Positions 1-64,000 of a stretch of 64,000 nucleotides of DNA are shown piece by piece. Position 1 is the first letter of the stretch, and each line of letters begins with the position of its first letter. The translations under genes were made by a program, and so were the position numbers. The notes under the pieces are model-generated. The model made no database searches. It was not told the DNA's origin and saw only the letters and a program-made list of their open reading frames with translations. This stretch comes from Sinorhizobium sp. 8-89 (GTDB taxonomy: Bacteria > Pseudomonadota > Alphaproteobacteria > Rhizobiales > Rhizobiaceae), in assembly GCF_030124325.1 (NCBI RefSeq), contig NZ_JASKLR010000017.1:7861-71860 (forward strand). The letters run 5' to 3'.

Positions 1-235
1 CGCCGACGGAGAGATCGATGCCGCCGGTCATGATGACGAAGGCCATGCCGAGCGCGATCAGGGCAAACATCGAATTGTAACGCAGGAAGCTCAATATGTT
101 GTACTGAGACAGGAAGTTGTCGTAGCGCAGCGCTCCGAACAGGATCAGGCCGAACAGCGCCAGGATCACGCCTAGACGCGCCATGTCGCCGGAGGATCTG
201 GGCGCTAGAGCCTTGAGGAATGCGTCCATCGACAT
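1..235 (-). CDS. yjfF: Sugar ABC transporter permease, RbsC/YjfF type (partial, cut by window edge)
   Basis: This is the N-terminal part of an inner-membrane permease; the rest lies beyond position 1. Translation from the ATG at 235 gives a short cytoplasmic start, a hydrophobic first membrane segment and the family motif MTGGIDLSVG, which the permease at 259-1263 also carries. A second permease directly behind an ATPase and a first permease matches the YtfQ-YtfR-YtfT-YjfF order of the galactofuranose transporter. An in-frame ATG lies two codons further in (229). The symbol is assigned by gene order and family motif; the substrate is inferred. It belongs to the same minus-strand operon as the genes up to 3916. 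Confidence 0.85.
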   Translation of the reverse strand, partial: MSMDAFLKALAPRSSGDMARLGVILALFGLILFGALRYDNFLSQYNILSFLRYNSMFALIALGMAFVIMTGGIDLSVG

Positions 236-258
236 TTCTCCTTCACGACCTACCTCGT

Positions 259-1263
259 TCATGACTTGCCGGCGCGCTGCTGGATAAACACCGCGAGCAC
301 GATCAGGGCCGCTTTGACGATCAGCGCGGCGGCGTCCGGCACGCCGTTGGCAAGCAGGGTGTAGCGCACCAGCTGGATCACCAGGGCACCGACCACCGTT
401 CCGATGACATTCGCTCGGCCGCCGGTGAGCAGCGTGCCGCCGACGGCGACCGCGGCGATCGCGTCGAGTTCCATGCCGAGGCCGACGAGGTTCGCGTCAC
501 TCGCGGAATTGCGTGCGACGACGATCAGCCCGGCCACCCCGGCAAGCGCGCCACTGATCATGTAGACGATGAGCTTGACGCGCGGGACGGGCATGCCGGT
601 CAGCCGGGCTGCCTTCTCATTGCCGCCGACCGCGATGATCTGCCGCCCGAAAACCGTATAGCGGATCGCGGCCCAGGCGATCGCTGCGATCACCGCCATC
701 AGGATCACCTGCGCAGGAATGCCGGCGACGCGTCCCATTGCGATGAACTGGAAGCCTTCGTTCCTGAAAACCTGCAGGTTGCCGTTGGTCATCACCTGGG
801 CGATGCCGCGGCCGGCGATAAAGAGCACGAGGGTCGCGATGATCGGCTGGATTGCGAAACGGGTTACCAGGAAACCATTGAAGAGACCAAGCAGGCCGGT
901 GACGACGACCGGCAGAACGAGCGCGAGTGCGACCGCGACCGGCATGTTCGATATCGGAAAGAGCGTTCCCATGAAAATCATCGGCGCGAGCGCGCCGGCG
1001 ATCGCCATCAGGGAGCCGACGGAGAGGTCGATGCCGCCGGTGGCGATCACCAGGGTCATGCCGGTGGCGACGATGACGATGGTGGCGACCTGGGTGAGAT
1101 TGACGTTGAGCGTCTGCAGCGACAGGAAGTTCGGAGTGAAGACGACGTTGAAAAGGATCAGCGCCAGGAAGGCGGCGAATGTGCCGTAACGTCCGGCGAG
1201 TGTGTAGAAACGTTTGCCGGAGGGAACTGCGTCTGCGGCAGCCTGTGTCTCGATCGTCGTCAT
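259..1263 (-). CDS. ytfT: Sugar ABC transporter permease, YtfT/RbsC type
   Basis: A polytopic inner-membrane permease of 334 residues, a normal length for the branched-chain/ribose permease family. It has many hydrophobic segments and the signature ATGGIDLSVG near residue 75. I start it at the ATG at 1263, one base after the stop of the ATPase gene; a ten-codon upstream extension to 1293 would overlap the ATPase and adds a non-family sequence. With the second permease (1-235) it would form the membrane channel through which the YtfR ATPase drives uptake of the sugar delivered by YtfQ. The family is clear. The galactofuranose/galactose-like substrate is inferred from the binding protein. Confidence 0.9.
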   Translation of the reverse strand: MTTIETQAAADAVPSGKRFYTLAGRYGTFAAFLALILFNVVFTPNFLSLQTLNVNLTQVATIVIVATGMTLVIATGGIDLSVGSLMAIAGALAPMIFMGTLFPISNMPVAVALALVLPVVVTGLLGLFNGFLVTRFAIQPIIATLVLFIAGRGIAQVMTNGNLQVFRNEGFQFIAMGRVAGIPAQVILMAVIAAIAWAAIRYTVFGRQIIAVGGNEKAARLTGMPVPRVKLIVYMISGALAGVAGLIVVARNSASDANLVGLGMELDAIAAVAVGGTLLTGGRANVIGTVVGALVIQLVRYTLLANGVPDAAALIVKAALIVLAVFIQQRAGKS

Positions 1264-1264
1264 G

Positions 1265-2758
1265 CTATTCCACCTGGTGCGCCATGGCGGCAAAGAGCGC
1301 CGCCTCGCTTAGGTCCTTGCGCGGCAGTACGGCGACCGACGTCCCGTCGCTGAGAACGGTGACCTGGTCGGCCGCGGCCAGCAGTTCCTCGAGTTCGGAG
1401 GAAATCATCAGTACGCCGAGGCCTTCGTCAGCGAGCCGGCGCAAGAGGCGGAGGATTTCCGATTTCGCGCCGATGTCGATGCCGCGGGTCGGTTCGTCGA
1501 CGATCAGCAGCTTCGGGTCGGTGCAGAGCCATCGGCCAAGCAGGACCTTCTGCTGGTTGCCTCCAGAGAGTTCCTTGATTGGCTGGTCCGGCGAGGCGCA
1601 CTTGATCCCGAGCGCGGTAATGTAGCGTTCGACGATTTCATCCTGGCGCGCACGATCAATGATGCCGGCGCGGCTCAGCTTCGGCAAAAGCGCGAGCGTC
1701 ATGTTTTCGCGGATGCTCATGTCAGGGATGATGCCGTCGACCTTCCGATCCTCGGCGACGAGGCCGATGCCGTCGGCGATGGCGTCCGCAGGCTGGCGAT
1801 AGGAGCGCGTTTGGCCGTTGTACCGGATTTCGCCGCGTTCCAGGCGGTCGGCGCCGAAGATCAGATTGGCGGTTTCGGTGCGGCCGGAGCCGAGCAGGCC
1901 GGCAAGTCCGGAGATCTCGCCTTCGCGGACCGAAAGACTGACGTCCCGGACACGGACGCCGGATCCTGCATTCTGCACCGACAGCCGCACCGGCCTCCGC
2001 GTGCCCTCGTCGGCGTCCTTGGCGATCGCTTCGAAGGCTGCAAGTTCCTTTCCCAGCATGTGCCGCACCAGTGCCAGCTTGGGCATGTCCGCCATCGCGC
2101 TGGTGGCCACGGTCTTGCCGTCACGCATGATCGCGACCCGGTCGCAAATCCGGTAGAGCTCGTCGAGGCGATGGCCGATGAAGATGACCGAGACGCCGTC
2201 CCGTTTCAGCGTTCGGATCGTGTCAAAAAGAATGGCCACTTCCCGTTCATCGAGAGACGAGGTCGGCTCGTCCATGATGACCAGCCGCGCCCTTTGCGTC
2301 ACGGCGCGCGCGATCGCCACCATTTGCCGGGTGGCAGCGCTGAAGCGAGCGACGGGTGCGTCGACATCGATCTCCAGATTGAAGTTCCGCAACACCGCAG
2401 CGGCACCCTCGCGCATCGCGCAGCGATCGATCAAGCCGAAGCGCCGCGGCTCGCGCGACAGATAGATATTCTCTGCAACGGATCGCTGCGGGGCGAGATT
2501 GATCTCCTGGTAAATCGTCGCGATGCCCCGGGCCTGGCTTTCCGCTGGCATGGAGAAGGCGACCTCCTCTCCGGCAAAGACGATCGTCCCCTCGTCGCGC
2601 CGGTAAGCGCCGGTGAGAATCTTGATCAGTGTCGACTTGCCTGCGCCGTTCTGCCCGACAAGCGCCATCACCTCGGCTTCGCCCACGTCAAGAGAGGCCG
2701 AGCGAAGCGCGGGAATGCCGTTGAACGACTTGGAAATGCCCTGCATGGACAGAAGCAT
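1265..2758 (-). CDS. ytfR: Sugar ABC transporter ATP-binding protein, YtfR type (two NBDs)
   Basis: A 497-residue double nucleotide-binding-domain ATPase of the MglA/RbsA/XylG family, located on the cytoplasmic face. The first domain has Walker A GQNGAGKST (about residues 35-43) and Walker B LVIMDEPTS, but a weak signature motif (SAATRQ), usual for these proteins. The second has a degenerate P-loop (LLGSGRTET), an intact signature LSGGNQQKV and LLIVDEPTRG. It lies between the binding-protein gene and the two permease genes. The 174-bp gap upstream contains a fragment of a dispersed repeat, which may lower expression relative to YtfQ. Confidence 0.93.
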   Translation of the reverse strand: MLLSMQGISKSFNGIPALRSASLDVGEAEVMALVGQNGAGKSTLIKILTGAYRRDEGTIVFAGEEVAFSMPAESQARGIATIYQEINLAPQRSVAENIYLSREPRRFGLIDRCAMREGAAAVLRNFNLEIDVDAPVARFSAATRQMVAIARAVTQRARLVIMDEPTSSLDEREVAILFDTIRTLKRDGVSVIFIGHRLDELYRICDRVAIMRDGKTVATSAMADMPKLALVRHMLGKELAAFEAIAKDADEGTRRPVRLSVQNAGSGVRVRDVSLSVREGEISGLAGLLGSGRTETANLIFGADRLERGEIRYNGQTRSYRQPADAIADGIGLVAEDRKVDGIIPDMSIRENMTLALLPKLSRAGIIDRARQDEIVERYITALGIKCASPDQPIKELSGGNQQKVLLGRWLCTDPKLLIVDEPTRGIDIGAKSEILRLLRRLADEGLGVLMISSELEELLAAADQVTVLSDGTSVAVLPRKDLSEAALFAAMAHQVE

Positions 2759-2837
2759 AAGTCCCTCCGGATGCCGATCTGTCTTCTGCCGCGGACCGCC
2801 GATAATTGAGCCTGGGCATCGCTGATTGTACCACGCC

Positions 2838-2882
2838 TAGAGCGCCGCGCGTCTGAATTGGTGGGCAAAGATCGCTGCAGCA
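2838..2882. repeat. Dispersed rhizobial hairpin repeat, copy 1 (partial)
   Basis: A truncated copy of the repeat family seen at 7606, 15856, 23096, 47278, 57902 and 62691. It keeps the core AGCGCCGCGCGTC and the closing ATCGCTGCAG but has lost the second hairpin. It sits between the binding-protein gene and the ATPase gene of the first operon, where it may act in mRNA processing or attenuation. Confidence 0.6.
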
Positions 2883-2932
2883 GCTCGCCACCGGCCGGAG
2901 CGGCATTGTTGCTCCGGCCTGGAAGGCGGATG

Positions 2933-3916
2933 TCAGTAAGCGTTGGCGAGTTCGGCAGCCGCGTTTGACGAGTCGTAGAACTTGTCCTCGTTTATGACCC
3001 AGGGATCGATCTTCTCACCCTTGGCATAGCGCAGCATCGTCTCGAAGGCCTTGGGCCCGAAGCGCGGATTGCATTCGACGACCGCAGCGATCTTCCCATC
3101 GATTACGGCCTGAACCGCTTCCTTGCCGCCGTCGATCGACAAGACCAGCACGTCCTTGCCCGGGACTTTGCCCGCCGCTTCGATTGCCGCAATCGCACCT
3201 ATCGCCATTTCGTCGTTGTGCGCATAGACGATGTCGGCATCCGGATGTGCCTGCAGCAGGGCTTCGGCGACCTGCCTACCCTTGTCGCGTGCGAAATCGC
3301 CCGTCTGCGAGGCAACGATCTCGAAGCCGCCCGCCGCCTTGATCGCTTCGTCGAAACCTTTCTTGCGATCATTGGCGGGCGACGAGCCGGTCGTGCCTTC
3401 AAGCTCGATGATCTTCGACTTGCCGTTGGCATTCTTGACCAGCCACTCGGCAACGCGCTTCCCTTCCTCGATGAAATCCGAGCCGATGAAGGTGACGTAA
3501 TCCTCACCGGCCTTGGCAAGCGACGGGTCGACGCTGCGGTCGAGCAAGATGACGGGGATGCCAGCCTTCTTGGCGGCCATGACGGCCGGGATCAACGGCT
3601 TTTCTTCGCGCGGCGCCAGGAAGATCAGGTCGACGCCCTGAGCGATCATCGAGTTGACGTCGGCCACCTGCTTGGCGGCGGATCCAGCGGCATCGGTGTA
3701 GACGAGCTGATGGCCGAGCTTCTCAGCCTCCGCTTTCATGCTGTTGGTCTGGGCGATGCGCCAGGGATTGTTGGACTCCGTTTGCGCGAAGCCGACCTTG
3801 TAGGTTTCCTTCTGTGCGAGTTTGGGCAGCTCAGCGAAGGCAACCGTGCCGGCGACGGCGATTGCGCCGGCCGCCGTGGCGGCAAGCATGAAGGCGCGAC
3901 GTGAGATCCTGTTCAT
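2933..3916 (-). CDS. ytfQ: Periplasmic sugar-binding protein, YtfQ type
   Basis: A 327-residue substrate-binding protein (periplasmic-binding family 4) that captures a sugar in the periplasm for the YtfR/YtfT/YjfF complex. Residues 1-28 form an export signal with a twin-arginine-like SRRAFM motif, a hydrophobic stretch and an AFA cleavage region. The mature part resembles E. coli YtfQ, including GSDFIEEGKR, HNDEMAIGAI and SIDGGKEAV. It is the first gene of its operon and is divergent from the LacI regulator. Galactofuranose or galactose is the family precedent; ribose- or fructose-like sugars cannot be excluded. Confidence 0.92.
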   Translation of the reverse strand: MNRISRRAFMLAATAAGAIAVAGTVAFAELPKLAQKETYKVGFAQTESNNPWRIAQTNSMKAEAEKLGHQLVYTDAAGSAAKQVADVNSMIAQGVDLIFLAPREEKPLIPAVMAAKKAGIPVILLDRSVDPSLAKAGEDYVTFIGSDFIEEGKRVAEWLVKNANGKSKIIELEGTTGSSPANDRKKGFDEAIKAAGGFEIVASQTGDFARDKGRQVAEALLQAHPDADIVYAHNDEMAIGAIAAIEAAGKVPGKDVLVLSIDGGKEAVQAVIDGKIAAVVECNPRFGPKAFETMLRYAKGEKIDPWVINEDKFYDSSNAAAELANAY

Positions 3917-3993
3917 CGTGTTCTCTCCTCCCGGTTTGCCGGTACTCCTCTACCGGATGCGAGCACTTTGTGCTTCACATGGGCAAACCTTGC

Positions 3994-4030
3994 GCTAATA
4001 ATATTAGCAGTCAAGGCTAAAGTTATTAGC
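3994..4030. promoter_or_regulatory. Two tandem 15-bp palindromes, probable LacI-family operators
   Basis: In the divergent gap between ytfQ and the regulator lie GCTAATAATATTAGC (3994-4008; perfect 6-bp arms around AAT) and GCTAAAGTTATTAGC (4016-4030; 5 of 6 bases matched around GTT). Their centres are 22 bp apart, about two helical turns, so two dimers could bind the same DNA face. AGCAC-TTT-GTGCT (3962-3974) and the hairpin CCGGTA-CTCCTC-TACCGG (3939-3956) lie between these sites and ytfQ. Binding by the adjacent LacI-type protein is inferred from position and symmetry. Confidence 0.6.
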
Positions 4031-4076
4031 ACTTGCAAAAATCAATGCGGCGCTGCAGCGCCGACAGGGGGCCGAA

Positions 4077-5177
4077 ATGGCGAAAGGCAACGGACGCAAC
4101 GCGTCGCCGAAAGAAACGAGCGGCGGCCGGCCGACGATGACGGACGTAGCGCGCATCGCCGGCGTGTCGCAATCGAGCGTATCCCTCGTGCTCAACGAAA
4201 TGTCTGGTGCCCGCATCTCGGCAGAAACGAGGACCCGTGTGCGCGAAGCCGCGCAGAAGATCGGCTACCGGCTGCCGAACACACGTCAGGACCTCGCCCG
4301 GGCACCGGCGATCGAGAAGGACACGATCGCCTTCATCGTCGACGAGATATCGACCAGCCCGCATCCAGTCGTCAGCCTCGACGGAATTCGCGACTACGCC
4401 TTCGAGCAGGGACTGCTCGTCTCCGCCCATGCGACCCGCTCCAATCCCGATCTTGAAAGCGCGGTGCTGCGCGCCATCTTGCGCGATCCGGCAATCGCCG
4501 GGGTCATCTACGCGACCATCTTCACCCGCCGGGTGAGCGTCCCGCGCGAGCTGGCGGATATCCCGACGGTGCTGTTGAATTGTTATGCCGAGCCGCGCCA
4601 GCATATGGCGATCGTGCCGGGAGAGGTCGCCGGCGGCTTCGCCGCAACCGCGCATCTGACCTCCCTCGGTCACCGACGCATCGGCTTTATCAACGGCGAG
4701 CCGTGGATGGACGCGGCGATCGACAGGCTCAAAGGCTACAAGCAGGCGCTCGCCACCGCCGACATCGCCTTCGATGAGACATTGGTGCGCGACGGCGACT
4801 GGCTGCCATTGCGCGGCTACGAGGCAGGCCTCGACCTGCTTGCGATGGACAATCCGCCAACCGCGATCTTCTGCGGCAACGACCTGATGGCAATCGGGGT
4901 GCTTGAAGCAGCCTCGGAGCGCGGGCTGCGCGTGCCGGAGGACCTGTCGGTGATGGGCTATGACGATCAGGAACTCGCGCGCTACACCCATCCGCCGCTT
5001 TCGACACTGGTGCTGCCGAACTACGAAATGGGCCAGAAGGCGGCTGAAATCCTGATCGACATGGCGATCCACGGTAAGAGGCCGCGCCCGATGACGATCA
5101 AGGTCGACGGGCCGTTGGTCCAGCGGGGAACGACCGCGACGATCTCCGGCGTGGCTTCGCTGCGTCGGTCACGATGA
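4077..5177 (+). CDS. LacI/GalR-family transcriptional regulator
   Basis: A 366-residue repressor-type protein. Residues 21-66 form the LacI helix-turn-helix ([20 protein letters not shown]) and hinge; a periplasmic-binding-like effector domain fills the rest, ending in the dimer-core motifs [11 protein letters not shown] and [19 protein letters not shown]. It is transcribed away from the ytfQRT operon, and the tandem palindromes at 3994-4030 lie just before its start, so it probably controls both itself and the transporter in response to the transported sugar. The basic N-terminal tail of about 18 residues before the HTH is longer than usual. Confidence 0.92.
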
Positions 5178-5254
5178 TGGCCGTCGGCGGCCGTTCCTCA
5201 ATTGCGAGGGAGGAGCGAAAACCTGCATCCTCCATTCGGTTCCCATCGCAAGGC

Positions 5255-5446
5255 CGATCATCAAGGCCGGGCCTTGTCGCCTACGATCAAGGACGCATAG
5301 CTGCGGCGGAACTGGGCGAGGGCTATGAGGATCTCGTGGCTGACGCGCGCGCGGAGATGGCAGCTGGTCCAATGGGGCGCGTGAGCCCGCTGATACGGGC
5401 ACTCGCCGTCAGGCGTCGAAAGCCTCATCGTAGCGGCGTGAAATAG
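5255..5446 (+). pseudogene. Remnant of a DUF5132-type protein (N-terminus lost)
   Basis: An open stretch contains GLVAYDQGR and GEGYEDLVADARAEMA, which resembles the C-terminal half of DUF5132 proteins that often accompany HMA-domain proteins and P-type metal ATPases. The usual glycine-rich N-terminal membrane segment is missing, and the sequence upstream is unrelated. Together with the ATPase and HMA remnants nearby it marks a decayed metal-transport locus. The family match is from memory of its motifs. Confidence 0.4.
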
Positions 5447-5503
5447 GAAAAAACAGATTGTACATCACCGCCGGCAGGAAGCGGCTGGGGGGGGGATGGT
5501 CGT

Positions 5504-6100
5504 ATGCCACAATCAGAGGCCAATGGTGCTTGCATGCACGGAGAGTCTGTTCCGGGCAAGGAGGACACCTCGCCCGGGCGTCACCGATCATCAGCGGAGG
5601 CCCGAAGGTCAACAGAACTGCCGGTTACGGACCTGACATGGGTTGGTCTTGTCGGCTTGGCTGATCCAGTCCGTCCGGGTGTGGACGCCCTGATGGCGAC
5701 GCTTCATCAGGCCGGGCTCCAGACGATCATTCTTACGGGCGGCGGCCCCCGAAAAGGTCGGCGTCAATGGTGCGGACAATATCGAAATCAACGACGCCGA
5801 GGAACTCGATAGTATGACGGCACAGGAGTTGACCGCCACCTTGCGCCGGGTGCACGCGTTCTCCCGCGTCTGTCTCGCGCAGAAACTCAAGGTCATTCGT
5901 GCCTTGCAGCAATCAGCGGCTACGGTGGCGATGATCGGCGACGGCATCAACGACAGTCCGGCCTCGCGCGCTGCCGATGTCGGGATTGCCATAGGTCTTG
6001 GCGGGTTCTCGGCGGCGCGCGAGACTGCCGACATCTTTCTGGCTACGGATGATCTTGGCGGGGTTGACTACAGTGAGCGCTGGCGCTTTTCCGCGCGGGC
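5504..6100 (+). pseudogene. Decayed P-type cation-transporting ATPase
   Basis: Fragments of a P-type ATPase in two frames. In one frame GESVPGKED (about 5540) resembles the TGES actuator motif, and WVGLVGLADPVRPGV (5640-5690) is the hinge after the nucleotide-binding domain, followed by TIILTGG. After a frame change near 5740 come RVHAFSRVCLAQKLKV, MIGDGINDSPASRAADVGIAIG and an AARETADI helix. The phosphorylation motif DKTGT and the transmembrane segments are absent, so there is a large internal deletion as well as a frameshift. A run of nine G bases occurs at 5487-5495. It cannot encode a working pump. Confidence 0.8.
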
Positions 6101-6114
6101 ATCCCCGCCTACCG

Positions 6115-7419
6115 TCAACCGATCAACTGCGAGCCGAGGAAGATGAGGCAGCCAGCCAGGGCGCCCACGATCGTACCGTTCATGCGGATGTATTGGAGAT
6201 CGCTTCCGACGACGAGTTCCAGGCGCTCGACGAGCGTTGGGCTGTCCCAGCTTCTGACCACTTCCGCTACAAATGCACCGATCTCGTGACGCCAAGAAAC
6301 CAAATAGACGGCAAGTTCCTCCAGAAATTCATCGATGTGTCTCGACATCGCATTGTCGTTCGCAAGGGTCCTGCCGATGAGCATGCAGATTTTCTCAACG
6401 GCTGCGCGCGCTTTTGAGTTTGGCTGCGACAGATCCTCAAGCGTCACCCGTGAGGTCTCGCGCCACACCGCCGCGACCCATGCCTTAACATCCGGGTGAT
6501 CGAGGATACGATTCTTGGAAGCGTTGATTTGCTTGCGCTGCTCCGAGGAGTTGAGGAGCTCATCGATCAACCCGGCGAGTGCTTGGCGAAATTTCAGCCG
6601 GATCTCGCTCTCCGGCTCCCGCAAATCGTTGAGGAGATCGGCACAACCGGTGATGATCGCGTCGGCAATTTTTCGGTTTATGGTCCGCGGTATCCACCAG
6701 CGACTGCGTTGTTGAACGAGGGAATAGATCTGGTCGCGGTTCTCTTCCAACCATCGGGCGGCAACACCAAGGGTGCGCTCGAACAGGACATCCGCCTCGC
6801 CGCTTTCGGTAATCATGTGAATCGCGCGTCCTATCACCGGCGCGATGTCGGCTTGCCGAATCTGCTTGCCCAGGGTCCGGCGGACGAACTCGCGCAGATC
6901 GTGGCTGTCCAATGAGCGAACGAGATATGGCATTGCGGCGACGACAGCATTGGCGATGACCGGTGCAGTCGCCGGGGCCGAGAGCCAGGTCGCAAAACGC
7001 TGCGCCGCGTGAGCGTTGCGCAACTTCTTTATCAGCACCTCCTGAGTAAAGAAGTGTCGTTCGATGAAACGGCCCAGGGTCTGTCCGATGCGCTCCTTGC
7101 TCTTAGGCACAATAGCCGTGTGCGGAATGGGGAGGCCTAGCGGGTGCCGAAAGAGCGCGGTCACTGCGAACCAGTCGGCAAGACCGCCGACGATTCCGGC
7201 CTCGCTCGTCGCGCGCAGAAGTCCGATCGAGAAGCCGGGAGCGGCGATGAAGTGTGTTCCAATGAAGACGACGCCCATGCCGATGAGAAGGGATGTCGCC
7301 AGGGCGCGATTGCGTTTCAGCCGACGTCGCAGGGCATCTTCGGCACGGAGCGGCGGAATAGTGCCGGGAGAGGAGGATGGGGTTAGGGTGTCAAGTGATC
7401 GAATACGATCCGGGGCCAT
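6115..7419 (-). CDS. DUF445 (YjiN-type) membrane protein
   Basis: A 434-residue DUF445 protein. It has a hydrophobic N-terminal region (about residues 40-60), the family motif GGLADWFAVTALFRHPLGLP, PHTAIVPKSKERIG, a long helical middle domain, and a C-terminal hydrophobic segment typical of YjiN. The start at 7419 has a GAGG ribosome site seven bases upstream. The function of the family is not established; it is probably an inner-membrane protein with a large helical soluble domain. It is intact and lies opposite to, and between, the decayed metal-ATPase fragments, so it is probably not part of that system. Confidence 0.9.
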   Translation of the reverse strand: MAPDRIRSLDTLTPSSSPGTIPPLRAEDALRRRLKRNRALATSLLIGMGVVFIGTHFIAAPGFSIGLLRATSEAGIVGGLADWFAVTALFRHPLGLPIPHTAIVPKSKERIGQTLGRFIERHFFTQEVLIKKLRNAHAAQRFATWLSAPATAPVIANAVVAAMPYLVRSLDSHDLREFVRRTLGKQIRQADIAPVIGRAIHMITESGEADVLFERTLGVAARWLEENRDQIYSLVQQRSRWWIPRTINRKIADAIITGCADLLNDLREPESEIRLKFRQALAGLIDELLNSSEQRKQINASKNRILDHPDVKAWVAAVWRETSRVTLEDLSQPNSKARAAVEKICMLIGRTLANDNAMSRHIDEFLEELAVYLVSWRHEIGAFVAEVVRSWDSPTLVERLELVVGSDLQYIRMNGTIVGALAGCLIFLGSQLIG

Positions 7420-7605
7420 GGCTCAACCTCTTTTTGCATCGACGCGTCTTTTGGGTCGTCGCGGGAAAAATCTTTCAACGCTCGACAACCGCCCAATCAA
7501 CAAGCATGGCAAGAGCTGCTCTGATGCAAGTTGTTCGGGTGGGCGCTGCCGCCCGGCCAAGCGTGAGTATCCGACGATACTCCGATCCGTCCGTGTTGGT
7601 TACCG

Positions 7606-7706
7606 TCCAGCGCCGCGCGTCCTTTCAGACGCGCAAAGGTCGCTGTAGCACATTGAATTTCTGCATGTTTTATCCCTTAAATCGGCTCCGATTTGAGGAA
7701 ACATAC
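7606..7706. repeat. Dispersed rhizobial hairpin repeat, copy 2 (full length)
   Basis: A full two-hairpin copy. The first half has AGCGCCGCGCGTC, then GACGCGC and CGCTGTAG. The second has TGCATG, TTAAATCGG / CGATTTGAGG and a final ACAT. It is nearly identical in layout to 47278-47381. It ends about ten bases before the start codon of the decayed HMA-like gene. Confidence 0.8.
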
Positions 7707-7716
7707 ATTAGGGGAG

Positions 7717-8297
7717 ATGGACGACATGCTGCCGCTCGCCTTTCTCGAACATCAGTCGCCCGGACGCGTCCGCCTGAAGGTTCCTTCAAAGCGCGGCGAT
7801 CCGTTATTCTTCCAGGACGTTGCCCGGGATCTCGCCGGAAACGGGATTGTCGGCAACCTGCGGACCAATCCCCCCGGCAGCATATCATTTGGCCTCCGGC
7901 GATATCGACGCGCTCAGCGCCGATGTCGCCGCGCGCCGCATCTTCGAACTCCGTAGGACACGGTCCCGCACGGTCAGTGCTCGCTCCCTCGAACAAGTGG
8001 TGAAGCACGGCGGCGATGTCGGTGTTCTTGGGGGTATCGGCGTGGGGCTCGACGGGCTCGCCCTTCTGCAGGCGGTGCGAGGCAAGGCGTTCGGACCGCC
8101 AGCGAATTCTCTGGCACGCTTACGCCGCTCATCGACTCCTGCGGAGCCCCATGCTGGCTTCGACTCTGGCCGGGATCGGTGTCCTGCAACTCCTGAGGGG
8201 ACGCGTTCTTGGATCCGCCTCGGCATTTGTATTCTATGCGTTGGTGATCCAGTATCTGGCCAATGCGGCCGACACCGACCGCCCACGCTCCAACTGA
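7717..8297 (+). pseudogene. Frameshifted HMA-like metal-binding domain protein
   Basis: An ATG at 7717 with an AGGGGAG ribosome site opens a reading frame carrying SPGRVRLKVPSKRGD and FFQDVARDL, typical of the HMA-like domain of proteins encoded beside P-type ATPases. The homology then moves to a second frame near 7880 (SGDIDALSADVAARRIFEL, then GLDGLALLQAVRGKAFG) and a third near 8106 (TLAGIGVLQLLRGRVLGSA), ending at the stop at 8295-8297. At least two frameshifts are needed to rebuild one protein. The last two segments look like an internal repeat (LLQAVRGKAFG and LLQLLRGRVLG). Confidence 0.7.
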
Positions 8298-8309
8298 TAC
8301 TGTTCGAGT

Positions 8310-8406
8310 CGATCAGGCATGACAGGCGAGTTCGGCGCGCTTCATGCCTGATCGTCGCCGAGGAACGCAGCGACGCCGCGGCAACGTCGTTGTCGCTGAT
8401 CAGGCA
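8310..8406. promoter_or_regulatory. 13-bp inverted repeat plus a third half-site upstream of nuoJ
   Basis: CGATCAGGCATGA (8310-8322) and its exact reverse complement TCATGCCTGATCG (8342-8354) are separated by 19 bases. A further direct copy of the core, GATCAGGCA, is at 8398-8406. Three copies of a 9-mer in about 100 bp, 130-230 bp before the first gene of the complex I operon, suggest activator binding sites or a strong cruciform/hairpin. No gene was recognised in 8298-8535. A weak sigma70-like pair TTGTGG-N17-CACAAT occurs at 8434-8462. Confidence 0.5.
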
Positions 8407-8535
8407 GACCGTCGACACCACCGATGAATAATCTTGTGGAACCTCCGATACTAGGGCACAATTTGTGGGTGCGGCGCTATCCAAGATCCGGCCGTCTCGC
8501 GCCGGGCGACAGTTCGCGTCGGAGGGTCGGCGTCG

Positions 8536-9036
8536 ATGGACCAGGGGTTCTTTCTTCTGTTCGCTGCGGTGTCCGTGATCACGGCCCTGACTGTGGTTCT
8601 CGCGCGCAATCCGGTCCACAGCGCGCTGGCACTGATGGCCTGTTTCCTGCAGATCTCGGCGCTCTTCGTCCTGCTTGGGGCGCCGTTGCTCGCCGTCATC
8701 CAGATCTTCGTCTATGTCGGCGCGATCATGGTCCTGTTCCTGTTTGTGATCATGATGATCGACGTGCGCGAAGCGGTGCTGCAGAGGTTTTTGCCGGGCC
8801 GAAACCTGCCAGCTCTGGTGCTGCTCGTCCTGCTCGGCATCGAGATGCTCGTGCTGGTGCTCTGGAGCGACCGCTTTTCGGCGACAGAGCCCGCCGCCGC
8901 ACGCGGCGGCGATCAGATCAGAGCGCTCAGCACGACACTCTTCGCCGACTATCTCCTGCCGTTTGAAGTCGCCTCCGTCATCCTCCTGGCGGCGCTAGTT
9001 GGCGCCATCATGCTGGCACGGAAGGAGTCGGGGTGA
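8536..9036 (+). CDS. nuoJ: NADH-quinone oxidoreductase subunit J
   Basis: A 166-residue integral membrane subunit of complex I, located next to NuoK and NuoH in the membrane arm. Hydrophobic segments cover most of the chain, with the conserved [20 protein letters not shown] region near residues 55-75 that in family members forms the bulged TM3 helix linked to coupling. The start at 8536 has a GGAGGG site nine bases upstream. It is the first gene of a plus-strand operon running to 23057, with a stop-start overlap into nuoK. Confidence 0.95.
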
Positions 9037-9338
9037 TGGTTCCACTGTGGTGGTATGTTTTGCTCGGAGTGGTCCTTTTCGTGATCGGAGCGGCGGGCGT
9101 GCTGGTCAGGCGTAATATCCTGATCGTGCTGATGTCGCTGGAGCTGCTGCTCAACTCGGTCAACATCAATTTCATCGCTTTCGGGCGCTACTACGCCGAT
9201 TTTCGCGGGCAGATATTTGCGATCTTCGTCATCGCAACCACTGCAGCGGAGGTTGCCGTCGCCCTCGGCATCCTGGTCGCCCTCGTGAGGAACAAATCCA
9301 CCCTCAAGGTCGACGACGTGACCGTGATGAAAGGATAG
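9036..9338 (+). CDS. nuoK: NADH-quinone oxidoreductase subunit K
   Basis: A 100-residue, three-helix membrane subunit. The conserved Glu in [10 protein letters not shown] and the second one in [11 protein letters not shown] match the proton-path glutamates of NuoK (MrpC-like). I use the ATG at 9036, which overlaps the last base of the nuoJ stop and gives the usual MVPL N-terminus; a GTG one codon earlier is possible. An AGGAG site precedes it. The size is the same as in E. coli. Confidence 0.95.
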
Positions 9339-9342
9339 CGGC

Positions 9343-10806
9343 TTGGACCCGGTGATATCAATCCGGCCGCTGGCTGCCGTCACCGTCGCAGGTCTGGCGG
9401 CCCTTGCAGTTCTCCTTTTGAACAAGCGCGAGAAACTCCGGGATCTGGTCTCGCCACTGGCCGCGATCGTCATGTTCGCAATTGTCGCCTCGATGGCGCC
9501 GACGGTGCTCGCAGGCGGAACGGTCGAATTGCGCCTGTTCGAGTTTCTGCCGGGGATCGACTTCGCCTTCCGGGTCGATGCTCTCGGCATGGTGTTTGCC
9601 ACCGTCTCGTCGCTGCTGTGGATCGTGGCAGCGATCTATTCGATCGGTTACATGCGGCACCTGAACGAGCACGCGCAGACCCGATTCTTCGCCTGTTTCG
9701 CCACAAGCCTCGCGGCGGCCGTCGGCGGCGCTTTCTCCGCCAATCTGTTCACGCTGGTCATCTTCTACGAGGTCTTGAGCCTCGTGACCTACCCGCTCGT
9801 CTACCATCACGAGGACGAGGAGGGATGGGCCGGCAGCCGCAAATACCTCGTCTACCTGATGGGCGCATCGAAAAGCGTGCTACTTGCCGCGCTGGCGCTG
9901 ACCTACCATATCGCGGGTTCGCTCGACTTCGTGGCGGGGGGGCTGCTGGGAAAGGCCGATGCGTCGGCGCCGCTGCTGACGGTCGTCTATTTCTGCTATC
10001 TCTTCGGTTTCGCCAAGGCCGCGGTGATGCCGATGCACGCCTGGCTGCCTGCCGCGATGGTGGCGCCGACACCGGTCAGCGCGCTCCTGCATGCGGTCGC
10101 CGTGGTCAAGATGGGCGTGTTCTGCGTGCTGCGGGTGGTGTTCCATGTCTTCGGCGTGGGGCTTGTGGGCGGGTTGGGACTGGGCATCGCGACGGCCTAT
10201 CTCGTCTCGTTCACCATCCTGATGGCGTCTGTCTACGCGCTGACGCGCGACGACCTGAAGGCGCGGCTCGCCTATTCGACGGTGAGCCAGCTTTCATACG
10301 TGGTGCTGGGCGCGGTGCTCCTTTCGCCGGTCGCGATGGTCGGCGGAATCATCCACATCGCGGCGCATGCCTTTTCCAAGATCACTCTCTTTTTTTGCGC
10401 CGGGTCGATCTATTGCGCGTCCGGCAAGCGAAACATCAGCGACATGGCCGGTATCGGCCGGAGGCTCCCGTGGACCATGGGGGCGTTCTTCGTCGCCTCG
10501 CTCAGCATGATAGGGGTGCCGCCGACCGCAGGCTTCGTCAGTAAGTGGTATCTGACACTCGGCTCGGTTCAGGCGGGGGAGATCGCGTTCCTGATCGTGC
10601 TGCTGGCGAGTTCGGTCCTGAACGCCGCCTACTTCCTGCCGGTCAGCTACGTCGCCTTTTTCGGGGCGGAGGCGCCGGAGAGTCCGCCGACTATCCGCGA
10701 AATTCCGCTGGTGACGGTCCCTCTGGTCGCGACCGCCGTTCTGTCGGTCTTGATGGGCGTCTTCCCCGGCTATTTCCTCGCTTTGGCGGAAGGAGTGGTC
10801 AGATGA
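9343..10806 (+). CDS. Extra antiporter-like (MrpD/NuoN-type) complex I subunit
   Basis: A 487-residue proton-channel protein of the NuoL/M/N-MrpD superfamily, placed where nuoL would be expected. It keeps the ion-path residues: the TM5 glutamate (VIFYEVLSL), the TM7 lysine (FGFAKAAVMPMHAWLPAAM), a TM8 lysine (AVVKMGVF) and the TM12 lysine (HAFSKITLFF). It lacks the long C-terminal lateral helix of NuoL. It probably starts at TTG (9343), with AAGGA just upstream, four bases after nuoK. As NuoM, NuoN and a NuoL-like protein are also encoded, this is a fourth pumping-type subunit. Being an independent Mrp antiporter component is less likely given the gene order. Confidence 0.88.
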   Translation: MDPVISIRPLAAVTVAGLAALAVLLLNKREKLRDLVSPLAAIVMFAIVASMAPTVLAGGTVELRLFEFLPGIDFAFRVDALGMVFATVSSLLWIVAAIYSIGYMRHLNEHAQTRFFACFATSLAAAVGGAFSANLFTLVIFYEVLSLVTYPLVYHHEDEEGWAGSRKYLVYLMGASKSVLLAALALTYHIAGSLDFVAGGLLGKADASAPLLTVVYFCYLFGFAKAAVMPMHAWLPAAMVAPTPVSALLHAVAVVKMGVFCVLRVVFHVFGVGLVGGLGLGIATAYLVSFTILMASVYALTRDDLKARLAYSTVSQLSYVVLGAVLLSPVAMVGGIIHIAAHAFSKITLFFCAGSIYCASGKRNISDMAGIGRRLPWTMGAFFVASLSMIGVPPTAGFVSKWYLTLGSVQAGEIAFLIVLLASSVLNAAYFLPVSYVAFFGAEAPESPPTIREIPLVTVPLVATAVLSVLMGVFPGYFLALAEGVVR

Positions 10807-11057
10807 TCGAGCGCATCGTCGGTTTCTTTGGCGACGAGACCCATGCGACACGGCGGCGTCGGTTGTTCTATCTGGTGCTCGTCCTGATCGTCGTCGCCGA
10901 CTTTCTCGTCTCCCGCGAACATGCCGAATACCTGTGGGAGCGCCTGCCTGGCTGGTCGGCCGTCTACGGCTTCGGCTCCTGCGTGCTGCTGATTTTCGTT
11001 TCCAAGTTCCTCGGCCATCAGGGCGGACTCATGCGGCGCGAGGACTATTATGACTGA
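10803..11057 (+). CDS. Small membrane protein in the complex I operon
   Basis: An 84-residue protein that begins with an ATGA overlap on the preceding stop and overlaps the next start by eight bases, so it is translationally coupled on both sides. It has a basic N-terminus (TRRRRLFYL), a hydrophobic segment at about residues 21-35, a short loop (EHAEYLWERLPGW), a second hydrophobic segment at about 52-68 and a charged tail ending in DYYD. I do not recognise a named family. Its position between two antiporter-like genes suggests an accessory subunit of the extended membrane arm; this is inference. Confidence 0.8.
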   Translation: MIERIVGFFGDETHATRRRRLFYLVLVLIVVADFLVSREHAEYLWERLPGWSAVYGFGSCVLLIFVSKFLGHQGGLMRREDYYD

Positions 11058-12825
11058 CTTTGTCCATCCCGCCTTGCTGTTCATTCTTGGCGCCGTGCCG
11101 ATCCCCTTCCTGAAAGGGACGATCCGCAAGGCCTATCTGGTGCTGATCCCGGTGCTGGCGATCCTTGCTGTGCTCACCGTGCAACCAGGCAGCTACGGAG
11201 CGGCGCGGTTTATCGGGCAGGAAATCCTCGTTGCGAAGATCGACAGGCTGACGATCATCTTTGCCACCGTTTTCACCATCATGGCCCTGATCGGCATGGT
11301 CTATGCGCTGCACCTGACGCGCCCCGGCCAGCATGTGGCGGCATTCGTCTATGTCGGCAGTGCGCTCGGCGTGGTGTTTGCCGGCGACTACCTGACCCTT
11401 TACCTGTTCTGGGAGGGCATGGCGTTTGCCTCTGCCTATCTGGTTTTCGCCCAGGGAGGCGAGCGCGCGACCCGCGCTGCGTTCCGCTACCTCATGGTCC
11501 ATATCACCGGCGGCGTCGCCCTGTTGGGCGGCATCGTTCTCCACGGGCTCGCCACGGGCTCGCTACTCTTCGGTCCGATAGAAGGAGGCCCAATCGGGGG
11601 AGGAATGGGCGCCGGCGCCTATCTGATTCTCGCCGGGTTCCTGCTCAATGCAGCCGTGCCGCCGCTCAACGCCTGGCTCACCGACGCCTATCCGGAGGCG
11701 ACCGTCACCGGGGCGGTGTTCATGAGCGCCTTCACCACCAAGACCGCCGTCTATGTGCTGGCGCGAGCGTTTCCCGGCACCGAACTGCTGGTCTGGCTCG
11801 GCACCGCGATGGCGCTATACGGCGTCGTCTACGCGGTGCTCGAGAACGATAGCCGGCGGCTTCTCGCCTATCACATTGTCAGCCAGGTGGGCTACATGGT
11901 GGCCGGCGTCGGCATTGGTACCGAAATGGCGGTGAACGGAGCCACCAGTCATGCTTTCGCGCATATCCTCTACAAGGGGCTCCTGTTCATGGGGGCCGGC
12001 GCGGTGATCCACGTCACCGGGCGGCGTAAGCTCACCGAGCTCGGTGGGCTCTACAGAAAGATGCCGCTGACGGTGGCGCTCTACATGGTCGGCGCCTTTG
12101 CGATCTCGGCATTTCCGTTCTTCTCGGGCTTCGTCACCAAGTCGATGGTGGTTGCCGCTGCGGGGCAGGATCACCGCGCGCTGGTGTTGCTAGCGCTTAC
12201 GATGGCGTCGTCCGGGACGTTCCTGCACACGGGGCTCAAGCTCCCGTACTATATGTTCTTCGGCACGGACCGGAAGCTGGAGGCGCGGGAGCCGCCCGGC
12301 AACATGCTGGTTGCAATGGGCATGGCGGCGGCGCTCTGTATCGCTATCGGGGTTTTCCCTCAGCCACTTTACGCGCTTCTTCCCTATCCGGTCGACTTCG
12401 AACCCTATACCGGCGTTCATGTCACCGAGAGCCTCGGCGTGCTGATGTTCACCGCACTGGGATTCGTGCTGTTCCTCAGGGCGCTTGATCCGGAGAACAC
12501 GATCAGCATCGACACCGACTGGTTCTACCGCAAGGGCGCGCGAACCTTTATGTGGCTCGCCGAAAAACCGCTTGCACGCTACGAGAAGGCGGTCAGCAAC
12601 GTATCCGAGACCGCGGCGCTGCCCTTCCTGCACGGGACCGCGCGGACAGGACTGCGGGTCGATCTCAACGCAGTGGATGCCGTCGTGAATGGCGTCGCCC
12701 GCGCGATCCTCAATGGCGGCGGGACGTTGCGGCGCCTCCAGACCGGCGTCGTGACCCATTACGCGCTGGCGATGATCGCCGGTGTGATCGCGGCTACGGC
12801 CATTTTCGCCGTTGCGTGGCAATAG
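11050..12825 (+). CDS. NuoL-like antiporter subunit with C-terminal extension
   Basis: A 591-residue member of the NuoL/MrpD superfamily. The TM5 glutamate (LYLFWEGMAF), the TM8 lysine (AFTTKTAVYVL) and the TM12 lysine (AHILYKGLLFMGAG) are present. The TM7 lysine position reads Asn (GFLLNAAVPPLNAWL), and the following conserved His is Asn too. After about residue 470 comes an amphipathic C-terminal region (DWFYRKGARTFMWL, then KPLARYEKAV) ending in one more hydrophobic segment (HYALAMIAGVIAATAIFAV), like the lateral helix and anchor of NuoL. I therefore treat it as the NuoL counterpart; an MrpD-like label would also fit. GAGGA precedes the ATG by five bases. Confidence 0.88.
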   Translation: MTDFVHPALLFILGAVPIPFLKGTIRKAYLVLIPVLAILAVLTVQPGSYGAARFIGQEILVAKIDRLTIIFATVFTIMALIGMVYALHLTRPGQHVAAFVYVGSALGVVFAGDYLTLYLFWEGMAFASAYLVFAQGGERATRAAFRYLMVHITGGVALLGGIVLHGLATGSLLFGPIEGGPIGGGMGAGAYLILAGFLLNAAVPPLNAWLTDAYPEATVTGAVFMSAFTTKTAVYVLARAFPGTELLVWLGTAMALYGVVYAVLENDSRRLLAYHIVSQVGYMVAGVGIGTEMAVNGATSHAFAHILYKGLLFMGAGAVIHVTGRRKLTELGGLYRKMPLTVALYMVGAFAISAFPFFSGFVTKSMVVAAAGQDHRALVLLALTMASSGTFLHTGLKLPYYMFFGTDRKLEAREPPGNMLVAMGMAAALCIAIGVFPQPLYALLPYPVDFEPYTGVHVTESLGVLMFTALGFVLFLRALDPENTISIDTDWFYRKGARTFMWLAEKPLARYEKAVSNVSETAALPFLHGTARTGLRVDLNAVDAVVNGVARAILNGGGTLRRLQTGVVTHYALAMIAGVIAATAIFAVAWQ

Positions 12826-12833
12826 GGGGTGCG

Positions 12834-14309
12834 ATGACGGTCCCACTGCTCAGCCTCATCGTCTTCGTGCCGGTCGCCGGGGCGGCGCTGCTGATGTTTC
12901 TGCGCAACGACGATGCGGTCCGGTGGACGGCGCTTGGTTTCACCGTTCTCGATTTCGCTCTCTCGATCGCGATGCTGGCCGGCTTCGACACCACGACCCA
13001 TGAGATGCAGTTCACCGAGAGGCGCCCGTGGGTGCCCGCGCTCGGCATCACCTATGCGCTCGGCGTCGACGGGATCAGCGCGCTCTTCGTGTTCCTGACC
13101 GCGCTGTTGGGCTGGATTTGCGTGCTTGCCTCATGGGTCGCTATCGACCGCAAGGTGAAGGAGTTCATGATCAGTCTGCTCGCCATGCAGGCGCTGATGC
13201 TGGGGGTATTCTGCGCGCTCGACCTTTTCCTGTTCTACGTCTTCTGGGAGGCGATGCTGATCCCGATGTACCTGATCATCGGTGTCTGGGGCGGCGACGG
13301 TCGGGTCTATGCGGCGTTCAAATTCTTTCTTTACACGCTGGCGGGCAGCCTCCTGTTCCTGGTCGGCGTCATCGTGCTCTATTTCCAGGGCGGCGAAACC
13401 TTCGATATTCTTGCCCTGACAGCGAAGGATTTGCCGTTCCAGGTACAGTCTTGGCTGTTCTTCGCCTTCCTGATCGCTTTTGCGGTCAAGGTGCCGATGG
13501 TTCCGGTCCATACCTGGCTGCCGGACGCCCATGTGCAGGCGCCGACGGCGGGCAGCATCATTCTTGCCGGCGTGCTCCTGAAGATGGGCGCCTACGGGTT
13601 CCTGCGGTTCTCGCTGCCGATGCTGCCGGAGGCGTCGGTGTATTATTCTACGCTGATGCTGGCGCTTTCGGCGCTCGCGATCGTCTATGGCGGGTTTCTC
13701 GCGCTGGCGCAGGACGACCTGAAGAAACTGGTGGCCTATTCCAGCATCAGCCACATGGGCTTCGTCACCATGGGAATTTTCGCGCTGAACCTCCGCGGGC
13801 TCGAAGGCGGCATTCTGCAGATGTTCAATCACGGCGTCACGACCGGTGCTCTGTTCCTGTTCGTCGGCCTGATCTACGAACGGACCCATACCCGCAGCAT
13901 TGCCGACTATGGCGGGCTGATGAAGGTGGCGCCAGTCTATACCGCGTTCCTTGCGCTGTTCACGCTGTCGTCGATGGCGCTACCGGGAACGAATTCGTTC
14001 GTGGGCGAGTTGCTCGTGCTGTCGGGCGGGTTTGCGGCAAACCTCGCCGTCGGCACTGCCGCCGTGCTCGGTGCATTGCTGGGCGCGGCCTACCTGCTCG
14101 GCATGTACAGGAAGGTCGCGCTTGGTCCGGTCAGCGTCCGCGCCCAATTCAAGATACGCGACGTGAACGGTCGCGAGATCACGGCGATCCTGCCGCTCGC
14201 CGTCTTCGTGCTTTGGGTCGGGCTCTATCCAAAACCCTTTCTCGACGTCATGGACGCCTCGGTGAAACACCTGCTGACGCAGGTGCATGACAGGGAGAGC
14301 GGCCAATGA
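12834..14309 (+). CDS. nuoM: NADH-quinone oxidoreductase subunit M
   Basis: A 491-residue antiporter-like subunit with canonical NuoM motifs: VFWEAMLIPMYLIIG (TM5 Glu), FAVKVPMVPVHTWLPDAH (TM7 Lys), GVLLKMGAYGFLRF and YSSISHMGFV. The ATG at 12834 follows AGGGGG and lies eight bases after the previous stop; longer upstream readings overlap the preceding gene and are not NuoM-like. Together with the 487-residue protein, the 591-residue protein and NuoN it forms the distal membrane arm. Confidence 0.95.
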   Translation: MTVPLLSLIVFVPVAGAALLMFLRNDDAVRWTALGFTVLDFALSIAMLAGFDTTTHEMQFTERRPWVPALGITYALGVDGISALFVFLTALLGWICVLASWVAIDRKVKEFMISLLAMQALMLGVFCALDLFLFYVFWEAMLIPMYLIIGVWGGDGRVYAAFKFFLYTLAGSLLFLVGVIVLYFQGGETFDILALTAKDLPFQVQSWLFFAFLIAFAVKVPMVPVHTWLPDAHVQAPTAGSIILAGVLLKMGAYGFLRFSLPMLPEASVYYSTLMLALSALAIVYGGFLALAQDDLKKLVAYSSISHMGFVTMGIFALNLRGLEGGILQMFNHGVTTGALFLFVGLIYERTHTRSIADYGGLMKVAPVYTAFLALFTLSSMALPGTNSFVGELLVLSGGFAANLAVGTAAVLGALLGAAYLLGMYRKVALGPVSVRAQFKIRDVNGREITAILPLAVFVLWVGLYPKPFLDVMDASVKHLLTQVHDRESGQ

Positions 14310-15745
14310 CCGCCACCGAGCTTTTCCAGTCGGTTCTGGCAAGCCTGCCCGAGATCGTCGTGGTCACCGGGGCCTGCGTTCTGCTGATCGTGGGACAGCT
14401 TGTGCCGAAGGGGCGGGAACATTTCCTTGTCTGGGCTTCCGTCGCGGTGGTGCTGATTGCCGCCTTGCTCACACTCATGCTGGCGGGCGAAGTGCGGCCG
14501 GCCTACACCGGCATGTTCATCGCCGACCGCTTCGCGGTATTCTTCAAGTTCGTGTTCTACCTGGCGACCGTCCTCACATTCCTGCTTTCGCGAAAATATG
14601 CCGACATAGAAGGGATCGGGAGCAGCGAATACTATGTCCTGCTGCTCTTCGCACTTTCGGGCATGATGATCCTGGCCTCGGCGACCGATCTCCTGTCGAT
14701 CTATGTGGGCCTCGAACTGATGGTGCTCTGCACCTATGTGCTGACCGGCTTCCTGCGGGGAGAACGGCGTTCCAATGAAGCGGCGCTGAAATACGTCATC
14801 CTTGGCGCAGCCTCGACCGGGATCTTTCTTTACGGCGTTTCGCTGGTCTATGGCCTTACCGGCACCACACAACTGGACGCGATGGCCGCGGCGGTGAGCG
14901 GCGATCCGCTCGATCCGGGATTGTTGCTGGCGGTGGTCTTCATCGTTGCCGGGCTGGTCTTCAAGGTCGGCGCGGTGCCGTTTCATATGTGGGTGCCGGA
15001 CGTCTATGAAGGCGCGCCGACGACGATCACCGCCTTCATGTCGGTCGGCCCCAAGGCGGCGGGCTTTGCGGTGATCCTGCGCGTGTTCCTCAACCCTCTG
15101 GTCGCAGCCTCGGACGTTTGGGTCATCGTCGCTGTGATTGCGGTGGTGACCATGGCGCTCGGCAGTTTCGTGGCGCTGGTGCAGGATAATTTCAAGCGCG
15201 TCCTCGCCTATTCGAGCATCGCCCATGCCGGCTTCGCCATCCTCGGCGTGGTGGCCGGCGGTCAGGACGGCATCGCCAGCGTGATGTTCTATCTGCTGAT
15301 CTACGCTTTCATGAATCTCGGCATCTTCGGCACCGTCATCATGATGCGGAACGGCGATTTCTCGGGCGAGGTCATCGAAGACTACGCGGGTTTCGCCAAG
15401 TCGTATCCCGGCCTGGCATTTCTGATGCTGCTCTTTCTGTTCTCGCTGGCCGGCATTCCGCCGACGGCGGGGTTCTTCGCCAAGTTCTACGTGCTGGTAG
15501 CACTTGTCGAGCAAGGTTTTGTCATGCTGGCGGTGATTGCCGTGCTGCTGAGTGCCGTCGCCGCCTACTTTTACATCCGCATTGTCATGGTGATCTACAT
15601 GCGCGAGCCGGAGAGAACGTTCGAGCCGGCGTTGACGCCCCTGGTCCGCGCCACGCTCGCCTTCACCGCCGCCGGCACCATCGGCATCGGCCTGTTTCCG
15701 GCGTGGTTTCTGGGGCTTGCTCAACGTTCGGTTTTCGGCGGCTAA
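14306..15745 (+). CDS. nuoN: NADH-quinone oxidoreductase subunit N
   Basis: A 479-residue antiporter-like subunit with NuoN features: YVGLELMVLCTYVLTGF (TM5 Glu), VFKVGAVPFHMWVPDVYEG (TM7 Lys), SVGPKAAGFAVILRV and AYSSIAHAGFAILG. The start overlaps the nuoM stop (ATGA), indicating translational coupling. It closes the membrane-arm half of the operon; a repeat-bearing gap of 182 bp follows before nuoA. Confidence 0.95.
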   Translation: MTATELFQSVLASLPEIVVVTGACVLLIVGQLVPKGREHFLVWASVAVVLIAALLTLMLAGEVRPAYTGMFIADRFAVFFKFVFYLATVLTFLLSRKYADIEGIGSSEYYVLLLFALSGMMILASATDLLSIYVGLELMVLCTYVLTGFLRGERRSNEAALKYVILGAASTGIFLYGVSLVYGLTGTTQLDAMAAAVSGDPLDPGLLLAVVFIVAGLVFKVGAVPFHMWVPDVYEGAPTTITAFMSVGPKAAGFAVILRVFLNPLVAASDVWVIVAVIAVVTMALGSFVALVQDNFKRVLAYSSIAHAGFAILGVVAGGQDGIASVMFYLLIYAFMNLGIFGTVIMMRNGDFSGEVIEDYAGFAKSYPGLAFLMLLFLFSLAGIPPTAGFFAKFYVLVALVEQGFVMLAVIAVLLSAVAAYFYIRIVMVIYMREPERTFEPALTPLVRATLAFTAAGTIGIGLFPAWFLGLAQRSVFGG

Positions 15746-15855
15746 TCGATTGGATTTGCAATGATCCGCCCGGCGGAATAGACTGAGTGGTCAAGAAAGG
15801 ATTGCCCAAGTCGGCTTTCCGGGCGACCGCATCACCGGTCCCGAATTGGGCCGTC

Positions 15856-15908
15856 TCGGCGCGAGCAAGGCCCTTTGCGCGTCCAAGAAGACGCGCGGCG
15901 CTGTTGGT
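15856..15908. repeat. Dispersed rhizobial hairpin repeat, copy 3 (partial, reversed)
   Basis: The sequence CCTTTGCGCGTC...GACGCGCGGCGCTGTTGG is the first hairpin of the repeat in the opposite orientation. It lies in the nuoN-nuoA gap, inside the 14-gene plus-strand operon, where it splits the membrane-antiporter genes from the peripheral-arm genes. Confidence 0.65.
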
Positions 15909-15927
15909 GGGTGACGGGGACGGAATT

Positions 15928-16293
15928 ATGACCCCAATGGAATTCCTGCCGGTTCTTTTCATGGTCGCTGGAATTGTTCTGGTGGCGCTGGCGACGCTTT
16001 TTGTCTCTTCGCTGCTGCGCCCGTCCAATCCCTATCCCGCGAAGAACATGCCCTATGAATGCGGCATGGACCCGGCGGGCGAGGCCGCTGGCGGCCGCCT
16101 GAGGGTGCAGTTCTTCATTCTCGCGATCCTGCTGGTCGTCTTCGATGTGGAGGCGATGTTCCTCTTTCCCTGGGCTGTCGTCCTGAAAGAGATCGGGCTG
16201 GTAGGCTATGTCGAGATGTTCGTCTTCATGTTGCTGCTTATCGTGGGCTTCGCCTACGCCTGGCTGAAAGGGGCGCTGGAATGGGAGGCGTAA
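15928..16293 (+). CDS. nuoA: NADH-quinone oxidoreductase subunit A
   Basis: A 121-residue membrane subunit near the quinone cavity. It has the loop [16 protein letters not shown] with the conserved Cys, the motif [20 protein letters not shown] in TM2 and a final TM3. The ATG at 15928 has GGGGA seven bases upstream. Earlier starts would add a basic repeat-derived leader and are rejected. It overlaps nuoB by 13 bases. Confidence 0.94.
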
Positions 16294-16784
16294 ACAACGC
16301 GATCCGCGACAGCGTTCTGTTCACCACGGCCGACAGCATCATCAACTGGGGCCGAAGATCGGCGCTGTGGCCGGAGACCTTCGGCATTGCCTGCTGCGCC
16401 ATCGAAATGATCTCCGCGGGGTGCGCTCGCTACGATCTCGACCGCTTCGGCGTGGTGTTCCGGCCGTCGCCGCGTCAATCGGACGTGATGATCATCGCCG
16501 GCACCATAACCCGGAAGTTCGCGCCCGTGGTGCGCCGGCTCTACGACCAGATGCCGGAGCCGCGCTGGGTCATCGCCATGGGCACCTGCGCCATCTCGGG
16601 TGGGGTCTACAACACCTATGCCGTGGTGCAGGGCGCGGAAACCTTCGTGCCGGTGGACGTGCATGTGCCCGGCTGTCCGCCGCGGCCCGAGGCGCTCATG
16701 CACGGCTTCCTTCTGCTTCAGGAGAAGATCAAGAAGTCCAGGGCGCTTGCCGGGACGCCGCTGGAGAGGATCGCCCTGCCATGA
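16281..16784 (+). CDS. nuoB: NADH-quinone oxidoreductase subunit B
   Basis: A 167-residue peripheral subunit that binds the terminal [4Fe-4S] cluster N2 and passes electrons to quinone at the NuoD/NuoH interface. The cluster ligands are visible: the tandem cysteines in GIACCAIEM, the Cys in GTCAISGG and the Cys in [10 protein letters not shown]. The start ATG is inside the end of nuoA, after AAAGGGG. The length fits the family. Confidence 0.95.
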
Positions 16785-17317
16785 GCGCGGAGACCTCTCT
16801 CATCCGCACCTTGATCACGGAACGTTTTGGAGGGGCAATCGAAGAGCTCGGCTTCTCGCATGGGGTTCACGCTTTCGCCTCTCCGCCCGACAAGATCGTC
16901 GAGCTTTGCCGATACCTGAAGGAACACCCGGCGCTGCGGTTCGATTTCCTGTCCGACATTTGCGGGGTCGATCACCACCCCGAGGCACCGCGATATGAGG
17001 CGGTGTACCACCTCTATTCGCTGCCGAACAAATGGCGCGTTCGGATCAAGTGCCGCCTCGGCGACCCGCCGCGGGTGCCCTCGGTGACGGGGGTCTGGCG
17101 CACCGCCAACTGGCACGAGCGCGAGGCGTGGGACATGTACGGGATCAGGTTCGAAGGCCATCCCGACCTGCGCCGGATCTACATGTGGGAAGGGTTCGAG
17201 GGCTTCCCGCAGCGCAAGGATTTTCCGCTCCGGGGCTACAAGGACGAGCTGAACCCGTTCGGCGCCGAAGGCACACCGCCGACCCAGCCGGACCTTGCCA
17301 CCAAGGACATCCCCTAG
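16781..17317 (+). CDS. nuoC: NADH-quinone oxidoreductase subunit C
   Basis: A 178-residue peripheral subunit of the 30-kDa type. Motifs include [12 protein letters not shown], the [13 protein letters not shown] core and the C-terminal RKDFPLRGY. It starts with an ATGA overlap on nuoB. NuoC and NuoD are separate genes here, unlike the fused NuoCD of E. coli. A RIME-type palindrome starts at its stop codon. Confidence 0.95.
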
Positions 17318-17361
17318 AGCGGGATGAGGAAAAGTGTGTGCGGTTTTCCGCCCGCATCCCG
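17317..17361. repeat. RIME-type palindromic element
   Basis: The arms GCGGGATGAGGAAAA and TTTTCCGCCCGCATCCCG form a long imperfect palindrome of the kind known as Rhizobium intergenic mosaic elements. It fills about half of the 89-bp gap between nuoC and nuoD, so the operon mRNA would fold into a strong hairpin here. It has no T-run, so it is more likely a processing or stability element than a terminator. Confidence 0.75.
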
Positions 17362-17406
17362 TATCAACTGGTTTAACGGAGGCCGCTCGACACCGGGAAA
17401 TGTGAG

Positions 17407-18621
17407 ATGACCGAAGTCACTGAGCTCACGAGGCCGCAAGGCGAGGCAATCGACACCAAGGAGGTGCTTCTCAATCTCGGCCCGCAACATCCCAGCACGC
17501 ATGGAGTGTTGCGGCTCGTCCTCGAGCTGGACGGCGAGTATGTCTCCCGCGTCGACCCGCATATCGGTTACCTGCACCGCGGCACCGAAAAACTGGCCGA
17601 GAGCTTCACCTACACCCAGATATTCCCGCTCACCGACCGGCTCGACTATGTCTGCCCGCCCTCGAACAACCTGGCCTTCGCGCTGGCAGTCGAGAAGCTC
17701 CTGGGTATCGAAGCGCCGATCCGCGCGCAGTATATACGCGTGCTCATGGCGGAACTCGCGCGGATCTCCGGCCATCTCCTGATCACCGGCGCCCTGCCGA
17801 TGGATCTCGGCGCCATGACCGCGCTGCTTTATGCCATGCGCGAGCGCGAAATGATCATGGACCTGTTGGAGATGGTCAGCGGGGCGAGGATGCACACCTC
17901 GTTCTGCCGGGTTGGCGGTGTGCGCGAGGACCTTCCGGACGGCTTCTTCTCGAAGATCAGGGAGTTCTGCGACATCTTCCCGAACCGGATCCGCGATTAC
18001 GAGCGGCTGCTCGAGAACAACCGGGTGTTCCTGAAGCGCACCCAAGGGATCGGGGTGATCTCCGCCGAGGACGGCATTGATCTTGGACTGAGCGGCCCGA
18101 ACCTGCGCGCCTCAGGCGTCGACTGGGATATCCGGCGCGACGAGCCCTACGAGATCTACGATCGGCTCGACTTCAAGGTCATTACCCGCGACGAGGGCGA
18201 TTGTTATGCGCGCTGGCAATGCCGGGTCGAGGAGATGCGCGAAAGCGTCCGGATCATCGAGCAATGTCTCGACCAGATGCCCGAGGGGCCGTTCCAGATC
18301 GACATGCCGACCATCGCCTTCCCGGTGGACAAGGAGCGGGTGCACTGCTCGATGGAGGCGCTGATCCAGCATTTCGACCTGTCGGCCTATGGCTTCAATG
18401 TGCCGAAGGGCGAAGTCTATTCGGCGATCGAGGCGCCAAAGGGCGAACTCGGCTTCTACATCATCAGCGACGGGTCGCCGAAACCTTTTCGCATGAAGGT
18501 GCGGGCACCTTCGTTCGTCAACCTTCAGGCACTCTTCGGGGTCACCAACGCCCACTACCTGGCGGACATGATCGCCGTGCTCGGCAGTCTCGATCCTGTC
18601 ATGGCGGAGGTGGACAAGTAG
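17407..18621 (+). CDS. nuoD: NADH-quinone oxidoreductase subunit D
   Basis: A 404-residue 49-kDa-type subunit forming the quinone site with NuoB. Diagnostic motifs: LNLGPQHPSTHGVLRLVLEL, DPHIGYLHRGTEKLAE (with the conserved His), GGVREDLPDGF and SDGSPKPFRMKVRAPSF near the C-terminus. Length is typical. It follows the RIME palindrome; an ATG at 17407 opens the reading frame. Confidence 0.95.
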   Translation: MTEVTELTRPQGEAIDTKEVLLNLGPQHPSTHGVLRLVLELDGEYVSRVDPHIGYLHRGTEKLAESFTYTQIFPLTDRLDYVCPPSNNLAFALAVEKLLGIEAPIRAQYIRVLMAELARISGHLLITGALPMDLGAMTALLYAMREREMIMDLLEMVSGARMHTSFCRVGGVREDLPDGFFSKIREFCDIFPNRIRDYERLLENNRVFLKRTQGIGVISAEDGIDLGLSGPNLRASGVDWDIRRDEPYEIYDRLDFKVITRDEGDCYARWQCRVEEMRESVRIIEQCLDQMPEGPFQIDMPTIAFPVDKERVHCSMEALIQHFDLSAYGFNVPKGEVYSAIEAPKGELGFYIISDGSPKPFRMKVRAPSFVNLQALFGVTNAHYLADMIAVLGSLDPVMAEVDK

Positions 18622-18638
18622 CAGGAGATTTGAACGCG

Positions 18639-19151
18639 ATGACCATGCGCGAAGAGATCGAACAGGCGGCGGCGCGGTATCCCGACCAGCGCTCGGCGAT
18701 CATGCCCGCGCTCCTGATCGCGCAGAAGGAACATGGCCATCTGCCCGGCCCGGTGCTGGAAGAGGTCGCCGACATCCTCGGCGTCGAGCGGATCTGGGTC
18801 TACGAGCTGGCGACCTTCTACACCCTCTTCCATACCGAGCCGGTGGGCATGTTCCATCTGCAGCTCTGCGACAATGTCTCCTGCATGCTGTGCGGCTCCG
18901 ATAACCTGCTGGGGCATCTGGAGGATGTCCTCGGGATCAAGAAGGACGGCACGACCACGGACGGGCTGTTCACGCTCTCGACCGTCGAATGCCTCGGCGC
19001 TTGCGAGATGGCCCCGGTGATGCAGGTCGGCGACGATTATCACGGCGACCTTGACATTGCCCGGGTCGACGCGCTGCTGGACAGGCTGCGCGCGACGGTG
19101 CGGCAAGCGACCGGCCCCGATCTCACCGCCGCAGGAACACCGGGAGAATAG
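18639..19151 (+). CDS. nuoE: NADH-quinone oxidoreductase subunit E
   Basis: A 170-residue 24-kDa-type subunit of the NADH-dehydrogenase module carrying [2Fe-2S] cluster N1a. The ligands appear as CDNVSC (C-x4-C) and CLGAC (C-x3-C). The thioredoxin-like fold motif VYELATFYTLFHTEP is present. AGGAG lies 11 bases before the chosen ATG (18639); an ATG at 18645 is an alternative. Seventeen bases separate it from nuoD and four from nuoF. Confidence 0.94.
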   Translation: MTMREEIEQAAARYPDQRSAIMPALLIAQKEHGHLPGPVLEEVADILGVERIWVYELATFYTLFHTEPVGMFHLQLCDNVSCMLCGSDNLLGHLEDVLGIKKDGTTTDGLFTLSTVECLGACEMAPVMQVGDDYHGDLDIARVDALLDRLRATVRQATGPDLTAAGTPGE

Positions 19152-19155
19152 CGCC

Positions 19156-20421
19156 ATGTTCGAGCCGGTTCTTCTCAAGAATGTCGACATGCCGGACGGT
19201 CATTTGCTGTCGACCTATGAAGCCGGCGGCGGCTACAAGGCGCTGGCGAAGGTGCTTACCGACTACACGCCCGACGAGGTCGTGGAGCTCGTCAAGCAAT
19301 CCAACCTGCGCGGTCGCGGCGGTGCCGGATTTCCGACCGGCATGAAATGGAGTTTCGTGCCGAAAGGGGCCGACAAGCCGAAATACCTGTGCTGCAACGC
19401 CGACGAAGGGGAGCCTGGCACATTCAAGGACCGGATCATCATGGAGCGCGACCCGCACCAGCTCATCGAGGGGCTGGCGGTCAGCGCCTACGCGATCGGG
19501 GCGGAAACCGCCTATGTCTACGTCCGCGGAGAATATGTGGCTGCTATCCGTCGCCTGGAGCAGGCGATCGTCGAGGCTCATGAAAAGGGCTATCTGGGAA
19601 GGAGCATTCTTGGATCGGATTTCAACTTTACCGTCCACATCCACTGCGGCGCCGGCGCCTATATCTGCGGCGAGGAGACCGCGATGCTCGAGTCGCTCGA
19701 GGGCAAGCGGGCGCAGCCGCGATTGAAACCGCCGTTTCCGGCCGTGGCCGGGCTCTACGCCAGCCCTACTGTGATCAACAATGTCGAGACGCTCGCCTGC
19801 GTGCCGCACATCGTGACACGCGGGGCGGCCTGGTTTCGCGGCATCGGCCCGGACAAGAGCCCCGGTCCGAAGCTCTATTGCGTGAGCGGGCAGGTGCGCA
19901 AACCCGGCCTCTACGAGTTGCCGATGGGCATACCGCTCAAGGAACTGGTTGAGAACCACGCCGGCGGTCCGCTGCCGGGACGCAGGATCAAGGCGGTGAT
20001 CCCGGGCGGGGTTTCGGCGCCGGTCATCCCGGAGCCCGGGCTGGAAGTGGGGATGGATTTCGACTCGCTGGCCGCCGCCGGATCGATGCTCGGCTCGGCC
20101 GGCGTGATCGTGGTCGACGACTCCACCTGCATGGTCAAGGTCGCCACCCGGATCATCGAGTTCTTCCATCACGAGTCCTGCGGCAAGTGCACGCCGTGTC
20201 GGGAGGGACTGAACTGGGTCGTGAAGGTCCTGCGCCGGATCGAGGCCGGGGAGGGCGAGCCGGGCGATCTGGAACAGCTGGAGATGCTCTGCAAAGGCAT
20301 TTTCGGTAACACGTTCTGCGCCTTGGGCGACGGCGCGGCCATGGGCTTGCGGGCCGCCCTTAAGCATTTCCGCGACGAATTCGTCACCCATATCGAGGAG
20401 CGGAGGTGCCCGTTCCACTGA
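19156..20421 (+). CDS. nuoF: NADH-quinone oxidoreductase subunit F
   Basis: A 421-residue 51-kDa-type subunit that binds NADH, FMN and [4Fe-4S] cluster N3. Visible sites: the NADH/FMN glycine-rich loop GRGGAGFPTGMKW, CNADEGEPGTFKDR, and the N3 cysteines in ESCGKCTPCREG plus the later Cys in GNTFCALGDG. The ATG at 19156 is close behind nuoE; longer readings merely run through nuoE. It is a cytoplasmic peripheral-arm protein and the entry point for electrons from NADH. Confidence 0.95.
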   Translation: MFEPVLLKNVDMPDGHLLSTYEAGGGYKALAKVLTDYTPDEVVELVKQSNLRGRGGAGFPTGMKWSFVPKGADKPKYLCCNADEGEPGTFKDRIIMERDPHQLIEGLAVSAYAIGAETAYVYVRGEYVAAIRRLEQAIVEAHEKGYLGRSILGSDFNFTVHIHCGAGAYICGEETAMLESLEGKRAQPRLKPPFPAVAGLYASPTVINNVETLACVPHIVTRGAAWFRGIGPDKSPGPKLYCVSGQVRKPGLYELPMGIPLKELVENHAGGPLPGRRIKAVIPGGVSAPVIPEPGLEVGMDFDSLAAAGSMLGSAGVIVVDDSTCMVKVATRIIEFFHHESCGKCTPCREGLNWVVKVLRRIEAGEGEPGDLEQLEMLCKGIFGNTFCALGDGAAMGLRAALKHFRDEFVTHIEERRCPFH

Positions 20422-20441
20422 AGGATGGGCTGCGAGGAACT

Positions 20442-23057
20442 ATGGTTAGCATTACCATCGACGGACAGACGCTGGAAGTTGAGGCTGGCTCCACAGTGCT
20501 GCAGGCTGCCGAACGCTTGGGCATCGACATCCCGACCTTCTGCTATCTGAAGCGGTTGCCGGCGCTGGCCTCGTGCCGCATGTGCCTGGTCGAGATCGAG
20601 GGGCTGCGGCGATTGCAGCCGTCCTGTGCCACCGTGGTCACCGACGGAATGGTGGTGCGGACGAACACGCCTCAGATCGACGAAACGCGTTCTTCCATGC
20701 TCGACATGCTGCTCGCCAACCATCCCCTCGACTGCCCGATCTGCGACAAGGGCGGCGAGTGCGAGCTTCAGGACATGGTGATGGCATACGGGCCACGCAA
20801 AAGCGAGTTCCACGATCCCAAACGAGTGTTCCACTCGAAGGACATCCGTCTGAGCCCGGTCATCATCATGAACGTCAACCGCTGCATCCAGTGCCAGCGC
20901 TGTGTGCGGATGTGTGAGGAAGTCGTCGGCGCGGTCGCTCTGGGCACCGTCGAAAAAGGCATGGATACCGCCGTCACCGGCTTCGAGGGCAGCCTCGCGA
21001 GTTGCGACCAGTGCGGCAATTGCGTCGAGGTCTGCCCGGTCGGCGCGCTGATGAGCTTCCCCTATCGCTACAAGGCGCGACCCTGGGATCTGGCCGAGAC
21101 CGACACGGTCTGCCCGCATTGCGGCACCGGATGCCAGCTGACCGTCGGCGCGCGCAAGGGCGAGTTCATGCGGGTCCGCTCGAAGCAGGAGCACGGGGTC
21201 AACCGCGAAACGCTCTGCGCGCGTGGGCGCTTCGGCCTCGACTTCATTGAGAGCCGGGACCGGATCAAGCGGCCGATGATCCGCCGTGACGGCGCCCTCG
21301 TTCCGGTTTCCTGGGACGAGGCTGGGGATTATCTGCGCCGGCGACTGTCGGCCGTCGAGGACAAGGTTGCCGGCGGACTGGCCTCGCCGCGCCTTTCGAA
21401 CGAGGTGCTCTACCAATTCCAGAAGCTGATGCGGACGGTGTTCCGGACGAACAACATCGACTGTTCGACGCGCTGGTCCACGCCCTTCGATGCGCTCGGG
21501 CCGTTGGTTACCGGTTTCCATACCCGCGCGCCGCTGGACGAGGTCATCGGCAACGACTGCGTGCTGGTCGTCGGCGGCAACGTGACCGAGGAGAACCCGG
21601 TCACGGAATACCTGCTGCGCGACGCCGCGCGCCGGCGGCAGACCGGATTGCTCATGCTCTCGGCGCGGCCATCCCGTCTGGAAGCCGATGCCAGGGCGGT
21701 GGTTCGCGTCCCTCCTGGCGGAGAAGCGGCGAGCCTTGCAGCTGTGGTCGCCGCGCTCATGACAACGGCTGATCAGAGCTTGCCGGGCGACGTTCTTGCG
21801 GACATCGGTGCGGTAGTCGGCGGTCAGGCGGCGATCACCGGCCGTGACGGACCGGATCGTCTGGCCACGGCGCTTAAGGAAGGCCGCAGCGTCACCCTGC
21901 TTGTCAGCGTCGACCTCCTGAGATCACCTGAAGCGCGTGCCACACTGCAACAGCTCAACAATCTGCTCCAGGTTCTTCGCCTGCTCGGCAAGGACGTGGC
22001 GATGCAGTTCCTTTTCGACCGTGCCAACCAGATGGGTGCCTGGGACATGGGAGTCCTGCCGGCGGCTCTGCCGGGGCTGCGGGCGGTATCCGATGACGCG
22101 GCGCGCACAGCGCTCGCCCGGAGCTGGGGCGCCGAAGTCCCGTCTGAACCGGGCGCGGATCTCGACGCAATGCTGGAGCTCTGCGTCGGCGGCCGGATGG
22201 GCGCGCTCTACATCGCCGGAACCGACCCCCTAGTCAGCTATCCCGACAGGGATTTCGTGACACGGGCGCTTGGCGCCGCCGACCTCGTGATGGTGCAGGA
22301 CAGCTTTCTCACGGAAACGGCGGGTCTGGCCGACGTCGTGCTGCCCGCGGCGGGTTACGGCGAGGAATCCGGCACGTTTACCAACAACGAGGGCCGGACG
22401 CAGAAGATCAGCAAATTCCGCGAGCCCGCCTTCGACGCGCGGGGCAATCTGGCGGTTTTCGACTTCGTCGCGGCGCTCCGCAATCAAGCGCTGCGGCCAT
22501 CGACGCAGGGCGAGATTTTCGACGAGATCGCCTGGCTTGTTCCGGCCTATCAGGGTTTGACGCCGGATGGGCTTGGCGCAGACGGCGCCTTCACAAAAGC
22601 GGCCCCGACGCCACCGGCTCATGAGTTCTTCGCGGCACCACCTACCGCGAAAGCAACCAACCAACTCGTGCTGGTCACCGGCAACGGCCTGTTTCACAAC
22701 GGATATCTTTCCGAACGCTCGGAGATCCTGAATACGATCGCGGATGACCCCTATGTCGAGATGAGCGCGCAGGATGCCGCTGAGCTTGGCCTTTCCGATC
22801 AGGATCAGGTACTCGTGCAGTCCGCTCATGGCGAACTGACGGCGACGCTCAAGGTCAACCGGCGCTTTCCGAGGGGCCTCGTGTTTGTTCCCGAAAACTA
22901 CAGGGACCTGCGCCTCAACAGCCTGATGCGGCGGGGAGAATATCCATGTCCGGTGGAGGTTCACGAAGCAAGGGCATCTTCGGGATCATCCCTCTCACCC
23001 GATACGGCGGCGAGCGCTGAGGATGTCGACCAAGGCATGGCCGGTGGCTTACCCTGA
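20442..23057 (+). CDS. nuoG: NADH-quinone oxidoreductase subunit G, long form with molybdopterin-type domain
   Basis: An 871-residue 75-kDa-type subunit. The N-terminal ferredoxin domain has C-x10-C-x2-C ligands (FCYLKRLPALASCRMC), then the HPLDCPICDKGGECELQ motif (N5), then NRCIQCQRCVRMC and SCDQCGNCVEVCP (N4-type). A molybdopterin-oxidoreductase domain follows, whose VCPHCGTGCQLTV plus the later Cys in ETLCARG supply the extra N7-type cluster. A C-terminal molydopterin dinucleotide-binding-like domain ends near EYPCPVEVHE. It is far longer than the roughly 690-residue form usual for alphaproteobacterial housekeeping complex I. I choose ATG 20442 (GAGGA upstream); a GTG at 20406 would overlap nuoF. 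Confidence 0.93.
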   Translation: MVSITIDGQTLEVEAGSTVLQAAERLGIDIPTFCYLKRLPALASCRMCLVEIEGLRRLQPSCATVVTDGMVVRTNTPQIDETRSSMLDMLLANHPLDCPICDKGGECELQDMVMAYGPRKSEFHDPKRVFHSKDIRLSPVIIMNVNRCIQCQRCVRMCEEVVGAVALGTVEKGMDTAVTGFEGSLASCDQCGNCVEVCPVGALMSFPYRYKARPWDLAETDTVCPHCGTGCQLTVGARKGEFMRVRSKQEHGVNRETLCARGRFGLDFIESRDRIKRPMIRRDGALVPVSWDEAGDYLRRRLSAVEDKVAGGLASPRLSNEVLYQFQKLMRTVFRTNNIDCSTRWSTPFDALGPLVTGFHTRAPLDEVIGNDCVLVVGGNVTEENPVTEYLLRDAARRRQTGLLMLSARPSRLEADARAVVRVPPGGEAASLAAVVAALMTTADQSLPGDVLADIGAVVGGQAAITGRDGPDRLATALKEGRSVTLLVSVDLLRSPEARATLQQLNNLLQVLRLLGKDVAMQFLFDRANQMGAWDMGVLPAALPGLRAVSDDAARTALARSWGAEVPSEPGADLDAMLELCVGGRMGALYIAGTDPLVSYPDRDFVTRALGAADLVMVQDSFLTETAGLADVVLPAAGYGEESGTFTNNEGRTQKISKFREPAFDARGNLAVFDFVAALRNQALRPSTQGEIFDEIAWLVPAYQGLTPDGLGADGAFTKAAPTPPAHEFFAAPPTAKATNQLVLVTGNGLFHNGYLSERSEILNTIADDPYVEMSAQDAAELGLSDQDQVLVQSAHGELTATLKVNRRFPRGLVFVPENYRDLRLNSLMRRGEYPCPVEVHEARASSGSSLSPDTAASAEDVDQGMAGGLP

Positions 23058-23095
23058 CCCTGCATCGCACACCGAGCGCATCCTCTCTTGAATCG

Positions 23096-23143
23096 CGAGC
23101 GCGACCCTTGCGCGCCTCGACAGACGCGCGCCGCTGCAGTCTT
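23096..23143. repeat. Dispersed rhizobial hairpin repeat, copy 4 (partial)
   Basis: A short copy, CGACCCTTGCGCGCC...GACGCGCGCCGCTGCAG, in the gap where the plus-strand nuo operon and the minus-strand nuoH-nuoI-CBS operon converge. It could serve as a bidirectional stem at the two transcript ends. Confidence 0.55.
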
Positions 23144-23144
23144 G

Positions 23145-23585
23145 TCAATGATAGTTGACCCCGCAAATGTAATCGTGCAGCTCCTGCTCCGTGCGCAATG
23201 CTTCGTCGAGCCTATGCTTGACCACGTCGCCGATGCTGACCACGCCGACAACGACGTCACCATCCGTGACCAGCACATGGCGTGTACGCCGTTGGGTCAT
23301 GATCGCCATCGCAAAGGGCAGCAAATCCTGTGTCGAACAGGTCGCCACGCTGCGGTTCATTATGTCGCCGACCCGCATCATCGTTGCCTCAGGCCCGTAT
23401 TCCGCCACGGCATTGCAGCAATCGCGTTCGGAAAGCGTGCCCATGTATTCCCCGGGTAAGGGACTGACGACCACAAAGCCTATATTGTTGTCGCGAAATA
23501 GCCGCAGGACTTCCACCATCGTCTGATCGGGACTGACCGCGATGACTCCGACCCCCTTGTTCCTCACGATTTCGCCGACAAACAT
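23145..23585 (-). CDS. CBS-domain pair protein
   Basis: A 146-residue soluble protein made of two CBS domains (about residues 10-62 and 75-130), the module that in other proteins binds adenine nucleotides to sense energy state. Motifs include NNIGFVVVSPLPGEYMGTLS, SERDCCNAV and RHVLVTDGDVVVGVVSIGD. A strong AGGAGG site lies five bases before the ATG. It is the last gene of the nuoH-nuoI operon, 45 bases after nuoI. It has no catalytic domain. A link to complex I control is inferred from the operon alone. Confidence 0.88.
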   Translation of the reverse strand: MFVGEIVRNKGVGVIAVSPDQTMVEVLRLFRDNNIGFVVVSPLPGEYMGTLSERDCCNAVAEYGPEATMMRVGDIMNRSVATCSTQDLLPFAMAIMTQRRTRHVLVTDGDVVVGVVSIGDVVKHRLDEALRTEQELHDYICGVNYH

Positions 23586-23630
23586 CTGAGCCTCCTATCC
23601 AAGCGCCCCGGTTTGACAGCTGGCAGGCGT

Positions 23631-24197
23631 TCACGTTCGCCGGATATTCCGCCACCAGTTGTAACCCTGTGGCTCGTTCGTCTCCACAAGCACATCCTTC
23701 TTCGTGTTCAGGCGCGCAGCGACCACGCCGCCGCCGGTCGCCGCCTTGCCTGGTTTGGTGAGCAGGTTGTCGCGCCCGATCACCAGATCTCGCGAGGAAA
23801 AACTTGAGAATTCATACTGTTGACCAAGCGCGATCGCATCCGCCGGACAGGCGTCTTCGCATAGCCCGCAGAACAGGCAGCGGGCCGTGTCGATTTCGAA
23901 CTTGGCCGGGCGCCGGTTGCCCTTCTCGTCCTCGTAGGGGACGACTTCGATGCAGTAGCAGGGACAGATCCGCGCGCAGAGCTCGCAGGCCACGCACTTG
24001 ATCTCGCCCTCTTCGTCGCGCTTCAGGAAGTGATGCCCGCGATAACGCGGATAAGGCAGCCATTTCTCCTTGTCCGGATACTGCATGGTCACGGATCTGG
24101 AGAACATATAGCCGAAAGTCAGCGCTAGGCCGTTCGCCAGATCAGCAAAAAACGCCCAACCGATCCATGTCCCAATTGTGTTCCGTGCGCGCGACAT
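23631..24197 (-). CDS. nuoI: NADH-quinone oxidoreductase subunit I
   Basis: A 188-residue TYKY-type subunit with two [4Fe-4S] clusters (N6a and N6b). The ligand sets are CVACELCARICP and CLFCGLCEDACP, each C-x2-C-x2-C-x3-C-P. An amphipathic N-terminus (residues 10-35) would sit on the membrane next to NuoH. The gene is on the opposite strand from nuoJ-G, in an operon nuoH, nuoI, CBS protein. The tail after the second cluster (about 70 residues) is longer than usual. Confidence 0.95.
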   Translation of the reverse strand: MSRARNTIGTWIGWAFFADLANGLALTFGYMFSRSVTMQYPDKEKWLPYPRYRGHHFLKRDEEGEIKCVACELCARICPCYCIEVVPYEDEKGNRRPAKFEIDTARCLFCGLCEDACPADAIALGQQYEFSSFSSRDLVIGRDNLLTKPGKAATGGGVVAARLNTKKDVLVETNEPQGYNWWRNIRRT

Positions 24198-24279
24198 CGC
24201 CGCCTCGCTCTCAGCATCATGCGTCTATTCGGACGCACAGGTACCGCTGCAGCCTTTGAATTGCTGGGCCGCTGCGGCC

Positions 24280-25266
24280 CTAAGAGAAAGCAATACCAGT
24301 TATAATTATGTTCGCCATCGACAAAGGAAGCAAGACTTTCCATCCGATCGCCATCAGCTGGTCGTAGCGATAGCGGGGGAGGGTGAAGCGAAGCCACATG
24401 AACAGATAGACGAAGAACGCCACCTTGAGCACGAACCAGACGAGCGGCGGCAATGGCAGTAGCACGCCGTTCCAGCCGCCGAAGAACAGGATCACGACCA
24501 GGACCGACACCAGGAGCATGATGGCGTATTCGCTTGCCATGAAGAACGCGAAGCGGATGCCACTATATTCGGTATGGAATCCGGCCCCGAGATCGCCTTC
24601 CGCTTCCGCCAGATCGAAGGGAATGCGCTGGGCTTCGGCCAGCCCGGCGACGAAGAACACGAAGAAACCGACCGGTTGATAGACGACGTTCCAGACATCG
24701 GCCTGGGCTCGCACGATGTCCAGAAGGCTCATGGACTGCGCCATCATTACCACGCCGATGACCGCGAACCCCATCGGGATCTCGTAGCTGATCATCTGCG
24801 CGCAGGTCCTGAGGCTGCCCAGGACCGCGTATTTGCTGTTCGCGGCCCAGCCGCCGAAGATGATGCCGTAGACCTCCAGGCCGATCACGGCGAAGACGAA
24901 AAGGAGCGCCACGTTCAGGTTGGAGACGTAGAGCGTGATCTCGTTGCCGAGGACCGAGACGGTTTCGCCGAAGGGGACCGCGACGAACACCACGAAGGGC
25001 GGGGCGAGCGCCAGGATTGGAGCCAGTTTGAACAGGAAGCGGTCGGCATCGGCCGGGATGTGGTCCTCTTTGGTCAAGAGCTTGATGCCATCCGCCACCG
25101 GCTGCAGCAGCCCGTGCCATCCGACGCGCATCGGTCCCATCCGCTGCTGGATGTGCCCGGCGATCTTGCGTTCCACCCATGTTAGCGGCAAGGGCAGCAG
25201 CAGCAGGATCGCAATCAGCAACGCCACTTTGAAGATGATCAGGCCAAGAGCGACGATAAGTTCCAT
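24280..25266 (-). CDS. nuoH: NADH-quinone oxidoreductase subunit H
   Basis: A 328-residue, multi-helix membrane subunit that forms the quinone tunnel and joins the peripheral arm to the pumps. Diagnostic motifs: RMGPMRVGWHGLLQPVADG, IKLLTKEDHIP, the acidic loop FDLAEAEGDLGAGFHTEYSG, and RFTLPRYRYDQLM near the end. It is the first gene of the minus-strand operon with nuoI and the CBS gene, so this half of the complex has a separate promoter. Without it the complex would be incomplete, so co-regulation with the plus-strand operon is expected. Confidence 0.95.
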   Translation of the reverse strand: MELIVALGLIIFKVALLIAILLLLPLPLTWVERKIAGHIQQRMGPMRVGWHGLLQPVADGIKLLTKEDHIPADADRFLFKLAPILALAPPFVVFVAVPFGETVSVLGNEITLYVSNLNVALLFVFAVIGLEVYGIIFGGWAANSKYAVLGSLRTCAQMISYEIPMGFAVIGVVMMAQSMSLLDIVRAQADVWNVVYQPVGFFVFFVAGLAEAQRIPFDLAEAEGDLGAGFHTEYSGIRFAFFMASEYAIMLLVSVLVVILFFGGWNGVLLPLPPLVWFVLKVAFFVYLFMWLRFTLPRYRYDQLMAIGWKVLLPLSMANIIITGIAFS

Positions 25267-25626
25267 GATCCGCGGCTACTTGTCCAACGGTTGAAACGCA
25301 ACCGGACCTGCTCCGGCTGTGAGCACTTTGCGCACCTGTCTGGATGCACGGTACAACGGCCACGCACCACATACAATGCCATCGCGGCTCCGCGGTCACC
25401 CGGCGGCGATACAAGCAAGGACGGGAAGGTTTCTCCCGAAGAGGTTCAGACTTTCATGCGGCCTTGGATCATTCGGCCTTGGATCATTCTGGGGCGCTAG
25501 TGGAATGGGGAGGAATGACTGGCGGCTGGGCGTCACTCACTGACCCTGCCAGACATGGCGGCGGCCGATTGTGCACGGCGGCGTTCTCCCTGGGCCTAGG
25601 GAGACGGGGCACAGCCGCGCGGGGCG
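25267..25626. other. 360-bp stretch without a recognised gene
   Basis: This is the upstream region of the nuoH operon on the minus strand and the downstream side of the small LexA-linked gene. Short open frames on both strands have no family resemblance and no ribosome sites. A near-direct repeat GGATCATTCGG / GGATCATTCTGG occurs around 25463-25495. No FNR/FixK or sigma54 promoter was found. Confidence 0.5.
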
Positions 25627-25815
25627 TTATCGTTGATCCGGGCTGTCCAGTCGCAACGAAAGCTGCACCCCGCCGCGTTTCAGCGCAGGCAGCGGACCGC
25701 TTAATTGAATTCGCCCGAAGATCTGTTTCCGTCGCTCTTGATGGCGTTCTCGCTGACGTCGCGCTGCGGCGACGGCAGCCATAGCTCGCTCGATTACTTC
25801 CTCCGCACGGGTCAT
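25627..25815 (-). CDS. Small basic helical protein, probably SOS-regulated
   Basis: A 62-residue reading frame starting at ATG 25815, with GGAGG five bases upstream. The N-terminal half is a charged helix (EEVIERAMAAVAAARRQRER, then HQERRK), and the rest ends in QLSLRLDSPDQR. No signal peptide, membrane segment or known domain is visible. Its promoter region carries a GAAC-N7-GAAC LexA box (25831-25845) and a TTGACA element (25863-25868). An upstream in-frame ATG at 25836 would lie inside the LexA box and is unlikely. The function is unknown; the coding call rests on the ribosome site and the promoter. Confidence 0.55.
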   Translation of the reverse strand: MTRAEEVIERAMAAVAAARRQRERHQERRKQIFGRIQLSGPLPALKRGGVQLSLRLDSPDQR

Positions 25816-25830
25816 GGCGGCCTCCGATTT

Positions 25831-25845
25831 GTTCACTATATGTTC
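25831..25845 (-). promoter_or_regulatory. Alphaproteobacterial LexA (SOS) box with promoter
   Basis: On the plus strand the site reads GTTC-ACTATAT-GTTC, an exact match to the GTTC-N7-GTTC direct repeat bound by LexA in alphaproteobacteria. On the minus strand a TTGACA -35 element (25863-25868) lies 17 bases upstream of it, so the box covers the -10 region. A 7-bp inverted repeat TTCTCAT-N6-ATGAGAA (25843-25862) overlaps one end. The start codon of the small gene is 15 bases downstream. Confidence 0.65.
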
Positions 25846-25938
25846 TCATTCGCAGATGAGAATGTCAACTGATATCGGGGTGTCGCTTCAACACTGTTGG
25901 GCTTGAGTCTGCGGGCTGCAGGCATGGTCGGCTGTTGC

Positions 25939-26706
25939 CTAGTAGCCACCCGACACGAAGACGGCCTCGCCAGTCATGAAGCTGCAGGCATCCGAGGCAA
26001 GGAAGAGCGCGGCGCCCACCATTTCATCGGGGGTGCCGGCGCGGCCCATCCAGTTGAGTGTACGGACATAATTCGCCCAGCCCTCGGGGTCGCTGTCGCG
26101 ACGGGCGGCGTTGCGGTCGGTATCGACGAGACCGGGGGCAAGCGTGTTGAGCAAGACCCCGCGAGCCGCGTAGTCGCGGGCAAGACTCTGGATCAGATTG
26201 TGCTGAGCAGCTTTCGTCGCCGCGTAAATCGAGACGATCGACTTCGGTCGCAGCTGGTTGATGCTGCCGATGTTGACGACGCGACCCCAGCCGCGTTCGG
26301 CCATACCCGGCAGCACGGCCTGCAGCATCTCGACCGTCGAGCGCAGATTGACGTCGATCTGTGTCGCGAAGTCCTCGATCGTGACGTCGTCGAATGTTCC
26401 GTTGATTTGGGCAGATGCATTGACGACCAGTATGTCCAAGGGACCGGCGGCTGCTACCGCCTCGGCGACAATCTCCCGGCCGGCGCCCGCCGGCGATAAT
26501 TCCCCGTGGATCGAAACAGCATGGCCTCCGGCTGCGCGGATCGCCTGCTCGACCTCATCTGTCGCCCCAGACCTTTGGCCGTGCAGAACCACCCGCGCCC
26601 CATAGGCGGCAAACCCCCGGGCCATCGACGCGCCGATGCCGCGGCTCGACCCCGTCACCAGAGCCGTGCGGCCCTTCAACGAGAAGATGTCCAGATATTT
26701 CGTCAC
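25939..26706 (-). CDS. SDR-family oxidoreductase of the sugar-acid operon
   Basis: A 255-residue classical short-chain dehydrogenase. It has the cofactor motif TGSSRGIGASMARG near residue 19, the NASAQ segment replacing NNAG, the catalytic Ser in NIGSINQ and Tyr/Lys in YAATK. The C-terminal VSGGY ending is typical. It is the last gene of the nine-gene sugar-acid operon, ten bases after the IclR-lactonase gene. It probably oxidises or reduces a hydroxyl or keto group of an aldonate; the exact substrate is not visible. Confidence 0.9.
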   Translation of the reverse strand: MTKYLDIFSLKGRTALVTGSSRGIGASMARGFAAYGARVVLHGQRSGATDEVEQAIRAAGGHAVSIHGELSPAGAGREIVAEAVAAAGPLDILVVNASAQINGTFDDVTIEDFATQIDVNLRSTVEMLQAVLPGMAERGWGRVVNIGSINQLRPKSIVSIYAATKAAQHNLIQSLARDYAARGVLLNTLAPGLVDTDRNAARRDSDPEGWANYVRTLNWMGRAGTPDEMVGAALFLASDACSFMTGEAVFVSGGY

Positions 26707-26715
26707 GAGATCTCC

Positions 26716-28425
26716 TCATCCGGCGAACGGATTGGTGGGCAGGCCGCGCTCGCCGGGTTCGCAGGCGAAAATTCCACCCGAAAGGGGGGCCTCGGCCAGG
26801 GTCGAGGCGGGCAGTCGCGTGCGGGCGCTGGTGACGAACAGGGTTGCCAGATTATGGCCGCCGAAGGCCACGCTGGTAGGACGCGGAATCGGCAGGTCGA
26901 TGGCGCGGTCGAGCCGGCCGTCCGGCAAGTAGCGGTTCACGCGCCAACCGTCCCATATGGCACACCAGACGCCGCCGTCCGCATCGACGGCAAGCCCGTC
27001 CGGACGGCCTTCGGACTCAGGTACGCTCACGAAGACGCGACGGTTGGAGATAAGCCCTTCTCGCGCGCCGAAGTCATAGGCGTAGACGATGCCCGGAACG
27101 GTATCGACAAAATAGAATGTGCCGCCGTCGGGACTCCAGGCGAGCCCGTTGGCGACAGTGAAGCCGCTATCGGCGCGGACAACGTCGCCCGCGCCCGTGA
27201 GGCGGTAGAGACTGCCGCTGGGGCGGCTCACGTCGAGCCGCATCGAGCCGACCCAAAGCCGGCCGCTCGGATCGATCTTGGCATCGTTCAGACGGTTCTC
27301 CGGCAGACCGGGCTCCGGCTCTGCGAAGGGGGTAAAGAGACCGTGATCGAAATCGAAGCGCTCGATGCCGTCCTGCGATGCCACGAGCAGTCCGCCATCA
27401 CGCGTCGGTAGAACGGCGCTGACAAGCTTGGAGACGTTACAGCTCTCGTTCTTGCCGGAAATCGGGTCGAAGCGATGGATGGCCGGGTGCAGGATATCGA
27501 CCCAGTAGAGCCGCCTCTCCCTCTCGACCCATGCGGGCGCTTCGCCGAGCTGCGCGCCCCAGGGCAGCACGCAATGCACGCCGCTGAAGCCGCCGGACCG
27601 CGCGCGGGGCCGCGGACCGGAGCTGATCGCCACAGCGCCGACCGAGCCGGTGATGCGCCGCGCGGCTGCCATCAGCTCGCGGCCGACCGGATGAATGGCG
27701 GAATTGTCGAGGCGGGAAGCCGGCCCCAGCACCACCAGAACGCCGAGCGGAACACCGTCGCGTCCGGCGATGGGAGCGGCGACGGAGTTCACACCGGTCA
27801 GATGCTCTTCATAGGAAACGGCATAGCCACGGGCGCGCGTCAGGAGCAGATCGGCCTCCAACGCCTGCGGATCGGTGATCGTTTGCGGCGTAAAGCGGTC
27901 ATAGACGATCCGGCTCGTCAATGCGCGGGCGAAGGAAGGTTCCTGAAAGGCGAGCAGCGCCTTGCCGGCGGCCGTGCAGTGTATGGGCACGCGGCGGCCG
28001 ACGTCGATCAGCACGCCGAGCCCGTCGCTCGACCGCTCTTCCAGATAGACGACGCGTTGACCGTCCAATCGGCAAAGCGCCACTGTCTCGCCGAGTTCGA
28101 CCGAGAGGCGTTCGAGTTCCGGGATGGCAGCGCTGACGAGGTCGAATTTATCCCACACCCGATGCGACAACTCGAGGAAACGGTGGCCAAGCAGATACGC
28201 GCCGCTTGCTTCATCCTGGCGGACCAGACGGTAGACCATCAGCGTCTTGAGCATGCGCGCCAGCGTGGGCTTGGGTACTCCACTCGCCTTTTGCAGGTCG
28301 GCGAAGCGCAACGGCTTCGCCGATTCGGCGATGAGGTCGAGAAGGGCGAGTCCCTTGGCGAGCGCTGCCGCACCGGCGGGGGCTCCACGGTCTTCGAGCC
28401 CGCCTATGCCTGCCTTCTCTTCCAT
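26716..28425 (-). CDS. IclR-type regulator fused to an SMP-30/gluconolactonase domain
   Basis: A 569-residue two-part protein. Residues about 20-80 form an IclR winged helix-turn-helix (FADLQKASGVPKPTLARMLK), and residues 85-260 the IclR effector domain (IHCTAAGKALLAF, TGVNSVAAPI). After a Pro/Arg-rich linker (GPRPRARSGG), residues 284-569 are an SMP-30 beta-propeller lactonase with its usual metal-site segments: GEAPAW (Glu), LPENRLND (Asn), FTVANGLAWSPDG (Asn) and GRPDGLAVDADG (Asp). One continuous frame spans both, with no stop or ribosome site at the join. I start at ATG 28425; a longer frame to 28518 would overlap the upstream gene much further. It may be both sensor-regulator and lactone hydrolase. 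Confidence 0.9.
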   Translation of the reverse strand: MEEKAGIGGLEDRGAPAGAAALAKGLALLDLIAESAKPLRFADLQKASGVPKPTLARMLKTLMVYRLVRQDEASGAYLLGHRFLELSHRVWDKFDLVSAAIPELERLSVELGETVALCRLDGQRVVYLEERSSDGLGVLIDVGRRVPIHCTAAGKALLAFQEPSFARALTSRIVYDRFTPQTITDPQALEADLLLTRARGYAVSYEEHLTGVNSVAAPIAGRDGVPLGVLVVLGPASRLDNSAIHPVGRELMAAARRITGSVGAVAISSGPRPRARSGGFSGVHCVLPWGAQLGEAPAWVERERRLYWVDILHPAIHRFDPISGKNESCNVSKLVSAVLPTRDGGLLVASQDGIERFDFDHGLFTPFAEPEPGLPENRLNDAKIDPSGRLWVGSMRLDVSRPSGSLYRLTGAGDVVRADSGFTVANGLAWSPDGGTFYFVDTVPGIVYAYDFGAREGLISNRRVFVSVPESEGRPDGLAVDADGGVWCAIWDGWRVNRYLPDGRLDRAIDLPIPRPTSVAFGGHNLATLFVTSARTRLPASTLAEAPLSGGIFACEPGERGLPTNPFAG

Positions 28426-29384
28426 GCCTCTACCGCCTCGTCTAGCATGCGCATGATCGGCCATTCCGGCTCGAAGCCGAGCATTTCGCGCATGCGCTGA
28501 TTGGAAGTGTGATACCACACACCGGCGCCGGGAAGATCAACCGTCACAAGCGGCAGCCCGGTCTTCTCGGCCATTACGGGCAGGACGTCTGCGAAGTCAA
28601 CAGGATCGGTTGCCCCCAGATTGAAGACGCCGCCGGCCGCTTTCGGATGGGTGAGTGCGATGAGCACGCCCTTGGCCATGTCGCGGGTGTCTGTGATGTG
28701 CATCCGGAACGGCCGACCGTCCTCGTTGCGTGTGAGCACGAGCGCCGGCTGCCCGGGATCGGCCGCTCTCAAGAGGTCGGCCGCGGCCTGGTTTCCGAAG
28801 CCTTCCTGCTGCTTGATTTTCGGACGCAGGAAGAAGCGCGGACCGGAGAAAAAGCTGTCCGGATCGAGCAGTTCGCTGGCGCTCTGAGTGTGCGAGAAGC
28901 GCAGGATCACCGTCTCCATCGGCGATACGCGCCCCTGGAACGTCACCAGTTCCTCGCCAATGAGCTTGGTCATGCCATAGGGCGAGAGCGGCTTCGTCGG
29001 GTGGTCCTCGGTGATCGGCTGGAACTCCGGCTTGTTCTCCGGATAGACCTCGCCCGAACTCGCGAAGACGAAGCGCCCGACCTTCGCGTCGGCTGCTGCC
29101 TCGAGCACGATCTGCGTGCCCTCGACATTGGCGCGGAAGAGCGTGTCGCGGTCAGCCGGAAGCCACGATATGAAGGCGCCGAGATGGAGAACGGCGTCGA
29201 CGCCCTCGCAGGCACGGCTTGCCGCCTCGCGGTCGTCGAAAGCGCCGACGACCTCCTCGAAGGCTGCGTCTTCCAGACCGGCCGAGCGCAGGTCGAAGCC
29301 CCGCACCTGGTGTCCTGAAGCGAGCAGTTGCCGGGCGACAAAGGAGCCGATCCTGCCGGCGGAACCGGTTACAAGCACCTTCAT
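28404..29384 (-). CDS. NAD-dependent epimerase/dehydrogenase (extended SDR)
   Basis: A 326-residue extended SDR with the N-terminal NAD-binding motif TGSAGRIGSF, the DAVLHLGAF strand, the catalytic Ser-Ser-Gly segment FASSGEVYPE and Tyr/Lys in SPYGMTKLIGEE. Closest in feel to uronate dehydrogenases and sugar epimerases, which would fit oxidation of an aldose or uronate to a lactone for the neighbouring SMP-30 domain. Its end overlaps the start of the IclR-lactonase gene by 22 bases, and it begins one base after the ATPase stop. The precise reaction is inferred. Confidence 0.88.
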   Translation of the reverse strand: MKVLVTGSAGRIGSFVARQLLASGHQVRGFDLRSAGLEDAAFEEVVGAFDDREAASRACEGVDAVLHLGAFISWLPADRDTLFRANVEGTQIVLEAAADAKVGRFVFASSGEVYPENKPEFQPITEDHPTKPLSPYGMTKLIGEELVTFQGRVSPMETVILRFSHTQSASELLDPDSFFSGPRFFLRPKIKQQEGFGNQAAADLLRAADPGQPALVLTRNEDGRPFRMHITDTRDMAKGVLIALTHPKAAGGVFNLGATDPVDFADVLPVMAEKTGLPLVTVDLPGAGVWYHTSNQRMREMLGFEPEWPIMRMLDEAVEAWKRRQA

Positions 29385-29385
29385 G

Positions 29386-30471
29386 TCAGTTCATTGCCTT
29401 TTCTGTCTCTGCGTCAAAGAGATGGATCTCGGAGGCGTCGAAGGAGAGCAAAAGCTCTTTCCCTTCGCGGATGGGTCCGGCATGCGCGATGCGGGCGATC
29501 AAACCCTTGCCGCGCTCTTCGTCGCGCGAAGCCGCATAGGCATGTGCGCCGGGCTCGAAGTAGACATATTTCTCCGAGCCAAGGCTTTCGACCAGCGTCG
29601 GCTTCACGGTGAATGTGATGTTGCCCTGACCGAGCGCGAGGTGTTCGGGCCGGATGCCGACGATGACCTCGCCGGCACCAACGCCCGCAGGGGCGTCGAA
29701 GGTCTGGCCGAAGAGAGTCAGCCTGCCGCCTTCCACCCTGGCACGCAGGAAGTTCATGCCCGGCGAGCCGATGAAACCGGCGACAAAGAGGTTGGCTGGT
29801 CTCGCAAACAGCGTATCGGGATCGGCGATCTGCTGAATGACGCCGTCGCGCATGATGACGACGCGGTCGGCCATTGTCATCGCCTCGATCTGGTCATGGG
29901 TGACGTAGACCGTGGTGACGCCGATGCGCTTGTGAAGCGCACTGATCTCCGCGCGGGTATGGACACGCAGCTTGGCGTCGAGATTGGAGAGCGGCTCGTC
30001 CATCAGGAAGGCGCGCGGTTCGCGCACGATGGCGCGCCCGAGTGCGACGCGCTGGCGCTGCCCGCCCGACAGCGCCTTTGGGCGGCGCTCAAGCAGATGG
30101 TCGACAGCGAGGATTTTTGCCACCTCGCGAACGCGCTTGTCGATCTCCGCTTTCGGGGTGCCCCGCATCTTCAGGCCGAAACCGATGTTCTGCCCGACGG
30201 TCAGGTGCGGATAAAGAGCATAGTTCTGGAAGACCATGGCGATGTCGCGGTCACCCGGGGCGAGGTCGGTAACATCCTTGTCGCCGATCAGGATCTTGCC
30301 GCCGCTTGCCGGTTCAAGCCCCGCGAGGATCTTCAGCATCGTCGATTTCCCGCAGCCCGAGGGGCCGACGAGGACCACGAACTCGCCGTCTGCGATCTCC
30401 AGTGAAAACTCTTTGAGGACGTTCAGCGCGCCGTAGTTCTTGTAGACGTTTTGAATGCTTATGCCGGCCAT
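29386..30471 (-). CDS. CUT1 sugar ABC transporter ATP-binding protein (UgpC/MsmK type)
   Basis: A 361-residue ATPase with one nucleotide-binding domain and a C-terminal OB-fold regulatory (TOBE) domain. Motifs: Walker A GPSGCGKST, Q-loop VFQNYALYPHLTV, signature LSGGQRQRV, Walker B AFLMDEPLSNLDAKLR, switch His in YVTHDQIEAM, and IVGIRPEHLALG in the TOBE region. It drives import by the two permeases immediately upstream in the operon and the binding protein at 32300-33565. Confidence 0.95.
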   Translation of the reverse strand: MAGISIQNVYKNYGALNVLKEFSLEIADGEFVVLVGPSGCGKSTMLKILAGLEPASGGKILIGDKDVTDLAPGDRDIAMVFQNYALYPHLTVGQNIGFGLKMRGTPKAEIDKRVREVAKILAVDHLLERRPKALSGGQRQRVALGRAIVREPRAFLMDEPLSNLDAKLRVHTRAEISALHKRIGVTTVYVTHDQIEAMTMADRVVIMRDGVIQQIADPDTLFARPANLFVAGFIGSPGMNFLRARVEGGRLTLFGQTFDAPAGVGAGEVIVGIRPEHLALGQGNITFTVKPTLVESLGSEKYVYFEPGAHAYAASRDEERGKGLIARIAHAGPIREGKELLLSFDASEIHLFDAETEKAMN

Positions 30472-30472
30472 T

Positions 30473-31303
30473 TCACTTCTCCGCGCCGGCTGTGAGGCCG
30501 CCGACCAAATAGCGTTCCAGGAACAGGTAGATGACGAGGATCGGGAGCGCGATGAACACGGCAGCGGCCGAGATCTCGTTCCAGTCGGTGACGTACTCTC
30601 CCTTCATCGTGGTGATGCCGAGATTGGCCGTCCAACTGCCCTGTGCGTTGGTGAGGAAGGTGCGGGCATAGGCATAGTCCGCCCAGGAGAGCACGAAGGC
30701 ATAGAGGGCCGTCGCTGCGAGCCCCGGGGTGGCGACCGGCAGCACGACCCGGAACATGGCGCCGAGCGGAGAGCAACCGTCGACCATGGCGGCCTGCTCG
30801 AGCTCGCGCGGGATCGTGTCGAAATAGCCCTTCAGCATCCAGGTGGTGAAGGGGATGATCAGCGTCGCGTGGGCGAGAACGAGCGACCAGAGGCTGCCGA
30901 TCAGCCCGATCGAGCGGAAGATGCCGAAGAGCGGGATGACCAGCAGCGTTGCCGGCAGCATCTTGGCGGTCAGGATGAACAGGCCGAGCGACCGCCCGCC
31001 CCTGAGGCTGAAGCGCGAGAGGCTGTAGCCGGCGAAGACCGAAACGATCATCGACAGGCCGACCGAGCCGATCGCTGCAAGGGTCGAGTTCCACAGCCAC
31101 AGCAGGATTGGTCGCTCGGAGGCGACCTTGGTAAAGGTGCTCCATTGCGGCTCCGCCGGCCAGAAGGACGGCGGCAGCTGGCGGATCTCGGCGAGCGTCG
31201 AGAGCGCGGTGACGAACAGCCAATAGATCGGGAAGAGCAGGATGCCGCAGACGACCGCGAGGCCCACATAGAGCGCGAAGGATTGAGAGCCGGTACGTTC
31301 CAT
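30473..31303 (-). CDS. CUT1 sugar ABC transporter permease (MalG type)
   Basis: A 276-residue inner-membrane permease with about six hydrophobic segments. The EAA loop is visible as PRELEQAAMVDGCSPLGAMF, followed by VVLPVATPGLAATALYAF, the coupling site for the ATPase. One base separates its stop from the ATPase start. It pairs with the MalF-type permease upstream (31317-32222). Confidence 0.94.
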   Translation of the reverse strand: MERTGSQSFALYVGLAVVCGILLFPIYWLFVTALSTLAEIRQLPPSFWPAEPQWSTFTKVASERPILLWLWNSTLAAIGSVGLSMIVSVFAGYSLSRFSLRGGRSLGLFILTAKMLPATLLVIPLFGIFRSIGLIGSLWSLVLAHATLIIPFTTWMLKGYFDTIPRELEQAAMVDGCSPLGAMFRVVLPVATPGLAATALYAFVLSWADYAYARTFLTNAQGSWTANLGITTMKGEYVTDWNEISAAAVFIALPILVIYLFLERYLVGGLTAGAEK

Positions 31304-31316
31304 CGTTTTGAGCCTC

Positions 31317-32222
31317 CTAGTACATCGCCTGGGACTTGCGGCCGAGCATCAGAAGGCTGGCGACGACGCACAGGACGAGCGTCACGATGCCGATCGCAGA
31401 GGCGTAGCCCATGTTGAAGAAGCCGAAGGCCTGATCGTAGGTCATGATGGACAGTGTCTGGGTCGCCTTCAGCGGTCCGCCGTCGGTCAGCACCTTGATG
31501 ATCGAAAAATCGCGGAACACCCAAAGGATGACGAGCACCAACGTCACGCCGAGCACGGGCATCAGCACGGGGATCGTGATGTATCGGAAGCGCTGCAACG
31601 CACTGGCGCCATCGACCTTGGCGGCATTGTAGAAGTCCTCCGGGATAGATTGCAGGCCCGCAAGTGTCATGATCGAAACGAAGGGATAGCCCTTCCAGAT
31701 CATGGTTATTGCCACCACCCAGAAGGCGGCGGTTGGTTCGGAGAACCAGTTGATCATCTGGCTCGTAATCCCGACCTTGATGAAGAGCCAGTTCATGAGG
31801 CCGAAGGAAGAATCGAAAATCCAGGCGAAGATGACGACGGCAATCACTTCCGGAACAGCCCAGGGCAGGGCGACGAAAAGCCGTGCGAGTGTCCGCCCCT
31901 TGAAGCGGTTGTTGACCAGAAGAGCCGTGCCGAGACCGACGGCAAAGCAGGCGGCGCTGACGACCACCACGAGTTTGATTGTTACCCAGCAGGCGTTCCA
32001 GAAATCCGGCGATGTGAAAAGCTTGCCGTAGTTCTCCAGGGTGAAGGGCCTGCGCGGCGCGTTGAGCGTGGCCATGCCGATCTTCTGAAACGACAGGTCA
32101 AGCGACACGAAGAGCGGATAGACGATGATCAGAGCCACCAACGCGACGGCCGGTAGCAGCAGCAGGTAGCCCAGCCAGTGCTGTCGGCTTGGGCGTGCCA
32201 GATCGAGGAAGCGTAGGCTCAT
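31317..32222 (-). CDS. CUT1 sugar ABC transporter permease (MalF type)
   Basis: A 301-residue permease with an N-terminal cytoplasmic tail, a first membrane segment (GYLLLLPAVALVALIIVYPL) and the EAA loop IPEDFYNAAKVDGASALQRF followed by ITIPVLMP. I start at ATG 32222, which has an AAGGCAGAG site; an upstream ATG at 32261 would start inside a strong hairpin (32250-32271) and has no ribosome site. Confidence 0.93.
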   Translation of the reverse strand: MSLRFLDLARPSRQHWLGYLLLLPAVALVALIIVYPLFVSLDLSFQKIGMATLNAPRRPFTLENYGKLFTSPDFWNACWVTIKLVVVVSAACFAVGLGTALLVNNRFKGRTLARLFVALPWAVPEVIAVVIFAWIFDSSFGLMNWLFIKVGITSQMINWFSEPTAAFWVVAITMIWKGYPFVSIMTLAGLQSIPEDFYNAAKVDGASALQRFRYITIPVLMPVLGVTLVLVILWVFRDFSIIKVLTDGGPLKATQTLSIMTYDQAFGFFNMGYASAIGIVTLVLCVVASLLMLGRKSQAMY

Positions 32223-32249
32223 GTCTCTGCCTTCAGGATTTAAAAGGAC

Positions 32250-32271
32250 GGGCGCTCCCATGCGAGCGCCC
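32250..32271 (-). terminator. Hairpin between binding-protein and permease genes (attenuator)
   Basis: GGGCGCTC and GAGCGCCC form a perfect 8-bp GC-rich stem around a 6-base loop, followed on the minus strand by a short T-run (CCTTTTAAA). It lies 29 bases after the binding-protein stop. Such partial terminators commonly let binding-protein mRNA exceed permease mRNA. Confidence 0.6.
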
Positions 32272-32299
32272 GGGACTCTTCATTGGTCGGCAAAGCGTT

Positions 32300-33565
32300 C
32301 TATTGAAGCGCCTCTGCCTTTTCGTGCATTGTCTTGGCGACGGTCGCCGGATCGAGGTCCTCGATGATCATCCGCTGCACTTCTTCCTGGATCATTTTAG
32401 AGAATTCGTTGAACTGAACCTCGAAGCCGATCGGAATGCGGTCGATCTTGTGCTCTGCCGCCGCCTTTTGCGATTCCACCATGAGATCGAAATGCGGGAT
32501 TTTCGCCTTGGCATCGGTCAGGTCCGCGCGCGGACTCGGAGGCGTGGAGGCAGCCAGCGTCGCAAAGCTGGTCTGGAATTTCTCCGAGGCGGCGATGGCG
32601 ATGAAGTCCCAGACCAGTTGCTTCTTCTCGTCCGAAATCTCGCTCGGCATCGCGAGCACGTTCGACGAGCCGCCGAGCGGCGGGTCGAAGGGGACGCTCG
32701 CCAGCTTCAATTTGTCCTTGGCCGCCCCCTGCTGCATGATGGAATAGATCCACGGACCGTCGACCTTCAACGCGATCTTGCCATCGGCGAAGAGCTTGCG
32801 GACTTCACCCGCCGAAAGGTCGCGCGGCGTCAGGTTTTCCTTGACGATCGTCTTCCAGCGCGTCAGGCCCTCGACCATCTCGGGCGTGTCGATCGTTACC
32901 TCGCCTTCAGCATTCGTGAAGCGCGCGCCGGCATCGAACAGATAGCTCGCCATTTCCGCGATATATTGGCCGCCGCCGCCCTTGGTTTCGTGGCCGGTTC
33001 CGAATTGGTCGACAATACCGTCGCCGTTCAGGTCCTTGGTCGTCGCTTTGGCGGCTGCGAGGAACTCCGCGTAGGTCTTGGGAACGGCGACACCCGCCTG
33101 TTTCAGGATCTCCTCGTTGTAGCCGAAGATCGTGCCGTAATAGAGCATCATGATGCAGACGGTCGTCTCCTGGAACTTGCAGATGTCCTGGCCGCTCCAG
33201 CCGTTGAGATCGAGTCCCGCCTTTTCGACCCAGGGACCAAGATCCTCCAGCCAGCCATTGTTGGCGAAGGCCTGGAACTCGAACGAGGCCAGGTGGACGA
33301 TGTCGGGCGGAGTGCCGCCGGCAAACAGCGTCGTCATGGTGTCGGCATAGGCGCTGCGTTCGACCTTGGTCCATTCGATGGTATCGCCGGGGTGCTTTGC
33401 TTCCCACTCCTTGATCACCGAGGCCCACCAATCGCCGACGCCCTTCTCGTCCTTCTGCCAGGAGACGAATTTGAGCACTTCCGCGCCGGCCGAGGTGGGC
33501 AAGGCGGCGCCGACGAGCATCGCGGCAACCGCAGACGCGGCGATCCGTTTTCCTATGGTTTTCAT
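32300..33565 (-). CDS. CUT1 sugar ABC transporter periplasmic-binding protein
   Basis: A 421-residue extracellular solute-binding protein (family 1, MalE-like). Residues 1-28 are a Sec signal peptide (basic MKTIGKR, hydrophobic core, AGA cleavage region). The mature protein has SWQKDEKGVGDWW, GGTPPDIVHL and KVDGPWIYSIMQQG, the last being a family-typical pocket segment. GGAGGAG upstream of the ATG is part of three tandem copies. It is placed after the two catabolic genes and before its permeases; the substrate is probably a sugar acid or its parent sugar, judging from the enzymes. Confidence 0.93.
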   Translation of the reverse strand: MKTIGKRIAASAVAAMLVGAALPTSAGAEVLKFVSWQKDEKGVGDWWASVIKEWEAKHPGDTIEWTKVERSAYADTMTTLFAGGTPPDIVHLASFEFQAFANNGWLEDLGPWVEKAGLDLNGWSGQDICKFQETTVCIMMLYYGTIFGYNEEILKQAGVAVPKTYAEFLAAAKATTKDLNGDGIVDQFGTGHETKGGGGQYIAEMASYLFDAGARFTNAEGEVTIDTPEMVEGLTRWKTIVKENLTPRDLSAGEVRKLFADGKIALKVDGPWIYSIMQQGAAKDKLKLASVPFDPPLGGSSNVLAMPSEISDEKKQLVWDFIAIAASEKFQTSFATLAASTPPSPRADLTDAKAKIPHFDLMVESQKAAAEHKIDRIPIGFEVQFNEFSKMIQEEVQRMIIEDLDPATVAKTMHEKAEALQ

Positions 33566-33568
33566 GTT

Positions 33569-33592
33569 CTCCTCCACTCCTCCACTCCTCCG
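33569..33592 (-). promoter_or_regulatory. Triplicated Shine-Dalgarno-type 8-bp tandem repeat
   Basis: On the plus strand CTCCTCCA, CTCCTCCA, CTCCTCCG occur in direct succession; on the transcribed strand each reads as a GGAGGAG ribosome-binding core. The proximal copy sits at normal spacing from the binding-protein ATG at 33565. This is unusual and could raise ribosome loading or vary by slipped-strand change of copy number. Confidence 0.6.
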
Positions 33593-33606
33593 CAAAGTAT
33601 CCGTGT

Positions 33607-34776
33607 TCAGTACTTCTTGAGCAGTCCGCGAGCCTCCCTGGACGGCTCGACGCCGAGGCCGGGTCCCGTCGGCAGGACGTACTCGCCCGCGGCGCAATCC
33701 ATGTCGCCGTCGAGAAGCCGGCGGTTGGGTTCGAAAATCGAATGCTGGAACTCGTGGCAGTCGACATTGGCGAGCGCCGCACTCGCCTGCAGGCTTGCCG
33801 CCATGAAAATGCCGGAGCCGATCGTTGCATGCGGGATGATCTTGATGTGGTGTGCCTGGGCATATTCGCCGATGCGCATGAATTGCGTGATGCCCTTGTG
33901 CCCCATTTCCGGCTGCACGATCGCAACCGCACCTCGGGCGACGCGCGGCACCATGTCGTAGACCGTGCGCCATTCCTCCCCGACCGCAATCGCGGTCGAC
34001 ACGCCGGCCGCCACCCGCGCCAAGCCGTCGAGATCTTCGGTGCGCACAGGCGCCTCCGCGAACCACAGCCCATGCGGCTCCATCGCCTTGATGAGCGTGA
34101 TTGCTTCGCTTGCGGTTTGCGCCCAATGCATGTCGCAGGCGATGCGTGCTTCGGCGCCCAGCCTTTCGCGCAGCGTTTCGATCTCCGTCGCGACGCCGTC
34201 GTCGGCAACGGGAGAGGCAAATTTGAAGGAAGAGAAGCCCTTGGCTTGCCAGTGGGCGGCGAGTTCGGCCCGCTTGGCGCGCGTATCTTCCGGCAAGCCG
34301 GAGACATAGGCGGCTATCCGGTCGCGGCGCTGCCCGCCAAGCAGCTTGCAGATGGGCAGACCGGCGAGTTTGCCGGCGAGGTCCCACAGTGCGATGTCGA
34401 TCGCAGCCAGGGCGTCGACATAGAAACCACCCGTGTAGCCGCGCACGCGCATCAGGTCGTAGAGGTCGTCGTGTATCGCCGCGGCATCGAACGGATCGCG
34501 GCCGATAGTGAAGTCGGCCAGAAGATCATCGATGATCTCCATGGTCGCACGCGGAGCGACCAGTCCATAGGTTTCACCCCAGCCAACGGCACCGTTCACT
34601 GTTTCGATCCGGACGAGCACGCTGCGATCGAACGTCGGATAGACCGTGCGATTGCCCTTGCGCACCAGATAACCGCGCGGGCTCGCTTCCTCGCCCCGAC
34701 GCGGCTTTCCGAGATAGGGCCTCTCGCGCGGCAGGGTCAGCGTGAACGTCTCGATCTTCTTGACGCGGTCACTCAT
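33607..34776 (-). CDS. Enolase-superfamily sugar-acid dehydratase (DgoD-like)
   Basis: A 389-residue mandelate racemase/muconate lactonizing enzyme. Metal ligands appear as the Asp in ACDMHWAQ, the Glu in WFAEAPV and the Glu in AVGEEW. The acid/base His lies in IIPHATIGSG. The partner Asp normally found in the QPD segment is Glu here (VQPEMGHKGIT), and the usual KxK at the end of strand 2 reads FKF. Overall it resembles galactonate dehydratases, which remove water from an aldonate to give a 2-keto-3-deoxy acid. ATG 34776 overlaps the upstream stop (ATGA); the longer frame to 34827 overlaps further. Confidence 0.85.
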   Translation of the reverse strand: MSDRVKKIETFTLTLPRERPYLGKPRRGEEASPRGYLVRKGNRTVYPTFDRSVLVRIETVNGAVGWGETYGLVAPRATMEIIDDLLADFTIGRDPFDAAAIHDDLYDLMRVRGYTGGFYVDALAAIDIALWDLAGKLAGLPICKLLGGQRRDRIAAYVSGLPEDTRAKRAELAAHWQAKGFSSFKFASPVADDGVATEIETLRERLGAEARIACDMHWAQTASEAITLIKAMEPHGLWFAEAPVRTEDLDGLARVAAGVSTAIAVGEEWRTVYDMVPRVARGAVAIVQPEMGHKGITQFMRIGEYAQAHHIKIIPHATIGSGIFMAASLQASAALANVDCHEFQHSIFEPNRRLLDGDMDCAAGEYVLPTGPGLGVEPSREARGLLKKY

Positions 34777-35708
34777 GCGCCAAATCCCCCTGCGATCGGT
34801 GCCGACACCAGAGATTGTAGCCCACATTCGGCAAAGCAGCTTTCGATGTCCCGCACCGCCAGCGCATCGAGCTCGGGCGTGGGCGCGCGCACGGCGCGAT
34901 TGTCCAAGACGCCGCGGAGCCCCAGCACATGCTTGGTGAGGCGCATGCGGTAGACGGCCTGCAAAACCAACAAAGGCAATGATTTAACGTAGAGCGCCCT
35001 CGCTTCGCTTCTACGTCCGGCGCGGTAATCCCGGTCGAGGGCAACATGCAAATCGGCTATCTCCAGCGCCGGCATTGCGGCGCATGCTCCGCGATCGTAC
35101 TCGTCCAGGATGTAGCGGGCGCCGCCGCCGCCGATCACGCCCAGCAGATGTTCGGGCGCATCGGCGAGGATCGCCGTGATTGCCGGGCCTGCGGGCAGCG
35201 TCTCCTCTTTCACGTAGCGGACCGCTGCGACCTGACGGACGACCTCCAGCACCGCCTCAGGCGACAGATCGGAGCCGCGCGGCGCAGGCGCGTTTTGAAG
35301 AATGATTTCAGCGCCCGGCAACTCGGCCACCACTGCGGCGAGAAACGATGCCACCGCGCCCGCGCCGGCGCCGATCGACTTCGGCGGCTGCACCATCAGG
35401 CGCGTGACTCCCAAGGCAAGCGCGTGCCTGCCGTAATTGACGACCTCTTCCACGCTCGGTGCGCTCGCGCCCGCCACGATCGGCACGCGCCCGTCGACCT
35501 CAGCGACCACGAGTTCAAGCAATGCTGCGCGCTCCTCGACGCTAAGCGTCTCCACTTCGCTGGCAAATCCAGGGAAGACGACTCCGTCGACCCCGGCATC
35601 GACCGCGAAGCGGACGACCCGACGCATCGCGTCGAAATCGACGCCGGCATCCGCAAAGGGGGTCGGAAGCACCGGAAGTATCCCCGTCAGAAGCATCGCT
35701 AGGTCCAT
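34773..35708 (-). CDS. DHDPS/KDG-aldolase family lyase
   Basis: A 311-residue (from ATG 35708) class I aldolase of the dihydrodipicolinate synthase/N-acetylneuraminate lyase family. It has the strand-1 motif LPVLPTPF, GFASEVETLSVEERAAL in place of the usual GTTGE region, and the Schiff-base Lys in VRYVKEE. In this operon it probably cleaves or dehydrates a 2-keto-3-deoxy sugar acid. First gene of the nine-gene operon. The start is uncertain: an ATG at 35741 lies inside a palindrome and no clear ribosome site precedes either. Confidence 0.85.
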   Translation of the reverse strand: MDLAMLLTGILPVLPTPFADAGVDFDAMRRVVRFAVDAGVDGVVFPGFASEVETLSVEERAALLELVVAEVDGRVPIVAGASAPSVEEVVNYGRHALALGVTRLMVQPPKSIGAGAGAVASFLAAVVAELPGAEIILQNAPAPRGSDLSPEAVLEVVRQVAAVRYVKEETLPAGPAITAILADAPEHLLGVIGGGGARYILDEYDRGACAAMPALEIADLHVALDRDYRAGRRSEARALYVKSLPLLVLQAVYRMRLTKHVLGLRGVLDNRAVRAPTPELDALAVRDIESCFAECGLQSLVSAPIAGGFGA

Positions 35709-35717
35709 ATCATGAGA

Positions 35718-35744
35718 CTTATGTTTTATGTTGTGGACCATAAG
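35718..35744. promoter_or_regulatory. Palindrome in the divergent gap of the sugar-acid locus
   Basis: CTTATG (35718-35723) and CATAAG (35739-35744) are perfect inverted arms spaced by 15 bases, just upstream of the minus-strand operon and about 50 bases before the divergent kinase start. The IclR-lactonase fusion is the only regulator in the cluster, so it is the likely binder. This is inference from position and symmetry. Confidence 0.4.
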
Positions 35745-35796
35745 CGAGAATGGTAGGTGATGTCAATCACGCACCGCGATGGGAAGGAGACCTGAC

Positions 35797-36771
35797 TTGT
35801 CCAGCGCTTCCAGAAATTCAGTCACAGTCGTGCTCGATTGGGGCACCAGCGGCTTCCACGCCTTTCTGGTGGATCCAGAGGGTTCGCTCGTCGATGCGAA
35901 GAAAGGCGCGCAGGGTATCCAGTCCGTGCCGAAGGGCGAGCATGGGCGCGTGCTTTCGGACGCTCTCGCAGCCTGGCGCAATGAGCATGGCCCACTCGCG
36001 ATCGTCGCGGCAGGAATGATCGGCAGCCGCAATGGCTGGCTCGAGATGCCTTATGTGCCGACGCCGGCGACGGCCGCGGATTTCGCTGCGGCCAGCCGCA
36101 CCATCGAACTTCCCGAAGGAGACCGGCTCATGTTCCTTCCGGGGCTGACCGATCCGTCGGCCTTTCCGTTTCCCGACGTCATGCGCGGCGAGGAGACCCA
36201 GCTTGTGGGCTTCGGGCTGGAACAGGACATCGTCGTCGTTCTTCCCGGCACCCATTCCAAATGGGCCGAGATCCGCCACGGCCGCATCGAGCGATTCCGC
36301 ACTTTCGTTACCGGCGAGATCTTCAACACGCTTGCGAACCATTCCTTCCTGGCGAAGGTCGCGACGGCGGAAGGCGACCACGCCAGCGCGGCTTTCGCCG
36401 AAGGCGTAGCGCTTGCCCGCGACGAAAGCGGAAGGGCCGGCGGCCTGTTGACCCGGCTCTTTGCCGTGCGCACCGGCTGGCTCGCTGGCAAGATCACGCC
36501 CGAGGAGATGAAAAGCCGGCTGTCCGGTTTGATCGTCGGGTGGGAATTCGCCGAGGCGCGTGCCGGGGGCTGGTTCAACGAGGGCGACACGATCGCGGTC
36601 GTTGGCGATGACGGCCTGGTCGAGGTTTACGAGGCCGTGTCCAAGGCCTTTGGCGTGAATCTTGCGCCGGCCCCTGCCGACGCAGCGATCCGCGGCGCGC
36701 TCGCCATCTCGGAATACGATCTTCGCTCGCGCGGCCGGGAAGGTTCTGGCAGATCGTACCAGCGCGCCTGA
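35797..36771 (+). CDS. dgoK: 2-dehydro-3-deoxygalactonokinase (DgoK family)
   Basis: A 324-residue sugar-acid kinase that phosphorylates 2-keto-3-deoxygalactonate with ATP, preparing it for aldol cleavage. Motifs include VVLDWGTSGFHAFLVD at the N-terminus, AGMIGSRNGW, VVLPGTHSKW and SGLIVGWE. I choose the TTG at 35797 because GGAAGGAGA lies six bases before it, whereas the ATG at 35779 has no site. It is divergent from the nine-gene operon whose dehydratase and lyase act on the same type of compound. Confidence 0.9.
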   Translation: MSSASRNSVTVVLDWGTSGFHAFLVDPEGSLVDAKKGAQGIQSVPKGEHGRVLSDALAAWRNEHGPLAIVAAGMIGSRNGWLEMPYVPTPATAADFAAASRTIELPEGDRLMFLPGLTDPSAFPFPDVMRGEETQLVGFGLEQDIVVVLPGTHSKWAEIRHGRIERFRTFVTGEIFNTLANHSFLAKVATAEGDHASAAFAEGVALARDESGRAGGLLTRLFAVRTGWLAGKITPEEMKSRLSGLIVGWEFAEARAGGWFNEGDTIAVVGDDGLVEVYEAVSKAFGVNLAPAPADAAIRGALAISEYDLRSRGREGSGRSYQRA

Positions 36772-36873
36772 GCACGCCGTCCATAAAAGCGCATCGAGGA
36801 CAACCGCCGCCCTTGGGAAGCGGGAGGCATGATCCTATCTAAGGGTGGTCCCAATCTTCGAAGGCGATCGCTC

Positions 36874-37248
36874 ATGTCAGACAAGTCGATCAGAATTCCC
36901 GGGCCCGATCATCCTATCACCATCGATCACAATCCGGCGCGCGTCGTCGTCAAGCTTGACGGTCGCGTCGTCGCCGACACGCGCGATGCGCTGACGTTGC
37001 GCGAGGCGTCCTACCCGGCGGTGCAGTATATCCCCCGCAAGGACGTGGACATGTCGCTGCTTGCGCGCACCGATCATTCGACGCACTGCCCCTACAAGGG
37101 CGATGCTTCCTATTACAGCATCACGCGCGGTGGCGAGCGCTCGAAAAACGCCGTCTGGACCTATGAAAATCCCCATGCGGCGGTACGGGAAATCAAGGAC
37201 CACGTCGCGTTCTATCCGGATCGGGTGGATTCGATCGACGAACTGTAG
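36874..37248 (+). CDS. DUF427 protein
   Basis: A 124-residue DUF427 domain protein (function not established). It has DHPITIDHNPARVVVKLDG, RTDHSTHCPYKGDASYYS and the C-terminal VAFYPDRVDSIDEL, which match the family strongly. I begin it at ATG 36874, which has a GAAGG site about ten bases upstream; 15 extra codons to 36829 look non-family. It lies 102 bases after dgoK and may be transcribed with it, but no functional link is evident. Confidence 0.9.
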   Translation: MSDKSIRIPGPDHPITIDHNPARVVVKLDGRVVADTRDALTLREASYPAVQYIPRKDVDMSLLARTDHSTHCPYKGDASYYSITRGGERSKNAVWTYENPHAAVREIKDHVAFYPDRVDSIDEL

Positions 37249-37367
37249 GCGCCCCTTGCATCGCATGTTGTCTCGTCCACACCGGGATCGGGCAGCCGGA
37301 GAAGGCTTGCCCGCAACGAGTGTTCCGCCCGAAGCCAGTCGGGAGAGCAACCTCGTTGAGCCCGGTG

Positions 37368-38036
37368 TCATTCGGCTGCTGCCGCTGGGGCTATGGCCTG
37401 CGCCACCGCTGCGGCCAAACGCTTGGACGAGGCGATGGCATCACTCATGGATTGCTTGTGCCGGGCATCGCCGAATTCCTGATACTCGACGCGGACGACA
37501 TGCATATCCGAGACGCCGAGATGGTGTTTCACTGTTCTCAGGTGCGGGATGAGCTGATCCATATCGCCCCGGATACCTGCCGGCTCGAACCCAAACTCAC
37601 CTGAAGAACTCAGCACCACCATCTGCTTCCCGGACATGATCGGCCGGAGGGGGAAGTCGCCGCGACCGAGGTCGAAAGAGAAGGTCCGGCCGACGCGGAC
37701 CACATTGTCGACCCAGGCCTTGAGGGCGGAGGGCATGCCGTAGTTGTACATCGGAACGTTGACGACCAGAACGTCGGCCGCGGCGAGCTCGTCGATGAGG
37801 TCATCGGAGGCGGCAAGGATCTGATGCTGCTCCGGCGTGCGCGCCTCGACCGGGGTAAAGGCAGCGGCGATCCACGGCTCCGTGATATGGGCTGGCGGTT
37901 GTTCGGCCAGATCGCGAATGATCCAGACGCCGTCGGGACGATGCCTTCTCCATTCCCGTTCGAATGTATCGCCCAGGGTGCGGGTGAGGGACCGAGAGCG
38001 GCGGGCGCTTGCATCGAGGCGCAGAAGGGTTTTCAT
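37368..38036 (-). CDS. azoR: FMN-dependent NADH azoreductase (AzoR family)
   Basis: A 222-residue flavodoxin-like oxidoreductase that reduces azo bonds or quinones with NADH. Conserved elements: LRLDASARRSRSLTRTLGD (phosphate loop), VNVPMYNYGMPSALKAWVDN (flavin-binding motif) and SSGEFGFEP. ATG 38036 follows AAGGGA; a 26-codon longer frame would cover the promoter. It is divergent from a LysR regulator, the usual arrangement for this family. Confidence 0.92.
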   Translation of the reverse strand: MKTLLRLDASARRSRSLTRTLGDTFEREWRRHRPDGVWIIRDLAEQPPAHITEPWIAAAFTPVEARTPEQHQILAASDDLIDELAAADVLVVNVPMYNYGMPSALKAWVDNVVRVGRTFSFDLGRGDFPLRPIMSGKQMVVLSSSGEFGFEPAGIRGDMDQLIPHLRTVKHHLGVSDMHVVRVEYQEFGDARHKQSMSDAIASSKRLAAAVAQAIAPAAAAE

Positions 38037-38058
38037 CGAGTTATTCCCTTGGTGAATT

Positions 38059-38105
38059 TTTCTCGTGCAAAATGCGGCTTCCAAGGCGATGTTTAAAACG
38101 AGAAA
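38059..38105. promoter_or_regulatory. Inverted repeat between azoR and its LysR regulator
   Basis: TTTCTCGT (38059-38066) and ACGAGAAA (38098-38105) are perfect 8-bp inverted arms 31 bases apart in the 101-bp divergent gap. This spacing, with arm centres 39 bases apart, would suit two LysR dimer half-sites on one DNA face. Binding is inferred. Confidence 0.4.
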
Positions 38106-38137
38106 TCCACCCACTCGAATGAAGGAAACTCATCTCA

Positions 38138-38980
38138 GTGCGAGCTTCTCTCTCTGCAATTCGGATCTTCGAGGCCGCAGCCCGGCTCGGCAGTTTCAAG
38201 GACGCTGCGGGCGAGCTTGGCTTGACATCCACTGCCGTGTCTCACAGGGTTCGCGGCCTTGAGGGTGATCTGGGCGTCGACCTGTTTCGGCGCTCGCACA
38301 GGAAAGTCGAGCTGACGCAGGCGGGCGCGGAACTTCTGGAGGCCGCTCGCGCCGCCGTATCGCTGCTCGATAACGCGATTGACCGGATCAGCAGCGAAAC
38401 GCGCAGCGTGACATTGACGACAACGCCGGCCTTTGCAGCCCTGTGGCTGGCACCCCGGATCTCCGAGTTTCAGGCGCAGTTCCCAAACCTGTCGCTGCGG
38501 ACCGAGGCCAGCCACACGTCAATCGATCTTGAGCGAACGCGAGGCATAGACGCCGCCGTAAGGTATTCGCCCAATACTTCCGGCGAGGGCCAACTTCTGG
38601 TGCGCGAGCGGTTCAGGGCCTTCGCATCGCCCGGAACCTTCGTGCGCCAAGCCGAGACCCGGAGCGTGGCAGTCCTCTCGTATCACTGGAGATCTCGCGG
38701 TCTGGAGAAGCTTGCGCTCGATCCATGGGAAACGGCTCTGGGGCAACACGGATCCCTCAAGGTCATTTCCTATGACGACGAGCATCATGCAGCTCTCGCC
38801 GGCGTCTCGGGCAAGGGGGTCGTCGTGCTCAGCGACGTGCTCGCGCAGCACCTGGTCTCCAGCGCGCTTTTTGAAGACGTCCTGCCCGACGTTTCCATTC
38901 CCGGCCATTGCTACCGTATCCTGGTGCCAAACCGGACAAGGACGGACCGCGACACACGACAAGTTCTCGAGTGGTTGTAG
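38138..38980 (+). CDS. LysR-family transcriptional regulator
   Basis: A 280-residue regulator of the GcvA-like branch: N-terminal winged HTH (LSAIRIFEAAARLGSFKDAA, TSTAVSHRVRGLE) at residues 5-60 and a C-terminal effector-binding domain. The start is GTG at 38138 with AAGGA upstream; the nearest ATG is out of frame. Divergent from azoR, so it probably controls the azoreductase in response to a quinone- or azo-type compound. Confidence 0.9.
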   Translation: MRASLSAIRIFEAAARLGSFKDAAGELGLTSTAVSHRVRGLEGDLGVDLFRRSHRKVELTQAGAELLEAARAAVSLLDNAIDRISSETRSVTLTTTPAFAALWLAPRISEFQAQFPNLSLRTEASHTSIDLERTRGIDAAVRYSPNTSGEGQLLVRERFRAFASPGTFVRQAETRSVAVLSYHWRSRGLEKLALDPWETALGQHGSLKVISYDDEHHAALAGVSGKGVVVLSDVLAQHLVSSALFEDVLPDVSIPGHCYRILVPNRTRTDRDTRQVLEWL

Positions 38981-39062
38981 GATGAAATGCGTAGCTTGAG
39001 GACATGACGCCTGCGCAACCGGCTTTTGCGCGAGGCACGCAAGTTGCGGTGACGTCCGCTCG

Positions 39063-39857
39063 TCACGGAATGTGATACTGCTGAAACACCTGGAGGAAGA
39101 GCTCGCGTTCGGTGGTGATGTCGAGCTTCTCGTAGATCCTGGCGCGATGGTTCTTCACCGTGCCCGCCGCAATGCCGAGCTTGCGGGCGATAGTCGCATT
39201 CGGATGCCCTTTGAGGATCAACTCGACGAGTTCACGCTCGCGTGTGGAAAGCTCCGGCCACAGAGCGGCTGAGGCCTGCGAGGCATTGACCGGCGCTGCC
39301 CCCGGCACGGCAGGTACATCGGTGCGCCGGAAATCGGGCGCCTGTGCGCGCGTGTCGAGTTCATGCAGCGCGGCGAAGACTGTAAAGCGGTTGCGAAGCG
39401 TCTCGATCTCGTCGTCGCGATACATTTTCGTCGAGCGGTCGAGAAAGATGCCAAGGCACCAGTCCCCGCCGTCCTCCAGCAGAATGCCAACCTCGTCGCA
39501 GATTTCCGATTGCGCCAGGAACTCTGCGATATAGCGGCCGCGTTTGGCTTCGTCATCCGCAAGGCTATTCAGCGGGACGATCCCAGGTCGCCGCTCACGT
39601 CGCCAATAGGCATAAAAGGGATCAAAGACGTAATAGGTGTCGAGATAGCGGCCGGCCATTTCGTCTGAATAGCGGCGATGTTTTATAAATTCTGGCTTGC
39701 GCGTGACGGAGTAGCGCACGACCGTCACCAAATCCTGCGGCACGGACGATCCGATCATGTCGATCAATCGATCGACGTGACTGTCCGTGCCCGTCGCAGC
39801 GATCGCATCGGCCAAGGTTTTCCAGAATCCATTGCTGTTCATGTCGTCGTCTAGCAC
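39063..39857 (-). CDS. LuxR-type transcriptional regulator of the carboxylase locus
   Basis: A 264-residue regulator. The C-terminal GerE/LuxR helix-turn-helix is clear (LSTRERELVELILKGHPNAT, IARKLGIAAGTVKNHR) at about residues 203-260. The N-terminal 190 residues show no receiver or acyl-homoserine-lactone signature I can name, so the signal is unknown. It is divergent from the acetone-carboxylase-type operon, with an inverted repeat in between. GTG 39857 and ATG 39842 are both possible starts. Confidence 0.88.
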   Translation of the reverse strand: MLDDDMNSNGFWKTLADAIAATGTDSHVDRLIDMIGSSVPQDLVTVVRYSVTRKPEFIKHRRYSDEMAGRYLDTYYVFDPFYAYWRRERRPGIVPLNSLADDEAKRGRYIAEFLAQSEICDEVGILLEDGGDWCLGIFLDRSTKMYRDDEIETLRNRFTVFAALHELDTRAQAPDFRRTDVPAVPGAAPVNASQASAALWPELSTRERELVELILKGHPNATIARKLGIAAGTVKNHRARIYEKLDITTERELFLQVFQQYHIP

Positions 39858-39887
39858 TCTTCCCCCGGCCGGTCATTGTGCCTTTTG

Positions 39888-39920
39888 GCCTATTTCCCGC
39901 CTCCCAAACCGCCAATAGGC
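39888..39920. promoter_or_regulatory. Inverted repeat upstream of the carboxylase operon
   Basis: GCCTATT (39888-39894) and AATAGGC (39914-39920) are perfect inverted arms separated by 19 bases in the divergent gap between the LuxR gene and the carboxylase beta gene. A LuxR-type dimer site is the obvious candidate; this is inferred. Confidence 0.4.
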
Positions 39921-39954
39921 TGCCTCCATCATCAGAGCCATGGAGGGTGAAACC

Positions 39955-42084
39955 TTGGAAAACCCAATCGTGATCGGCATTGACGCGGGCGGCACGATGA
40001 CCGACACCATCCTTGTCGATCAGCACGGACACTTCAAGATCGGCAAGGCCGCCACCACCCCGAGAAACGAGGCTGAAGGCTTCATCGCCTCGTCCCAGGA
40101 CGCAGCGGATGCTTGGGGCATCTCGCTTGAAAGCCTGTTTTCGGGCCTCGACGTGGTGCTCTATTCCGGCACCGGCATGCTCAACACGCTTCTGTCGCGC
40201 ACCGGCCGCAAGCTCGGCCTCATCACCACAAAGGGCATGGAGGACATGGTGCTGATGGGCCGCGGCCTGCAGGCCTGGGCCGACTATTCCTATGCCGACA
40301 GGCTGCATGCCGTCACCCATGCCCATCCTGATCCACTGGTGCCGCGCCGCCGAACGCATGGCGTGACCGAGCGCATCGATCATTTCGGCGACGTCATCCT
40401 GCCGCTTTACGAGCAGGAGGTGATCGCGGCGGCCCGTGCACTGATCCGCGACAAGGTCGACGCGATCTGCGTCATGACCATCTTTAGCCACGTCAATCCG
40501 GTGCACGAGAAGCGCATCGCCGAAATCTGCCGCGAGGTGATCGAGGCCGCCGGCGTCGAGATCAGCGTCTATACCAGCCATGAGGTGCGCCCGGTGATCC
40601 GGGAACAATCGAGGCTGAACTCTGTGCTGATCGAGGCCTATGCGACCTCACGGGGGCGCCGGCAGCTCAAGGGCATCGAGGAGGCTTCTCAAAAATACGG
40701 CTTCAAATATGGCGTGCAGACGCTGCTCTCCTTCGGCGGGCTCACCTCGATCAACCATCCGCGCCTGCACGAGACGATGATCTCCGGCCCGATCGGCGGC
40801 ATTCTCGGCGCGGCCTATGTCGGCAAGCTGATCGGTAACGATTCGCTCATCTGCTCGGACATGGGCGGCACATCCTTCGACATGGGCGTCATTTCGCGCG
40901 GCCAGACCCGCATTGAAAACGAGCCGCTGATGGACCGCTTCAAGCTGAACGTGCCGACGCTCCATCTCGACACGATCGGCGCGGGCGCGGGGATGATCCT
41001 GAAGGTCGACCCGCTGACGAAGAAGGTTTCGCTCGGGCCGGAAAGCGCCGGTGCCGATCCCGGCCCGATCTGCTTTGCCAAAGGCGGTACCGAGCCGACA
41101 ATCGCTGATTGCGATGCAATCCTCGGCCGGCTGAACCCGCATTACTTCCTCGGCGGCAAGGTGGTGCTTCAGGTCGAGAAGGCGCGTGCAGCCTTCAAGG
41201 AAAAATGCGCCGACGTGCTCGGCGTCGGGGTCGAGGAAGCGGCCGAGGGCATGATCGACATGCTGGAGCAGGACGCCAACAACGCACTGCGTCGCGTCAT
41301 CTCGGGCCAGGGCATCCACCCGTCGGAATTCACCCTGCTTTCCTATGGCGGTTCGGGGCCACTGCATCTTGCCGGCTGCTCGCGGGGCATCGGCTTCAAG
41401 GATATCATTACGTTTCAGTTCGCTGCCGCCTTCTCCGCCTTCGGCTGTACGACGGCCGACTATATGCGCCGCCATTCGGTCTCGACCCAGATCGATATCG
41501 GTGCACGCGCATCCGAGGATCAGCTGGCTGCTGCGGGCGCGCAGGTGACGCGTGTGTGGCGCGACCTCGAAAAGGCCGCCGTCGACGAAATGCTCGCGGA
41601 CGGCCACGGACACGACAAGATCAAGACGGTCCCCTTCTTCATGGCCCGCTATACCGGTCAATTGGAGGACGTAGAGGTTATCGCGCCGCTGTCGTGCATC
41701 GAGACGGCCGACGACATGCGGACGGTGCTGGCGCAGTTCGAAGAAGTCTATGCCAAAGCCAATCATCGCGTATCGCGATATGGCGAGGCGGGCTTTTCGT
41801 TGATGGAGCTCGGCGTCATTGCCACGGCCGACAAGATCAAGCCGGTGCTCGCCAAGCGGCCGCTCGGAACCTCCAATCCGCAATCGGCTCACAAGGGCGT
41901 TCGCGACGCCTATATCGGCGGCCGCTGGCACAAGGCCAATCTCTACGAGATGGATCTGCTTCAGCCCGGACACGAGGTGATCGGCCCGGCAATCATCGAG
42001 CACCCGGCAACGACCCTCGTCGTGCATCCCAACGATCGCGTCTTCGTCGATGAATGGACGCTGCTTCACTACAACCACGCCTGA
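39955..42084 (+). CDS. Acetone-carboxylase-type beta subunit (AcxA / HyuA family)
   Basis: A 709-residue protein of the hydantoinase A/acetone carboxylase beta family, which uses ATP to activate a ketone and bicarbonate. Visible sites: the N-terminal phosphate loop GIDAGGTMTDTILVD, the second ATPase-fold motif CSDMGGTSFDMGV, and GPESAGADPGPICF. I choose TTG 39955 because GGAGGG lies seven bases upstream and it gives the normal short N-terminus; ATG 39940 has no ribosome site. It forms an enzyme with the next two genes. The gamma subunit identifies the acetone-carboxylase branch; the true ketone is unknown. Confidence 0.9.
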   Translation: MENPIVIGIDAGGTMTDTILVDQHGHFKIGKAATTPRNEAEGFIASSQDAADAWGISLESLFSGLDVVLYSGTGMLNTLLSRTGRKLGLITTKGMEDMVLMGRGLQAWADYSYADRLHAVTHAHPDPLVPRRRTHGVTERIDHFGDVILPLYEQEVIAAARALIRDKVDAICVMTIFSHVNPVHEKRIAEICREVIEAAGVEISVYTSHEVRPVIREQSRLNSVLIEAYATSRGRRQLKGIEEASQKYGFKYGVQTLLSFGGLTSINHPRLHETMISGPIGGILGAAYVGKLIGNDSLICSDMGGTSFDMGVISRGQTRIENEPLMDRFKLNVPTLHLDTIGAGAGMILKVDPLTKKVSLGPESAGADPGPICFAKGGTEPTIADCDAILGRLNPHYFLGGKVVLQVEKARAAFKEKCADVLGVGVEEAAEGMIDMLEQDANNALRRVISGQGIHPSEFTLLSYGGSGPLHLAGCSRGIGFKDIITFQFAAAFSAFGCTTADYMRRHSVSTQIDIGARASEDQLAAAGAQVTRVWRDLEKAAVDEMLADGHGHDKIKTVPFFMARYTGQLEDVEVIAPLSCIETADDMRTVLAQFEEVYAKANHRVSRYGEAGFSLMELGVIATADKIKPVLAKRPLGTSNPQSAHKGVRDAYIGGRWHKANLYEMDLLQPGHEVIGPAIIEHPATTLVVHPNDRVFVDEWTLLHYNHA

Positions 42085-42100
42085 GCTGGAGGTTATGACT

Positions 42101-44293
42101 ATGCTGGACAGAACGGCAAATTCCCTGCAGCAGCGGCTGCTCGAGTCGGAGCGGCTGATGGGCGAGACCGGCTGCTATGACGGCATTACCGAACTTCGTC
42201 TGCGCAAAGAGGACCCGCTGAAGTTTGAGACGCTGCACACCAAGCTGCGCGCCTATTGCGTCTCTGCTCGTGAAATGGCCCGGCGCATCTCCGCCTCGCC
42301 AGGCGTCCGCGAAGTGGGCGAAATGGTGGTGGCGATCTACACGCCCGAAGGCGACGCGATCGCACTTTCGAATGGCATCATGGTGCATGTGCATACGATG
42401 AGCCGTTTCATCAAATGGATGATCAGGAACGGGTACGAGCAGAATCCCGGCATCCGCGACGGCGACATCTTCGCCAACAACGATGCATTCATCGGCACCG
42501 TGCAGGTGCCAGACGTCATGGATGTCGTGCCGATCTTCTTCGAGGGCACGCTGGTCGGCTGGGCGGGCGCGGTCTGCCATGAGCTCGAGTCCGGCGGCAT
42601 CACGCCCGGCGGCGATGTTTGCCTTGCGCAGGAACGCTTCACCGAAGGCTTGTTCGTGTGCGCCGAAAAGATCGGCGAGAATGACGAGATCCGCCGCGAT
42701 TACGTCATCCGTTGCGAGCGCAACTTGCGCATGCCGATCTATTGGGTGCTGGACGAGAAGGCCAAGGTCGCGGCCTGCATCGACATGCGCGAGAGCGTAA
42801 AGCAGCTCATCGGCGAGATCGGTCTCGGGTATTGGCAGCAGCTTTCGAAGGAATATATCGAGGAGGGCCGGAGAGCCCAGCTTGCCCGCACACGACAGCT
42901 CACCGTGCCCGGCATCTACCGCGGCCACACCTTCTACGGCCATGTGACTGAAGGCAAGCCCGGCTTCCAGCCGCTCGCCGATCCGAACTGGTTGTACAAC
43001 ATCCCGATCGAGATGGAGATCACCAGCGAGGGCAAGATCCGGCTCGATTTCGATGGCACCCAGCCGTGGGGTTATCACTCGATGAACTGCACGCCGGCCG
43101 GCATGGACGGCGGCATGTTCGTGACGCTCACCCAGCACATGAACTTCGAGGGGTTGGTCAATGACGGCGCCTGGATGGCGACCGAAATCAACATCCCGCA
43201 CGGCACCTGGACCAATCCCGACAACGAGATGGCGGCGACCGCCACGTCCTGGGCATTGTTGCTGCCGGCTTATGGCGTTTTCCAGCGGCTGCTGTCACGC
43301 GGCTTCATCGCCCGAGGCTTCGTCGAGGAAGCCTTTGTCGGCCAGGTCAATTCGCCGATGATCGAGATGGGCGGCACCAGCCAATATGGCAGCGGCTTCG
43401 GCATGGCGCATTTCGAATGCGCTGCGGCCGGCTCCGGCGCGCTGGCGATCAAGGACGGCCTCGACACGGCCTATGTCGGCTGGAACCCGGAATCCGACAT
43501 GGGCAATATCGAGATCTGGGAACAGAATATGCCGATGGTCTATATCGGCAGGTCGATCGTGCCGAACTCCGGCGGGGCCGGCAAATATCGCGGCGGTTGT
43601 GCCTTCATCTCGACTTGGCTCATCAACAAGACGGATCACCTTCGTCTCGTGACGTCGGAGCATTCCTCGCGCGTGTTCGACAATGGCGGCATGTGCGGCG
43701 GCTATCCGGCGCCGACCTGCGAGAAGCATCATGCTGTCAGGAACTCCGACATCTTCGAGCGAGCCGAACGCCGCCAGCCGCTCGCGCATGGGCCTGGTAC
43801 CGATCCGCTGGTCTCTGATTTCGAACGCACCTACGAAGGCGAGCAGGTGTGGGAGGAAGGGCCCTATATCACCCGTCCGCACAAGGCCGGCGACATCTTC
43901 AGCCATGCCTATAATGGCGGCGGCGGTTTCGGCGATGTGCTCGAGCGAGATCCGATCAAGACGGCATGGGATGTCGAAAACGGCTTTCTCACGCGCGAAG
44001 CCGCCGGGAAGGTATTCGGCATCATCCTCGAGGAGGATGCGGATGGCTACCCCCAGGCCGATATCGACGCGACGGTCGCGCGCCGTGCCGAAATGCGCGA
44101 GGAGCGGCTGAAAAGGGCTATTCCGGTATCCGAGTGGATCGCCAAGGAAAGCGAGCGCGTCAGGACGTCCGATTTCGCGCCGGAAGTCGCCAAGATGTAC
44201 CGCAGCGCGATGAAGCTCTCACCGCGCTTTGCCAAGGATTTCAAAGAATTCTGGGGCCTCGCCTCCGATTTCGCCATTGCTGGGGAGAAATGA
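42101..44293 (+). CDS. Acetone-carboxylase-type alpha subunit (AcxB / HyuB family)
   Basis: A 730-residue protein of the hydantoinase B/acetone carboxylase alpha family, the large partner of the preceding gene. Family segments include GDIFANNDAFIGTVQVPDVM, CHELESGGITPGG, FDGTQPWGYHSMNCTP and SHAYNGGGGFGDVLERDP. GGAGG is eight bases before ATG 42101; another ATG at 42095 is only two bases from it. Spacing to the beta gene is 16 bases and to the gamma gene three, so the three are one transcription unit. Confidence 0.9.
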   Translation: MLDRTANSLQQRLLESERLMGETGCYDGITELRLRKEDPLKFETLHTKLRAYCVSAREMARRISASPGVREVGEMVVAIYTPEGDAIALSNGIMVHVHTMSRFIKWMIRNGYEQNPGIRDGDIFANNDAFIGTVQVPDVMDVVPIFFEGTLVGWAGAVCHELESGGITPGGDVCLAQERFTEGLFVCAEKIGENDEIRRDYVIRCERNLRMPIYWVLDEKAKVAACIDMRESVKQLIGEIGLGYWQQLSKEYIEEGRRAQLARTRQLTVPGIYRGHTFYGHVTEGKPGFQPLADPNWLYNIPIEMEITSEGKIRLDFDGTQPWGYHSMNCTPAGMDGGMFVTLTQHMNFEGLVNDGAWMATEINIPHGTWTNPDNEMAATATSWALLLPAYGVFQRLLSRGFIARGFVEEAFVGQVNSPMIEMGGTSQYGSGFGMAHFECAAAGSGALAIKDGLDTAYVGWNPESDMGNIEIWEQNMPMVYIGRSIVPNSGGAGKYRGGCAFISTWLINKTDHLRLVTSEHSSRVFDNGGMCGGYPAPTCEKHHAVRNSDIFERAERRQPLAHGPGTDPLVSDFERTYEGEQVWEEGPYITRPHKAGDIFSHAYNGGGGFGDVLERDPIKTAWDVENGFLTREAAGKVFGIILEEDADGYPQADIDATVARRAEMREERLKRAIPVSEWIAKESERVRTSDFAPEVAKMYRSAMKLSPRFAKDFKEFWGLASDFAIAGEK

Positions 44294-44296
44294 GCC

Positions 44297-44794
44297 ATGA
44301 CTGGATATTCGAAGGAAGTCATCAACGACCTCGTCAACGGCACACTACCCTGGCCGCAGACGCGGCGGATCATGAGCGCCTACAAGGACGACGATCGTTT
44401 CTTCAAGTATCTCGCAGTGTTGCAGGATCGCGTTTCGTGGAGCGATCCGATCCTGCTGCCGGTTGGCGACCACCTCTTCATCTGCGATAGCGCCGAGGGC
44501 CGGATCACCCGCTGCGAATGCGGGCATTCCTTCGGAGATTACCGCAAGAACTGGAAGCTCAAGGCGCTGATCAACGTCCGCAACACGGAGGAAAGCCTGC
44601 GCGAAATCTACCCGAACAGCGATATTCCCGATCCGAGCTGGATGGAGATCCGCGAATTCTTCTGCCCGAACTGCGCGCATCTGCACGAGGTGGAAGCGGC
44701 AGCACCCGGCTATCCGATCGTGCATGATTTCGAACCGGATCTGGAAGGCTTTTATCGAGACTGGCTCGGCAGGCCGTTGAAGGAGGTGGCATGA
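44297..44794 (+). CDS. Acetone-carboxylase-type gamma subunit (AcxC family)
   Basis: A 165-residue small subunit. It carries a zinc-site-like cysteine pattern, CECGHSFGDYRKNWK followed by EFFCPNCAHLHEVE, as in acetone carboxylase gamma. Such a subunit is absent from ordinary hydantoinases, so it is the strongest evidence that this operon carboxylates a ketone. Its stop overlaps the next start by four bases. Confidence 0.9.
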   Translation: MTGYSKEVINDLVNGTLPWPQTRRIMSAYKDDDRFFKYLAVLQDRVSWSDPILLPVGDHLFICDSAEGRITRCECGHSFGDYRKNWKLKALINVRNTEESLREIYPNSDIPDPSWMEIREFFCPNCAHLHEVEAAAPGYPIVHDFEPDLEGFYRDWLGRPLKEVA

Positions 44795-45621
44795 CAGGCA
44801 AGCTCAAGGGCCGCAGCGCGGTCATTACCGGCGGGTTGACGGGCCAGGGGCTGGCGATCGCGCAAGCGCTCGCCGCCGAGGGCGCCAATGTCGCTGTTGG
44901 CTCGTTTGTCCGCGAAGCGGTGGGCCGGCAGGGCGACGCGGCGGCTTATCCTGATCCGCAGGAGATCGTCGAGGTCCGGGACCGGCTCGCCGCTTCCGGA
45001 ACGGCAGTTTACGCAGGCCATCTGGATGTCCGCGACAGCGGGGCGATCGACGATTTCGTGCGTGCGGCGGAAGAGGTCTGTGGTCCCGTCGACATTCTTG
45101 TCAATGCTGCCGGCACGACGGCCGAGCAGCCGGTCTCAGGCCATTCCGACGAACTCTGGCTGAAGATCATCGACACCAATCTCAACGGCGCCTTCCGCAT
45201 GATGCGAAAGCTGCTGCCGCAGATGATCGAGCGCAAGTGGGGGCGGATCATCAACATAGGCTCGACGGCTGCCACCGTTGGCTGGAAAGACAATCCCGCC
45301 TATTGCGCCTCGAAATCGGGGCTTCTCGGCCTCACGCGCTCCGTGGCGCTCGAAGGCGCGCCGCACGGGGTCACCTGCGTGATGATCAGTCCGACCTGGG
45401 TGGAAACGGAACTGATGCGCCGCAACGTGCAGCAGGTCGTCGAACGAGAGGGCAAGGGGCGGACGATGACGGAGGCGATGGCGGACATCGCCGCGCAAAA
45501 TCCGCAGAACCGCATCATTCAGCCCGACGAGATCGCCGCCCTTGCCGCCTTTCTGTGCGGCGAGGGCGCAAGGGGCATCACCATGGAGAACATTCAGATT
45601 ACGGGCGGCGCACTTTGGTGA
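44791..45621 (+). CDS. SDR-family oxidoreductase of the carboxylase operon
   Basis: A 276-residue classical short-chain dehydrogenase: cofactor motif TGGLTGQGLAIAQAL, NAAGTT, catalytic Ser in NIGSTAATVG and Tyr/Lys in YCASK, ending QITGGALW. An insert near residues 40-65 lengthens the second alpha/beta unit. It starts with an ATGA overlap on the gamma-subunit gene and lies 68 bases before the binding-protein gene. It probably makes the ketone from an alcohol, or reduces the carboxylated product; the direction is not visible. Confidence 0.9.
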   Translation: MTGKLKGRSAVITGGLTGQGLAIAQALAAEGANVAVGSFVREAVGRQGDAAAYPDPQEIVEVRDRLAASGTAVYAGHLDVRDSGAIDDFVRAAEEVCGPVDILVNAAGTTAEQPVSGHSDELWLKIIDTNLNGAFRMMRKLLPQMIERKWGRIINIGSTAATVGWKDNPAYCASKSGLLGLTRSVALEGAPHGVTCVMISPTWVETELMRRNVQQVVEREGKGRTMTEAMADIAAQNPQNRIIQPDEIAALAAFLCGEGARGITMENIQITGGALW

Positions 45622-45689
45622 GCCGCCTTTTCGGTCTTTTGACGTGAGTTTCGCAGTGCAGACAAAACCTAAAAACAGGGAACAGGACA

Positions 45690-46628
45690 ATGCTGAAACA
45701 TATTGCTGCAATGACCACAGGACTGCTTTTGACGACGGGCGCCGCTTTCGCTGGCGAACCCGATAGCTGCAAGGCCGTACGTTTCTCCGATGTCGGCTGG
45801 ACGGACATCACATCGACGACCGCCGCTGCCTCGGCAATTCTCGAAGCGCTCGGCTATGCGCCGGAGAGCAAGCTGCTGTCGATACCGGTCACCTACACCA
45901 GCATGAAGAACAGGGATATCGACGTCTATCTCGGCGACTGGCAACCGAGCATGGAAGCCGACCGCAAGCCTTTCCTCGAGGACAAGTCGATCGAGGTCAT
46001 CGGCCCGAACCTCACAGGTGCCAAATACACCTTCGCCGTGCCGAAATACGTCGCCGACGCAGGCGTCAAGGATTTTTCCGATCTCCAGAAATTCGCCGAC
46101 AGATTCGGCCGCAAGATTTATGGAATCGAGCCCGGCAACAACGGTAACCGCATGATCCTCGACATGATCAACAAGGGTGATTTCGGCCTCAAGGACTGGG
46201 AACTCGTCGAGTCGTCGGAGCAAGGCATGCTTGCCGAGGTCGAAAGGGCGATCAAGGCTAACCAGTGGGTCGCCTTTCTCGGATGGGCGCCGCATCCGAT
46301 GAACACGAGGTACAAAATCGATTATCTCGCGGGCGGCGACGCCTATTTCGGACCGAACTACGGCGGCGCTGAGGTCTATACCAACATTCGCGCGGGTTAC
46401 GCCGCCGAGTGCCCGAACGTCGCGAAATTCGTCACCAATCTTCGCTTCACACTGGATATGGAAAACGAGATCATGAACGGCATCCTGAACGACGGCAAGG
46501 ATCCGAAGGCGGCCGCGACCGACTGGCTGAAGGCCAATCCAGGCGTGATCGAACCGTGGCTGGAAGGCGTGACGACGTTGGATGGCAAGCCGGCGCTCGA
46601 CGCGATCAACAGCGCATTCAAGGGCTGA
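45690..46628 (+). CDS. ChoX-like quaternary-amine-binding periplasmic protein
   Basis: A 312-residue substrate-binding protein of the OpuAC/ProX fold. Residues 1-21 are a Sec signal (MLKHIAAMTTGLLL, cleavage near AFA). The mature start CKAVRFSDVGWTDITSTTAA and later LGDWQPSMEADRKP and FLGWAPHPMN closely follow S. meliloti choline-binding protein ChoX, including the tryptophans expected to form the aromatic cage for a trimethylammonium group. No cognate ATPase or permease is nearby, so it may use a transporter encoded elsewhere. It is the last gene of the carboxylase operon. Confidence 0.88.
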   Translation: MLKHIAAMTTGLLLTTGAAFAGEPDSCKAVRFSDVGWTDITSTTAAASAILEALGYAPESKLLSIPVTYTSMKNRDIDVYLGDWQPSMEADRKPFLEDKSIEVIGPNLTGAKYTFAVPKYVADAGVKDFSDLQKFADRFGRKIYGIEPGNNGNRMILDMINKGDFGLKDWELVESSEQGMLAEVERAIKANQWVAFLGWAPHPMNTRYKIDYLAGGDAYFGPNYGGAEVYTNIRAGYAAECPNVAKFVTNLRFTLDMENEIMNGILNDGKDPKAAATDWLKANPGVIEPWLEGVTTLDGKPALDAINSAFKG

Positions 46629-46632
46629 AAAT

Positions 46633-46659
46633 CTGCGGGAGGTCGCAACTCTCCCGCAG
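46633..46659. terminator. Hairpin between convergent operons
   Basis: CTGCGGGAG and CTCCCGCAG form a perfect 9-bp stem around a 9-base loop, four bases after the binding-protein stop. On the minus strand it is followed by ATTTTC, so it can end the SnoaL-side transcript; on the plus strand there is no T-run. Confidence 0.65.
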
Positions 46660-46777
46660 CTGCCCCGGCGAGTCCGGTTTCGCTGGTGGTAACCAACACA
46701 GAGCCCTCGGCTGCGCCGTGAGCCCGCGCCATCCTGAATGATACTGCCCTCTTCTGCAGGTGAGGGCAGGGAGCAGG

Positions 46778-47239
46778 CTATTTTTCCAGCCACGGATAGC
46801 GGGCGGTGTCCTTGCCCGCGTAGTCGGGGTCGAGGTAGATGAAGCAGCGCTGTATCTTCCAATCGCGGATCTCGAACACGTCGCACCACCGCCCGGCCTG
46901 CCATTCCGGAAAGCCGGCGCGCCACGGGCCGTCGCGGTGCTCGCCATGGCTTGTGCCCTCGCAAACCACGAGATCGGAGCCGGAGAAGATCCAGTTGAAG
47001 TGCGAGTAGTGGTGGACGATCGACTTGAGGGTCGCGCCGACATCGCCGAACAGGTTGCCGATCTGCTCTTTGCCGTTCGCCAAGCCCCATTTCGGGAAGT
47101 AGACCTGCGCGTCCTCGGCGAAGAGTTCGAGGATCGAGCCGCCCGTCGACGTCACCCCGCCGTTGTCGAAGGCCTTCAGATATTCGAGCGCGACCGATTT
47201 GCGCTGCTCGTCCGTCATCGTCTGCGACGTTACTGCCAT
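46778..47239 (-). CDS. SnoaL/NTF2-like protein
   Basis: A 153-residue protein of the SnoaL-like/NTF2 cone fold. Supporting segments: EYLKAFDNGG, ILELFAEDAQVYFPKWGLANG, HYSHFNWIFSG and a C-terminal WCDVFEIRDWKIQRCFIYLD strand. Family members are isomerases, hydratases or binding proteins for cyclic or ketone ligands. GGAGG lies six bases before the ATG at 47239. It is downstream of the flavoprotein gene and its 5' gap contains a dispersed repeat. The catalytic role is unknown. Confidence 0.85.
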   Translation of the reverse strand: MAVTSQTMTDEQRKSVALEYLKAFDNGGVTSTGGSILELFAEDAQVYFPKWGLANGKEQIGNLFGDVGATLKSIVHHYSHFNWIFSGSDLVVCEGTSHGEHRDGPWRAGFPEWQAGRWCDVFEIRDWKIQRCFIYLDPDYAGKDTARYPWLEK

Positions 47240-47277
47240 GCTGTTCCTCCGTGAATGAACTGCGAAACGATCAGCGT

Positions 47278-47381
47278 CTACAGCGCCGCGCGTTCTTTGA
47301 GACGCGCTAAGGTCGCTGTAGCACTTTGAATTTCTGCATGATTTCCTCCTTAAATCGCTTCCGATTTAAGGAATCATGCAG
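47278..47381. repeat. Dispersed rhizobial hairpin repeat, copy 5 (full length, best preserved)
   Basis: First hairpin: CTACAGCG (47278) with CGCTGTAG (47314) enclosing GCGCGT/ACGCGC. Second hairpin: CTGCATGATT (47334-47343) with AATCATGCAG (47372-47381) enclosing CTTAAATCG/CGATTTAAG, a nearly continuous 20-bp stem. The last two codons and the stop of the flavoprotein gene lie in the outer arm of this second hairpin. Confidence 0.85.
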
Positions 47382-49023
47382 AAGGCTCGGTGTTGGCGGC
47401 CTTGGCCGCGAGATAGGCGAAGGCGAGGATAGGACCCAGCGTCGCCCCGCCGGCCCAGTAGGCCCGTGCCGAGGCCGAGGCCACACAGTTGCCGACACCG
47501 TAGAGACCGGGGATCGGGCTGCCCGTATGGTCGAGGACCTGTCCGTCGGGGTTGGTGACCGGTCCGCCCTTGGTGTCGAGACTGCCGCCGGTCAACAGCG
47601 CGGCGTAGTACGGGCCGCCATCGCTGATGGGATACATCGTCGGGTTCGGCATGGCTGGGCTTTCGGCCGCCGGCCCGTTGAACAGGAGCTCCACCTGCCG
47701 CTCGCCGCGGTTGAAATCGAGATCCTTGCCTTCCAGGGCAAACTTGTTGAAGCGTCGGATTGTCGAGTTCAGCGTCTCTTCGAAGTCATCGGCGATTGTC
47801 ATGTTGCCAATGCGGTTGGCATATTTTTTGAAGCGCGCACGGATGTTTTTCGTCAGTTCTGCGAGCGTGTTGCCCTTGATGACGTGACCATCGTCCTTTC
47901 CCTCGGGCACGATGAAGCGGCCGTACTCGTCGCTTGCCGAATATTGCTGGCTGCGCGAATCCCAGATTGCGATCAGCACCAGGTTTGGGTACTCGGATTT
48001 CGTTGGGTTCCAGGTGAAGAAGGCCTGCGCGGCTTCGTTGTAAGCAAGCTTCTCGTTGGTGACGCGGCGACCGTTCCGGTCGACGTAGATCATGGAGTCG
48101 CCGGATGGAGAGAAGGTGCCGATCAACGACGGGTCATCGTTCAGCGCCTTCTCGAGCACGATCGGGCACATCCAGGCGTAGTTCATATTGCGGAGCTCGG
48201 CACCGGCAGCCGCGCCGATATTGACGAAGTCGCCCTCGTTGGTACGCGCGGCGCAGCCACCGAAAACCGGCACGCTCAGGAAATTCTTGCGCATGCCGAC
48301 ATCATGGGTGAAGCCGCCCGAGGCGAAGATCACGGCCTTGCGCGCTTTAAAAGCGACGGTCTCGCCGAGGGCCGTATCGGCCTCGACGCCGATTACCGCG
48401 CCGTTCTCGTCGATATCAGTACGCTGCACGCGATGCCCGGTGCGGATATCGACCCCGTCGGCACGCGCCTTGGCGCTCATGGTACGGATCGCCACCTCGC
48501 CGCCGTCCGACATGGATTCGCGGGCATCCTTGGGCAAGAGCACGCGGCCTTTCGGCGCCTTGTCCTCCGGCAGCTCCGCCCAGTAGTCGGGCACAAAGTC
48601 GCAGTGCCGGTATTCGAGCGCGCCTTTCTCGGCGAGCAGCTCGGTTGCCGGCGAGGCGTTGTCGTAGATGGCAGCGAAGGAATCATATTCCCACCGCGAC
48701 ATGCCGAACGTCGGGTGATCGGGATCGTAGGCTTCCGGGCGCGCCAGGCGCGCCATGTAGCGGATGCAGTCCTCCTTTTTGTCCTCGATGCCGATCTCCT
48801 GCATGTGCCTGTTGTTCGGCACCCAGTACCAGAAGGCGGCCTTCCGGGTCGTGCCGCCGAGCTCGTCGGCCTTCTCCAGCAGCACGACCTCGTTTCCCTG
48901 CCAGCGGGCAAACAGCGCGGAAGCAAGACCCGCCGCGCCGCCGCCCACAACCACGATATCGGCCTCCACATCGAAGGCGGACCGCTTGACCGGCAGAGCC
49001 GATTTCCTGAGAATCGTCGACAT
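47374..49023 (-). CDS. FAD-dependent oxidoreductase (ketosteroid dehydrogenase / fumarate reductase-like)
   Basis: A 549-residue flavoprotein. The dinucleotide-binding motif VVVGGGAAGLASALFA is near residue 25, followed by EKADELGGTT; the C-terminal FAD segment GLYGVGNCVASAS and GGATLGPILAFAYLAA are typical of the 3-ketosteroid-dehydrogenase/fumarate-reductase group, which introduce or remove an alpha-beta double bond next to a carbonyl. A strong AGGAGGAGG site precedes ATG 49023. Its final codons lie in a dispersed repeat, so the original C-terminus may have been altered. Operon with the SnoaL-like gene (134 bases downstream). Confidence 0.88.
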   Translation of the reverse strand: MSTILRKSALPVKRSAFDVEADIVVVGGGAAGLASALFARWQGNEVVLLEKADELGGTTRKAAFWYWVPNNRHMQEIGIEDKKEDCIRYMARLARPEAYDPDHPTFGMSRWEYDSFAAIYDNASPATELLAEKGALEYRHCDFVPDYWAELPEDKAPKGRVLLPKDARESMSDGGEVAIRTMSAKARADGVDIRTGHRVQRTDIDENGAVIGVEADTALGETVAFKARKAVIFASGGFTHDVGMRKNFLSVPVFGGCAARTNEGDFVNIGAAAGAELRNMNYAWMCPIVLEKALNDDPSLIGTFSPSGDSMIYVDRNGRRVTNEKLAYNEAAQAFFTWNPTKSEYPNLVLIAIWDSRSQQYSASDEYGRFIVPEGKDDGHVIKGNTLAELTKNIRARFKKYANRIGNMTIADDFEETLNSTIRRFNKFALEGKDLDFNRGERQVELLFNGPAAESPAMPNPTMYPISDGGPYYAALLTGGSLDTKGGPVTNPDGQVLDHTGSPIPGLYGVGNCVASASARAYWAGGATLGPILAFAYLAAKAANTEPSA

Positions 49024-49194
49024 GGGCTCCTCCTCCTGATGTCAACACCCGGGCACAGTTGATCCCGTTCATGCCGACGCTGCCAATTCGCGGCCCGCAC
49101 GTCTTTCAGGTCTTTGCGCTTTACAAATTCCTGTAGGGTGATCGGCGCGGCGCGAGGGACGTCCCGACTTGTGTGCAGATAGGGCCGTAAGAGG

Positions 49195-50058
49195 TCACCC
49201 GAGACCTTTGGAGCGAACCTGGCCCGGGGTACAACCCAGCTTCCGATTCAAGACCGATGTCATGTGTTGCTGCGATGAGAAACCGCAGCGGAAAGCGACT
49301 TCGGCGATCGAAAGGTCAGTTTGGAAGAGAAGCTTCTGCGCTTGCTCGACCCGCCGTTTCAGGACGAACTGGTACGGCGGCAGCCCCGTACGTGCCTTTA
49401 TGCCCTCGAATACCACGCGCAACGGTAGGTCGACGATCCTGCTCAGGCGGGCGCAGCTAATGTCACTCTCAAGTTCAGCATCAATGAAGGCGGTGAGGCG
49501 GTCGAACTCGGCGTCCGAAAGCGCGGCGGCACGCGCGGGCTTGACGGAATGAAGGCCGCGCATCGTCTCGAGATAGACCAGGCCGCCGAGATAGTGGATC
49601 TCCAGCGGATCGAGCGGCCGGTTGAAGCGGAGGCGCTCGCGGGCATAGGTGGCAAGATGACGGATCGATCTCAGCCGAATATTGTTGGTGCTTCCGGCGC
49701 TTCGCGCTCCGTCGAGGCTGCGGTCACTTATGGATGCCTGGAATTCATGGGAGTAGGAGAAGGCGATGAAACCCTGATGGACGCTGCTCGTCGCGACGCG
49801 GACGTTACCTTTGCGGGGGTGAAAGGCGGCGGTTTCGCCGTGGAATAGCAGCGCTTCCTCACCGTCATCCTCGAACTTGGCTTTCGAAACGATGTCTCCG
49901 AGGAGCAGGCATATGACGTCGGCCTGATTGGCGAACTCAAGCGTATAGGGTTTCGCGCCCGCAATGCAGTAGTCGATGCCGCCGTAGCTGCCGCGTGCCG
50001 GAAATTGCTCCAACCCACCGTAGCGGAGCTCTCGCGCCCGCCCAATAGTTGCCGTCAT
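49195..50058 (-). CDS. AraC-family transcriptional regulator
   Basis: A 287-residue regulator with an N-terminal cupin-like sensing half and a C-terminal double HTH: LSRIVDLPLRVVFEGIKA, then LSIAEVAFRCGFSSQQHMTS with TPGQVR. GGAGG is eight bases before ATG 50058; the 43-codon longer frame has no site. It is 171 bases before the flavoprotein gene on the same strand and probably controls that gene set. A residual promoter region with two palindromes lies upstream. Confidence 0.9.
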   Translation of the reverse strand: MTATIGRARELRYGGLEQFPARGSYGGIDYCIAGAKPYTLEFANQADVICLLLGDIVSKAKFEDDGEEALLFHGETAAFHPRKGNVRVATSSVHQGFIAFSYSHEFQASISDRSLDGARSAGSTNNIRLRSIRHLATYARERLRFNRPLDPLEIHYLGGLVYLETMRGLHSVKPARAAALSDAEFDRLTAFIDAELESDISCARLSRIVDLPLRVVFEGIKARTGLPPYQFVLKRRVEQAQKLLFQTDLSIAEVAFRCGFSSQQHMTSVLNRKLGCTPGQVRSKGLG

Positions 50059-50366
50059 TTGGTCATCCTCCCAGGCTGACCGCTTTGCTTTGCCAGCATG
50101 ACGGCTTGAATACCGCCAGCCTGGATTGTTCTTGTCATTCTGATACATGAATACACGGTCGCATGCGCGGTGCGGCACCGCGACCATCGTTCATCTCGCG
50201 GTCGAGCCCCGCTTTGAAAGAACAAAATTGTGGGCCGGCGTGCGGCGGACGAGTCGCCTCGCAAAGCGTCTGCGGCGTTACGGTCGTCCTTTCCCTCCCA
50301 AGATGACGAACCTAAGGCAGTCTAACAGACGCGACTTATCCGTTAATGATTTCCGCGCGAGTCAAT

Positions 50367-50381
50367 ATAACAGATTGTTAT
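50367..50381. promoter_or_regulatory. 15-bp palindrome ATAACA-GAT-TGTTAT
   Basis: A perfect 6-bp inverted repeat around GAT, 309 bases upstream of the AraC start and directly upstream of a TTGACT -35-like element on the minus strand. Its position suits an activator site. Confidence 0.4.
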
Positions 50382-50436
50382 GACGCGCGCCGAGCGCCAC
50401 CTCATCCAACTTGCGGCCGGATTGGGACCATTCCTT

Positions 50437-50449
50437 GTTTCATTGAAAC
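50437..50449. promoter_or_regulatory. 13-bp palindrome GTTTCA-T-TGAAAC
   Basis: A perfect palindrome between the codA stop and the AraC gene, followed within 25 bases by the related half-sites GTGAAATGA and TTTGAAATGA. It resembles an operator for a dimeric repressor or activator. The binder is unknown. Confidence 0.4.
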
Positions 50450-50551
50450 AGTGAAATGATCTAACGCTTTGAAATGACGCAATTCTGGACGGAACACCGC
50501 TCCCACGCTTTTCCTGGAACTGCGCCAGGGGCAGAAGCGCGCCGATCCTGT

Positions 50552-51850
50552 TCAGCGCTGGGGCGCTGAGGGCACGTAGTCGCGTCCTATGTCGATCGAG
50601 GCCGGGCGCCCGCCGAGGAAAAGGTCGCTGATGCGTGGCGCGGTCCTGCTGATGACCTTGCCAGACTTGATAACGAACAGGCGGTTCGCCTTCAATCTCA
50701 GCGCCTCGATGACGTCGGCCGCCTGCAGCATGATGAGATCCGCCTTGCAGCCGACTTCGAGGCCGTAACCTTCGAGCCCCATGGTCTTTGCCGAATTGGC
50801 GGTAATTGCGTCGAAGATCTTGTGCTTGTCGTCGATGCCGGCCATCTGCGCCACATGGATTGCCATGTGGGCCACCTCCAGCATGTCGCCCGAGCCCATC
50901 GAGTACCAGGGGTCCATGACGCAGTCATGCCCGAAGGAGACGTTGAGGCCGGCCGCCATCAGTTCCCGCACCCGTGTCATGCCGCGCCGCTTCGGGTAGG
51001 TGTCGTGACGGCCCTGCAGCATGATGTTGATCAACGGATTGGCGATCACGTTGATTTCCGCCTCGGCCATAAGAGGGATGAGCTTGGAAACATAGTAATC
51101 GTCCATGGAATGCATCGAGGTGAGATGCGAACCGGCGACGCGTCCCTGGAGACCGAAACGCACCGTGTGGGCCGCCAGCGTTTCGATGTGGCGCGACATA
51201 GGATCGTCGGTCTCGTCACAATGCATGTCGACCGGCAGCCCTCGATCGGCGGCAATGCGGCACAGCGCCTCGACCGAGCGGGCGCCCTCTTCCATCGTCC
51301 GTTCGAAATGCGGAATGCCGCCGACGATGTCGACACCCATGTCGAGTGCGCGCTCAAGCGAAGCTACCCCGTCCGGGGCGCGGTAATAGCCGTCCTGCGG
51401 GAAGGCGACGAGTTGCAGGTCGATATAGGGAGCTACCTTTTCCTTGACCTCCAGCAGCGCTTCGGCCGTCGCGAGGCGGGGATCGGAAGTGTCCACATGG
51501 CTGCGAATGTAGAGAAGGCCCTGGCTGACGGCGAGGTCGCAATAACGCAGCGCCCGCTCGACCAGCGCTTCCTTCGTCAAGAGCGGCCGCAGCTCGCCCC
51601 ACAGCGCGATACCCTCCAGCAGCGTGCCGGAGACGTTCATTCGCGGCGTGCCGAGCGACAGCGTCGCATCCATATGAAAATGCGGATCGCAGAACGGCGG
51701 GCTGACCAGGCGACCGCTCGCGTCGATCTCCTCGCCGGCAGTCGCGGCAATCGATTTCTCGATGGCTGCGATCTTGCCGCCGGCAAGGCCGATATCGAAG
51801 CCCTGGCGGCCGTCCGGAAGGTTCGCGTTGCGGATGATCAGGTCGAACAT
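50552..51850 (-). CDS. codA: Cytosine deaminase
   Basis: A 432-residue amidohydrolase closely resembling E. coli CodA, which converts cytosine to uracil and ammonia. Metal and catalytic segments: PHFHMD (His57 and His59), VDMHCDETDDP, GSHLTSMHS and FGHDCVMDPWY. LVNPL-type strand IANPLINIMLQGRHDTYPKR is shared with CodA. It starts 22 bases after the permease stop, with GGAGAA upstream, and is the last gene of the BMP-transporter operon, so imported bases can be deaminated at once. Isoguanine or a related pyrimidine are alternative substrates. Confidence 0.93.
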   Translation of the reverse strand: MFDLIIRNANLPDGRQGFDIGLAGGKIAAIEKSIAATAGEEIDASGRLVSPPFCDPHFHMDATLSLGTPRMNVSGTLLEGIALWGELRPLLTKEALVERALRYCDLAVSQGLLYIRSHVDTSDPRLATAEALLEVKEKVAPYIDLQLVAFPQDGYYRAPDGVASLERALDMGVDIVGGIPHFERTMEEGARSVEALCRIAADRGLPVDMHCDETDDPMSRHIETLAAHTVRFGLQGRVAGSHLTSMHSMDDYYVSKLIPLMAEAEINVIANPLINIMLQGRHDTYPKRRGMTRVRELMAAGLNVSFGHDCVMDPWYSMGSGDMLEVAHMAIHVAQMAGIDDKHKIFDAITANSAKTMGLEGYGLEVGCKADLIMLQAADVIEALRLKANRLFVIKSGKVISRTAPRISDLFLGGRPASIDIGRDYVPSAPQR

Positions 51851-51872
51851 GGTCAGTTCTCCGGGTGTTCGC

Positions 51873-52817
51873 TCAGCGCTCGCCGCGCCGGTAAGGTTGC
51901 ATCAGAGCCTGGGGGACGCGGGCGCGCCGGGCCATCAGCACCAGCGCCGCGATCGACAGCAGATAGGGGATCATCAAGAAGATCTGATAGGGGACGCCGC
52001 CGCCCAGCACCGCCTGCAGGCGGAGCTGAAAGCTGTCGAACAGCGCAAACAGCAAAGCGCCGATGAGCGCACGGCCCGGACGCCAGGAGGCGAAAACGAC
52101 GAGCGCGATGCAGATCCAGCCGCGTCCCTGCACCATGGTCGGGAAGAAGCTGTTGAAGGCCGAGAGCGTCAGGAAGGCTCCACCGACGCCCATCAGCGCG
52201 CTGCCGAAGATGACGGCGCCGTAGCGCATCACCATCGGGTTGATACCCTGCGCCTCGGCGGCGTGCGGATTTTCCCCGGTCATACGGATGGCAAGCCCGA
52301 GCGGCGTGCGGAAGAGCACGTAGCCGAGTACTAGCGCCAACGCGATCGCCCCGTAGGTCGGCAGCGTCTGTGTGAAGAGCGCGGGACCAATGAAAGGGAG
52401 GGATGAGAGCGCCGGCAGGTCTATCGGCTGGAACGGCTCGATTGTCGGCGGTGTGCCTGCCACCGGCACCAGCAGCCGGAAGACGTAGTAGCTGAAGCTC
52501 GAGGCGAAAAGCGTCACGCCGAGACCTGATACATGCTGGGACAGGCCGAGCGTCACCGTCAGCGCCGCGTGCAGCAGGCCGAAGACCCCGCCGGCGAGGG
52601 CCGCGACCAACAGGCCGGTCCAGAGATTGGCGCCGTTATACACGGCCAGCCAGCCAATCATCGCGCCGAACGTCATGATGCCCTCTATGCCGAGGTTCAG
52701 GACGCCGGAGCGCTCGCACAGGAGCGCCCCGAGCGTGCCGAGGATCAGCGGCGTCGCAATGCGCAGGACAGCCGCCCAGAGGCCCGCCGAAGCGAAAATG
52801 TCGATCACGGCGTTCAT
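51873..52817 (-). CDS. BMP-type nucleoside/base ABC transporter permease (YufQ type)
   Basis: A 314-residue permease with about eight hydrophobic segments and the family motifs LGALLCERSGVLNLGIEGIM and RMTGENPHAAEAQGINP. It overlaps the second permease gene by four bases (ATGA). With its partner it forms the channel of a nucleoside- or base-importing system served by the BMP-family binding protein at 56803. Confidence 0.93.
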   Translation of the reverse strand: MNAVIDIFASAGLWAAVLRIATPLILGTLGALLCERSGVLNLGIEGIMTFGAMIGWLAVYNGANLWTGLLVAALAGGVFGLLHAALTVTLGLSQHVSGLGVTLFASSFSYYVFRLLVPVAGTPPTIEPFQPIDLPALSSLPFIGPALFTQTLPTYGAIALALVLGYVLFRTPLGLAIRMTGENPHAAEAQGINPMVMRYGAVIFGSALMGVGGAFLTLSAFNSFFPTMVQGRGWICIALVVFASWRPGRALIGALLFALFDSFQLRLQAVLGGGVPYQIFLMIPYLLSIAALVLMARRARVPQALMQPYRRGER

Positions 52818-53863
52818 CGGCGAATCCTGTACTGGGTGAAGAAGACGCCGACCAGCATACTGATCAGCGACAGGGACACCGTCACATCGGCAATATATGT
52901 GGGAATGCCCATGCTGCGGCTCATCCCGTCGGCGCCGACGAACATGACGGCCGTGAACAGGGCGGCCAGCACGACGCCCAAAGGATTGAGATTGGCGAGC
53001 ATGGCCACGACAATGCCGGAATAGCCGTAACCCGGCGACAGGTCAGTCGTGACGTAGCCCTGCACGCCCATGACTTCGATGGCCCCTGCGAGGCCGGCGA
53101 GTCCGCCTGAGATGCAAGCCACCTTCACCAGCGTGCGGCCGAGCGGCACGCCGGCGAATACGGCCCCGGCGGGATTGAGGCCGGCCGCGCGCGACTGCAT
53201 GCCGAATACCGTGCGCGACTGCACCAGATGGACGGCGACGGCAAGGACGAACCCGATCCCCAAGCCGATATGGAGGCGGGATCGGGCGAGAAGCTTCGGC
53301 AGGACCGCGTCGTCGGCGACCGGTTGGGATTGTGGCCAGCCGAAGGCCATAGGGTCCTTCAGGACGCCATCGATCAGCATGGAGACAAAGAGCAGGGCGA
53401 CGAAATTGAGGAGAAGCGTGGTCACGACCTCGTCGACGGAAAAGGACAGCCTCAGCCACAGCGGCACGAGCAGCAGAACAATGCCGGCCGCCGCACCGAC
53501 CGCGAGAAGCAAAGGGATCTGCACGGCCGAGGGCAGGCCGGCGAGGAGCTGCGAGCTTGCAGCGGCAACCGAGATCGCGCCGAGATAAAACTGGCCCTCG
53601 CCGCCGATATTCCAGAGTCGCGCCCGGAACGCGACGGCCGCGGCGAGGCCCGTCAAAATGAGCGGGCTTGCGCGAGTCAGGGTCTCTGTCGCTGAAAGCC
53701 GCGAACCGAAGGCGCCGACGAGAATGCGCCAATAGGCCTCCATGACGGGCGCACCGGCAATGGCGATGAGTATTCCCGCCAGCGCGAGCGCGCAGAGGAC
53801 GGCAAGCACAGGCGTTGCGATCACCAGTGCGACCGAACGATGTTCGCGTCGTTCAAAGCGCAT
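52814..53863 (-). CDS. BMP-type nucleoside/base ABC transporter permease (YufP type)
   Basis: A 349-residue permease partner. Motifs: TLTRASPLILTGLAAAVAFR, WNIGGEGQFYLGAI, TLLLNFVALL and GYGYSGIVVAMLANLNPLG. Its start overlaps the ATPase stop by 11 bases. The longer N-terminus, which starts with basic residues (RFERREHRS), is usual for this subunit. Confidence 0.93.
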   Translation of the reverse strand: MRFERREHRSVALVIATPVLAVLCALALAGILIAIAGAPVMEAYWRILVGAFGSRLSATETLTRASPLILTGLAAAVAFRARLWNIGGEGQFYLGAISVAAASSQLLAGLPSAVQIPLLLAVGAAAGIVLLLVPLWLRLSFSVDEVVTTLLLNFVALLFVSMLIDGVLKDPMAFGWPQSQPVADDAVLPKLLARSRLHIGLGIGFVLAVAVHLVQSRTVFGMQSRAAGLNPAGAVFAGVPLGRTLVKVACISGGLAGLAGAIEVMGVQGYVTTDLSPGYGYSGIVVAMLANLNPLGVVLAALFTAVMFVGADGMSRSMGIPTYIADVTVSLSLISMLVGVFFTQYRIRR

Positions 53864-55379
53864 CGGAAATCTCGTGCTCCTCGTTCCATTCGCCGGCCAT
53901 CATCAGGCCGAGTTTCGTGGCATCGGCCTCTTGCGCTGAAACAGGCGGCGAAAGCCGTCCGTTGACGATGGCCTGAATGCGGTCGGCAAGTGCCATGACT
54001 TCGTCCAGGTCTTCCGAGATCAACAGCACTGCCGTCCCTTCGCGCCTTGCTTGAAGCAGGCGTTCGTGCACGGCGGCGACTGCACCCTCGTCAAGCCCGC
54101 GTGCCGGCTGCGCCGCAATCAGGATGCGCGGTCGCTCGATCAGATTGCGCCCGAGGATGAGTTTCTGCATGTTGCCGCCCGAAAGCAGGCGGGTCCGCGT
54201 CGTCGGCTTGCCTCCGCGCACGTCGAAGGCATCGATGATCATGCGGGCGAATGCCTGGCCTGCCGATCGGTCGACGAGCCCGTGGCGCGAGAATCGTGGC
54301 AGGCGTTCGAGAATCGCGTTCTCCCATATGGCCATCTCGCCGATCGCGCCTTCGTTGTTGCGGTCTTCCGGGACGCGGCCGATTCCCGCCAGCACAGCAC
54401 CCTCCACCGACAGGTCGCCGATCGGCTCACCGAACAGCACGACGACGCCCTTGTCACGGCTGACCGTGCCGGACAGCAGATGCGCCAGTGTCGTCTGGCC
54501 ATTGCCGGAAACGCCGATGATGCCAAGAACCTCGCCGGCGCGCAGGGTGAAATCGATTGATTTCAATCGCTCCACCCCGTCGATAATAACGCTGACGCCG
54601 GCAACCTCCAGCACCACTTCGCGGGGCGTCGACGGCTCGCGCACTGGACGGGCAACCTTGCGGCCGACCATCAGTTCGGCAAGCTCCGCCTTGTTCGTCT
54701 TGCTCGCCAGACGCTCCGCCACCTTGCGGCCGCCGCGCAGCACGACGATCCTGTCGGCCGCGGCCATGACCTCGTCCAGTTTGTGCGAAATGAAGATCAG
54801 CGAAAGCCCCTCGCGCGCCATGTATTTCAGCGTCGAGAATAGCCGCTCGGACTCCAGATTGGTCAGCACCGCAGTCGGCTCGTCAAGGACCAGGATACGC
54901 GCATCGTTGTAGAGCGCCTTCAGAATCTCGACGCGCTGCTGTTCGCCGACCGAGAGGTCACCGAGGCGCGCGTGCGGGTCCACCGTCAGGCCGAACCGCG
55001 AGCAAATGCCCTGAAGCTTTTGCCGCGCCGCATCCGTGCCGGATCGAAGCCGCCAAAGGCTCTCAGTGCCGGCCATCACGTTTTCCAGCACCGTCAGGTT
55101 GGGAGCGAGCGAGAAATGCTGGTGCACCATGCCGATGCCGGCGCGGATCGCCGCGCGTGGCTTGCCCGGTGGCAATTCCCGCCCCTCGATCAGCACCTTG
55201 CCGCTGTCCGGCACATAGTGGCCGAACAGGATGTTCATCAGCGTGGTCTTCCCAGCGCCGTTTTCGCCGAGAAGGGCAACGATCTCGCCCTTTCCAAGGC
55301 TCAGCGAGATGTCGTCATTGGCCAGATTATTGCCGAAGAGCTTGCTGATGCCGCAAATGTCGAGAGCGGCGTTGATCAT
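53853..55379 (-). CDS. BMP-type nucleoside/base ABC transporter ATP-binding protein (two NBDs)
   Basis: A 508-residue double ATPase (YufO type). The first domain has GENGAGKTT, the signature LSVGEQQRVEILKAL and LVLDEPTAVL. The second has GVSGNGQTT, LLSGGNMQKLILGR and ILIAAQPARGLD, in which the normal Walker-B acidic pair is replaced, as is usual in this subfamily. The ATG at 55379 overlaps the amidase stop; a 12-codon longer frame would run further into the amidase gene. Confidence 0.93.
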   Translation of the reverse strand: MINAALDICGISKLFGNNLANDDISLSLGKGEIVALLGENGAGKTTLMNILFGHYVPDSGKVLIEGRELPPGKPRAAIRAGIGMVHQHFSLAPNLTVLENVMAGTESLWRLRSGTDAARQKLQGICSRFGLTVDPHARLGDLSVGEQQRVEILKALYNDARILVLDEPTAVLTNLESERLFSTLKYMAREGLSLIFISHKLDEVMAAADRIVVLRGGRKVAERLASKTNKAELAELMVGRKVARPVREPSTPREVVLEVAGVSVIIDGVERLKSIDFTLRAGEVLGIIGVSGNGQTTLAHLLSGTVSRDKGVVVLFGEPIGDLSVEGAVLAGIGRVPEDRNNEGAIGEMAIWENAILERLPRFSRHGLVDRSAGQAFARMIIDAFDVRGGKPTTRTRLLSGGNMQKLILGRNLIERPRILIAAQPARGLDEGAVAAVHERLLQARREGTAVLLISEDLDEVMALADRIQAIVNGRLSPPVSAQEADATKLGLMMAGEWNEEHEISDAL

Positions 55380-56791
55380 GGCGCAAATCCCGCGACTGCA
55401 AAGCGATGCTGCCAACGCCCTTGCCGTTCGAGGCGTGCCGCAAGGTGGAAGAGGAGGCGATCGCGCCCCATTGGAGCCAATATCTGCACCGGCAGCGGCA
55501 AGCCATCTCCATCCGCGCCGAAAGGAAGCGTAAGCGCTGGAAAACCCGTGACATTGGCAAGCGCCGCGAGGGGCGCGAACGCCGTCATGCGATGGATCTG
55601 CAGATCGATGTCGTCGTGGTCGAAGGGGAAGGCACCGATCGGCAGGGGCGCCGATGCGAGCATCGGCGTCAGGATGCAGTCCACCCGGTCGAAAAGCGAC
55701 CAGATCGCGCGGCTCGCATGGACCGCGGCGTCAAGCGTGGCCCAGAGCGCGGTCGCCTCGAGCCGTGATCCATGGCTGATGAACGCCTGCGTCAGCCGTT
55801 CCGCACGTGAGGCATCAAGTCCGGTGGACCTGACGAAATTGCCAAGATTGACGGCGATGATGTCGCGCAGCGCCCGGCCGCTTGCGGCGACGCCTGCGGC
55901 GAAGGCTTCCCAATGCATGGCAACGATGCTGTGGCCTTCCGCCTCAAGGACGTGGGCCGCCGCTTCGACGGCCTCGCTGCGTGCCGGTTCGGTCGGGTAG
56001 TCGTCGCCGGTCTCGACCAGTAGGCCGATGCGCAATGGACCGGACGGGGCAGGTGCGAGGGACGGATCGGCAAACGGTCCCCTGGCGTTTCCGGCAGCTG
56101 CGTCGAAAATCGCTGCAAGGTCGCGGACGGAGCGGCACAGCGCCAGCTCGCTGGCGATGCCGCCGAGATGATTGCCAAAGGACGGTCCTGCCGGCATGAC
56201 GCCTCGGGTCGCCTTCAGACCGAAGAGGCCGCAACAGGCCGCGGGCACCCGGATCGATCCGCCGGCATCGGTCGCATGGGCGATCGCTACGATGCCCGCC
56301 GCGACGGCCGCCGCCGCCCCGCCGGAGGAGCCGCCAGGCGTCCGACCAGGATCGAGGGGGTTGCGGCAGACTGGCCCTGTCGCCGGCTCGCTCGCAAGCG
56401 ACAAGCCCATTTCCGGCACCGTGGTCAGTCCGAAGAAACAAAGGCCGGCCGCGCGAAGCCGGGCCGCCAGATCGCTGTCGTCCGCCATGTCAGTGCCGCG
56501 GTCGACCAGGTTCGAACCGGCCGCCACCGGAAGATCGGTGAAGGGGCCGCCCAGATCCTTGGCAAGACTCGGGACGCCGAGAAGCGGTGCGGGCTGCCCG
56601 CCGTTCGGCACCCGCCTCAGGCGGGTGTCGGCATTTTTCGCCGCGGCTCTTCCGAGCGTCGCGTCGAGGTGGACGATCGCGCCTATTTCAGCCCATCGGC
56701 TGGCGGCAGCCAAGGACGCTTCCATGGCTTCGGAAGCGGTGAGGCGACCCATCCGAATCACCTCTGCCAGAGACGTTGCATCGCCGGCCAT
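55376..56791 (-). CDS. Amidase-signature-family hydrolase
   Basis: A 471-residue amidase signature enzyme. The Ser-cisSer-Lys triad is visible: Lys in GVPSLAKDLGG (about residue 78), the cis-Ser in GRTPGGSSGG (about 155) and the nucleophile Ser in TDAGGSIRVPA (about 179). It hydrolyses an amide or ureide; beside cytosine deaminase and a base transporter, a ring-opened pyrimidine or ureide is plausible but not shown. ATG 56791 is chosen; a TTG two codons upstream is possible. Twelve-base gap to the binding-protein gene. Confidence 0.9.
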   Translation of the reverse strand: MAGDATSLAEVIRMGRLTASEAMEASLAAASRWAEIGAIVHLDATLGRAAAKNADTRLRRVPNGGQPAPLLGVPSLAKDLGGPFTDLPVAAGSNLVDRGTDMADDSDLAARLRAAGLCFFGLTTVPEMGLSLASEPATGPVCRNPLDPGRTPGGSSGGAAAAVAAGIVAIAHATDAGGSIRVPAACCGLFGLKATRGVMPAGPSFGNHLGGIASELALCRSVRDLAAIFDAAAGNARGPFADPSLAPAPSGPLRIGLLVETGDDYPTEPARSEAVEAAAHVLEAEGHSIVAMHWEAFAAGVAASGRALRDIIAVNLGNFVRSTGLDASRAERLTQAFISHGSRLEATALWATLDAAVHASRAIWSLFDRVDCILTPMLASAPLPIGAFPFDHDDIDLQIHRMTAFAPLAALANVTGFPALTLPFGADGDGLPLPVQILAPMGRDRLLFHLAARLERQGRWQHRFAVAGFAP

Positions 56792-56802
56792 CGACAAGCC
56801 GG

Positions 56803-57789
56803 CTACTTCGGCTGGTCCGTGATGCGCGGAACTTCGAAGGCACCGGATTTGATCTCCGAGCGCTTGGCTTCCATGGCCGCTTCGGCATCCGCGGGCGCGA
56901 CGCCTTTCACATAGGCGACGTCACTGCCGCCCTCCTTGAGCAGGCCGAAGGGAGTGTAATCCTTGCCGACCGGCTTGCCGGCGGTCGCGTCGGCAATCGC
57001 GGCGTTGAGGATGGGGCGGAAGCCCCACAGGGCGTTGGCGAAGACCGTCTCGGGATAGCGCGGCGTGTAGTCGATCAGCGAACCCACGGACCTGATTCCG
57101 CGTTCCTTCGCCGCGTCGGCCGTGCCGATGCGCTCGCCGAAGAGGATGTCGGCGCCAGCGTCGATCTGGGCGAGGCCCGCTTCGCGCGCCTTCGGCGGAT
57201 CGAAGAAGGTGCCGATGAAGGTTACGAGGTGCTTGGCGTCCGGGTTGACGGCCTTCACCCCTGCGGCGAAGGCGTTGATCAGCATGTTGACTTCCGGGAT
57301 CGGCATCGCGCCGACGGAGCCGACGACGTTCGACTTCGTCATCTTGCCGGCAAGCATGCCCGCCAGATAGGCGCCGTCATGGTTCCAGGTGCCGAAAACG
57401 CCGAAGTTGTCGCCGGCTTCCTTGCCGCTTGAGCCGAGGACGAAGGCGGTTTCGGGGTATTCGGACGCCACTTCGCGAGCCTGCTTTTCGACGGCGTATG
57501 CTTCGCCGATGATGAGTTTTGCGCCCTGTTCGGCGTATTCGCGCATGGCACGAGAATAGTCCGTGCCCGAAACGCCTTCCGAGAAGACATATTCGATCAC
57601 GCCTTCAGCCGCCGCATCCTGCAGCGCCTTGTGGAGGACCGAGTTCCAGGCGTTCTCGACAGGGGACGCGTGGATGCCGGCGACCTTTATAGGCGTGCTG
57701 GCGCGAACTGTCGGCGCGAAGGCGCTCACGCCGAGTGCCAGGCCCGACGCAAGCACACTGCGCCGGCTCATCATCAGATCTCTTGTCAT
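56803..57789 (-). CDS. BMP-family periplasmic substrate-binding protein
   Basis: A 328-residue basic-membrane-protein family binding protein. The export signal has a twin-arginine-like MSRRSVLASG followed by a hydrophobic stretch ending near VRA. The mature protein has YSRAMREYAEQGAKLIIGEA, GSSGKEAGDNFGVFGTWNHD and GAYLAGMLAGKM. ATG 57789 is nine bases after GAGGGG; the ATG at 57798 abuts that site. First gene of the six-gene operon with amidase, ATPase, two permeases and codA. Family members bind nucleosides or purines. Confidence 0.93.
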   Translation of the reverse strand: MTRDLMMSRRSVLASGLALGVSAFAPTVRASTPIKVAGIHASPVENAWNSVLHKALQDAAAEGVIEYVFSEGVSGTDYSRAMREYAEQGAKLIIGEAYAVEKQAREVASEYPETAFVLGSSGKEAGDNFGVFGTWNHDGAYLAGMLAGKMTKSNVVGSVGAMPIPEVNMLINAFAAGVKAVNPDAKHLVTFIGTFFDPPKAREAGLAQIDAGADILFGERIGTADAAKERGIRSVGSLIDYTPRYPETVFANALWGFRPILNAAIADATAGKPVGKDYTPFGLLKEGGSDVAYVKGVAPADAEAAMEAKRSEIKSGAFEVPRITDQPK

Positions 57790-57901
57790 GGATGGCATCC
57801 CCTCTTTACCAACTGGTAGAATTTTTATGGCGTGCCCAAAATTGTGTCAAGCAGCGCGAGTGAGCAAGAAAGCGGCAGCGCCATGACGCCGGATAGGACA
57901 T

Positions 57902-58006
57902 TACAGCGCCGCGCGTCTTAATCAGACGCGCAAGGGGCGGTGTAGCACTTTGAACCACTGCATGTTTTTATCCCTAGATCGGCTAGGATTTAAGAAACAC
58001 GCAGTA
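57902..58006. repeat. Dispersed rhizobial hairpin repeat, copy 6 (full length)
   Basis: TACAGCGCCGCGCGTC, then GACGCGC and GGTGTAG form the first hairpin; CTGCATG..., CTAGATCGG/CTAGGATTTAAG and a final CACGCAG form a second one with some mismatches. It separates the BMP operon from the end of the uronate operon. Confidence 0.8.
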
Positions 58007-58051
58007 GGACGGCAAAGTGGCGAAGCCGCCACGCGCGCATGTTACCGCATT

Positions 58052-58396
58052 TTAGCTTCCTGTTTTCAGGAAATCGGCGCGATGCGGCGTGAAGCTGTCA
58101 ATGAGCCGGCCCGCCTCCAGCGCTATGACGCCATGGACCACGCCCGACGGTGCGATGAAGCTGTCGCCTGCGGAAAGAACCGTGCTACGGCCGCCGACCG
58201 TGACTTCGAACTTGCCTTGCGCGACATAGCTCGCCTGAACGTGCGGGTGCGAGTGCGGCGCGCCGATACCGCCTTTTTCGAAAGCGAATTCTACCATCAT
58301 CAGCTCGTCCGTGTGCAGGATGACCCGGCGTCGGTTGCCCTGTCCGAGATCGACCCATTCACCTTCGTCGCCGCGGGCGAAAAGTTTCGTATCCAT
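58052..58396 (-). CDS. kdgF: KdgF-like cupin (pectin/uronate degradation)
   Basis: A 114-residue single-domain cupin. The metal-site motif PHSHPHVQASYVAQGKFEV (two His plus Gln) and the later His in GVVHGV match KdgF, which converts unsaturated galacturonate to the linear 5-keto-4-deoxyuronate used by KduI. It lies 10 bases after kduD, as the last gene of the uronate operon. ATG 58396 has GAGGAG upstream. Confidence 0.85.
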   Translation of the reverse strand: MDTKLFARGDEGEWVDLGQGNRRRVILHTDELMMVEFAFEKGGIGAPHSHPHVQASYVAQGKFEVTVGGRSTVLSAGDSFIAPSGVVHGVIALEAGRLIDSFTPHRADFLKTGS

Positions 58397-58406
58397 CAAG
58401 GTCTCC

Positions 58407-59171
58407 TCATCTCGCGAGCCAGCCGCCGTCGACCGGGATAACGGCGCCATGCATGTAGTCCGAGGCCGGGGCGAGCAGGAACACCGTCGCGTCGCCGATG
58501 TCATCTGGCGTGCCCCAACGCCCGGCAGGAATGCGCTCCAGAATTGCGGCACTGCGCTTGGCGTCGGCGCGGAGCGCCTCGGTATTGTTGGTAATGATAT
58601 AGCCGGGCGCCACCGCATTCACATTGATGCCCTTGGCCGCCCATTCGCAGGCAAGAATCCTGGTGATGCCCAGCGCGCCATGCTTGGACGCGGTATAGGA
58701 AGCAACGCGTATGCCGCCCTGGAAGGAAAGCAATGAAGCAATATTGACGATCTTGCCCCGTCTTCCCTCGGCAAGCAGGCGGCGGCCATAGGCCTGGCTC
58801 AGGAAGAACAACGATCCGAGATTGACGTCGATCACGTCGTCCCAGTCGGCCTCGGTGAAATCCACTGCGTCGGCGCGGCGGATGATCCCGGCATTGTTGA
58901 CCAGGCCGTTCAGCGGGCCATGCTCGTTCCACAATCCGTCGATCAGCGAGCGGGTCGCTTCCCGGTCCGAAAGGTCGGCATTGGCGGGAATGAAGCTTCC
59001 GCCGGCTTCGGCGACCTTTTCCGCGGTCTCGTCCATGGCGGAGCGACCCACGCCGATCACCGCGCCGCCGGCGCGGCCGATCGCGACCGCAATTCCTTGC
59101 CCGATGCCGGTATTGGCACCGGTGACGATGATGCGGCGCCCGGCAAGGCTGAAAGCGGACGGCATGCTCAT
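58407..59171 (-). CDS. kduD: 2-dehydro-3-deoxy-D-gluconate 5-dehydrogenase (KduD)
   Basis: A 254-residue classical SDR: TGANTGIGQGIAVAIG, NNAGIIRR, the KduD-typical NIASLLSFQGGIRVASYTAS with Tyr and Lys in YTASK, and a DGGWLAR C-terminus. It reduces 2,5-diketo-3-deoxygluconate to KDG after KduI has acted. GGAGG is seven bases before the ATG at 59171, which overlaps the kduI stop (ATGA). Confidence 0.93.
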   Translation of the reverse strand: MSMPSAFSLAGRRIIVTGANTGIGQGIAVAIGRAGGAVIGVGRSAMDETAEKVAEAGGSFIPANADLSDREATRSLIDGLWNEHGPLNGLVNNAGIIRRADAVDFTEADWDDVIDVNLGSLFFLSQAYGRRLLAEGRRGKIVNIASLLSFQGGIRVASYTASKHGALGITRILACEWAAKGINVNAVAPGYIITNNTEALRADAKRSAAILERIPAGRWGTPDDIGDATVFLLAPASDYMHGAVIPVDGGWLAR

Positions 59172-60016
59172 CTGAGTGCCTCCATCGGCACCATGTCCAC
59201 ATCGGTGTAATCGACATTGTCGCCCGCCATGGCCCAGATGAAGGCGTAGCTCGACGTTCCGCAGCCGGAATGAATGGACCAGGGCGGCGAAAGCACCGCC
59301 TCCTCCTTCGCCATCACGATATGGCGGGTTTCTGCCGGCTCGCCCATCAGATGCAGGACGCGCGCGCCGTCAGCGAGGTCGAAATAGAGATAGGCTTCCA
59401 TGCGTCGGTCGTGCACGTGGCAGGGCATGGTGTTCCAGACCGAACCTGGAGCAAGCTGCGTCATTCCGACAACGAGCTGGCAGGTCTTCACGCCTTCCGG
59501 GTGGATGAACTGGAAGATCGAGCGTTCGTTCGAGGTGGCGGCGCTGCCGAGATCGAGCCGCTTGGCATCGCCGATGCGGATATGGCGGCTCGGCAGCGCC
59601 TGGTGAGCAGGCGCACTGAGCAGGTAGAATTTGGCAGGTGCTGCCGGATCTTCGGATGAAAAGGTGACCTCTTCGCCCAAACCTGCATAAACCATGTCGC
59701 GCGGCTCGAGCCGGAAGCTCTCCCCGCGCAATTCTATGCGCCCGGCGCCGCCGATGTTGACGGCAATGAGTTCACGCCGGTCGAGGAAGCGAGCCGTGCC
59801 GGTAGGACGGATGGTCTCGAGCGCCAGAGGTCCATCCACCGGCATCGCGCCGCCGACGATCATACGGTCGTAGTGGGTATAGGTGAGCGATATACGGCCA
59901 TGGCGGAAGAGATCGCCAACGTGAAAGTTCGCGCGCAGCGCATCGGTATCCATGCGTGCGGCGGTGGCCGGGTCGATGGCGTAACGGATGGTGTAATTGA
60001 TATGGCTTGCGGTCAT
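59168..60016 (-). CDS. kduI: 5-keto-4-deoxyuronate isomerase (KduI)
   Basis: A 282-residue cupin-type isomerase. The zinc-site region reads NTMPCHVHDRRMEAYLYFDL with the later His in SPPWSIHSGCGT, and GMTQLAPGSVWNTMP is typical of KduI. It isomerises 5-keto-4-deoxyuronate to 2,5-diketo-3-deoxygluconate. It lies 27 bases after the GntR gene and overlaps kduD by four bases. Confidence 0.94.
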   Translation of the reverse strand: MTASHINYTIRYAIDPATAARMDTDALRANFHVGDLFRHGRISLTYTHYDRMIVGGAMPVDGPLALETIRPTGTARFLDRRELIAVNIGGAGRIELRGESFRLEPRDMVYAGLGEEVTFSSEDPAAPAKFYLLSAPAHQALPSRHIRIGDAKRLDLGSAATSNERSIFQFIHPEGVKTCQLVVGMTQLAPGSVWNTMPCHVHDRRMEAYLYFDLADGARVLHLMGEPAETRHIVMAKEEAVLSPPWSIHSGCGTSSYAFIWAMAGDNVDYTDVDMVPMEALR

Positions 60017-60043
60017 CGGCTCGCTCTCGGTTGGGGAAAGGAA

Positions 60044-60805
60044 TCAGACTCGGCGTTTGGCGGCGCCCCACTCGGCCTGCTGACCGCTCAGCCGGACGCG
60101 ATACCGCTCCTGGCTTGCGGTCAGATGGGCGCGCATGGCGGCGCGGGCGGCTTCCGGGTCACTGGCGGAAATGGCTTTCAGGATTGCCAGATGCTCGCGT
60201 TGCAGGCTTTCCTGATATTCACGCGACAGCACGCTGTCGGTACCCCAGGGCGAGGCGACGTCGCAGGGGATGGCCCGCATGCCGAGCGCGTCGAGTACCT
60301 CGACATAATAGGGATTGTTGGTGGCGGCCGCGATCGCCCGGTGGAAGGCGAAGTCGCTCTTGCCCGTCGCCTCGCCGCGCTCGAGCAGGCGGTCGAATTC
60401 GAAGAAGGCCTCCTGGATCTGCGCCTCCTGGGCGGCGTTGCGCCGAAGCGCTGCAAGACCCGCGCTTTCGATCTCAAGCCCCATGCGCACCTCGATCACA
60501 TTTAGCGCATGGGAGATCTTGTTGCCGACGTCGAGGCTGATCGAACCGAAGGCAAGCGTCGGGTGGTCCTTGACGAAGACGCCGGCGCCCTGCCGCGGCT
60601 CGACAAGGCCATCGGCCGCAAGGGTCGCAATCGCCTCGCGGACCACGGTGCGGCTGACGCCGAAAATGTCGCTCATCCGGCTTTCCGTCGGCAGCTTCTG
60701 GCCTGGCGGGATTTCGCCCTTCAGCACCTGCTGCCGGAGTGCGCTCGCGACGCGCTCGGAAAGTTTCGGTTTGCGCTCGATCTTGAATTCGGCCAGGTGG
60801 CCCAT
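60044..60805 (-). CDS. GntR-family (FadR-type) transcriptional regulator
   Basis: A 253-residue regulator. The winged HTH is at about residues 15-85 (LKGEIPPGQKLPTESRMSDI, FGVSRTVVREAIATLAADG), and an all-helical FCD effector domain follows with the Asp/His metal-site residues (VIEVRMGLEIESAG, DFAFHRAIA). It is encoded within the operon between the TRAP genes and kduI, so it probably controls this uronate operon autogenously. ATG 60805 is eight bases from the DctM stop and has AAAGGG upstream; the longer frame overlaps dctM. Confidence 0.92.
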   Translation of the reverse strand: MGHLAEFKIERKPKLSERVASALRQQVLKGEIPPGQKLPTESRMSDIFGVSRTVVREAIATLAADGLVEPRQGAGVFVKDHPTLAFGSISLDVGNKISHALNVIEVRMGLEIESAGLAALRRNAAQEAQIQEAFFEFDRLLERGEATGKSDFAFHRAIAAATNNPYYVEVLDALGMRAIPCDVASPWGTDSVLSREYQESLQREHLAILKAISASDPEAARAAMRAHLTASQERYRVRLSGQQAEWGAAKRRV

Positions 60806-60812
60806 GATGCTA

Positions 60813-62096
60813 TTACCCTTTGAATACGCTCGGCAACCAGAGCGAAAGGGCCGGAACATAGGTGACGAGCCCAAGGACGATCAACCCCGCCAGATAGAAG
60901 GGCCAGATGCTGCGCATGGCCTCCCAGACGGAGATTCTTCCGACCGCGCAGGCCACGAACTGCACGGCGCCAACGGGCGGCGTGTTGAGGCCGATGCCGA
61001 AGTTCAGGATCATGATCACCCCGAAATGAACCGGATCGACGCCATAGGCCATCGCCACCGGCAGGAAGATCGGCGTGCAGATGATGATGGTCGGCCCCAT
61101 GTCCATGAACGTGCCGAGGAACAGCATCAGGACGTTGATCAGGAGGAGCACGATGATCGGATTGTCCGAGATAGTGTTCATCCAGTCGATCAGCGCGGCG
61201 GGCACCTTTAGAAACGCCATCAGCCAGGAGAAAGCGGCTGCCATGCCGATGATGAGCAGGACCATCGCCGTCGTGCGCACGGCGCCGAAAGTGGCGTGGA
61301 CGAAATCCTGCCAGGTCATCTGCCGATAGACGAAGACGGTTACCGCGAGCGCATAGAGAACGGCGATGCAGGAGCTCTCGGTTGCCGTGAATACGCCCGA
61401 GCGGACGCCGCCGAAGATGATGCCGATGAGCAACAATCCGGGAATTGAGACCAGCAGATATCGCCCGACCCTGCCAAACCCTGGAAAGGTCTCGACGGGG
61501 TAGCCGCGCCGGCGCGCCACGAAATAGGCGGTGACCATCAGGGCAGCCGCATAGAGGAGGCCGGGGAGAATACCGGCGGTGAAGAGATCTGCGATCGAGA
61601 TCTTTCCGCCCGCCGAGATCGAATAGATGATCATGTTGTGCGATGGAGGCAACAGCAGCGCGATCAGTGCCGCCATCGAGGTGACGTTGACGGCATAGTC
61701 AGCGCCGTAGCCGCGCTCCTTCATCTGCGGGATCATGAGCCCGCCAACGGCCGCGGCTTCCGCGACTGCGGAGCCGGAAATCCCCCCGAACAGAGTGGCC
61801 GTGACGATGTTGACCTGCCCCAGCCCGCCGCGGATATGCCCGACCAGCGAGGCGGCAAAGGCGACGATTTTCTGGGCGATGCCGCCGCGCACCATCAGGT
61901 CGCCGGCGTAAATGAAGAAGGGAATGGCGAGCAGCGAAAACACGCTCATGCCGGAATTCAGCCGCTGGAAGATCACCAGCGGCGGCAGCCCCAGATAAAG
62001 CACGGTCGCAAAAGAGGCGACGCCAAGGCAGAAGGCGATCGGCGTTCCGATCAGCATCAGGAGCGTGAATACGCCGAAGAGGATCATCATATCCAT
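60813..62096 (-). CDS. TRAP transporter large permease (DctM family)
   Basis: A 427-residue membrane protein of the DctM family with about 12 hydrophobic segments. Motifs: LIGTPIAFCLGVASF, GDLMVRGGIAQKI, GGISGSAVAEAAAVGGLMIP and GTFMDMGPTIIICTPIFLPV. It forms the Na+- or H+-coupled channel of the TRAP system, with DctQ and DctP encoded just upstream. The neighbouring kdu genes point to a uronate or unsaturated uronate substrate. Confidence 0.94.
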   Translation of the reverse strand: MDMMILFGVFTLLMLIGTPIAFCLGVASFATVLYLGLPPLVIFQRLNSGMSVFSLLAIPFFIYAGDLMVRGGIAQKIVAFAASLVGHIRGGLGQVNIVTATLFGGISGSAVAEAAAVGGLMIPQMKERGYGADYAVNVTSMAALIALLLPPSHNMIIYSISAGGKISIADLFTAGILPGLLYAAALMVTAYFVARRRGYPVETFPGFGRVGRYLLVSIPGLLLIGIIFGGVRSGVFTATESSCIAVLYALAVTVFVYRQMTWQDFVHATFGAVRTTAMVLLIIGMAAAFSWLMAFLKVPAALIDWMNTISDNPIIVLLLINVLMLFLGTFMDMGPTIIICTPIFLPVAMAYGVDPVHFGVIMILNFGIGLNTPPVGAVQFVACAVGRISVWEAMRSIWPFYLAGLIVLGLVTYVPALSLWLPSVFKG

Positions 62097-62100
62097 ATGA

Positions 62101-62661
62101 TCATGCCTTTACGTTCGCGGTGTCGAGTTCGGCGGCGGCCTCCGCCGGCGGCATTTCGTCGAGAAGGTCGTCGATGGGTTCGCCGGCAAGACGCAGAACG
62201 ATACGCTCCAGGGCAAACAGGGTGATGAGAACACCGCCGGCAACCAGCGGCACGTAGCTCCAGCCGCCGGAGATCTGGAGCGAGGGCAGGGTGGTGTTCC
62301 AAGTGAGTGCGACGAGCTGCCCCCCATACCAGATCATCCCGACGCCGAAAGCGAGGGCGACGAGATCCGAGATCATGCGCAGCCATTTCTTGCCGCTTTT
62401 CGGCACGACGTAGAGCAGCACGTCGAATCCGAGGTGATAGTTTTCGCGAACGCCGACCGCGGCGCCAAGAAAGATGAACCAGCTCATCAGCATGACTGCG
62501 CCAGGCTCGGTCCAGCTCGGCGAGTCGTTCAGCACATAGCGGCAGAACACCTGCCACGCCACGATGGCCGTCATCACGACGAGGCCGACGCCGGCCGACC
62601 AGAGCGAGAGCGTGCCCAGCCAGGACAGCGCGCCGCCTATTTTTGTCAATCCGTTGGACAA
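62101..62661 (-). CDS. TRAP transporter small permease (DctQ family)
   Basis: A 186-residue four-helix membrane protein (DctQ). It has WQVFCRYVLNDSPSWTEPGA (family motif), FIFLGAAVGVRENYHLGFDV and a C-terminal tail with EPIDDLLDEMPP. The frame opens with TTG at 62661, which is preceded by GAGGGA about eight bases upstream. Four bases separate it from dctM. Confidence 0.92.
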   Translation of the reverse strand: MSNGLTKIGGALSWLGTLSLWSAGVGLVVMTAIVAWQVFCRYVLNDSPSWTEPGAVMLMSWFIFLGAAVGVRENYHLGFDVLLYVVPKSGKKWLRMISDLVALAFGVGMIWYGGQLVALTWNTTLPSLQISGGWSYVPLVAGGVLITLFALERIVLRLAGEPIDDLLDEMPPAEAAAELDTANVKA

Positions 62662-62690
62662 GGTTTCATTCCCTCGAAGGGATGGGCAGG

Positions 62691-62789
62691 CTGCTGCATG
62701 TTTCCTTCCGATCTAGGGAGAAAGACATGCAGCAAATCAAAGTGCTACAGCGACCTTTGCGCGGCTAATAAAACGCGCGGCGCTGTAGG
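62691..62789. repeat. Dispersed rhizobial hairpin repeat, copy 7 (full length, reversed)
   Basis: The same two-hairpin unit in reverse: GCTGCATG and CATGCAGC around the inner TTCCGATCTAGG, then GTGCTACAGCG, CTTTGCGCGGC and GCGCGGCGCTGTAG. It lies in the 145-bp gap between the TRAP binding-protein gene and the small permease gene, where it may raise the binding-protein/permease mRNA ratio. Confidence 0.8.
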
Positions 62790-62806
62790 CCTGCCCATCG
62801 GACTCG

Positions 62807-63781
62807 TCATTGCACCGCCTGCACGTCTTCAACCATTTTCTTTAAGACCGGGTCGGCGGCGTGCTTTTCATAGACCGGCTTCATGGCGTCGATGAAACCC
62901 TGCTTGTCGGGCGTGGTGATCGTCGCACCGGCTGCTTCGATCTTGGCACGCGACTCCTTGACCTTGGCGGCCCAGAGCTCACGCTGCTTGGCGACGCTCT
63001 CCTTGGCGGCCTGTTTGAAGATTTCCTGGTCTTCCGGAGCAAGCTTGTCGAAGGCGGCCTTGTTCATCACGAACACTTCCGGAAGGATGGTGTGTTCGTC
63101 GAGCGAGAAGTTCTTGGCCACTTCGAAATGCTTGGCGGTGTCGTAGCTCGGGAAATTGTTCTCCGCGCCGTCGATGACACCCGTTTCGATCGCCGAATAG
63201 ACTTCGCCGTAGGGCATCGGCGTGGCATTGGCCCCAAGCGCGGCCACCATGTCCACGAAAATGTCGGACTGGATGACGCGGAACTTGAGGCCCTTCATGT
63301 CGGCGACGGAATTGATCGGCTTCTGCTTGTTATAGAAGGAGCGCGCGCCGGCATCGTAATAAGCAAGGACCACCAGTCCGGCGCTTTCGAACGCCGTCTT
63401 GATCTGGTCGCCAACCGCGCCGTCCATGACCTTGTGCATGTGCTCTTCCGAACGGAAAAGGTAAGGCAGCGCCGGAACGATCGTTTCCTTCACCGTGCCG
63501 TTGAAGGGCGCCATTGAGACGCGGTTCAGCTCGATGACGCCGGAACGCACCTGCTCGATCGTATCCTTTTCCTCGCCGAGCTGGGCGGAATGGTAGACCT
63601 CGACGGCGTAGCGGCCGGCTGTGCGTTCCTTGACCAGTTCACCGAAATATTCGACCGCCTCGACCGTCGGATAGCCGTCCGGATGCGTGTCGGACGAACG
63701 CAGCACCGTCTGGGCACTGGCCGCGCTGGCGAATGAAGCGGCAACCAACAGACCTGCCGCAAATTTGACTAAGATTTTCAT
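62807..63781 (-). CDS. TRAP transporter periplasmic-binding protein (DctP family), uronate-type
   Basis: A 324-residue DctP protein with a Sec signal (MKILVKFAAGLLVAASFASA, cleavage near ASA). Family features: LRSSDTHPDGYPTVEAVEYF, the Arg for substrate carboxylate in LKFRVIQSDIFVDMV, and YGEVYSAIETGVIDGAENN. GGAGG is five bases before ATG 63781; the 17-codon longer frame reaches into the promoter. First gene of the seven-gene operon ending at kdgF, consistent with uptake of a uronic acid. Confidence 0.93.
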   Translation of the reverse strand: MKILVKFAAGLLVAASFASAASAQTVLRSSDTHPDGYPTVEAVEYFGELVKERTAGRYAVEVYHSAQLGEEKDTIEQVRSGVIELNRVSMAPFNGTVKETIVPALPYLFRSEEHMHKVMDGAVGDQIKTAFESAGLVVLAYYDAGARSFYNKQKPINSVADMKGLKFRVIQSDIFVDMVAALGANATPMPYGEVYSAIETGVIDGAENNFPSYDTAKHFEVAKNFSLDEHTILPEVFVMNKAAFDKLAPEDQEIFKQAAKESVAKQRELWAAKVKESRAKIEAAGATITTPDKQGFIDAMKPVYEKHAADPVLKKMVEDVQAVQ

Positions 63782-64000
63782 GCTTTCCTCCCGTTTTGCA
63801 TGACTTGATGTCTCAAAGCCCGTACCCGTCATTGCGGGCCCGTAGGCAAGATTCGGCGCAAGCTCCTATGCGCCTCCCTGAGGCGGTGTCGCGCGATGCG
63901 CAGTCCACCCATCCAGCGCGCAATATCGCGGCGCGCGAGGGTGAACGGAAACGCCCCTGATGCCCTCTTCCAACTTTACATCCTGACTGAACAGCATGTG
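63782..64000. other. Upstream region of the uronate operon; no gene seen
   Basis: This 219-base stretch probably holds the promoter of the dctP operon. The hairpin CGCCTC-CCT-GAGGCG is at 63871-63885 and a short TTGA-N4-TCAA element at about 63804-63815. No frame with family resemblance starts before the window edge. Confidence 0.45.

Follow-up and report, generated by a model that had tools for sequence, protein, structure and literature searches.

Two MrpD-type subunits and a small protein in the place of NuoL in a rhizobial complex I gene cluster

The complex I gene cluster in the analysed window, a stretch of 64,000 nucleotides from Sinorhizobium sp. 8-89 (contig NZ_JASKLR010000017.1), raises the question of what the four antiporter-like proteins encoded between nuoK and nuoA are, where they come from, and whether they would add to the protons moved per NADH. 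A preliminary description of the sequence had noted proteins of 487, 591, 491 and 479 residues at this place; open reading frames and lengths agree with it, and all four large proteins, D1, D2, NuoM and NuoN, match the Pfam profile PF00361. The genes of the cluster are the following:

nuoJ, 8536..9036, forward strand; PF00499, with NCBIfam NuoJ models matched below their cut-offs
nuoK, 9033..9338, forward strand; PF00420, and NF004320 above cut-off
D1, MrpD-type antiporter-like subunit of 487 aa with a TTG start, 9343..10806, forward strand; NF006236 "putative monovalent cation/H+ antiporter subunit D", 837 bits (cut-off 663)
orf84, small protein of 84 aa, 10803..11057, forward strand; no family match
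D2, MrpD-type subunit of 591 aa, 11050..12825, forward strand; NF009310 "Na(+)/H(+) antiporter subunit D", 782 bits (cut-off 564)
nuoM, 491 aa, 12834..14309, forward strand; TIGR01972, 648 bits
nuoN, 479 aa, 14306..15745, forward strand; TIGR01770, 514 bits
nuoA, 15928..16293, forward strand; PF00507
nuoB, 16290..16784, forward strand; PF01058, matched on the longer frame 16059-16784
nuoC, 16781..17317, forward strand; PF00329, matched on the longer frame 16367-17317
nuoD, 17407..18621, forward strand; PF00346
nuoE, 18201..19151, forward strand; PF01257, match from residue 153, true start within the open frame
nuoF, 19051..20421, forward strand; PF01512 and PF10589, true start probably within the open frame
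nuoG, 20406..23057, forward strand; PF00384, PF13510 and PF10588
nuoI, 23631..24197, reverse strand; only 4Fe-4S domains, named from position and length
nuoH, 24280..25266, reverse strand; PF00146, E 9.5e-120

The gene order in the window is J-K-D1-orf84-D2-M-N-A to G, followed by I and H on the reverse strand. The complex I core set A-K, M and N is complete (nuoI assigned only from a 4Fe-4S domain and its position), with one subunit more at the L position. Because nuoN and nuoA are separated by a gap of 182 bases, a single transcript across the whole cluster is putative. The order J-K-D1-orf84-D2-M-N is kept in 82 of the 84 nuo-linked loci, and chance is therefore excluded as the source of the arrangement; in the remaining two, a contig end interrupts the series, ahead of D1 in one and behind D2 in the other.

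On the NuoL model TIGR01974 (cut-off 407.5), D1 reaches 197, D2 147 and NuoN 111 bits, and NuoM of the cluster is outside the best 25 matches listed; the canonical NuoL encoded at another locus of the same genome scores 928 bits. D2 also matches the NuoL model NF005141 over residues 63-588, below cut-off. With D1 and D2 far below the NuoL cut-off, the cluster therefore has four antiporter-like subunits and no NuoL. Canonical NuoL was the best match at no place in any of the 84 nuo-linked loci. The earlier wording, four subunits instead of three, is thus right in number, although the arrangement is better described as the replacement of NuoL by two MrpD-type proteins and a small one.

D1 and D2 each fall in a family that is otherwise mostly Mrp-linked. 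D1 has TM5 Glu, TM7 Lys, TM8 Lys and TM12 Lys in all 83 nuo-linked copies. D2 keeps TM5 Glu122, TM8 Lys231 and TM12 Lys364 in 83/83 nuo-linked copies, in every one of which Asn (Asn200) occupies the position of the TM7 lysine of pumping subunits; the full set of pumping residues is present in three of the four antiporter-like subunits, with the exception of D2. His151, predicted on TM6, pairs with Asn200 in 20 of 20 D2 proteins (9 Mrp-linked and 11 sampled nuo-linked), and Gln goes with Lys200 in 26 of 29. The C-terminus of D2 comprises a NuoL-like lateral helix and the last membrane helix. The lateral-helix span is 69 residues in the window and in 83/83 measured nuo-linked copies, 49-50 residues in 38 of 40 Mrp-linked copies (exceptions 44 and 58), and, by pattern, 45 residues in 28 of 30 canonical NuoL proteins. 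The helix of D2 exceeds that of NuoL by 24 residues, while that of D2 in Mrp-type operons is mostly 19-20 residues shorter than in the cluster; the extra length would fit one additional subunit to be spanned. On the other side, the lengthening is a single evolutionary change within one clade, and two Mrp-linked copies deviate from the pattern. An AlphaFold prediction of D2, for which the sequence from the window was combined with those of 29 close relatives, had a mean pLDDT of 50.5, too poor for use.

The small gene orf84 between D1 and D2 had gone unmentioned in the first reading of the sequence. Its product has two hydrophobic stretches and ends in DYYD at the C-terminus, and profile searches in NCBIfam and Pfam found no family match. 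By tblastn it is present in 84/84 nuo-linked and 7/40 Mrp-linked loci, and an open reading frame with two hydrophobic stretches occupies its position in 81 of 83 nuo-linked and 35 of 40 Mrp-linked loci.

In other Alphaproteobacteria, the same D1-small-D2 block forms the end of Mrp-type operons that have a third antiporter subunit. Outside nuo clusters, it was found in Mrp-type operons at 40 of 48 loci in a hand-picked set from other alphaproteobacterial genomes; these 48 stretches were fetched with their flanks and include 40 with D2 above the family cut-off and 8 below it (87 genomes were above the cut-off). As an illustration, the Mrp-type operon L140, which has three antiporter-like subunits, shares the D1-small-D2 end with the cluster, and carries mrpE, F, G, an MrpA C-terminal-like part, B, C and D where the cluster has nuo genes. 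A literature search on alphaproteobacterial Mrp operons with three MrpD-type paralogs matched no paper.

In a tree of 40 rows, which took in 6 of the 84 nuo-linked loci and the window, and in which the deepest fork is poorly supported and outgroup branches are long, nuo-linked D2 sequences form a single clade (99/100) with one Mrp-linked D2 as its sister (95/99), and Asn-type and Lys-type D2 separate along the tree. Only the first 480 or 560 residues of each protein entered the tree, which leaves out most of the lateral helix. Of the 44 loci that are Mrp-linked or undetermined, 14 (L138, L142, L148, L152, L155, L159, L166 and L173-L179) were omitted for long branches, near-duplication or poor classing. 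An earlier tree of 63 rows, with an incomplete careful search and very long branches, likewise joined nuo-linked D2 with L139.

Judged from sequence, the cluster very probably represents the rhizobial green complex I, in which NuoL would have been replaced by D1-orf84-D2, most likely derived from the end of an Mrp-type operon, with D2 capping the arm. It would encode a complete NADH:quinone oxidoreductase (NuoA-K, M and N) with this block in NuoL's place. Going by the subunit set, electron transfer from NADH to quinone would be that of any complex I, and the coupling signal would travel outward from N through M and D1 to D2, which would cap the arm and, by analogy with NuoL, strap it with its longer lateral helix. 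The fixed gene order and the longer lateral helix support a fourth antiporter-like subunit in one complex, if only indirectly. The usual four protons per NADH would be expected; a fifth would depend on the use of a different residue by D2, for example His151. D2 has Asn at the TM7 lysine position and a fifth proton therefore does not follow; the earlier suggestion that a longer arm could move more protons per NADH is not borne out, this lysine being absent in 83/83 nuo-linked copies.

We only tentatively put forward a chimera in which a three-gene Mrp end, including an unnamed small subunit, replaced NuoL, the helix was lengthened by about one subunit width, and the outermost unit is without the ion-pair lysine. 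If true, this would be a longer arm without a conventional fourth pump, and would help to separate models with one proton per antiporter subunit from those in which all protons leave at the distal subunit. The site and manner of proton ejection by complex I are described as still debated (PMC9802314). A naturally occurring complex I that combines an extra subunit with a matching longer strap, and that has no distal TM7 lysine, is a ready test object, and its hosts are nitrogen-fixing bacteria, where the energy yield per NADH should matter.

It is possible, though unlikely, that D2 is a full fourth pump, in which His151 or a water chain replaces the TM7 lysine and five protons move per NADH; this would require either that the redox drop be larger or that the proton-motive force be lower. 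The three retained charged residues of D2 and the pairing of residues 151 and 200 agree with this, as does the proposal that forms with additional pumping subunits move 5 to 6 protons (PMC9040806). However, catalysis in Paracoccus is reported to require the Glu-Lys ion pair of ND4 (PMC9802314), antiport was lost and the complex kept in the mutants MrpA-K223A and MrpD-K219A (PMC5703873), and the His/Asn pairing may be shared descent because the tree sets D2 of the Asn type apart from D2 of the Lys type.

That D1-orf84-D2 makes a separate Na+/H+ antiporter inside the nuo operon, leaving complex I with only M and N, we consider very improbable. The block does reside in Mrp-type operons at those 40 hand-picked loci, and two nuo-linked loci, L066 and L120, have Mrp-type matches outside the nuoJ-nuoG range, in L120 upstream of nuoJ. 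Yet in the 84 nuo-linked loci queries with Mrp A, D and E gave no match in the interval from nuoJ to nuoG, the block in the window has nuo genes for neighbours, none of those scanned having an Mrp-type domain, and D2 has a longer lateral helix where it stands in a nuo cluster than where it stands in an Mrp operon. The genome has 11 places matching PF00361, namely four in the cluster, three in a canonical nuo locus, and A and D in each of two Mrp loci, which already have their own A, D and E. Membership of a stand-alone Mrp clade with partners elsewhere, considered in the preliminary description, holds insofar as the D1 and D2 families are largely Mrp-linked, but both Mrp loci have large subunits of their own. 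Slightly less probable still is pairing of the cluster with a canonical NuoL from another locus of the genome, which would result in mixed complexes or in five antiporter-like subunits. Such a NuoL is encoded on contig C1, in the separate nuo locus with NuoL, M and N above cut-offs and a second NuoH; by the same reasoning on helix length, however, its 45-residue span is short if five units are to be strapped, and identity between the two clusters is only 51% for M and 41% for N.

The genome, which resembles that of Sinorhizobium psoraleae, carries nifH and nodC, both above cut-off, and green complex I is reported to be upregulated in Rhizobium and Sinorhizobium symbiosis (PMC7415380). The role of the cluster is likely respiration in nodules; low oxygen as the reason is what we infer. 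FixK/FNR-type boxes (TTGA-N6-TCAA) within 400 bases upstream of nuoJ were found at 1 of 83 loci and not in the window, and a FixK/FNR-type regulator of the cluster has no support. A literature search on second-copy nuo genes together with bacteroid, microaerobic or meliloti matched no paper.

The arrangement is not new, and is already published as the rhizobial "green complex I" (Degli Esposti and Martinez-Romero 2016, FEMS Microbiol Ecol 92:fiw084, as cited in PMC9040806, PMC7415380 and PMC5419562). In that form, known from Rhizobium and Sinorhizobium, two MrpD-like subunits replace NuoL as in the cluster, and the operon is a second one beside the standard complex I operon, as in this genome; judged from the citing papers, no difference was found. 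A peculiar gene order is also ascribed to the published form. The same publication may already report orf84, the D2 helix length, the TM7 Asn and the sharing of D1-small-D2 with Mrp operons. Complex I forms with a fourth pumping subunit, mentioned in the preliminary description, do exist in the literature (PMC9040806), even though a search by that phrase matched no paper and passages from PMC12361115 and PMC7677001 offer nothing on four-subunit forms beyond a citation. The 2M complex I of Nitrospira (Chadwick et al. 2018, as cited in PMC9040806) resembles the cluster in its four antiporter-like subunits and lengthened lateral helix, but has an extra NuoM and keeps NuoL, whereas the cluster has one NuoM and no NuoL. 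For Complex_I_3 of Candidatus Manganitrophaceae, PMC9040806 describes an MrpD2 whose lateral helix has 26 residues more than that of the rhizobial form, while the span measured in the cluster is 69 residues; this complex has five antiporter-like subunits, two of them NuoM, and two MrpD-like subunits reported as closest to the rhizobial ones.

A complete complex I cluster lies in the window, with two other gene groups further along:
8536..23057, plus strand, nuoJ, nuoK, D1, orf84, D2, nuoM, nuoN and nuoA-nuoG, with nuoI and nuoH directly after it on the minus strand
26716..28518, minus strand, one open frame that combines an IclR-type regulator with a gluconolactonase (SMP-30) domain, either a fusion or an overlong frame
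39940..44794, genes for hydantoinase A- and B-type proteins and, after them, one for an acetone carboxylase gamma-type protein; together they look like an acetone carboxylase-like operon

The preliminary description had reported four large antiporter-like proteins of 487, 591, 491 and 479 residues between nuoK and nuoA, and these lengths were confirmed. NuoM and NuoN clearly account for two of the proteins. NCBIfam classes the remaining two, D1 (487 residues) and D2 (591 residues), as MrpD-type, and both score far below the NuoL cut-off, so that the cluster is without NuoL. Adjacent genes from nuoJ to nuoN overlap by 4-8 bases or are separated by gaps of 4-8 bases, which fits a single operon; the gap between nuoN and nuoA is 182 bases.

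D2 is 99% identical to its counterpart in Sinorhizobium psoraleae, the nearest named genome found. Both nifH and nodC are present in the source genome over their family cut-offs, as are NuoL, NuoM and NuoN on contig C1, each over its cut-off, and two Mrp loci, each with A, D and E subunits over an NCBIfam cut-off. Besides the full nifH on contig C17, two partial nifH-like matches lie on contig C56 (G000:C56:316-754). Plasmid records matching D2 at any identity number 386, and in 109 one place spans at least 80% of D2; Sinorhizobium and Rhizobium megaplasmids are among the best of the plasmid matches listed.

A D2-type protein exceeds the family cut-off in 87 of 385 alphaproteobacterial genomes. 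From the D2 search, 48 stretches were picked by hand, and their class counts describe this chosen set and not a frequency: 40 are Mrp-linked, meaning at least one MrpA- or MrpE-type match (6 of them by an MrpA-type match alone), four are nuo-linked, with D2 inside a nuo cluster (L134, L135, L180, L181), and four are unclassed (L141, L155, L176, L178). Further named D2 loci were all nuo-linked (80/80); these relatives are 85-99% identical to the window D2 and are non-independent.

Beyond D1 and D2, a third antiporter-like match occurs in 39 of the 40 Mrp-linked loci; L171 is the exception, its third place having been matched by an MrpA query. The operon in L140, annotated in detail, comprises mrpE, F, G, an MrpA C-terminal-like part, B, C, D, D1, a small protein and D2. 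L140:2718-10355, together with similar regions in 39 other loci seen by tblastn matches only, apparently represents Mrp-type operons, spread over many alphaproteobacterial genomes, that encode D, D1 and D2 as three antiporter-like subunits plus a small protein; a literature search for such operons in Alphaproteobacteria found no paper.

In a tree of 40 rows rooted with NuoL and MrpA, nuo-linked D2 groups in a single clade (99/100), and the Mrp-linked L139 is sister to it (95/99). Two more Mrp-linked clades are an Asn-type (99/100) and a Lys-type (100/98). The block likely moved from Mrp to nuo, although long outgroup branches and the lack of resolution at the deepest fork keep this short of proof.

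Gene order differs among nuo-linked loci. In L180 and L181, from two alphaproteobacterial genomes, nuoJ is immediately preceded by nuoH and nuoI in the same orientation, whereas the window has these two genes reversed after nuoG; the former is possibly the older order. In nuo-linked L120, Mrp-type A, D and E matches lie upstream of nuoJ.

The 84-residue orf84 between D1 and D2 has no match in NCBIfam, Pfam or PDB sequences. By tblastn it was found in 84/84 nuo-linked loci and in only 7/40 Mrp-linked ones. Judged by position, 81 of 83 checkable nuo-linked loci carry an ORF with two hydrophobic stretches between D1 and D2 (of the remaining two, one has one stretch and one has none), as do 35 of 40 Mrp-linked loci (one stretch in four, none in one). 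These counts are based on simple hydropathy, and the chosen ORF is perhaps wrong in some loci, such as L165. Many of the printed small-protein sequences end in a DYYD-like motif. The protein is probably a subunit.

Alignment was used to locate the pumping residues known from complex I: TM5 Glu, TM7 Lys, TM8 Lys or His, and TM12 Lys or Glu. All four residues are kept in nuo-linked copies of D1 (83/83), NuoM (83/83) and NuoN (82/82), and canonical NuoL keeps its own set in 30/30. D2 retains TM5 Glu, TM8 Lys and TM12 Lys, and its TM7 position is Asn in the window and in 83/83 nuo-linked copies. Of the 40 Mrp-linked D2, 29 have Lys there, 9 Asn, and one each Arg and Ser; of the four unclassed D2, two have Asn and one each Lys and Leu. 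Asn also occurs in L139 and in a separate Mrp-linked clade of the tree, so the Lys was probably lost before D2 entered the nuo cluster. His occupies position 151 in 20/20 Asn-type D2 (9 Mrp-linked and 11 sampled nuo-linked); among 29 Lys-type D2, Gln is found in 26 and His in 1. His151 is a possible, unproven substitute for the TM7 Lys. According to passages in the respective papers, the Glu-Lys pair of ND4 matters in Paracoccus (PMC9802314), as do MrpA-K223 and MrpD-K219 in Mrp (PMC5703873). Because D2 is without this Lys, and the Lys matters in other enzymes, an extra pumped proton cannot be deduced from gene count.

The lateral-helix span of D2 was taken as the distance between the Tyr of D-x-x-Tyr and the LQTG-type motif that precedes the last helix. 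It is 69 for the window D2 and likewise for 83/83 complete nuo-linked D2, one further copy ending at a contig edge and standing outside the count. Mrp-linked D2 have spans of 50 (34), 49 (4), 44 (L162) and 58 (L164), and the unclassed loci 50 (3) and 52 (1). Canonical NuoL has 45 in 28/30 proteins with anchors found by pattern, and also in the remaining two, counted by eye. The nuo-linked helix is therefore longer by 24 residues than in NuoL and mostly by 19-20 than in Mrp relatives, or ~29-36 angstrom at 1.5 angstrom per residue, which is about the width of one antiporter subunit. A passage in PMC9040806 gives a five-subunit form 26 more lateral-helix residues than the rhizobial form; together with NuoL, Mrp and nuo-linked D2, this fits a helix that lengthens with subunit number, but nuo-linked D2, being one clade, represents a single event.

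Going by passages in citing literature, the arrangement in the window is already known. It corresponds to green complex I, the rhizobial form in which two MrpD-like subunits replace NuoL. PMC7415380 reports from Degli Esposti and Martinez-Romero (2016) that it is upregulated in Rhizobium and Sinorhizobium symbiosis and that two complex I operons occur in ~70 Alphaproteobacteria; PMC5419562 places it with the ancient complex I operons that typify anaerobic metabolism, and PMC7419157 credits four antiporter-like subunits per complex to Chadwick 2018, on the four-subunit (2M) complex I of Nitrospira.
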